25,327 nucleotides of DNA from a virus, in IMG/VR virus record IMGVR_UViG_3300046387_000007, positions 1-25,327 of that record, one strand, 5' to 3'. This document shows, piece after piece, positions 1 to 25,327 of this stretch; position 1 is the first letter of the stretch, and each line of letters starts with the position of its first letter. The notes under the pieces were generated by a model, which was given only the letters and a program-made list of their open reading frames with translations, was not told where the DNA came from and ran no database searches. A program made the translations under genes and the position numbers.

Positions 1-1
1 A

Positions 2-1753
2 TTACCTTTTAAGGACGTTGTTTTTAAATACACAAGTACAGGTTCGTTTTTAGCAAACAATCACAAAGAACTATCTAATAAAGATTGGGGTTCATTAGAA
101 TATAAAACAGAAGAAAAATACGATGGTGAAAACTATACAATAGAATTACCATTTGAGCATTTTAAGTACGAACATTTATATACTACTGATGCAGGTGTAA
201 TACAAACAACAACAACTGCTGATGGAGATGAAAAGAAAACAGATAGCGGAATACAGTATGGTTATTCGGTTGACGAACAGCAAGAGCCTTATTTAGGTGA
301 ACCATTAATATTTTATGCGAATACATCTTTGTCATCTGTAAGGGTAATTAATCTTGATGGTAGTGCAAATGCTACTGCTGTTAGTGGTGTTTATATGCCT
401 ACAAACTCAACAGGTATATTAAATGTATTTGGTACAAGTTTTTATCAAACGCTAAACTTTAATGCAGAGTATGAAGAATATTCAAGACAGGTAAATCAAA
501 CTACATTATTTGAAACATACTACAAAAGCTATGTTGAAGATATGTTTGACAAGCGTAAAAGGTTAAAAACTGTAAAAGCATATTTACCTTTAGAGATACT
601 TACAAAACTAAATTTAGCAGACAAGATTATAGTCTTTGATGATATTTATAGAATCAACAAAATCACTACAAACTTTGAAACTAATTTAAGCACATTAGAA
701 CTTACAAATATATTTGAAGAGGTAACTTACAAGACAATTAAATACGTTGCACAAAACTGTTTAACAGTAGATACTTCAAAAACTCAAGTAGATAACAATA
801 TACTAACAGTAGATGCAGGATGCGAAACTGACTTTGTAATACCTAACCTTACAACGGTTGTGCCTAATATTAATCCTCCTAATGACCCAACTCCTGTATA
901 TGATGAAACACCATTAGTAGTTACAGCACCAACTATTGCAGAATATAATGTAACTGTGCCTACTACTACTTCTGTTTTCTTTAACCATCAAATAACTGCA
1001 TTAGGTAAATTAGGAGACACGCCACAAGTAGATGAATATGGATTTGTATATTCTACGTCATTGTCAGATATAAGTTCATCAGATGATGTATTGGAATTAT
1101 TTAACACAGGCAACGTAAGTTTTATACCTTACACACCACTTAATCCAAACTTTGCAGTACCTAAAATAGTAAACTACGAAAAGACAGGATTGACACACCC
1201 ACAAACATACTATTGGAGGTTCTATGCGAGAACTAATACAGACCCTGCACACGCAGAGGCTACTGCAATATCAGAAGTGTTTACAGCATCAACGGTAGCA
1301 GCACCTGTTAGTCAATTCAGAAACACTACAGGGGAATACTTCTCTGATTATTATACTATTGATAATTGGGCGTACTTCTTACAAAACCAAAGTTTCTCAA
1401 CTAATTCTGACCATCCCCTTGTGGCAGGTAAAACAGGACAAGAAATCCGACCACAACTTACAGCAGAAGCCTATACTTTACAAGATGCTAAAAAGATTGT
1501 AGAATGGTTTACAAGCGTACCTGACCCACAAATAGAAACATTTTACCCAATATCACACACTTTTGAATATTACGACTCCACAGAGACAATGATATATCAA
1601 ATGGTAGATGTTAGTGATGCAGAAATAATGTACGCTGTAAATGGATTTAATCAATTAACAATATTTATAGTAGGTGGATTATTTGTAGAACAAAGTCCAT
1701 ACATACAAGGCGTTTTTGGAAATTCAGGAGATTTTAAAAGCACATCAGGATGA
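2..1753 (+). CDS. Tail hub/baseplate-like structural protein (5' partial)
   Basis: The frame is open from the left edge to a TGA at 1751-1753, so the N-terminus is missing; 583 residues are visible. A TTG at 329 in the same frame is internal, because the upstream codons read as ordinary protein. The part around 500-720 (ETYYKSYVEDMFDKRKRL, then LPLEILTKLNLADKIIV) resembles the region of Bacteroidota phage tail hub or baseplate proteins in which a compact beta domain follows a Lys/Arg-rich segment. The C-terminal half is Thr/Asn/Pro rich and includes a fibronectin-III-like stretch (TYYWRFYAR near 1207-1233). The gene lies just before the tape measure, which supports a tail role. Its stop overlaps the next start (ATGA), so the two are probably translationally coupled. 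A host-contact tail tip protein is an alternative. The structural role is fairly safe; the exact one is inferred. Confidence 0.6.
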   Translation, partial: LPFKDVVFKYTSTGSFLANNHKELSNKDWGSLEYKTEEKYDGENYTIELPFEHFKYEHLYTTDAGVIQTTTTADGDEKKTDSGIQYGYSVDEQQEPYLGEPLIFYANTSLSSVRVINLDGSANATAVSGVYMPTNSTGILNVFGTSFYQTLNFNAEYEEYSRQVNQTTLFETYYKSYVEDMFDKRKRLKTVKAYLPLEILTKLNLADKIIVFDDIYRINKITTNFETNLSTLELTNIFEEVTYKTIKYVAQNCLTVDTSKTQVDNNILTVDAGCETDFVIPNLTTVVPNINPPNDPTPVYDETPLVVTAPTIAEYNVTVPTTTSVFFNHQITALGKLGDTPQVDEYGFVYSTSLSDISSSDDVLELFNTGNVSFIPYTPLNPNFAVPKIVNYEKTGLTHPQTYYWRFYARTNTDPAHAEATAISEVFTASTVAAPVSQFRNTTGEYFSDYYTIDNWAYFLQNQSFSTNSDHPLVAGKTGQEIRPQLTAEAYTLQDAKKIVEWFTSVPDPQIETFYPISHTFEYYDSTETMIYQMVDVSDAEIMYAVNGFNQLTIFIVGGLFVEQSPYIQGVFGNSGDFKSTSG

Positions 1754-1899
1754 TACAAAATATATTAGACTTATTGGAGTTCGCAAGAAGCGAGAAATGG
1801 AAAGGACAATACATAGATATAGCTTTGGGTAAAAACAAATATCCTGAATCAATTAAGGAAGGTTTACAACAATATAAAAACGGATTATGGAAAAAGTAG
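1750..1899 (+). CDS. Small hypothetical tail-region protein (49 aa)
   Basis: A 49-residue frame starts at an ATG that overlaps the TGA of the upstream gene and ends 13 bases inside the tape measure gene, so it exactly fills the gap in a coupled operon. The protein is Lys/Tyr rich and amphipathic (MIQNILDLLEFARSEKW at the start), with no signal peptide, membrane segment or cysteine. I recognise no family. Its position between hub and tape measure suggests a small tail morphogenesis factor, which is an inference from context only. Confidence 0.55.
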   Translation: MIQNILDLLEFARSEKWKGQYIDIALGKNKYPESIKEGLQQYKNGLWKK

Positions 1900-3419
1900 T
1901 AGTAGACGTTGTATTAAAAACAGATAGCGCAGTTGATAATGCAGAAGATTTACAAGAATCATTACAAGATGTAAAAAAAGAAACTGATAATATTACTTCA
2001 AGTACTGAAGAAATGGGTACACAGCTTGATACAGTTACAGGCGGTGCTATTTCAAAATTTAAATCTTTTAAAGGCACTATAGGCGGTGTAATAGGTTCAT
2101 TCAAAACTTTAAAGGGTGCTATCATAGCAACAGGGATTGGCGCATTAATTATTGCGGTTACATCTTTAACTCAAGCATTCACAGCAAGCGAAGAAGGACA
2201 AAATCGTTTTGCTAAAATATTAAAACAGTTAGGCGTAGTAGCAGGCAATATTGGAGATATATTTTATAGTTTAGGTGATACTATATACAATGTATTTACA
2301 GGTAATTTTGAAGAAGCAAGTAAAGCATTTGAAACCTTTCAAGATAGAATAAAAAACTTTGGAGAAGAAACACAAAGAGAAATAGCGTTAGCAGGAGAAT
2401 TAGCTGATAAAATAGCAGATGCTAATAAACTTGAAAGAGAACTATTAATAGAAAGAGCGCAAACAAATGTAGAAATAAACAAACTTAAGACACAAGCAGC
2501 AGAGGTTGATAAATTTACAGCAGAACAACGTATATTCTTTTTAGAAAAAGCAGCAGCATTAGAAGATGAAATAACAAAAAAAGAAGTTGATTTAGCAAAA
2601 ACAAGGCGTGATATAAAAATAGAAGAAAATTCTTTAAGTGAATCAACAAAAGAAGATTTAGAAGAAGAAGCACAATTAATTGCAAATGTTATACAACTTG
2701 AGGAAGGTAGGTTAATTAGAAACAAAGAACTTTTAGGTGTAGCTGCAGGATTAAGAAAAGCAGAATCAGATAAATTAGCAGCGGAGCGTCAATCTGAAAT
2801 TGATGCTTTTCAAAAACAACAAAACACAATATCAGGTATTTTAAAAGATAGTATAGTTAAAAATAATGACTTTGCTATAAGTGCTGAAAAAGACGTAAAT
2901 AACAAATTAAAAGGGTTATTAGAAAAGAAAGCAACTGATGAACAAAAAGTAGAAGAACTATCAACTGAAGCAAAAATAAATTTAGCATCTAATGCTTTAG
3001 GAGATTTATCAACCATATTAGGAGAAGAAAGTAAAGCAGGAAAAGCAGCAGCTATAGCACAAACCACAATAGAAACATATAAAGGAGCTACAGCAGCTTA
3101 CTCTTCTTTAGCAGGTATTCCTATAGTTGGTCCTGCATTAGGGGGTCTTGCAGCGGCAGCAGCAGTTGCAGCAGGTTTGGCAAATATAAAAGCAATACAA
3201 GCGACAGGGGAACCTGTTCCTGCTCCATCAATACCAAGTGGAGGCAGAGGCGCACAACCTCCTGCTTTTAATATAGTAGGAGCATCTCCTGAAAATCAGT
3301 TAGCACAAACATTAGGAGAAAGGGAAGATAGACCTGTAAAAGCCTATGTAGTAGGAGACGATGTAACAAACCAACAAGCACTTGATAGAAAAATAACAGA
3401 AGGTGCATCAATAGGGTAA
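1887..3419 (+). CDS. Tail tape measure protein
   Basis: 510 residues. The tape measure sets tail length and passes through the tail tube during DNA ejection. Visible features: a charged N-terminal helix; a hydrophobic Gly/Ala/Ile segment at about 78-98 (AIIATGIGALIIAVTSL) typical of tape measure proteins; a long Glu/Lys/Ala-rich coiled-coil region at about 140-400; and a second Gly/Ala-rich hydrophobic stretch near 400-437 (GPALGGLAAAAAVAAGLANI), a C-terminal pattern I associate with Bacteroidota phage tape measures. It is short for the family; at roughly 1.5 angstrom per helical residue it would correspond to a tail of about 75 nm, if it is the only ruler. It overlaps the previous small gene by 13 bases. 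Its stop codon sits in the late promoter of the protease gene. Confidence 0.75.
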   Translation: MEKVVVDVVLKTDSAVDNAEDLQESLQDVKKETDNITSSTEEMGTQLDTVTGGAISKFKSFKGTIGGVIGSFKTLKGAIIATGIGALIIAVTSLTQAFTASEEGQNRFAKILKQLGVVAGNIGDIFYSLGDTIYNVFTGNFEEASKAFETFQDRIKNFGEETQREIALAGELADKIADANKLERELLIERAQTNVEINKLKTQAAEVDKFTAEQRIFFLEKAAALEDEITKKEVDLAKTRRDIKIEENSLSESTKEDLEEEAQLIANVIQLEEGRLIRNKELLGVAAGLRKAESDKLAAERQSEIDAFQKQQNTISGILKDSIVKNNDFAISAEKDVNNKLKGLLEKKATDEQKVEELSTEAKINLASNALGDLSTILGEESKAGKAAAIAQTTIETYKGATAAYSSLAGIPIVGPALGGLAAAAAVAAGLANIKAIQATGEPVPAPSIPSGGRGAQPPAFNIVGASPENQLAQTLGEREDRPVKAYVVGDDVTNQQALDRKITEGASIG

Positions 3420-3444
3420 CAAAAAATAAAAAATATTATTGTAT
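3418..3444 (+). promoter_or_regulatory. Putative phage late promoter 1 (protease unit)
   Basis: AAC at 3418-3420, then 18 bases, then TTGTAT at 3439-3444. The ATG of the protease gene follows at 3449, only four bases later, so a transcript starting at the usual distance would be leaderless. The same AAC-N18-TTGTAT arrangement precedes four other late genes in this window, with a variant at a fifth. Promoter function is inferred from this recurrence. Confidence 0.6.
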
Positions 3445-3448
3445 TAAT

Positions 3449-4447
3449 ATGGATATAGTCGAACTATTTATAGATGAAGAAGATGCTATTGGAATTGAAG
3501 CTATTAGCGTAGTGGAAAGTCCTGCAATCGAAGAAGATTTTATAGCACTTAAAAACCAAGAGTTTAAACTTGCAGAAGTAGACAAAGAAAAGCGCATCCT
3601 AATGGGTGCAGCTTTGATTCCTAATAAACCTATTTACCGTAGAAACGAGGATAACGAATATTACATTTACTTTTCAAGAGACACGGTAAGAAAAGCAAGT
3701 GAGTTATTCTTTATAAACGGAAACCAAAACAATTCTACTTTAGAGCATCAAGTGCCTTTAACAGGTTTGAGTGTTGTTGAATCTTGGATTGTAGAAAGCG
3801 AAAAAGACAAAACGAGACACTACGATATGGAAGTGCCTGTTGGAACTTGGATGGTATCTATGAAAGTTCTTAATGATGATGTTTGGAATGACTACGTTAA
3901 GACAGGAAAAGTAAAAGGGTTCTCTATAGAAGGATATTTTGCTGACAAAGCAGAACGACCTAAAGACAAAACTATTAAAGACGATTTAGAGGAAGAAGCA
4001 CAAGAGTTAGTAGAAGAGTTAAGACAAATGCTGAAAGGCGAAGAACTTGAATCTTATGCTGACTATCCTGATGCAGTTTCTAACAATGCTAAAAGAGGTA
4101 TTGAACTGAACGAAAAGGTAAATAACAAATGCGCTACCCAAGTAGGAAAAGTAAGAGCGCAACAATTAGCAAAAAAGGAAGCGGTTACTGTTGAAACTAT
4201 AAAAAGAATGTTTAGTTACCTATCAAGAGCAGAAGAATACTACGATGAAGGTAATTCAGAAGCGTGTGGAACTATATCTTACCTTTTATGGGGTGGAAAA
4301 GCAGGACTACGTTGGGCAGGAAGCAAACTAAAAGAACTTGACTTATTAGAAGCATCCCTTAAAGAACCTTGTCAAGCAGGATATGAGATTATAGGATTTA
4401 AAATTAAAAACGGTAGAAGAGTACCTAACTGCGTACCAATAGACTAA
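3449..4447 (+). CDS. XkdF-type prohead protease with C-terminal accessory modules
   Basis: 332 residues. Residues 1-170 match the XkdF-like phage serine protease family (peptidase S78_2): a conserved His in STLEHQ (H100) and the nucleophile in GFSIEG (S159). Such enzymes cleave the scaffold and sometimes the capsid protein during prohead maturation. Two more modules follow. Residues 203-295 (ADYPDAVSNNAKRGIEL ... LLWGGKAGLRWA) form a helical domain that I associate with many phage head proteins. Residues 309-331 (CQAGYEIIGFKIKNG, then RRVPNCVP) form a short Cys-bounded tail. The scaffold lies two genes downstream, fitting the substrate. The ATG at 3449 directly follows a late promoter box. 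The stop overlaps the next start (TAATG). The protease call is secure; the roles of the added modules are unknown. Confidence 0.85.
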   Translation: MDIVELFIDEEDAIGIEAISVVESPAIEEDFIALKNQEFKLAEVDKEKRILMGAALIPNKPIYRRNEDNEYYIYFSRDTVRKASELFFINGNQNNSTLEHQVPLTGLSVVESWIVESEKDKTRHYDMEVPVGTWMVSMKVLNDDVWNDYVKTGKVKGFSIEGYFADKAERPKDKTIKDDLEEEAQELVEELRQMLKGEELESYADYPDAVSNNAKRGIELNEKVNNKCATQVGKVRAQQLAKKEAVTVETIKRMFSYLSRAEEYYDEGNSEACGTISYLLWGGKAGLRWAGSKLKELDLLEASLKEPCQAGYEIIGFKIKNGRRVPNCVPID

Positions 4448-5076
4448 TGGCAAAGAATACAGCATACAGGGTTCACGTAGAAGATGTAGAACAATCAGTA
4501 GTAGACAATGTAAATATTGAAGATGGTGCAATGTTACGCACCGATGACTATTTATATATGGGTCATAACAATGAAAACGTAATTGTTTACCCACAAACAG
4601 GTGGTCTTAATTTAGGTTGGGCAAGGTATAATGATACTTTTTATGTAGGTTCAGACGATACTACTAAACTACTTTTAACAGATGGTGTTGAGGTTACTTT
4701 ACCCAATAACGCAGGAAGTGTTGTAAGAAGTCATCCAAGTATAGACTTTTACGATGTAGCAAACCAAAAGTTTGTAGGCTTAAATGAAAATGATGTTTAT
4801 GCGGTTACTGTTGTGTTTAAAAAGAGTGCAGCAAATGCTAATCAAACTCATTTAGATTTTAAACTTACAGGAGCAGATGATTACGATAGAATCAATATGG
4901 CTTTAGGGTTTTACAAAGGAAACGATGAAACACAAAACCAACATATAATGTTCCAATACTATTTAGATGCTAATGCTTTAGCAAATGGTCTTACTCCAAA
5001 GATTCAGTCAGATGGAGGAGATGCGAAGGTTTGGGATATTATCTTTTTTATATCAAGAACACAAAACGCAGGATAA
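4447..5076 (+). CDS. Hypothetical virion-region protein (209 aa)
   Basis: 209 residues, starting on the A shared with the protease stop (TAATG), so probably made by re-initiation. The composition is Asp/Asn/Thr rich and beta-like, without membrane segments or cysteines. Short beta hairpin-like stretches such as NLGWARYNDTFYVG and TLPNNAGSVVRSHPS suggest a surface or decoration protein. It sits between the prohead protease and the scaffold/capsid genes, so a head-associated role (decoration protein or head fibre) is the most economical guess. I recognise no named family. Confidence 0.6.
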   Translation: MAKNTAYRVHVEDVEQSVVDNVNIEDGAMLRTDDYLYMGHNNENVIVYPQTGGLNLGWARYNDTFYVGSDDTTKLLLTDGVEVTLPNNAGSVVRSHPSIDFYDVANQKFVGLNENDVYAVTVVFKKSAANANQTHLDFKLTGADDYDRINMALGFYKGNDETQNQHIMFQYYLDANALANGLTPKIQSDGGDAKVWDIIFFISRTQNAG

Positions 5077-5222
5077 TGAGAAGAGAAAACAAAGATAGAT
5101 ACCCAAGTCCACAAAACGACAAAAGAGGATGTTTGTGTAAAGATGGTAAAACTTATTCACGTAAGTGTTGTGATGGTAGCTTCCAAGCACAAGGCATAGG
5201 AAACATTACAGGAACAGAGTAA
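5076..5222 (+). CDS. Small Cys-rich conserved-looking protein (48 aa)
   Basis: 48 residues. The ATG at 5076 overlaps the previous TAA by one base; this start is preferred over longer in-frame readings inside the upstream gene because it gives the same TAATG coupling seen elsewhere. The core is GCLCKDGKTYSRKCCDGS, followed by QAQGIGNITG. The CLC and CC pairs suggest a small metal site or a disulfide-stabilised knot. I have an impression of similar small proteins next to capsid genes in other Bacteroidota phages, which cannot be confirmed here. Function unknown; a minor virion protein is plausible. Confidence 0.65.
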   Translation: MRRENKDRYPSPQNDKRGCLCKDGKTYSRKCCDGSFQAQGIGNITGTE

Positions 5223-5228
5223 AAATAT

Positions 5229-5255
5229 AACAAACTTATTTATAATTTATTGTAT
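5229..5255 (+). promoter_or_regulatory. Putative phage late promoter 2 (scaffold/capsid unit)
   Basis: AAC at 5229-5231, an 18-base spacer, and TTGTAT at 5250-5255. The scaffold start codon is at 5273, so here a short leader of roughly ten bases is expected. It lies in a 50-base gap between the small Cys-rich gene and the scaffold gene and shares sequence and spacing with the other late elements. Confidence 0.6.
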
Positions 5256-5272
5256 AATTATATTCAATTTAT

Positions 5273-5878
5273 ATGAAAGCGACAGATATGTTAAACAAAG
5301 TAAAAGAAGTTCTTGGAGTGGAACTAAATGAAGAAACCCAAGAAGTAAAATTAGCACAGGCTACTTTGGAAAACGGAACTGTTATTGAAAGTGAAAATTT
5401 CGCTGCAGGAAGTGAAGTGTTCATAGTAACAGATGACGAAAAAGTAGCACTACCTGTAGGCGAATACTCTTTAGAAGATGGAGAAATGCTCAAAGTCGAA
5501 GAAGAAGGTATTATTGCATCTATAGGAGCAGCAGAAGAAGTTGAGGAAGCGGAAGCATCTGAAGAAGTAGAAGCTGCCGAAGAAGAAGAAATGGGATACG
5601 CAACTAAACAAGATTTAGCAGAGGTTAAAGAGATGATTGAAGAAATCAAATCTATGATTGAGCCTAAAGAAGAAATGAGTGAGGAAGCACCTGTTGAAGA
5701 AGTTAAGGAAGAACTTAATGAAGAGGTAAAAGAGGAACTATCAGCAGAAGAGCCTGTTGAGAAAGTAACTCACAATCCTGAATCTGAAACTAAAAAGAAT
5801 TTAAACCTATTTGCACAAAAAAGAAATATGACTACTGCAGATAAGGTAATGCAAAGAATTGCAAACATTAAAAAATAA
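5273..5878 (+). CDS. Acidic scaffold-like capsid assembly protein
   Basis: 201 residues, immediately upstream of the major capsid gene. After a small N-terminal beta-rich part (about 25-85, including ENFAAGSEVFIVTDDEKV) comes a very acidic, Glu-rich helical region (about 87-165: EEVEEAEASEEVEAAEEEE and similar), ending in a basic tail (residues 170-201, many Lys/Arg). An acidic coiled-coil middle with a basic C-terminal helix is the usual design of phage scaffolding proteins, in which the basic tail binds the capsid shell. The XkdF-type protease upstream would be expected to degrade it. Assignment rests on position and composition, since scaffold sequences are poorly conserved. Confidence 0.65.
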   Translation: MKATDMLNKVKEVLGVELNEETQEVKLAQATLENGTVIESENFAAGSEVFIVTDDEKVALPVGEYSLEDGEMLKVEEEGIIASIGAAEEVEEAEASEEVEAAEEEEMGYATKQDLAEVKEMIEEIKSMIEPKEEMSEEAPVEEVKEELNEEVKEELSAEEPVEKVTHNPESETKKNLNLFAQKRNMTTADKVMQRIANIKK

Positions 5879-5896
5879 ACAAATAAATAATTAAAA

Positions 5897-6859
5897 ATGC
5901 CAACAACAACAACTCAAAACGCAAGTGTTGCTTATAATGGAGAATTTGCAGGACAGTACATTTCTGCTGCTTTATTGAGTGCAAACACTATCGAAAACGG
6001 AGGGATTACTGTTAAACCTAACATTAAATTCCAAGAGGTAATAAAAACTATCTCTACTGATGATATCGTAAAAGACGCTTCTTGTGATTTTACAGCTACA
6101 AGTACTTTGACGTTAGACGAGAGAACTTTGACTCCTGAATATCAGCAAGTGAACTTACAACTTTGTAAGAAAGACTTCCAAGATGATTGGGAAGCTATCT
6201 CTATGGGCTTTTCAGCACACGATACACTACCTTCATCTTTTAGTGATTTCTTAATTTCTCACGTAGCTGCTAAAGTAGCACAGAGAACAGAAACTTCTAT
6301 TTGGGCAGGTTCAACTGCAACAAGCGGACAGTTTGATGGTCTTATGACTTTACTTACTGCTGATGCTAATCTACCAACAGGAAACGAAGTTGCAGGAACG
6401 ACTGTAAATGCGGGAAATGTAATCACAGAATTAGGAAAAATTGCTGATGCAGTTCCTTCTACTCTTTACGGAAGCGAAGATTTAAGTATCTATATTTCTC
6501 AAAACGTTGCAAGAGCATACGTGAGAGCATTAGGTGGATTTGCTGCTGATGGAGTAGGTGCTGCAGGTACAAACTCTATGGGAACACAATGGTTTAACAA
6601 CGGAGCATTGACCTTTGATGGTATCAAAATCTTTGTTGCTAACGGATTAGGTTCTAACCAAGCTATTGCTGCAGAAAAATCTAACATCTACTTCGGTACA
6701 GGATTACTTTCTGACCACAACGAAGTAAAAGTTATTGATATGGCTGACATTGATGGGTCTCAAAACGTAAGAGTCGTAATGAGATTTACAGCAGGTGTAC
6801 AATATGGTATTGTTGATGACATCGTAACTTACGGTATCACTAACTCTGCTAACGACTAA
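5897..6859 (+). CDS. Major capsid protein
   Basis: 320 residues, directly after the scaffold and before a strong terminator. The sequence has the look of an HK97-fold capsid protein: an N-terminal arm, a long spine-helix-like region (DFLISHVAAKVAQRTETSIW, about 115-136), an A-domain region with Gly-rich turns, and a beta-rich end (VRVVMRFTAGVQYGIVDDIV, about 290-310). Codon use is richer in C-ending codons (TAC, ATC, AAC) than in the neighbours, consistent with a highly expressed gene. The start is preceded by an A-rich leader (AATAATTAAAA), the usual form in Bacteroidota, which do not rely on Shine-Dalgarno pairing. Family membership is inferred from context and pattern rather than a diagnostic motif. 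Confidence 0.85.
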   Translation: MPTTTTQNASVAYNGEFAGQYISAALLSANTIENGGITVKPNIKFQEVIKTISTDDIVKDASCDFTATSTLTLDERTLTPEYQQVNLQLCKKDFQDDWEAISMGFSAHDTLPSSFSDFLISHVAAKVAQRTETSIWAGSTATSGQFDGLMTLLTADANLPTGNEVAGTTVNAGNVITELGKIADAVPSTLYGSEDLSIYISQNVARAYVRALGGFAADGVGAAGTNSMGTQWFNNGALTFDGIKIFVANGLGSNQAIAAEKSNIYFGTGLLSDHNEVKVIDMADIDGSQNVRVVMRFTAGVQYGIVDDIVTYGITNSAND

Positions 6860-6882
6860 TAAACAGATTAACTAACTTAAGA

Positions 6883-6921
6883 GGGTGGGTAAGCCGAGTT
6901 TGTGCCTACCTACCCTTTTTT
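6883..6921 (+). terminator. Rho-independent terminator after the capsid gene
   Basis: GGGTGGGTA (6883-6891) pairs with TACCTACCC (6907-6915) to give a nine base-pair stem with one G-T pair, followed by six T. It lies 24 bases after the capsid stop and should end or reduce transcription into the major tail gene. Confidence 0.85.
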
Positions 6922-6934
6922 AATATAAAAAACT

Positions 6935-7483
6935 ATGAGTTGCACACTATTGCTTGGCAGAAAAGAACCGTGTAAAGACACCGTAGGCGGTCTTAAAGCT
7001 GTTTACTTTACCGATTTTGGAGACTACGGTACAGTAACACAAACAGATGACGAGATTACTGATATGACAGGTACTTTTACTGCCTTTAAATATGAACTAA
7101 AAGGGAATAGTAGCTTTGAACAAGCTATTACTTCAAGCCGTGAAAACGGAACGACTTTCTTTGAGCAAACTTTAAACCTTACGCTTAAAAAGCTGTCTAA
7201 AGAAGATAACAAAGAATTAAAGCTATTAGCATTTGGTAGACCCCACGTAGCTGTTGAAGATTACAACGGAAATGTATTTGTAATGGGTCTTGAACACGGT
7301 GCTGAAGTAACAGGAGGTACGATTTCTACAGGAGCAGCTATGGGAGACCTTTCAGGATATACCTTAACTCTTTCTGCACAGGAATTGAAACCTGCAAACT
7401 TTGTAGACAGTCCAACTGCAGCAGACCCATACGCAGGTATGGGTAGTGCGACTGTAACAGTAACAGAAGGAACAAACTCTTAA
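6935..7483 (+). CDS. Major tail (tube) protein
   Basis: 182 residues. The pattern fits a tail tube protein of Bacteroidota siphophages: GGLKAVYFTDFGDYG near the N-terminus, a long beta-hairpin segment (EQAITSSRENGTTFFEQTL, about 62-80), a middle LTLKKLSKEDNKELKLLAF that matches the tube helix, then VEDYNGNVFVMGLEHGAEV and a final beta strand (GYTLTLSAQEL). No signal peptide or membrane segment is present. The gene is unusual in being isolated between two terminators (6883-6921 and 7509-7535) and having no copy of the late promoter element. An A-rich leader (ATATAAAAAACT) precedes the ATG. A sheath gene is not seen nearby, so a non-contractile tail is likely. Confidence 0.75.
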   Translation: MSCTLLLGRKEPCKDTVGGLKAVYFTDFGDYGTVTQTDDEITDMTGTFTAFKYELKGNSSFEQAITSSRENGTTFFEQTLNLTLKKLSKEDNKELKLLAFGRPHVAVEDYNGNVFVMGLEHGAEVTGGTISTGAAMGDLSGYTLTLSAQELKPANFVDSPTAADPYAGMGSATVTVTEGTNS

Positions 7484-7508
7484 ACCGAGTTTCATTTGAT
7501 TGATAAGA

Positions 7509-7535
7509 GGGTGGCTATATGCTGCCCTTTTTTTT
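7509..7535 (+). terminator. Rho-independent terminator after the major tail gene
   Basis: GGGTGGC (7509-7515) pairs with GCTGCCC (7521-7527) around a TATAT loop; seven pairs, two of them G-T, followed by eight T. Confidence 0.8.
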
Positions 7536-7546
7536 GCTTTATAAAT

Positions 7547-7573
7547 AACAAAATCCAAAAAGTTTTATTGTAT
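7547..7573 (+). promoter_or_regulatory. Putative phage late promoter 3 (portal unit)
   Basis: AAC at 7547-7549, an 18-base spacer, and TTGTAT at 7568-7573; the ATG follows at 7578. It sits right behind a terminator, where a new promoter is needed, which supports its function. The predicted transcript is leaderless or nearly so. Confidence 0.65.
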
Positions 7574-7577
7574 AAAT

Positions 7578-7922
7578 ATGATTGTATTAGAAGAAAGTGC
7601 ATCAGCACAAACTATTAATTTAATACCACGAAAGTTTACAAGTGGTGATAGTTACAACGTAACAATAGTAAATGAAACAACTAATGCAGAAGTATATAAC
7701 GTAGATACAACTTCAATAGCTGAACTACTTTATCACAATACTTATACTGCGGTGTTTCCTGTAAAGCAGGATATAACATATACACTTACTATTAAAGATG
7801 GTTCTGAAGTTATATATAAAGATAAAATCTTTTGTACGAATCAAGCAGACCTTACAGACTACACTATTAATAGCGGTGCTTATATTGCAAATGATACAGA
7901 TAACGAATTTATTACATTCTAA
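7578..7922 (+). CDS. Hypothetical beta-rich virion-region protein (114 aa)
   Basis: 114 residues, first gene of the portal unit; its TAA overlaps the portal ATG (TAATG). The sequence alternates short polar and hydrophobic strands (SYNVTIVNETTNAEVYNV, TYTLTIKDGSEVIYKDKIF), which suggests an Ig-like beta-sandwich. Strict coupling to the portal suggests a stoichiometric head or neck component. I know of no named family for it. A decoration or head-tail joining role is only an inference. Confidence 0.65.
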   Translation: MIVLEESASAQTINLIPRKFTSGDSYNVTIVNETTNAEVYNVDTTSIAELLYHNTYTAVFPVKQDITYTLTIKDGSEVIYKDKIFCTNQADLTDYTINSGAYIANDTDNEFITF

Positions 7923-9643
7923 TGGATAATTTACACATAGTTAATTTAGCTTCTTACAATAGACCTAAAATCAGCGAAGATAAGAATCGTGAATGGGTTG
8001 AGTATGGAGAAGATAACGACTATTATTCTTACCTGATAGAACTTTACACCGAGTCCACAACGAATAATGCCATTATAAACGGTATTACAAATATGATATA
8101 CGGAAAAGGTCTTGACGCTTTAGATAATAGTTCTAAACCTAATGAGTACGCTGCTATGCGTTCTATCTTTCACGATAGTTGTTTACGTAAAGTAGCTTTA
8201 GACCTTAAACTATTAGGTGAAGGTTCTTTTCAAGTACTTTACAAAAAAGGTCAAGTAGTAAGAGCAGAACACTTTCCAAGACAAACACTACGTGCAGAGA
8301 AATGCAACGATGATGGAGAAATAGAAGCATATTACTATCATCCTAATTGGAAAGATGTAAAGAGAAGCGACACTCCTAAACGTATTGCTGCTTTTGGTTT
8401 TGGTAACGGTAACGAACCTGAAATTAAAATAGTAAAAAAATACGTATCAGGATATGACTATTACTGTCCTGTAGATTATCAAGGTGGATTAGCTTATGCT
8501 GAACTTGAATCAGAAATAGCAGACTACTTAATTAACGATGTACAAAACGGATTTAGTGGCACGAAAGTAGTCAACTTTAACAACGGTGTTCCTGATAGAG
8601 AAAAGCAAATGCAGATTAAGTCTGACGTTATGCGTAAACTTACAGGAGCAAGAGGCGAAAAAGTAGTAATTGCATTTAACAACAACGCTGAAAGTAAAAC
8701 AACAGTAGACGATATACCGTTAAATGATGCACCTCAACACTACGAATACTTATCTAATGAGTGTTCTAATAAACTAATAGTTGCACACAGGGTAACAAGT
8801 CCATTACTTTTAGGTATTCGTACAGAAAACAATGGATTAGGGTCTAATGCAGACGAAATAAAGACTGCTGCGCTACTTTTTGACAATATTACTATAAAAC
8901 CATACCAAGACCTATTAACGGACTGTATGGATGATATATTAGCTGTTAATGGAATATCTCTTAAACTTTATTTTAAAACACTTCAGCCTCTTGCTTTTAT
9001 CGACACCAACAACGCTATTACTGACGAGGCTCGTGAAGAAGAAACAGGAGTTAAATTGTCTGCACAGTTTGATGATGACAAAATGTTTGACTTACTTGAT
9101 GAGTTTGGTGAGGAAGAAGATTTAGAAAATTGGGTATTAGTAGACGAAAGAGAAGTTGACTACGACCAAGAAGAAGCATTAGATAAAATGATTGGTTTAG
9201 CTTCAACAGGTACTGCAAGACCTAATGCTACAAGTGAGCAAGATGGTGAGGTAGAAGATATGAAGTTTAAAGTTCGTTATCAATATGCACCATTAAGAAC
9301 ACAATCTAACTCAAGAGAGTTTTGTAAAAAGATGGTATCTGCTAAAAAGATATACCGTAAAGAGGATATAATGCAGATGAGTACAAGAGCAGTTAATGCA
9401 GGATGGGGATTAAACGGTGCTGATACTTATGATATTTGGTTATATAAAGGTGGAGGTGCTTGTCATCATTTTTGGATGAGAAAAACATATATGGCAGTAG
9501 ATGTTAAACCTGATGCTACCAACCCTAATGCAGAGATAAGTGTAAACAAGGCAAAGAAAGAAGGATTTACTCCTGAAACTAACGACCCTAAAGTTGCAAA
9601 GCGACCAAAGGATATGCCTAATCAAGGATTTGTAAATAAGTAA
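7922..9643 (+). CDS. Portal protein with C-terminal extra domain
   Basis: 573 residues. Residues 1-440 look like an SPP1/HK97-type portal: an N-terminal region with YGEDNDYYSYL and NAIINGITNMIYGKGL, a central part with LLGEGSFQVLYKKG (98-110), a beta segment near 215-255, and a stem/crown-like helical part with VTSPLLLGIRTENNGLGSNADEIKTAA, in which the phrase SPLLLGI is typical of portals. The portal forms the dodecameric DNA entry channel and terminase docking site. Residues 446-525 form a separate domain (RYQYAPLRTQSNSREFCKKM, then GADTYDIWLYKGGGACHHFW) with Cys/His residues. A Pro/Lys/Asn-rich tail ends the protein. The portal lies after, not before, the protease and capsid genes, which is unusual. 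Confidence 0.85.
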   Translation: MDNLHIVNLASYNRPKISEDKNREWVEYGEDNDYYSYLIELYTESTTNNAIINGITNMIYGKGLDALDNSSKPNEYAAMRSIFHDSCLRKVALDLKLLGEGSFQVLYKKGQVVRAEHFPRQTLRAEKCNDDGEIEAYYYHPNWKDVKRSDTPKRIAAFGFGNGNEPEIKIVKKYVSGYDYYCPVDYQGGLAYAELESEIADYLINDVQNGFSGTKVVNFNNGVPDREKQMQIKSDVMRKLTGARGEKVVIAFNNNAESKTTVDDIPLNDAPQHYEYLSNECSNKLIVAHRVTSPLLLGIRTENNGLGSNADEIKTAALLFDNITIKPYQDLLTDCMDDILAVNGISLKLYFKTLQPLAFIDTNNAITDEAREEETGVKLSAQFDDDKMFDLLDEFGEEEDLENWVLVDEREVDYDQEEALDKMIGLASTGTARPNATSEQDGEVEDMKFKVRYQYAPLRTQSNSREFCKKMVSAKKIYRKEDIMQMSTRAVNAGWGLNGADTYDIWLYKGGGACHHFWMRKTYMAVDVKPDATNPNAEISVNKAKKEGFTPETNDPKVAKRPKDMPNQGFVNK

Positions 9644-9646
9644 GAA

Positions 9647-10150
9647 ATGGCAGACGCACTATTCATAACAAGAAAAGATTTAGTAAAGTTTAGTTCTTTA
9701 AACGGAAACGTAGATACTGACAAGTTCTTACAATATATTAAAATAGCACAGGATATACATATCCAAAACTATTTAGGAACTGACCTTTATAACAAGATTC
9801 AAGCTGATATAGAGGGAAGTAGTTTAGCAGGAGACTATTTAGCACTTGTAAACGACCATATAAAGCCTATGCTGATACATTGGGCATTAGTTGAGTACTT
9901 ACCCTTTGCAGCTTATACAATCGCTAATAAAGGCGTATTTAAGCACAGTTCAGAAAACGCTACAAACGTAGAAAAAAACGAAATAGATTTCTTAATAGAA
10001 AAAGAAAGAAACGTAGCACAGTATTATACTGATAGATTCGTAGATTATATGAGTTTTAATGCAAGTTCAAAGTTTCCTGAATACTACACAAATAGTAATG
10101 ATGATGTGTACCCTGATAAAGATGCAAGTTTTGAAGGATGGGTACTGTAA
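9647..10150 (+). CDS. Head-tail connector/adaptor-like protein
   Basis: 167 residues, three bases after the portal. Mostly helical: LFITRKDLVKFSSLNGNVDT, then FLQYIKIAQDIHIQNYLGTD, then PMLIHWALVEYLPFAAYTIA. The layout (short helix, 'NYLGTDLYNKI' helix, long hydrophobic helix, helix near 110-130) resembles the small helical connector proteins (gp6/gp15 type) that bind under the portal; I associate this form with the DUF6712 group of Bacteroidota phages. Position right after the portal fits the role. A start at ATG 9647 is supported by its place directly after the portal stop. Confidence 0.7.
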   Translation: MADALFITRKDLVKFSSLNGNVDTDKFLQYIKIAQDIHIQNYLGTDLYNKIQADIEGSSLAGDYLALVNDHIKPMLIHWALVEYLPFAAYTIANKGVFKHSSENATNVEKNEIDFLIEKERNVAQYYTDRFVDYMSFNASSKFPEYYTNSNDDVYPDKDASFEGWVL

Positions 10151-10248
10151 GATATAAACCAAAACAAGAGAATGTAAATAAGTTAAAACAGTATTTAGCT
10201 TATATAACAAAAACAAAAAAAAGTAATTGTATTAAATATGGCAAATAA
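10138..10248 (+). CDS. Small basic protein (36 aa), overlapping on both sides
   Basis: A 36-residue frame (begins MGTVRYKPKQENVNKLKQYL, ends in CIKYGK) starting 13 bases inside the connector gene and ending 11 bases inside the next gene. It is strongly basic and probably helical. The overlaps at both ends match the coupling style of the region, and it fills what would otherwise be an 87-base gap. Its 3' half also carries the late promoter element of the next unit, so conservation of the bases could have either cause. I recognise no family. Confidence 0.5.
   Translation: MGTVRYKPKQENVNKLKQYLAYITKTKKSNCIKYGK
10206..10232 (+). promoter_or_regulatory. Putative phage late promoter 4 (appendage/lysis unit)
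   Basis: AAC at 10206-10208, an 18-base spacer, and TTGTAT at 10227-10232, with the ATG at 10238. The whole element is inside the 3' end of the small 36-residue frame. Confidence 0.55.
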
Positions 10249-10453
10249 CATAAATTGGGGTAAGATTTATTGTGATATGATAGACAATATTGGTTGGGGA
10301 GCAGATACTGCTTGGTCTACTAATGCTGTTCCTGATATATCTGCACCTGCTTGTTGGGGAACATTTGCTTTAACAGTTGATTTAACAAATATTTCAGGTA
10401 CACCTTTAACAACAGATACCACAACTTATAGAACAGACCAAACACAAATTTAA
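10238..10453 (+). CDS. Small hypothetical structural-region protein (71 aa)
   Basis: 71 residues, first gene behind a late promoter. The protein is rich in Trp, Asp, Asn and Thr (NNINWGKIYCDMIDNIGWG, later PACWGTFALTVDLTN), without membrane segments. The Thr-rich C-terminus (TTDTTTYRTDQTQ) looks extended. It precedes fibre-type genes by four bases, so a small tail or appendage component is likely. I cannot name a family. Confidence 0.6.
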   Translation: MANNINWGKIYCDMIDNIGWGADTAWSTNAVPDISAPACWGTFALTVDLTNISGTPLTTDTTTYRTDQTQI

Positions 10454-10456
10454 GAT

Positions 10457-11005
10457 ATGGCACAACAAAACATAACAATAGGAACGCAAGATGCAGGAAA
10501 TGGGGATACTCTCTTTGCAGCGTTTACTAAAGTAGAAGCTAACTTTACAGAACTTTATTCAGACGATGCAGGAGATGTAGGAAGTATTATAGGTGGCACA
10601 GGATTAGAAGTAGATTCCGCAACAGGAGATGTAACAGTAAGTGTTTCTGACAATGGTATAGACCACGCACAGCTTTCTAATTCTTACACAGCTTTATCAG
10701 CTTTAGGAACAGGTTCATCTTTTGCAATTAACTTTGATTCAGCAGCAACTTTTACAGCAACTGCAAATGCAGCAGCAACTTTGACAATGAGTAATGCTCA
10801 ACAAGGTCAAGTGGTAGATATTATTTTAGATGGAAACTACGCTATTACTTTAGCAGAAACAGGCAGCACATTTAACAAAGTAGGAAGCACAAATTACGAT
10901 GGCACTACAAATAACGTAATACAAATTATCTGTACAGATGATTCAGCAGGTGCAAAAGTTTATCACTATGCAGTAGCACCATTTACTTCAAGCACAACAG
11001 TATAA
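10457..11005 (+). CDS. Tail fibre/appendage-like protein
   Basis: 182 residues. The N-terminus contains GNGDTLFAAFTKVEANFTELY (about 14-34, quoted in part), a pattern common at the start of phage fibre and appendage proteins, where a short helix anchors a beta structure. The rest is Ala/Thr/Gly rich (FTATANAAATLTMSNAQQGQ) and resembles beta-helical or beta-prism fibre segments. It is followed within ten bases by another appendage gene. No catalytic motif is visible. Host binding is inferred from type and position. Confidence 0.6.
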   Translation: MAQQNITIGTQDAGNGDTLFAAFTKVEANFTELYSDDAGDVGSIIGGTGLEVDSATGDVTVSVSDNGIDHAQLSNSYTALSALGTGSSFAINFDSAATFTATANAAATLTMSNAQQGQVVDIILDGNYAITLAETGSTFNKVGSTNYDGTTNNVIQIICTDDSAGAKVYHYAVAPFTSSTTV

Positions 11006-11014
11006 TAGAAAGAT

Positions 11015-11485
11015 ATGAAAGCAATACAAATAAACGGAGCAATAAAAAGATACACTACCATTCCTAAAGCGTGGGGTAATGTTATTGGTGGGTTTGACTT
11101 ACTATCTTCTACTGAATGGGAGGCTGCAGGATTCTACGATGTAGTAACACCTGATTACGATTCAGCAACTCAAAAGTTAGGAGACCTTGAATGGGACGCA
11201 GATAGTAGTACTTTTACCTACCCTGTAATAAATAAGACTTGGACACAAACAGTAGCTGAACTTAAAGAGGCAAAGATTGCAAACCTAAAAGCTATCTACA
11301 ATAGAAAACTATCTGAAACAGATTGGTATATTGTAAGAGAGGCAGAGGGTGGAACAGCAACACCTCAATCTATTTTAGACGATAGAGCAGCATTAAGAAC
11401 TGAATGTGGAACTAAAGAAGCAGAGATTAACGCTAAAACAACTAAAGCAGCGGTAGTTTCTTATTCTTTACCAAACCTTGACTAA
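11015..11485 (+). CDS. Tail fibre assembly-like protein
   Basis: 156 residues. The C-terminal half is helical and has the form of tail-fibre assembly/chaperone proteins and DUF4376-like domains: a Lys/Ala helix (LKEAKIANLKAIYNRKLSET), then DWYIVREAEGGTATPQSILDD, then RAALRTECGTKEAEINA. The 'DWY..R...PQ.I...R..LR' order is characteristic of that class. The N-terminal half (residues 1-80) is beta-like with many aromatic residues. It lies between two fibre-type genes and its stop overlaps the next start (TAATG), fitting a chaperone or a fibre base. A structural fibre subunit is the alternative. Confidence 0.55.
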   Translation: MKAIQINGAIKRYTTIPKAWGNVIGGFDLLSSTEWEAAGFYDVVTPDYDSATQKLGDLEWDADSSTFTYPVINKTWTQTVAELKEAKIANLKAIYNRKLSETDWYIVREAEGGTATPQSILDDRAALRTECGTKEAEINAKTTKAAVVSYSLPNLD

Positions 11486-12618
11486 TGAGTTTTAATAAAA
11501 AATTCTTTACAACAGGAGGTATTGTAGCCTCTTCTGCAGCAGCAGCTATAACAGGTACAGACCATTTTTCCCCTGTTACTTATACAGGAAATGCAGGTAC
11601 TCAATCAATTTCTTCGCTTGACTTCCAACCTGATTTTGTTTGGATAAAGTCAAGAGACAATGCTAATTTTGAACACGCTATATTTGATTCTGTTAGAGGT
11701 GCAGGAACAAGCAAAGTTTTATCTTCAAATACCACAAATGCAGAAGGGTGGACTATTGCCGCTCCTATGACCTCTTTTGATTCTAATGGCTTTACTGTTG
11801 AACCACGTTCAGATGGTAACGTAAATAATTTAGTTAATAAAAGTGGAGAGGATTTAGTCGCTTGGTGTTGGAAAGCAGCAGGTGCTCCAACAGCTACAAA
11901 CACAGCGGGAGCAGGTAATGTGCCTACAGCAGGTAGTGTTAAAATAGATGGAGCTGACTCAACTACAGCTTTAGCAGGAACAATAGCTGCAAAAAGTATT
12001 TCTGCCAATACAGCTTCAGGGTTTAGTATTGTTAGTTATACAGGTACTTTATCAAGTGCAGGAAACATTTCTGTTGGGCACGGACTTTCTTCTGCTCCTG
12101 AATTAATAATATCAAAAAGAACAGATTCTACAGGAAATTGGAGAATTAGACCTTTTTTCTTAAACAACAATCCTTACGATTATTTAGAATTTGATACAGG
12201 TGTTTTAGCACAATTTAATGCATCAGATGGAACAATGTCATTACCCACATCAACTACATTTGACAACAGTTGGAATTCTGCTTTAGGTGGTGCAGGTGAT
12301 GTAATCGCCTACTGCTTCCATTCAGTAGATGGGTATCAGAAGGTGGGGAGTTATACAGGGACAGGAGCGACTCCTCAAACTATTAATGTGGGATTTGCTC
12401 CAAGATGGGTAATGATTAAGAATGTTGACGGTTCATCTGAATCTTGGAGGATATATGATACTGTACGCGGAGATGACACAATTTTAAAAGCAAATACTTC
12501 TGATGCTGAATCAGTCCAAAGTAGTTTTGAATTTGAAACAAATGGATTTACTTTAACTGACAATAGAAGCGACACAAATCAATCGGGTAGTACACACATC
12601 TATTTAGCAATAGCATAA
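11485..12618 (+). CDS. Repeat-containing tail fibre/receptor-binding candidate
   Basis: 377 residues made of three related beta-rich repeats of roughly 90-100 residues. Repeat 1 (31-130): YTGNAGTQSISSLDFQPDFV, then SFDSNGFTVEPRSD and LVAWCWK. Repeat 2 (183-279): SYTGTLSSAGNISVGHGL, then APELIISKR and VIAYCFH. Repeat 3 (289-376): SYTGTGATPQTINVGFAPRW, then FETNGFTLTDNRSD and IYLAIA. This unit (PDxVWIKSR, DSVRG, SNGFTV) recurs in marine phage structural proteins (the DUF7483 type, as far as I recall). A short Ala-rich N-terminus may attach it. As the last structural gene before the lysis block it is the best receptor-binding candidate here, which is inferred. Confidence 0.6.
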   Translation: MSFNKKFFTTGGIVASSAAAAITGTDHFSPVTYTGNAGTQSISSLDFQPDFVWIKSRDNANFEHAIFDSVRGAGTSKVLSSNTTNAEGWTIAAPMTSFDSNGFTVEPRSDGNVNNLVNKSGEDLVAWCWKAAGAPTATNTAGAGNVPTAGSVKIDGADSTTALAGTIAAKSISANTASGFSIVSYTGTLSSAGNISVGHGLSSAPELIISKRTDSTGNWRIRPFFLNNNPYDYLEFDTGVLAQFNASDGTMSLPTSTTFDNSWNSALGGAGDVIAYCFHSVDGYQKVGSYTGTGATPQTINVGFAPRWVMIKNVDGSSESWRIYDTVRGDDTILKANTSDAESVQSSFEFETNGFTLTDNRSDTNQSGSTHIYLAIA

Positions 12619-12621
12619 ACA

Positions 12622-12771
12622 ATGGAACAATTGAAGATATACGGATTCAACGCAATAGCATTAGCAATATCAATAACAGAGATTAATCCCTATCTTCAAA
12701 CGATATCTTTATTATTAGCAATAGGGTACACAATAATACAAATAACAAAGAAACTAAATGGCAAAAATTGA
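12622..12771 (+). CDS. Small membrane protein (holin-region, 49 aa)
   Basis: 49 residues, starting three bases after the fibre stop and ending 14 bases inside the next gene. Hydrophobic stretches are visible at about 8-20 (GFNAIALAISITE) and 25-41 (LQTISLLLAIGYTIIQI), followed by a basic end (TKKLNGKN). Its position at the head of the lysis block suggests a holin-like or accessory lysis role. It could equally be another small membrane protein. No family motif is recognised. Confidence 0.6.
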   Translation: MEQLKIYGFNAIALAISITEINPYLQTISLLLAIGYTIIQITKKLNGKN

Positions 12772-13042
12772 TATAGACGGAGACGGAAAGGCTGATGTTT
12801 CAATCAGCATCACACAGATTATTACGATAGCTGCAATGTTTGCTTCTATTATAGGTTCTTATTATACATTAAGTGCCAAGATAGAAACTAATGCTTCTGA
12901 CGTAGCTAAACTTAAATACAACGAAAAGGAATACACTTGGAAGAATCAAAGACAACTTGAAGCTGAAGTAAGAACTATTACTTTAGAGATGAGAGACTTT
13001 ATGAAAGACCTTGAGTATTTACAAAGAGATAAAAAGAGATAA
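12758..13042 (+). CDS. Membrane-anchored coiled-coil protein with EF-hand-like loop
   Basis: 94 residues. A DxDxDGxxD calcium-loop pattern (DIDGDGKAD, residues 5-13) is followed by one membrane segment at about 16-38 (ITQIITIAAMFASIIGSYYT) and a charged coiled-coil (about 40-92). An N-terminal anchor plus coiled-coil resembles haemolysin XhlA-type or spanin-like lysis partners, but no lipobox is present. It lies between a small membrane protein and another anchored protein in the lysis block. A holin partner is the most likely role, inferred from context. Confidence 0.65.
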   Translation: MAKIDIDGDGKADVSISITQIITIAAMFASIIGSYYTLSAKIETNASDVAKLKYNEKEYTWKNQRQLEAEVRTITLEMRDFMKDLEYLQRDKKR

Positions 13043-13043
13043 A

Positions 13044-13211
13044 ATGAACACACTTATTATTATTATTACTATTTTAATGTTTGCCACAGCTATTATGATG
13101 GGGTTAACTGTTTACGGATTATTTACTGATAAAGACAAGGATGGTATTCCTGATGCTTTAGAAGATAAATTTAAAGAACTAAAAGAAGAGATTAGTAAGT
13201 TAAAAAAATGA
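13044..13211 (+). CDS. Small membrane protein with EF-hand-like loop (55 aa)
   Basis: 55 residues. The ATG at 13044, one base after the upstream stop, is preferred over in-frame alternatives inside that gene. A membrane segment covers about 3-27 (IIIITILMFATAIMMGLTVY), then DKDKDGIPD (29-37, DxDxDG form), then a Lys/Glu helix. It overlaps the M15 peptidase start by four bases (ATGA). The arrangement of anchor plus charged helix next to the endolysin fits a lysis accessory protein. Function not known. Confidence 0.65.
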   Translation: MNTLIIIITILMFATAIMMGLTVYGLFTDKDKDGIPDALEDKFKELKEEISKLKK

Positions 13212-13558
13212 AGTACTTTACTTTAGATGAGTTTGACTGTCCAAGCCACAAAGGTAGTGGTGTTAATATGGACTCTAATTTTCTTGCTAAACTTGAAGAG
13301 GCACGAGAGATTGCAGGTATCCCATTCAAAATCACTTCAGGTTATAGAACAAAAGAGCATAACGAACAAGTCGGTGGAGTACCAAATTCATCACACCTTA
13401 TCGGAGTCGCAGCAGATATTTCTGTGTCAAGTGGAAGTGAAAGATACATTATACTCGCTTCACTTATTAAAGCAGGATTCCGTAGGATTGGAGTTGCAAA
13501 AACCTTTATCCACTGTGATACAGATGACTCTAAACCTAACAGCGTTTGGACTTACTAA
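13208..13558 (+). CDS. M15-family peptidoglycan peptidase (endolysin)
   Basis: 116 residues, full length for the small M15_3-type enzymes. Zinc ligands and catalytic residues are visible: the SxHxxGxAxD signature as SSHLIGVAAD (H63 and D70), and the C-terminal H102 in FIHCD. R47 in TSGYRTKEHN matches the conserved SGYR substrate motif. Members cleave peptide stems of peptidoglycan (D,D-carboxypeptidase or L-alanoyl-D-glutamate endopeptidase). No signal peptide is present, so it needs a holin for release, and candidates lie on both sides. Its start overlaps the upstream small membrane gene. Confident at family level; the exact bond cleaved cannot be told. Confidence 0.9.
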   Translation: MKYFTLDEFDCPSHKGSGVNMDSNFLAKLEEAREIAGIPFKITSGYRTKEHNEQVGGVPNSSHLIGVAADISVSSGSERYIILASLIKAGFRRIGVAKTFIHCDTDDSKPNSVWTY

Positions 13559-13576
13559 TACTGTTGGTAGTACGAT

Positions 13577-13993
13577 ATGGCTGACAAAAAAAAGTTTAAA
13601 GATACACAGGTAGGTCAATTCTTACTTAATAAGATACCTAATGTAGTAGAAGCTGTAGCAGGTGATACTTTAGCAGGAAACGTTATACAAGCCATTATAG
13701 GCGGTTCTGATATGTCCGAAGAGGATAAGTCCGTAGCATTAAAGAAACTTGAATTAGAAAGAGCAGAGATAGATGGAGTAACTCGTAGATGGGTTGCAGA
13801 TGTTCGTTCAGGTAGTTGGTTAGCAAGTAATGTAAGACCTCTTACACTTGCATTTTTTTCAATAGCATACGTTATAGGGTGGTTTTATGGTTTAGAACTA
13901 ACAAGTATTACAGGGCTTTTAAGTGTTGTGATAGGCGGTTACTTTGGTAGTCGTGGAGTAGAAAAAGTGTTTGGAAACAAACTACATAAATAA
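13577..13993 (+). CDS. Holin, 3TM family
   Basis: 138 residues. Matches the GTA/phage 3TM holin layout: an N-terminal amphipathic or weakly hydrophobic segment (22-42), a linker helix with ELERAEIDGVTRRWVADVRS (59-78), the conserved SWLASNVRPLTLAF (80-93), then membrane segments at about 88-104 and 108-125 (ITGLLSVVIGGYFGSRG). The 'xxNxRP' entry to the first membrane segment is the family hallmark. It would open the inner membrane to release the M15 peptidase encoded just upstream. It is the last gene of the late rightward block; non-coding sequence with early-type promoter boxes follows. Confidence 0.8.
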   Translation: MADKKKFKDTQVGQFLLNKIPNVVEAVAGDTLAGNVIQAIIGGSDMSEEDKSVALKKLELERAEIDGVTRRWVADVRSGSWLASNVRPLTLAFFSIAYVIGWFYGLELTSITGLLSVVIGGYFGSRGVEKVFGNKLHK

Positions 13994-14020
13994 ATTGTTA
14001 AAAACTTACCTTTAAAAAAG

Positions 14021-14052
14021 TTTACATCTTAAAAAAAAAGATTGTAACTTTG
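14021..14052 (+). promoter_or_regulatory. Putative host-type early promoter
   Basis: TAACTTTG at 14045-14052 matches the Bacteroidota -7 box TAnnTTTG. A weak -33 candidate, TTTA, is at 14021-14024 (20-base spacing). A second TAACTTTA at 14081-14088 could be a further start. The position in the 111-base gap between the lysis block and the first early genes supports a promoter here. Confidence 0.5.
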
Positions 14053-14104
14053 GTGGGTTAGTGGGAATGTAATTAATTACTAACTTTAATATATATATAA
14101 ATAA

Positions 14105-14344
14105 ATGGAAGATTTAACTATTAGAAAATTAGCAGAAAAAATTGCAAAAGATTTTCAATTATCTGTAAAAGATAGAACAGATGCAATATTAGAAATGGAT
14201 TCAATATCATATACTAATTTAGGTATAGACAGTACTAAAACAGAAAAAAATAAAGTTAAATCAGACAGTAAGTATTTATATAAATTAATAAAAGGCTTTA
14301 ATGAAACAGATGGTAAACTGTTATTAAACCATCTTGATTCGTAA
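14105..14344 (+). CDS. Hypothetical early protein (79 aa)
   Basis: 79 residues, Lys/Asp/Asn rich and helical (LTIRKLAEKIAKDFQLSV at the N-terminus; KSDSKYLYKLIKGFNETD near the end). Length and charge would fit a small DNA-binding or regulatory protein, but no clear helix-turn-helix score can be judged by eye. It is the first gene after the late block, behind an early-type promoter, five bases from the NinG-like gene. I do not recognise it. Confidence 0.6.
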   Translation: MEDLTIRKLAEKIAKDFQLSVKDRTDAILEMDSISYTNLGIDSTKTEKNKVKSDSKYLYKLIKGFNETDGKLLLNHLDS

Positions 14345-14348
14345 GACA

Positions 14349-14741
14349 ATGCCTAAAACTGCTAAAAAACCTACAAGGAGTAAACTCGTTAAAAAACTTG
14401 ATACGGTATTTAGTCAGTATATAAGATTAAGCAATGCGGACAACAATGGATATTGTACTTGTGTTACTTGCAATAAGACGTTCTTTTGGAAAGAAATCCA
14501 AGCAGGGCATTTTATGAGTAGAAAGCATTATTCTATACGTTGGGATGAAAGAAATGTTAAACCTCAATGTGTAGCTTGTAATGTATATAGAGCAGGTGAG
14601 CAATATAAGTATAGTTTATATCTTGGTAATAACTTGTCTAAAAAGCTACTTGAAGAAAGTAGGGAACTACGTAAATTTACAAATATCGAGTTAGAAGAAA
14701 TGATTGCTGACTATAGTGAACGAGTGAAAAAACTTACTTGA
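14349..14741 (+). CDS. ninG: NinG/Rap-family recombination nuclease
   Basis: 130 residues from the ATG at 14349; an upstream TTG is possible but the ATG directly after the preceding stop is the better start. It matches the lambda NinG (Rap) family: basic N-terminus, then YCTCVTCNK (C36, C38, C41), IQAGHFMSRK (H54), RWDERNVKPQCVACN (C74, C77). The Cys pairs and AGHF are the family's HNH-like, zinc-binding core. Rap is a structure-specific endonuclease acting on Holliday junctions and branched DNA. Together with the ERF protein and the RecE-like exonuclease it completes a phage recombination set. A terminator follows the gene. Confidence 0.85.
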   Translation: MPKTAKKPTRSKLVKKLDTVFSQYIRLSNADNNGYCTCVTCNKTFFWKEIQAGHFMSRKHYSIRWDERNVKPQCVACNVYRAGEQYKYSLYLGNNLSKKLLEESRELRKFTNIELEEMIADYSERVKKLT

Positions 14742-14766
14742 TAATTCTTGTATATTGTTCTTTGTT

Positions 14767-14800
14767 AAAAGGGGGTGTAATTAATTTTGCATCCTCTTTT
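14767..14800 (+). terminator. Rho-independent terminator after the ninG-like gene
   Basis: AAAAGGGGGTGTAA (14767-14780) can pair with TTGCATCCTCTTTT (14787-14800) in a 14-pair stem with several G-T pairs, ending in TTTT. Its A-tract makes it potentially bidirectional. The last three T form part of the -33 box of the following promoter. Confidence 0.75.
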
Positions 14801-14828
14801 GTTTTATAAACATTTTTTTGTAACTTTA
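14798..14828 (+). promoter_or_regulatory. Host-type promoter for the ERF unit
   Basis: TTTG at 14798-14801, a 19-base spacer, and TAACTTTA at 14821-14828: the Bacteroidota form TTTG-N19-TAnnTTTG with one mismatch. The ATG at 14834 is five bases downstream, so the mRNA should be leaderless or nearly so. Confidence 0.75.
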
Positions 14829-14833
14829 CCGAT

Positions 14834-14953
14834 ATGGAACAATTTACAAAAGCAGAACTCTATGGTAAGACTTTAGAACTGCAATACGAATTAGAAAAGA
14901 AAAATGAAATGCTTGAACAAGCAAAAAAACAATTAATTTCAATCACAAAGTAA
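14834..14953 (+). CDS. Small coiled-coil protein (39 aa)
   Basis: 39 residues, almost entirely one charged helix (ELYGKTLELQYELEKKNEML, then EQAKKQLI) with heptad-like Leu spacing. Its TAA overlaps the ATG of the ERF gene by one base (TAATG). It starts five bases after a strong promoter box. Function unknown; its coupling to the annealing protein suggests an accessory or a leader that sets translation of ERF. Confidence 0.6.
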   Translation: MEQFTKAELYGKTLELQYELEKKNEMLEQAKKQLISITK

Positions 14954-15465
14954 TGAACAAAGAAACAAACATTCACAAGAAGATGTTCTTATTACAACAA
15001 GAAATAGGAGCAATTAGTAAGGACGCAAGTAATCCTTTTTACAAGTCAAAGTATTTTGATATTAACTCACTAATTAATCAACTAAACCCTTTGTTAAAAA
15101 AACACAAAGTATTACTCTCACAACCTACAAGAGGTAAGAAAGTATTTACTATTTTAAAGTGTGTAGAATCAGAAACAAGTGATATGGCTTGGTTAAAATT
15201 ACCTGAAATAAATGACCCACAAAAGTTAGGTTCTGCTATTACATATTATAGAAGATATACTTTAGCTTCACTTCTTGGTTTACAAGCTGTAGATGATGAT
15301 GCAAATGTAGCAAGTGGTGTAACTGAAGATAAGAAATGGTTAAACCAAAACACACCTGAATTTAGTAAAGCAATAGAATTTATAAAAGGTGGAGGTAGCG
15401 TAGAAGCTATTAAAAGCAAGTACAAGGTATCTAAAAAAGTACAGGATGAACTTGCAAAATTGTAG
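14953..15465 (+). CDS. erf: ERF-family single-strand annealing protein
   Basis: 170 residues. The ERF signature is clear: an N-terminal IHKKMFLLQQEIGAISKDAS and FYKSKYFDINSLINQLNPLL, and the core KLGSAITYYRRYTLASLLGL followed by QAVDDDAN (residues 91-118). ERF proteins form rings on ssDNA and anneal complementary strands, serving phage recombination and concatemer or circle formation. It is shorter than P22 Erf (about 200 residues). The last third (128-170) is a Lys-rich helical tail. The OB-fold protein directly downstream and the RecE-like exonuclease at 19423 are expected partners. Confidence 0.9.
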   Translation: MNKETNIHKKMFLLQQEIGAISKDASNPFYKSKYFDINSLINQLNPLLKKHKVLLSQPTRGKKVFTILKCVESETSDMAWLKLPEINDPQKLGSAITYYRRYTLASLLGLQAVDDDANVASGVTEDKKWLNQNTPEFSKAIEFIKGGGSVEAIKSKYKVSKKVQDELAKL

Positions 15466-15522
15466 AATAAAAAAAGTATATTACACAACTAAATATAATA
15501 ATCAATCAATAAAAGTAGAAAT

Positions 15523-15855
15523 ATGGAAATTACAGGAAACATCAAACTTATTCAAGACGTTGAGTCAGGAACTTCTAAAGCAGGTAACGAGTGGTCAAAA
15601 AGAACTATCGTTGTAACAACTGCCGAGAAATACCCACAAGATTTAGCTATTGACTTTATGGGAGAATCTATAAAAGGAATTAACAACTTTCAAGTAGGCA
15701 ACCCTGTTACGGTTAGTATAAATCTACGAGGCAAAGAGTACAACGGTAAATACTACACAAGTATAAATGGTTGGAAGATTGCAGCAACAATAGGAAACGT
15801 TAACAACACTGACCAAAACCCTGCAAGAGAAGAAACAGCAGATTTACCATTTTAA
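15523..15855 (+). CDS. DUF3127-type OB-fold protein, SSB-like
   Basis: 110 residues. The whole protein follows the DUF3127 pattern known from Bacteroidota: MEITGNIKLIQDVESGTS, then EWSKRTIVVTTAEKYPQDLA, then GNPVTVSINLRGKEYNGKYY and a closing WKI. It ends in ADLPF, which resembles the acidic hydrophobic SSB C-terminal tip (DDLPF) that recruits replication proteins. It most likely binds single-stranded DNA as the phage SSB equivalent. Its place next to ERF and before the helicase supports this. A terminator lies eight bases after its stop. High ending similarity to SSB is seen directly; binding is inferred. Confidence 0.8.
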   Translation: MEITGNIKLIQDVESGTSKAGNEWSKRTIVVTTAEKYPQDLAIDFMGESIKGINNFQVGNPVTVSINLRGKEYNGKYYTSINGWKIAATIGNVNNTDQNPAREETADLPF

Positions 15856-15862
15856 TTTAAGA

Positions 15863-15885
15863 GGGGGTTTTTACCCCCTTTTTTT
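15863..15885 (+). terminator. Rho-independent terminator after the SSB-like gene
   Basis: GGGGG (15863-15867) pairs with CCCCC (15874-15878) across a TTTTTA loop, extended by A-T pairs, and is followed by seven T. It ends nine bases before the next start codon, leaving almost no room for a separate promoter. Confidence 0.85.
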
Positions 15886-15893
15886 ATACCTTT

Positions 15894-16040
15894 ATGAGAA
15901 AACTAAAAGATGGAGAAGAAATGCCTATTGATTTTTGGAACTACAAAGTTAATCCAATCGTAGGATATTACATAGAAAAAGAAGAAGCACAAACAATAGG
16001 AATGGAAAAAAAGTATAATAGATTACCACAAAGTATATGA
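15894..16040 (+). CDS. Small hypothetical early protein (48 aa)
   Basis: 48 residues (MRKLKDGEEMPIDFWNYKVN ... LPQSI), ending ATGA over the helicase start. It starts nine bases after a terminator. A TACCTTTA box (15887-15894) resembles a -7 element but touches the ATG and lacks a -33 match; if it is active, the in-frame ATG at 15921 may be the true start. Alternatively this operon is reached by read-through. Function unknown; its coupling to the helicase suggests a replication accessory. Confidence 0.55.
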   Translation: MRKLKDGEEMPIDFWNYKVNPIVGYYIEKEEAQTIGMEKKYNRLPQSI

Positions 16041-16948
16041 TAGCACAAGCAAAGAAACTACAAGACAAGATATTAGATATAAAGTACGGAAGAGTAAAGG
16101 AAGGTTTAAAGATTGGCGTTCCTGAAATAGATGAACATATTAGATTTAAAAAGAATCTCTTGATAGCAATAGGACACGCAAACGTAGGTAAGACTACAAC
16201 CCTAATTTATTTTTACGTATTATGGGCAAAGCTACACGGATTGAAGTTTGTTGTTTGGTCAAGTGAAAACAGTCCTGAATCTATATTAAGAAAGATTATA
16301 GAGTTTAGAATGGGTAAACCAATACAGGAAGCAACTGATGAATTAATTAGTAAAGCAGTAGAATGGTCAAACGAACATTTTAAGATTATAGATGTAGAAG
16401 ATATGTACACTTACAAGAGTTTATTAAAAGAAGCGCAACAAATAAAAGATGCTTGGAACTATGATGGTTTATTAATAGACCCTTATAATTCTTTAGCAAA
16501 GGACGCTTCTATATTAAAGATGGTAGGGAACGCACACGAATACGATTACCAAGTATTGACAGAGTTAAGAATATTTACTAAAAAGAATAACGTACAAGTT
16601 TGTGTAAATGCACACGGTGTAACCTCTGCTTTAAGACAAGTACATCATTCAGGACACGAATACGAAGGTTTGACAAGACCATTAGCTATGAGTGATGCAG
16701 AAGGCGGTTCTAAAATAAGTTCACGTGCTGACGATATTTGGTGTATTCATAGATACGTACAGCATCCTACTGATTGGATGTACAGTCATATTCACGTTTT
16801 AAAAATAAAAGAAAACGAAACAGGTTCAAGACCTACTACATTCGAACAACCTATACAATTACGTATGAAAGTTAATAATGTAGGATTTGAATATATGGGA
16901 AGAGATTTAATACACAATGAAAATAAAATACAAAAATTAAACGTATGA
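16037..16948 (+). CDS. DnaB/RecA-fold replicative helicase-like ATPase
   Basis: 303 residues. Walker A is GHANVGKT (46-53); the Walker B-like strand LLIDPYNS (145-152) has D148; a third strand QVCVNAHGV (187-195) matches the sensor region of DnaB/RecA-type ATPases. The position of the FVVWSSENSP segment (71-80) agrees with the DnaB C-terminal domain. It lacks the DnaB N-terminal domain and any primase part, as in many small phage helicases. It would unwind the fork or serve as a loader-independent hexamer. No primase or polymerase is seen in the window, so replication would lean on host enzymes or on genes outside. It overlaps both neighbours by four bases. Confidence 0.8.
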   Translation: MIAQAKKLQDKILDIKYGRVKEGLKIGVPEIDEHIRFKKNLLIAIGHANVGKTTTLIYFYVLWAKLHGLKFVVWSSENSPESILRKIIEFRMGKPIQEATDELISKAVEWSNEHFKIIDVEDMYTYKSLLKEAQQIKDAWNYDGLLIDPYNSLAKDASILKMVGNAHEYDYQVLTELRIFTKKNNVQVCVNAHGVTSALRQVHHSGHEYEGLTRPLAMSDAEGGSKISSRADDIWCIHRYVQHPTDWMYSHIHVLKIKENETGSRPTTFEQPIQLRMKVNNVGFEYMGRDLIHNENKIQKLNV

Positions 16949-17169
16949 TAGTAATAGGACTTTTATTGGTAGTAGCATTTACTTTTTTGATTATAGGTCA
17001 ATTTAAGAGTGCAGAGATTATAATAAGTCCTATTAAAGGAATAATGTTTGGCTTTTTATATCACAAAGAACAATACGAACAAGAAGATGAAATTACCCTG
17101 CAATGTTTGTTGGGTATAATTAGTATTAATGTGATATGGATAAACCAACTGAATGGCTCGCAAAAGTAG
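16945..17169 (+). CDS. Small membrane protein (74 aa)
   Basis: 74 residues, ATGA overlap with the helicase stop. A strong membrane segment at the N-terminus (IVIGLLLVVAFTFLIIG, 2-18) and a second likely one at about 52-66 (LQCLLGIISINVIWI); the loop between carries an acidic part (EQYEQEDE). Its 3' end overlaps the sigma-factor gene by 34 bases. Early membrane proteins of this size often act on the host envelope or exclude other phages, but nothing here proves that. Confidence 0.6.
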   Translation: MIVIGLLLVVAFTFLIIGQFKSAEIIISPIKGIMFGFLYHKEQYEQEDEITLQCLLGIISINVIWINQLNGSQK

Positions 17170-17684
17170 CTGAAAGGCACAAAGAATGGGTAGCCATTGT
17201 TAAAAGTTTTGGAGAGTACGATTACTGTGAGGACTTGGTACAGGAAATGTATCTAACAATTTATAAGTATGCGAACGAAGATAAAGTTATTAGAAATGGT
17301 GTCGTTAGTCGTGGGTATTTGTATTTTACTCTTCGTTCTCTCTATTACCAATATTATAATAGTAAAAGAAAAATTACTAAAGTTTCTATCGATGATGATG
17401 AATTTACCATCCAAATTCCACACGATTCGCAAATGGATGAACAAGTAGCATTTCATAAAATCTGTACTATGATAGATGAACACATAGAAGGTTGGAGATG
17501 GTACGAAAAGAAATTGTTTTCTCTTTACAGAGATTCAGATTTAAGTATAAGAGGTATAGCAGCAGAAACTAATATTAGTTGGGTAAGTATATTTAATTCA
17601 TTAAAACACGCTAAAGAAGAAATAAAAGATAAGTTTAAAGAAGATTGGGAAGATTATAAAAATAAAGATTATGACAGAATTTAA
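17136..17684 (+). CDS. ECF-like RNA polymerase sigma factor
   Basis: 182 residues, in the size range of ECF (group 4) sigma factors. Region 2: YCEDLVQEMYLTIYKYAN (30-47) matches the core-binding helix (typical form 'DLVQETFLRLW'), followed by an aromatic, basic helix RGYLYFTLRSLYYQYYNSKRK (59-79, quoted here in part) in the place of the -10-binding helices. An acidic linker (84-103) joins to region 4: KKLFSLYRDSDLSIRGIAAE, then TNISWVSIFNSLKHAKEEI, a helix-turn-helix of the sigma-4 type (about 125-165). No anti-sigma factor gene is seen. It lies in the early operon. It is a natural candidate reader of the AAC-N18-TTGTAT elements in front of the late genes. Confidence 0.75.
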   Translation: MDKPTEWLAKVAERHKEWVAIVKSFGEYDYCEDLVQEMYLTIYKYANEDKVIRNGVVSRGYLYFTLRSLYYQYYNSKRKITKVSIDDDEFTIQIPHDSQMDEQVAFHKICTMIDEHIEGWRWYEKKLFSLYRDSDLSIRGIAAETNISWVSIFNSLKHAKEEIKDKFKEDWEDYKNKDYDRI

Positions 17685-18087
17685 AGGAGACAAACGCACT
17701 CGTGAGTATCGAGAATGGAAGGCTAAACACGCACAAGCGAGTGAAGGACTTGGAGACACAGTTGAGAAAATAACTAAAGCAACAGGTATAAAGAAAGCAG
17801 TAGATACTGTATTTCAAAAGTTAGAAAAAAGCTGTGGATGTGAAGAAAGAAAAGAAAAATTAAATCAAGTGTTTAGATACAAGAAACCTGAATGTTTAAC
17901 AGAGCAGGAGTTTGATTTAATTAAAATGGCAGTAGACACTAAAAAGAATAAGTGGACGCCCGAAGAGCAAGAAACGTATAAAAACATATACGAAAGGATA
18001 TTTAAAACTAAAGTAGAATGTACTCCTTGTAGTTTTGGTAAGGTAGTATGGAAAGACTTACAAGCAGTTTATAATCAGTATTTATGA
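17671..18087 (+). CDS. Hypothetical Cys-containing early protein (138 aa)
   Basis: 138 residues, overlapping the sigma-factor gene by 14 bases and the next by four. The N-terminus is basic and helical (EGLGDTVEKITKATGIKKAV, 25-44). Cysteines occur as SCGCEERKEKLN (C55, C57), C75, and VECTPCSF (C117, C120), which could bind one zinc. I have an impression that this layout recurs in Bacteroidota phages without an assigned function. Its tight coupling to the sigma factor makes a transcription-linked role possible but unproven. Confidence 0.6.
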   Translation: MTEFKGDKRTREYREWKAKHAQASEGLGDTVEKITKATGIKKAVDTVFQKLEKSCGCEERKEKLNQVFRYKKPECLTEQEFDLIKMAVDTKKNKWTPEEQETYKNIYERIFKTKVECTPCSFGKVVWKDLQAVYNQYL

Positions 18088-18476
18088 GTTTAATAAGAAA
18101 TAGAAACCAAGTTAAACAAGTAATAGACTTTACAGGTGTGCAAAATGGTAAGATGCACCCAAGTGATATAGACTTTGTTTTAGAATTTGACAACAAAGTA
18201 CTGATACTTGGAGAAGTAAAGCGTAAGTACAATAAGATACCTACAGGACAGAAGTTAATACTTGAAAGAATCATAGACAGATGGGGAGAAGGTGGTATAG
18301 CTTTAAAGGTAGAACATCAATATCAAGATGACAACACTAACATACCATTAGAAGAGTGTACTGTAACTGCAAGATACTATAAAGGAGATTGGACTTATTT
18401 TACAGAACCAAAAAATTTTATAACTTACATCAATAAAATAGGAGAACACTTTAATTGCACTAAATGTAAATTCTAA
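18084..18476 (+). CDS. PD-(D/E)XK nuclease-like protein
   Basis: 130 residues. HPSDIDFVLEFDNKVLILGE (25-44) followed by VKRK gives the D-(x)n-E-x-K pattern of the PD-(D/E)XK fold: D28 or D30, then E44-x-K46, with a helix containing Q56 (GQKLILERIID) in the expected place after the last strand. Enzymes of this fold include Holliday-junction resolvases and phage nicking or recombination nucleases. The C-terminus ends with CTKC. It could be a resolvase acting with NinG or an early DNA-processing nuclease. Fold level is fairly sure; substrate unknown. Confidence 0.65.
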   Translation: MSLIRNRNQVKQVIDFTGVQNGKMHPSDIDFVLEFDNKVLILGEVKRKYNKIPTGQKLILERIIDRWGEGGIALKVEHQYQDDNTNIPLEECTVTARYYKGDWTYFTEPKNFITYINKIGEHFNCTKCKF

Positions 18477-18790
18477 TGAACAAGAAACTGAACAATATAA
18501 AAGAAGGAGAATACTACGCTAATTTTAATTTAGTTGGAGAGTATATCGTAAAATCAAGAAAAGCAAAACCTGAAAACAAAGCTATTAATGAAATGTATTT
18601 TTGTTGGCAGGATGTAGGATTCTATGTACACAATCTTATAACAAACGAAAGGTTATACGAACAGTCATTAAGTGAATACCGTAGTGATAAGATACGTGCA
18701 GTAGAAAGAGCAAGACTTGCAGAAAAAAAGATAGAAGAGTTAGAACAAGAGATAGAAAAACTTCAAACTAAATTAGATGTTGGTATTTAA
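18476..18790 (+). CDS. Hypothetical protein with C-terminal coiled coil (104 aa)
   Basis: 104 residues, TAATG-coupled to the nuclease-like gene. The first 60 residues are mixed (EGEYYANFNLVGEYIVKSRK, then FCWQDVGFYVHNLITN); the last 35 form a charged coiled coil (AEKKIEELEQEIEKLQTKLD). No membrane segment. I do not recognise a family. The coiled coil suggests an oligomer or partner binding. Confidence 0.6.
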   Translation: MNKKLNNIKEGEYYANFNLVGEYIVKSRKAKPENKAINEMYFCWQDVGFYVHNLITNERLYEQSLSEYRSDKIRAVERARLAEKKIEELEQEIEKLQTKLDVGI

Positions 18791-18866
18791 GATTATACTT
18801 GGATATGGTGTGTTGAGGTTGATGGAAGCAATGATAGTAAAAACATATAAAGATAGATATGAGTGA
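18777..18866 (+). CDS. Possible very small hydrophobic protein (29 aa)
   Basis: A 29-residue frame from the ATG at 18777 to a TGA at 18864-18866, overlapping both neighbours (14 and 8 bases) and filling a 68-base gap in a tightly packed operon. Sequence begins MLVFKIILGYGVLRLMEA; the first 20 residues could form a membrane helix. The evidence is only position and overlap style, so it may be chance. Confidence 0.35.
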   Translation: MLVFKIILGYGVLRLMEAMIVKTYKDRYE

Positions 18867-19122
18867 TAGTTTAAGAAAGTGGATACAGATGCAAGAAGAA
18901 GGTTGGACAGCAGATTCAACAGGATATAATCATTTACCTAAAGACCCAATAGTAGAAAGCGTAATACAAAAGATGAGAGCAAGAAGTAGGGATGGTATAA
19001 CTAAATACGGAACTACCCTACACGATTCTCCTGATGGTTTTTATAAGTGGGTACAACACGCACAGGAAGAAGCTATGGATTTCATACTGTATTTAGAGAA
19101 GATTAAAAAACTAAACAAATGA
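18859..19122 (+). CDS. MazG-like all-alpha NTP pyrophosphohydrolase
   Basis: 87 residues. The core RDGITKYGTTLHDSPDGF followed by YKWVQHAQEEAMDFILYLEK (44-81 overall) matches small phage MazG-like proteins: the QEEAMD (69-74) carries the E-E-x-x-D metal-binding arrangement. Such enzymes hydrolyse (d)NTPs or alarmones to tune nucleotide pools. It is short and has only one of the two helical metal-binding motifs, as usual for this type, so activity as a dimer or tetramer is expected. It overlaps the next small gene by four bases. The family call is moderate. Confidence 0.6.
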   Translation: MSDSLRKWIQMQEEGWTADSTGYNHLPKDPIVESVIQKMRARSRDGITKYGTTLHDSPDGFYKWVQHAQEEAMDFILYLEKIKKLNK

Positions 19123-19247
19123 AAGAATCTACATTGGTAAAGATGCAACACGATTTAAAACTTACACAACAAGCGTTGGTAGTTGCACTAAACAGATTAG
19201 AACAATTAGAAAAAAAAGTATTCCCAAAAGAGGAAGATGTTAAATAA
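19119..19247 (+). CDS. Small coiled-coil protein (42 aa)
   Basis: 42 residues, ATGA overlap with the MazG-like gene. It is one charged helix with Leu/Val repeats (LKLTQQALVVALNRLEQLEK), a pattern of a short coiled coil. No family recognised. An A+T-rich gap follows (19248-19273) with a TATATTTA that weakly resembles a -7 box. Confidence 0.55.
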   Translation: MKESTLVKMQHDLKLTQQALVVALNRLEQLEKKVFPKEEDVK

Positions 19248-19273
19248 TTGTTTATATTTACAAAAACAATATT

Positions 19274-19426
19274 ATGACATACGAAGAACTTTATTACAGG
19301 TCTATGACAGACCACGAACTACAAAGAGTTATAAATACTCACGAATTTCTTGATGGTTACGTTGACAGGTGTCAGCAAGAACTGAACAGAAGAAAAGAAG
19401 AACAAACAGAAATAACAAGATTATGA
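19274..19426 (+). CDS. Small hypothetical protein (50 aa)
   Basis: 50 residues (MTYEELYYRSMTDHELQRVI ... NRRKEEQTEITRL), helical and charged. Its TGA overlaps the ATG of the RecE-like exonuclease (ATGA), and the exonuclease frame is open upstream only as a shadow of this gene. The coupling suggests co-production with the exonuclease. No known family. Confidence 0.6.
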   Translation: MTYEELYYRSMTDHELQRVINTHEFLDGYVDRCQQELNRRKEEQTEITRL

Positions 19427-20190
19427 TAACACTATTAAACGGAGAACATTGGGGTAAAGAAGAAATCCTCACACAGATGTATGATGACGAATTTTACTAT
19501 GGTCATCTTGGTAAACACGCATTAAGTAGTTCATCTCTTAAAACACTCTTAAAGAGTCCAAAGACTTACAGAAACATTCTAAAGTATGGAGACCCTAACG
19601 GAGATAGTCCTGCATTAGCAGCAGGTAAGTTAGTACATTGGATGATACTTGAACCTCACAAAGTAGACAAGTTACATTTTGTAGATGCTTCCACAAAGAA
19701 CACTAACAAGTACAAAGATGCTAAAGCAAAGTATGGAGAGGTGTTTCTTGCAAAAGAAAGAAGTGCAGCAGAAAGATTAGCAGATGCAGTATTAAGAAAT
19801 GAAGCAGCACTCAAACTATTAACTAAATCAGAGTTTGAAGTACCTGCAATAGAAATGATAGAAGGATTAGCTTTTAGAGGTAAAGCAGATATAATTAAAG
19901 GAAATACCTTAATTGATTTAAAGACCTCTGCTGACCTTAATACCTTTCGGTATAGTGCAGACAAGTACGGATATGATTTACAAGCGTGGTTGTACTTAAA
20001 ATTGTTTAAGAAGGATAAGTTTACCTTTTTAGTAATTGACAAAGCAAGTACAGATATAGGAATCTTTGATGTAAGTGATGAGTTTTTAGCAAGAGGCGAA
20101 AACAAATTCAGACAAGCAGTAGATAACTATAAGTACTTCTTTCAAGAAGAAAACGATTTAGACCAATATGTAATGAGAGGAATATTATAA
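19423..20190 (+). CDS. RecE/YqaJ-like PDDEXK exonuclease
   Basis: 255 residues from the ATG at 19423, chosen because it forms ATGA with the gene before. It fits the PDDEXK_12/RecE C-terminal nuclease family (DUF3799): ALSSSSLKTLLKSPKTYRNI (33-52), AGKLVHWMILEP (67-78, H72), then FRGKADII (D156), NTLIDLKTSA (D165-x-K167) and YGYDLQAWLYL (Q187), which is the order H, D, D-x-K, Q of the active site. It would digest one strand of dsDNA ends to expose ssDNA for the ERF annealing protein, as RecE does for RecT. It ends the long early operon; a fresh host-type promoter follows. Confidence 0.85.
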   Translation: MITLLNGEHWGKEEILTQMYDDEFYYGHLGKHALSSSSLKTLLKSPKTYRNILKYGDPNGDSPALAAGKLVHWMILEPHKVDKLHFVDASTKNTNKYKDAKAKYGEVFLAKERSAAERLADAVLRNEAALKLLTKSEFEVPAIEMIEGLAFRGKADIIKGNTLIDLKTSADLNTFRYSADKYGYDLQAWLYLKLFKKDKFTFLVIDKASTDIGIFDVSDEFLARGENKFRQAVDNYKYFFQEENDLDQYVMRGIL

Positions 20191-20195
20191 ATTTA

Positions 20196-20226
20196 TTTGG
20201 TAGTTAATAAAAAGTTTATATCTTTG
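20196..20226 (+). promoter_or_regulatory. Host-type promoter for the ParB/methyltransferase unit
   Basis: TTTG at 20196-20199, a 19-base spacer, and TATCTTTG at 20219-20226: an exact match to TTTG-N19-TAnnTTTG. The 31 bases are repeated at 24169-24199 with one mismatch. A leader of about 50 bases precedes the ATG at 20287. Confidence 0.85.
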
Positions 20227-20286
20227 GAAAAAATAGGGGAAGATGAAAACCTAATAGAGTAAGCACAAAGAATAAATACAATAATT

Positions 20287-21069
20287 ATGAATAATCAAAT
20301 TAAAATAGCAAGAGTTGAAATGATACCTATTAGTAAAATAAAGTTTATTAAAGGTAATAGGGGTACTTATGAATCACACATACAAAAGATGTATGATTTA
20401 ATAGACACTTATGGATTTGCAGATACGATTAAAGTAATTCCTGAAGATAATTTTTATTGGGCTGCAGAGGGACAACATAGGGTTTCTGCTTTAAAATTAC
20501 ACGGAGTTAAAGAAGTTCCTTGTAGTATAATAGATTGGTTAGATGATGATGTAGAAGAAATCCAAAGATTTATTATTTCTCTTAATGCTCACAATAAGGC
20601 TTGGGATTTAATAGATAGTATAAAATCTTGGGCAGATTTAAAGAAAGATAATTACGAATATCTTTTAGATAAAGTCAGAAATTACAATAACGTGCTTTCT
20701 GTGGGTTCTATAGTGAGTTGTTTTGATGGAGTAAGGAGGCAACATAATTCAGTAAAGAAAGGAAAATTAAAAATATTAGATAAAGATTTTTCTGAAACAT
20801 TATTAGACGCAATGAAAAATTTTGTTGTATCTAATGGAAAGAAAAAAGCAAATTCTAAAATAACTTATTGTGCAGCTGAATTAATTTATAATAGTGGAAA
20901 TGAAATAAGATATCAAGTATTACAAGCGTTTTTGTTAGCTGCTAAAACACATCTGAATACATCAGAAGAGCCATTACCTGATGGAGACAAAGCGTTTGAC
21001 TATTGGTTTGAAGAGGTGGTAATGAAAACATATTATCCTATAATAAGACAAAATATAATGTCTAAATGA
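20287..21069 (+). CDS. ParB/Srx-fold protein
   Basis: 260 residues. The N-terminal 80 residues have the ParB/sulfiredoxin fold: VEMIPISKIKFIKGNRG, a helix SHIQKMYDLIDTYGF, then FYWAAEGQHRVSALKLHGVK with GQHR (62-65), the nucleotide-binding motif of ParB-like domains. The remainder is a helical domain (about 90-255) with Lys-rich patches, likely DNA-binding. Phage ParB-like proteins act as CTPase clamps, nucleases or, next to methyltransferases, DNA modification factors. Its stop overlaps the methyltransferase start (ATGA), so a shared function in DNA modification or protection is suggested. No ParA partner is present, which argues against partitioning. Confidence 0.7.
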   Translation: MNNQIKIARVEMIPISKIKFIKGNRGTYESHIQKMYDLIDTYGFADTIKVIPEDNFYWAAEGQHRVSALKLHGVKEVPCSIIDWLDDDVEEIQRFIISLNAHNKAWDLIDSIKSWADLKKDNYEYLLDKVRNYNNVLSVGSIVSCFDGVRRQHNSVKKGKLKILDKDFSETLLDAMKNFVVSNGKKKANSKITYCAAELIYNSGNEIRYQVLQAFLLAAKTHLNTSEEPLPDGDKAFDYWFEEVVMKTYYPIIRQNIMSK

Positions 21070-21713
21070 AGATACTAAACTTATACGCTTGTTTAGGAGG
21101 CAACAGATATAAATGGGATGAAGTAACTGATGTTGAGGTTACAGCTGTAGAATATGACCCTGAACTTGCAAAACTATACCAAGAAAGATTTCCAAATGAT
21201 AAAGTAATAGTAGCAGATGCACATCAATACTTGTTAGACCATTACAAAGAATTTGATTTTATTTGGACTTCTCCTCCTTGTCCAACTCATAGTAGGGTAA
21301 GGATTAGTCAAAAAAATAGTCAAAGTTTTATACCTAAATATCCTGATATGAGATTATATGAGGAAGTAATATTTCTTGAAAATCATTTTAATGGGAAGTA
21401 TGTTGTAGAAAATGTAATACCCTATTATGAGCCATTAATACCTGCACAGAAAAGACATAGGCACTTATATTGGACAAACTTCTTATTACCTAATATTTTA
21501 AGTAATAGAAAACAACCACAGATAAGCAATGGAGTTAATGAAGTTAAAAAATTATGTGAATTTCACTATTATGATTTTTATAGATATAAAGGAAAACAAA
21601 GAATTGATAAGATAGCAAGAAACCTTGTAGACTATGAAGCGGGAAAAACAATACTTGAAACTGCATTAGGTATTATAAAAAAACAAAACGAGAATCAATT
21701 AGAAATTTTTTAA
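21066..21713 (+). CDS. C5 cytosine DNA methyltransferase, short form
   Basis: 215 residues. Motif I: LNLYACLGGNRYKWD (4-18); motif IV with the catalytic Cys: TSPPCPTHS (C72); motif VI: VVENV (113-117); motif VIII-like: AQKRHRHLYWTNF (127-139); a motif X-like end: RNLVDYEAGKTILETAL. It is much shorter than bacterial C5 enzymes (300-400 residues), mainly by a small target-recognition region (about 140-185). It is likely to methylate cytosine in phage DNA and so block restriction. Four-base coupling to the ParB-like gene points to a joint module. The key residues are intact, so it should be active. Confidence 0.8.
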   Translation: MKILNLYACLGGNRYKWDEVTDVEVTAVEYDPELAKLYQERFPNDKVIVADAHQYLLDHYKEFDFIWTSPPCPTHSRVRISQKNSQSFIPKYPDMRLYEEVIFLENHFNGKYVVENVIPYYEPLIPAQKRHRHLYWTNFLLPNILSNRKQPQISNGVNEVKKLCEFHYYDFYRYKGKQRIDKIARNLVDYEAGKTILETALGIIKKQNENQLEIF

Positions 21714-22037
21714 ATGAATAAAGAGATAGCCAAAGAACTTGATTTGTTTGCAAATAACGTTTGCAGTAGATATTCTCAAAAAGATAGAGAGGGTAATTAC
21801 AATAAAGAAACATTTCAAATAGCAGAGATAATACCAACAAGCGACCATACAGCTACTGTTATATTTAAAAAGAACACAGGTAAACTTGCAGCTTTTTTAT
21901 TTTATTATATAAATAGAGGAAAGTCAAAAGGATGGAAGTATCTTGTTCCTACTGATTCACACATAACAGGATTCAGAGCATTTGAATTTTATAAATTACA
22001 AGTGGAAAGAAGTAACTATAAAAAGAATTTTGAATAA
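21714..22037 (+). CDS. Hypothetical protein (107 aa)
   Basis: 107 residues, beginning on the base after the methyltransferase stop. Mixed alpha/beta with a basic, aromatic C-terminal half (LAAFLFYYINRGKSKGWKYL, then FRAFEFYKLQVERSNYKKNF). The central TSDHTATVIFKKNTGK looks like a beta hairpin. Basic surface and neighbours make nucleic-acid binding plausible. I know no family. Confidence 0.55.
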   Translation: MNKEIAKELDLFANNVCSRYSQKDREGNYNKETFQIAEIIPTSDHTATVIFKKNTGKLAAFLFYYINRGKSKGWKYLVPTDSHITGFRAFEFYKLQVERSNYKKNFE

Positions 22038-22251
22038 AGATATAATAGAAGAATTTTACAATCTCGCTTTATTGGATATAGCTAACGGAAGAAGTATATC
22101 AGAACTTGAAGAGGCGTTAGACTTATACGAGACAGCAGAAGAGTTTGAAGCCTGTGCAGGAATACTAAAAGCAATACACGAATCAGGATTTATGACAATA
22201 AAAGAAATAATTAATAAATTAGAAGATGACGAACACACAAAGAATAATTAA
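22030..22251 (+). CDS. Small acidic helical protein (73 aa)
   Basis: 73 residues from a TTG at 22030, which overlaps the previous stop by eight bases; no ATG lies near, and a longer TTG start at 21982 would overlap more. The protein is acidic and helical (DIIEEFYNLALLDIANGRSI, then EEALDLYETAEEFEACAGIL). Its end overlaps the DnaA-like gene by 26 bases. No family recognised. The non-ATG start lowers certainty. Confidence 0.5.
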   Translation: MNKDIIEEFYNLALLDIANGRSISELEEALDLYETAEEFEACAGILKAIHESGFMTIKEIINKLEDDEHTKNN

Positions 22252-22681
22252 AGGAATAGTAGAAGATTACTATAAAATAGATATTACTACAAACACAAGA
22301 AAAAGACCTTACATAGAAGCAAGAGCAATATATTATAAACTATTAAGAGACCATACACATTATTCTTTACACGCTATAGGTGCAACAATGGAAAAAGACC
22401 ATTCAACTGTATTGTACTTTACAAGAAAGGCTAAAGATTGGCTTTTATATGATAAAGATTTTGAAAATGATTTTCTTACATTAAACAATAGACTTGTTAA
22501 GGCTAAAGAATTAAATCCTGATGGTTTTAAAAGGGCAGAAACATTAGAAGGCTTTTGGGAAGGTCAGTATAGTAAATTAAACAAACAATACAAAGAACTT
22601 GAAATAAGATATAGTTACTTGCAAGGACAATTAAAGAAAGTAAAACCTGAATTAGCAGAACAGTTTGAATTAACAGATTAA
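22226..22681 (+). CDS. DnaA domain IV-like DNA-binding protein
   Basis: 151 residues. Residues 25-72 match the DnaA C-terminal (domain IV) helix-turn-helix: RKRPYIEARAIYYKLLRDHT, a turn, then YSLHAIGATMEKDHSTVLYF, in which DHSTVL (58-63) corresponds to the DnaA signature 'DHTTV' that contacts the DnaA box. No AAA+ ATPase domain is present; the C-terminal part is a coiled coil (about 115-145). It may mark the phage origin, act as a regulator, or compete with host DnaA for origin sites. It is the last gene before the terminase unit, and its stop codon region contains the late promoter for that unit. Confidence 0.7.
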   Translation: MTNTQRIIKGIVEDYYKIDITTNTRKRPYIEARAIYYKLLRDHTHYSLHAIGATMEKDHSTVLYFTRKAKDWLLYDKDFENDFLTLNNRLVKAKELNPDGFKRAETLEGFWEGQYSKLNKQYKELEIRYSYLQGQLKKVKPELAEQFELTD

Positions 22682-22698
22682 TAAACATTTTATTGTAT
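22672..22698 (+). promoter_or_regulatory. Putative phage late promoter 5 (terminase unit)
   Basis: AAC at 22672-22674, an 18-base spacer, and TTGTAT at 22693-22698; the ATG of the small terminase gene is at 22723, giving a short leader of about 18 bases. AAC lies in the last codons of the DnaA-like gene. Spacing equals the other late elements. Confidence 0.6.
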
Positions 22699-22722
22699 AA
22701 TTGAATAAACAATCTTTTTCAA

Positions 22723-22968
22723 ATGGATAAGAGGGTAAATAACGGAGGTGCAAGAGCAGGTGCAGGAAGAAAACCTAAAGCTGAAGAGATTAAACTTGTA
22801 GAAAGATTATCTCCTTTAGAAGATGATGCTTTAGCTGCATTAGCAGAAGGTGTTAAGTCAGGAGATATTAAATGGGTAACATTGTACCTCAACTACTATC
22901 TCGGTAAACCAAAAGAAACAAAAGATATTACCATCAACGAGGACTTACCGTTGTTTATGGAAGATTAG
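22723..22968 (+). CDS. terS: Terminase small subunit-like protein
   Basis: 81 residues, 30 bases ahead of the large subunit. The N-terminus NNGGARAGAGRKPKAEEI is the Gly/Ala/Arg-rich opening typical of many small terminase subunits; the helical middle (LSPLEDDALAALAEGVKSGD) and LNYYLGKPKET end match that group. The subunit recognises the packaging site and regulates the large subunit. It is short, so it may lack a full DNA-binding domain and depend on oligomerisation. Confidence 0.75.
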   Translation: MDKRVNNGGARAGAGRKPKAEEIKLVERLSPLEDDALAALAEGVKSGDIKWVTLYLNYYLGKPKETKDITINEDLPLFMED

Positions 22969-22998
22969 GGATAACTAAAACCCTATTCTCCAACCTAT

Positions 22999-24168
22999 AT
23001 GAGGGTAAAGAAAACAATAGCCTTTCACAGATTAAAGGAATTACAAAGCAGGATACGAATAGTTAAAGGAGGTACATCAGCTTCCAAGACTGTATCAATA
23101 CTTTGTTTACTGATTAACTATGCTATAAGAAACGATGGTAAAGAAATAAGTGTAGTAAGTGAAAGTGTACCACACCTGCGTAGAGGTGCTTTAAAGGACT
23201 TTTTAGCTATCTTAAAGGGTCTTAATAGGTATAATGATAGTCAGTACAATAAAAGTACTTTAAAATACACCTTTACAAATGGTAGTTATATAGAGTTCTT
23301 TAGTACAGACCAACCTGATAAATTAAGAGGAGCAAGAAGAACAGACTTATATATAAACGAGTGTAACAATGTACCCTTTGATGCTTATACACAATTAGCA
23401 ACAAGAACAAGTGGTACGATATGGCTTGATTACAATCCATCTAATTTGTTTTGGGTAGACAAAGAGTTGATAGGACAACCTGATACCGATTACATCACAC
23501 TAACTTATAAAGATAACGATGCACTACCTGACTCTATAGTAAGAGAAATAGAGAAAGCTAAAGAAAAAGCAAAAACCTCAACCTATTGGTCTAATTGGTG
23601 GAAGGTATATGGTCTTGGTTTGCAGGGAAGCCTCGAAGGTGTATGTATTCCTGATTGGAAAGAGATAGATAGAATACCTGAAGATGCACGATTAATGGCT
23701 TATGGAATGGACTTTGGTTATTCAGTAGACCCTACTACATTGATTGCACTCTACAAATGGAATGATGCTTATATATACGATGAGGTTCTTTATAAGAAAG
23801 GAATGTTAAACAGAGATATAAGTAGGTTCATATCACAGCAGGATATAAAAGAAAATATTGTAGCTGATTCAGCAGAACCTAAATCAATAGCAGAGTTACA
23901 AGGATATGGTCATTCTATCTATGGAGTAAGCAAAGGAAGAGATAGTGTAGTGTATGGTATCAATCTCATCAATCAAAACGAAATATACGTTACAGCAAGA
24001 AGCAAGAACTTAAAAAGAGAACTACAAGGATATGTATGGGCAAAAGACAAAGAAGGAAACACTTTACAAAAACCTACAGGTGAGCATCCTGATTGTATAG
24101 ATGCTGCACGATATGTATTAACTGACCAATTAGAGAATCCTAATAAAGGAGAATATTTTATCTATTAA
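22999..24168 (+). CDS. terL: Terminase large subunit
   Basis: 389 residues. ATPase part: Walker A-like KGGTSASKT (23-31) and Walker B DLYINE (116-121), with FFSTDQPDKLRGARR (100-114) ahead of it as in Terminase_3-type proteins, and WLDYNPSN (142-149) after. Nuclease part (RNase H fold): GMDFGYSVDPT (D238), VADSAEP (D290) and HPDCIDAARY (D365, D368), the expected acidic residues. It packages concatemeric DNA into the prohead through the portal. Length is slightly short but all key motifs are present. Its stop is followed at once by a host-type promoter, so the late unit may end here or run on. Confidence 0.95.
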   Translation: MRVKKTIAFHRLKELQSRIRIVKGGTSASKTVSILCLLINYAIRNDGKEISVVSESVPHLRRGALKDFLAILKGLNRYNDSQYNKSTLKYTFTNGSYIEFFSTDQPDKLRGARRTDLYINECNNVPFDAYTQLATRTSGTIWLDYNPSNLFWVDKELIGQPDTDYITLTYKDNDALPDSIVREIEKAKEKAKTSTYWSNWWKVYGLGLQGSLEGVCIPDWKEIDRIPEDARLMAYGMDFGYSVDPTTLIALYKWNDAYIYDEVLYKKGMLNRDISRFISQQDIKENIVADSAEPKSIAELQGYGHSIYGVSKGRDSVVYGINLINQNEIYVTARSKNLKRELQGYVWAKDKEGNTLQKPTGEHPDCIDAARYVLTDQLENPNKGEYFIY

Positions 24169-24199
24169 TTTGGTAGTTAAAAAAAAGTTTATATCTTTG
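24169..24199 (+). promoter_or_regulatory. Host-type promoter for the two-gene cassette
   Basis: TTTG at 24169-24172, a 19-base spacer, and TATCTTTG at 24192-24199; 30 of 31 bases equal the promoter at 20196-20226. The -33 box starts directly after the terminase stop (TAA 24166-24168). A leader of about 25 bases reaches the ATG at 24231. Confidence 0.85.
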
Positions 24200-24230
24200 A
24201 TGTAAACAAAGTTTAATTAATACAACAATA

Positions 24231-24425
24231 ATGGAAAATCAAACAGAGTATTATCTAATACAAGAGTTAATAAAAAAAGAAAATAGGAAGCAAGTAATTA
24301 AAATGATTTTTGGAGGTATGGTAGTAGGGATAGGTGCAGCAGTAAGTTTAGTACTATTCTTAAATATGCTTGTTGCTTTCGATTGGTTAAGTGATGCAAT
24401 AATAAAACTAATTGGAGGCTTTTAA
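24231..24425 (+). CDS. Small membrane protein, moron candidate (64 aa)
   Basis: 64 residues: a charged N-terminal helix (YYLIQELIKKENRKQVIK), one membrane segment at about 26-49 (IFGGMVVGIGAAVSLVLFLN), and a C-terminal amphipathic helix (WLSDAIIKLIGG). It has its own host-type promoter and lies between the terminase and the tail chaperone, where unrelated genes are not expected. A role in superinfection exclusion or host envelope change is a reasonable inference. No family recognised. Confidence 0.65.
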   Translation: MENQTEYYLIQELIKKENRKQVIKMIFGGMVVGIGAAVSLVLFLNMLVAFDWLSDAIIKLIGGF

Positions 24426-24426
24426 G

Positions 24427-24642
24427 ATGCAACAAGCGTGTTGGTACGAACAAATATATGTAGTACAGAAACCTACAAAGAGAGGTGGTCAAAAAGGTTC
24501 TGATGTAACCTTGTATATAGACTACAAAGGTAAAGGCAAAGTAGAAGGAAGTGAAACGTACCGACAAAACAGTAAAGAATTAGAACAAGCAATAGAAACA
24601 GCATACAGATATGCCTATAAAAGGTTTATCTTGAAACAGTAA
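24427..24642 (+). CDS. Small hypothetical protein, moron candidate (71 aa)
   Basis: 71 residues from the ATG at 24427, one base after the previous stop; an in-frame TTG upstream would overlap that gene and is less likely. The sequence alternates basic and aromatic residues (WYEQIYVVQKPTKRGGQKGS, then YIDYKGKGKVEGSETYRQNS) and ends in a helix rich in Tyr/Ala (AIETAYRYAYKRFILKQ). No membrane segment. A terminator follows. Function unknown. Confidence 0.6.
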   Translation: MQQACWYEQIYVVQKPTKRGGQKGSDVTLYIDYKGKGKVEGSETYRQNSKELEQAIETAYRYAYKRFILKQ

Positions 24643-24670
24643 CTTTTTTCATTTGTTTTTGTTTGGGATT

Positions 24671-24699
24671 AGGTGGCTTTATGCTACCTTTTCCTTTTT
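24671..24699 (+). terminator. Rho-independent terminator closing the cassette
   Basis: GGTGGC (24672-24677) pairs with GCTACC (24683-24688) across a TTTAT loop, with one G-T pair, followed by a T-rich tail with two C interruptions. Confidence 0.75.
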
Positions 24700-24700
24700 A

Positions 24701-24727
24701 TACATATTAGTAACTTATTTATTGTAA
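24701..24727 (+). promoter_or_regulatory. Putative phage late promoter 6 (tail chaperone unit, variant)
   Basis: TAC at 24701-24703 in place of AAC, the same 18-base spacer, and TTGTAA at 24722-24727 in place of TTGTAT; the ATG is at 24732, four bases later. It lies right after a terminator, where a promoter is needed. It is the weakest of the six by sequence. Confidence 0.5.
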
Positions 24728-24731
24728 TTAT

Positions 24732-25327
24732 ATGAAAGTAGAGATAAACGTACCTGATTCACTTAACGAGATTACTTTAGCACAGTATCAAAGATTTGAG
24801 AAGCTGAACACAGAAGATAATCAGGGTTCTACATTCTTACTGCAAAAGATGGTTGAGATATTTTGTAATCTTGACTTAAAAGATGTAGCAGAGATTAAAT
24901 ACAAATCAGTACAAGAGATTGCAGTACACCTAAACAAGGTATTTGATACAAAACACAGTTTGATACCTACGTTTAAATTAGGAGCAATAGAATACGGATT
25001 TATTCCTGTATTAGATGATATGACTTTAGGTGAGTATATAGACCTTGATGAAAACTTGGGAGATTGGCAAAGTATGCACAAAGCAATGAGTGTACTATAC
25101 AGACCAATTAGTTTTAAGAAAGGACACAAGTACAATATAGAACCATATAGTGGAATGAACGAAAACCTAAAGTATATGCCTTTAGATGTTGTATTTGCTT
25201 CTATGGTTTTTTTTTGGAATTTAAACAACGAGTTAATACAAACTATCCTGAACTATTTACAGAAGGAAGCGAACAAGCTGACTACTCAACAGAAGGAACG
25301 TTTGGAAGCAAGTGGGGTTGGTATCAA
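24732..25327 (+). CDS. Tail assembly chaperone (3' partial), zero-frame reading
   Basis: The frame runs from the ATG to the window edge without a stop; 198 codons are visible. Recognisable parts: VPDSLNEITLAQYQRFEKLN near the N-terminus, then LLQKMVEIFCNLDLKDVAEI, a beta-like centre (IEYGFIPVLDDMTLGEYIDL), MHKAMSVLYRPI (about 115-126), and a hydrophobic helix around 150-172 (MPLDVVFASMVFFWNLNNEL). Layout and position between terminase and tail genes match tail assembly chaperones (gpG-type), which bind the tape measure before tube assembly. At codons 159-161 a nine-T run offers a frameshift site. It is preceded by a variant late promoter. Assignment is from pattern and context. Confidence 0.65.
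   Translation, partial: MKVEINVPDSLNEITLAQYQRFEKLNTEDNQGSTFLLQKMVEIFCNLDLKDVAEIKYKSVQEIAVHLNKVFDTKHSLIPTFKLGAIEYGFIPVLDDMTLGEYIDLDENLGDWQSMHKAMSVLYRPISFKKGHKYNIEPYSGMNENLKYMPLDVVFASMVFFWNLNNELIQTILNYLQKEANKLTTQQKERLEASGVGI
25207..25215 (+). other. Candidate -1 ribosomal frameshift site (nine T)
   Basis: In the chaperone zero frame the codons are GTT TTT TTT TGG. The heptamer T-TTT-TTT at 25208-25214 lets both tRNAs re-pair after a one-base backward slip. The next -1 codons are TTG GAA TTT AAA, and that frame stays open to the edge. Confidence 0.65.
25214..25327 (+). CDS. Frameshifted C-terminal extension of the tail chaperone (3' partial)
   Basis: 38 codons in the -1 frame relative to the chaperone, open to the right edge. 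The peptide includes LEFKQRVNTNYPELFTEG and later FGSKWGWYQ; the K-W-G-W-Y element is of the kind seen in C-terminal parts of tail chaperone fusions. The upstream limit of this frame is a TAG at about 25147; between that and the edge there is no ATG, only TTG at 25214, so fusion by frameshift is more likely than an independent start. The fusion product would correspond to lambda gpGT. The stop lies outside the window. Confidence 0.55.
   Translation, partial: MEFKQRVNTNYPELFTEGSEQADYSTEGTFGSKWGWYQ

Follow-up and report, generated by a model that had tools for sequence, protein, structure and literature searches.

The window analysed here, a 25,327-nucleotide virus record from IMG/VR, very probably carries its own switch for late transcription, in which an ECF-type sigma factor from the early/middle block redirects the host core RNA polymerase to five late promoters. 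The evidence that the phage sigma factor turns on the late genes is purely comparative, with no transcripts, biochemistry or genetics behind it, although it strongly suggests this outcome. A preliminary description had proposed early synthesis of a sigma factor followed by late promoters of the ECF type, and comparison supports this proposal well, with transcription itself remaining inferred; each of the refuting conditions named there that sequence can address was decided in its favour. In the mechanism we envisage, host sigma-A-type promoters (the candidates at 20197 and 24170, and others) would be used to read the early block of the phage, which is probably virulent and has an inferred Bacteroidota host, and a two-domain ECF-type sigma factor would be made within this early/middle block. 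The accumulated protein would bind the host core enzyme and redirect it, with sigma4 reading the AAC -35 and sigma2 reading the TTGTAT -10, and the terminase, head-protease, scaffold/capsid, portal and tail-fibre/lysis units would thereby be started, many of the late mRNAs beginning at or beside the AUG. In related phages, the sigma factor and all of its late promoters would have changed specificity together. Computation shows the sigma homology, the promoter element, and the co-occurrence and co-variation of the two. Core binding, direct recognition and timing are inferred; the block is termed early on the basis of gene content, namely the NinG, Erf, SSB, helicase and ExoVIII neighbours.

Judged by sequence comparison and a predicted fold, the product of the sigma gene is a real ECF-type (sigma2 plus sigma4) factor. 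Sigma region 2 and a region 4 helix-turn-helix had been recognised previously in this 182-residue protein, and both hold up, as the computed profile matches span the two regions and fold matches agree. The similarity to ECF families is weak but consistent. Profile searches match TIGR02985 over residues 26-166 (E 3.5e-8) and TIGR02937 (sigma70-ECF) over residues 28-166 (E 5.7e-6), PHROG 1740 'RNA polymerase sigma factor' is matched at E 9e-5, and both TIGR models are matched by all 30 members of the homologue alignment, in which M1 and the reading frame are also kept throughout (30/30). Pfam sigma70_r2 and r4_2 are found only under their curated cut-offs, and the scores for TIGR02937 (26.1 bits, cut-off 42.9) and TIGR02985 (33.8 bits, cut-off 126.4) fall short as well. 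We therefore file the protein as ECF-type or ECF-like and do not place it in a numbered ECF group.

The domain layout comprises sigma2 (residues ~1-76), a linker (~77-103) and sigma4 (~104-170), with residues 33-45 reading DLVQEMYLTIYKY and the helix-turn-helix located around residues 134-158. This arrangement meets the architectural definition of ECF (group IV) factors, which calls for about 180 residues, a short linker connecting sigma2 with sigma4, and the absence of sigma1.1 and sigma3. An AlphaFold model was built from the 30-member homologue alignment (mean pLDDT 74.8, pTM 0.43, linker 77-99 unreliable). Its leading Foldseek matches in the PDB are all sigma factors, with ECF members first (Mtb sigma-L, E. 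coli sigma-E, AlgU, sigma-H), and none came down to E 0.001. Using VIA-align, model residues 104-172 were superposed on 2h27_D, which is E. coli sigma-E region 4 with -35 DNA (Z 9.0, rmsd 1.6 A, 69 residues), and residues 1-75 on 1h3l_A, which is SigR region 2 (Z 8.4, rmsd 3.3 A, 72 residues). Whole-chain TM-scores are low because the domain arrangement is unknown. Antibody chains returned by phmmer against PDB sequences are an artefact of a chance stretch and were ignored.

Table 1. Coordinates of the features of the window discussed in the text
Feature	Position	Strand	Basis or remark
Late promoter; AAC -35 3418-3420, N18, TTGTAT -10 3439-3444	3418..3444	+	Matrix, 32.1 bits
Late promoter ahead of scaffold-like gene 5273 and capsid-type gene 5897	5229..5255	+	29.7 bits
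Late promoter 4 nt 5' of ATG 7578, ahead of portal gene 7922	7547..7573	+	30.4 bits
Late promoter ahead of 10238 (tail fibre / lysis block)	10206..10232	+	25.3 bits
Late promoter ahead of 22723 (small-terminase position) and TerL 22999	22672..22698	+	26.0 bits
Early/replication-recombination block	14105..22681	+	NinG, Erf, SSB, helicase, sigma, ExoVIII, ParB-like, methylase-like, DnaA-C domain protein
Phage-encoded ECF-type sigma factor, 182 aa, ATG start	17136..17684	+	Profile searches, homologue alignment, fold model
138-aa ORF with CGC cysteine motif, 14 nt overlap with sigma stop	17671..18087	+	Beside sigma in every long relative
Host sigma-A-like promoter candidate (Bacteroidota TTG-N-TAnnTTTG)	20197..20226	+	Pattern
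Host sigma-A-like promoter candidate, right after TerL	24170..24199	+	Pattern

The late element takes the form AACAAA-N12-TTATTGTAT, in which exactly 18 nt separate AAC from TTGTAT, and each of its five plus-strand copies lies ahead of a late gene (Table 1). All five contain the AAC that had been described as invariant. The copy at 3418 ends 4 nt 5' of the ATG at 3449, where a head maturation protease-like gene begins, and a terminator-like stem (7505-7531) directly precedes the copy at 7547. A count of AAC-N18-TTGTAW restricted to the window proved too weak (5 found, 1.7 expected, a count equalled by 3 of 100 shuffles). This count was replaced by a matrix of 30 distinct sites taken from relatives whose sigma factors are at most ~77% identical, and both strands were scanned blind. 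The matrix trained on relatives returns exactly the five window sites, at 25.3-32.1 bits, with the next score at 11.1 bits and the maximum among 60 simulated sequences at 15.6 bits. An AAC -35 followed by a -10 about 16-19 nt downstream is expected of ECF promoters, and this layout is found in the window, in relatives of its promoter class and, as AAC-N17-CGTTA, in the cultured phage P12024S, although recognition by the sigma factor is inferred. A scan for E. coli-type sigma-70 promoters was uninformative (50 found, 60 expected).

Relatives sharing the TTGT type of -10 with the window (the G class, 22 contigs and 582 kb with the window included) were searched for AAC-N16-TATTGTWH. The pattern occurs 81 times in the sense orientation, with 66 of these upstream of ORFs, compared with 6 antisense occurrences and 3 for the reversed control. 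Moreover, the spacing in AAC-N18-TTGTWH forms one sharp peak, with 74 matches versus no more than 12 at every other spacing. The start codon, by contrast, follows the end of TTGTWH at varying distances (4-5, 17 and 23-30 nt). A fixed AAC-TTGT spacing combined with a variable start-codon distance is what a -35/-10 pair shows, and not a translation signal. The gap is 4-5 nt at 38 of the 66 sites, and transcription from phiEco32 sigma promoters begins 6-8 bp past the element (PMC8948821). From these two values we infer that many of the late mRNAs should have no leader, or almost none.

Among 46 related contigs, chosen by sigma, terminase or capsid similarity, every one with the early module (NinG/Erf/helicase) encodes a homologue of sigma, the most distant at 32% identity, and the sigma-less relatives are fragments without that module. 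The late motif was not seen without the sigma gene in these related contigs. A late sigma factor should co-occur with a promoter motif shared by late genes across relatives, and this is what we find, in agreement with the co-occurrence that the preliminary description had named as a check. No homologue of the window sigma factor was found in 50,697 sequenced phages, yet the protein is matched in 104 IMG/VR contigs and its clades in hundreds. Hence, the late-gene switch of a common but uncultured group becomes predictable from sequence. No close relative was found in the bacterial genome collection, which leaves no prophage and no host assignment. The group is a large one of uncultured, mostly aquatic tailed phages whose hosts, by inference, are probably Bacteroidota. 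We found no report of the sigma family or its promoters in open-licence papers, although one may exist elsewhere.

Ahead of the ATG of orthologous genes, the element stays in register but has a -10 that varies with sigma clade. Across relatives, AAC and spacing are mostly constant while the -10 core switches among TTGT, TTAT, TTTT and more distant types. Because the AAC hardly varies and the -10 does, the latter is the most informative part of the element. TTGTAT-like sequences accompany sigma factors close to that of the window, TTATAT is found in G022, G026 and G028, TTATT-type sequences in G039, G041 and G044, and TTTTTA in G043, G046, G047 and G049, with AGTTA-like types in more distant sigma factors. 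Counts of TTGT/TTAT/TTTT upstream of ORFs lie near the diagonal, with 66/6/1 for the G class, 1/9/4 for the A class and 0/0/12 for the T class. The terminase promoter is ~5 kb away from the sigma gene, and the third -10 base of the TerS promoter at 75 loci (46 G, 11 A, 18 T) tracks sigma clade. Some terminase promoters are near-identical save for this base, as in L072 (TTAACAATTAGTTAGTTTTTTTATTGTATAG) versus G028 (TTAACAATTAGTTAGTTTTTTTATTATATAG). Reading of the late sites by an unchanged host sigma factor, an outcome that would have refuted the original proposal, is disfavoured by this switching of motif type with sigma clade. Within the protein, A-class sigma factors all have L25 together with K, Q or E at position 59 (the lone A-type L360 included), in place of the F25 and R59 seen in the G and T classes (numbered as in the window protein). 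The link between these residues and the base rests on only one to three independent contrasts, too few for significance, and it is thus a lead and not proof. An independent-pairs test of F25/R59 had too few pairs.

Since co-variation is partly phylogeny, other genes were used as controls. When 15 gene families were compared for how well they separate the promoter classes, the AUC for sigma (0.995) was the joint highest with that for portal (0.995); lower values include those for TerL (0.92), the 17671 protein (0.90), the DnaA-C protein (0.81), MCP (0.71) and SSB (0.58). Portal thus separates the classes as well as sigma does, and much of the co-variation must be attributed to shared ancestry. 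Other comparisons set sigma apart from its neighbours. In partial Mantel tests over 71 loci, the promoter label correlates with sigma given TerL at 0.73, versus 0.23 with TerL given sigma; for 36 dereplicated loci these values are 0.61 versus 0.27. T-class sigma factors form one clade (support 100) in which TTTTTA is universal even though the terminases come from two unrelated families; the G043 terminase is sister to the terminase of the A-class contigs G039 and G041. Contigs that differ in promoter type may diverge by as little as 6% in g6935, 10% in MCP or TerL, 11% in the 3449 protein and 15% in portal, whereas their sigma factors never diverge by less than 43%. For example, G010 and G022 have portals 85% and 3449 proteins 89% identical, but their sigma factors are 51% different and their promoters are TTGTAT versus TTATAT. 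Bare parsimony for the TerS promoter requires 4 changes on the sigma and TerL trees alike; the changes forced by supported branches (1/1/1 versus 2/2/3, respectively) distinguish the two trees, as do the terminase swaps.

In these comparisons, promoter type follows the resident sigma factor despite recombinational exchange of neighbouring terminase, capsid or portal genes. There are exceptions, such as the g10238 promoter, which is TTATAT in G008 and G010 of the TTGT class, and no element was seen at a few TerS loci. The far classes B and C were assigned by eye from aligned upstream regions. They rest on these regions only, because counts of AAC-N15..17-AGTTA over whole contigs are not clearly above control. 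Module exchange is extensive in L262 (G022), L248 (G010) and L290 (G042). The capsids of G010 and G042 are 90% identical, and their sigma factors are 38% identical.

It is conceivable that a host sigma factor, either the housekeeping sigma-A or an ECF or other alternative one, reads the late elements while the phage protein serves some other role, such as host takeover. Bacteroidota are rich in ECF sigma factors and many ECF promoters carry AAC, and the best profile of the phage protein is itself a Bacteroidota ECF subfamily. However, the late element lacks the host TAnnTTTG -10, its -10 core tracks the phage sigma factor and not the terminase, capsid or portal genes, and contigs with the early module are never without the sigma gene. 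We consider host recognition very unlikely for these reasons. Fainter still is the prospect that another early phage protein recognises the element and that sigma only co-segregates with it. The 17671 protein always adjoins sigma, and the 22226 protein carries a DNA-binding DnaA-C domain (Pfam 4e-11), but both separate the promoter classes less well than sigma does (AUC 0.90 and 0.81 versus 0.995), and pairs of them only 21-27% divergent differ in promoter type. Moreover, bipartite geometry and an abutting -10 are of the type seen in promoters for sigma holoenzymes.

This geometry also bears on the suggestion, which we find scarcely credible, that the element is a translation-initiation or RNA feature ahead of AT-rich start codons instead of a promoter. 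Such a feature would fit the many sites at which TTGTAT stands 4-5 nt 5' of the start codon, but the start-codon distance varies whereas the 18-nt AAC-TTGT spacing is fixed. Furthermore, the elements occur only ahead of transcription units, in one case right after a terminator-like stem. Recognition of the late promoters by the phage sigma factor remains the explanation that we prefer.

Phage sigma factors that direct late (and middle) transcription via the host core are exemplified by phiEco32 gp36 and phage 7-11 gp47 (PMC8948821), and T4 gp55 and SPO1 gp28/gp34 are phage sigma factors essential for middle or late genes (PMC9429907). In addition, phiEco32 gp36 matches the ECF superfamily profile TIGR02937 (4.1e-5), as the window sigma factor does. 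The earlier suggestion of a new control scheme was thus overstated with regard to phage-encoded late sigma factors in general, which are established. Whereas gp36 reads tAATGTAtA, its distant 7-11 homologue reads GTAAtg-(16)-aCTA at equivalent genome positions (PMC8948821), and this complete difference in promoter consensus resembles the switches described above. Unlike the window, phiEco32 (77.5 kb) and 7-11 are enterobacterial phages. The gp36 protein has no region 4 (PMC8948821) and its promoter is a single element, whereas the window sigma factor has both sigma2 and sigma4, and the AAC...TTGTAT promoter consists of two elements at a fixed 18-nt spacing. No specific similarity between the window sigma family and gp36 was detected with hhalign (probability 6%, 21 columns only). 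The T4 and SPO1 factors likewise belong to sigma lineages that differ from the window family, as do their promoters, though no sequence comparison was made. The best-scoring cellular families are Bacteroidota ECF sigma factors (TIGR02985 Sig70_bacteroi1, NF058625), which, like the window protein, consist of sigma2 and sigma4 only; in contrast to them, the window protein falls far under the family cut-offs and has no recognisable membrane anti-sigma factor adjoining it.

The nearest cultured phages by capsid are the Nonlabens flavophages P12024S/L (Inhavirus), whose MCP is 31% identical and which share the order capsid-portal-tail-lysis-recombination-sigma-terminase. P12024S gp33 is annotated as sigma-70 region 2 (PF04542, 1.4e-5) and shows ~28% identity to the window sigma factor in a profile alignment. 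AAC-N17-CGTTA precedes late genes of P12024S and is present at six gene-start positions (147, 2999, 5380, 21249, 25169 and 26770), with an N16 copy at 23930, and thus differs from the window element in -10 and spacing. No paper describing P12024S late promoters was found. These likenesses suggest that the arrangement of sigma factor and late promoters is old in flavophage-like genomes. What is new here is the full two-domain ECF-type sigma factor, its two-element promoter, its occurrence in Bacteroidota-type phages and the several co-varying specificities.

A broader interpretation can be offered only tentatively, and as a whole we are slightly more inclined to doubt than to accept it. The sigma factor and its approximately five scattered late promoters might form a co-evolving lock and key that has undergone several -10 switches (TTGT, TTAT, TTTT and the distant AGTTA or CGTTA), with F25/R59 changing at G-to-A switches and with most late mRNAs of the window class leaderless or nearly so. 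Mobile structural and terminase genes would then have to take on the promoter type of the resident sigma factor, which would hence act as a regulatory compatibility barrier to recombination. The matched series of sigma factors and promoters, including near-identical promoters one -10 base apart, offers a test of how ECF sigma2 chooses -10 bases and of how a regulon scattered across a genome changes specificity. It is also a possible set of orthogonal sigma/promoter pairs for Bacteroidota, and P12024S is a possible laboratory system for this arrangement.

Several neighbouring genes and sites deserve mention. The 17671 protein has no informative family match and is a candidate anti-sigma factor or polymerase co-factor, neither of which is excluded. 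Just upstream of the terminase promoter, the 22226-22681 protein, with its DnaA C-terminal DNA-binding domain, is a possible replication initiator or regulator. The host-type promoter candidates at 20197 and 24170 are near-identical (TTGGTAGTTAAtAAAAAGTTTATATCTTTG), and relative G022 has this sequence too, at 12091. A scan for the host sigma-A pattern TTG-N-TAnnTTTG, which served as a constancy control, gave sites in several classes; the relaxed pattern was not above control genome-wide, and these sites are suggestive only. Directly 3' of the terminase promoter is a conserved dyad-like stretch, TTGAATAAACAA (22693-22722), with TTGATTAATCAA or ATCATTAATGAT in relatives. It was not seen at the other late promoters and could be an operator, a packaging site or an RNA element.

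Within the structural region, a strong stem at 6870-6925, GGGTGGGTAAGCC...GCCTACCTACCC-TTTTTT, lies between the capsid-type gene and gene 6935 and is kept in nearly all relatives. It is probably a partial terminator or an mRNA-stabilising hairpin. Gene 6935 has no late promoter of its own. Close relatives have unrelated genes in place of the one at 4447-5076, between the protease-like and scaffold genes, yet retain the promoter beyond it, so this position can be regarded as cargo or a variable slot. The protease-like protein (3449-4444) matches the N-terminal half of PHROG 24921 and the scaffold-like one (5273-5875) its C-terminal half, and hence an inserted gene and a late promoter separate protease from scaffold here.
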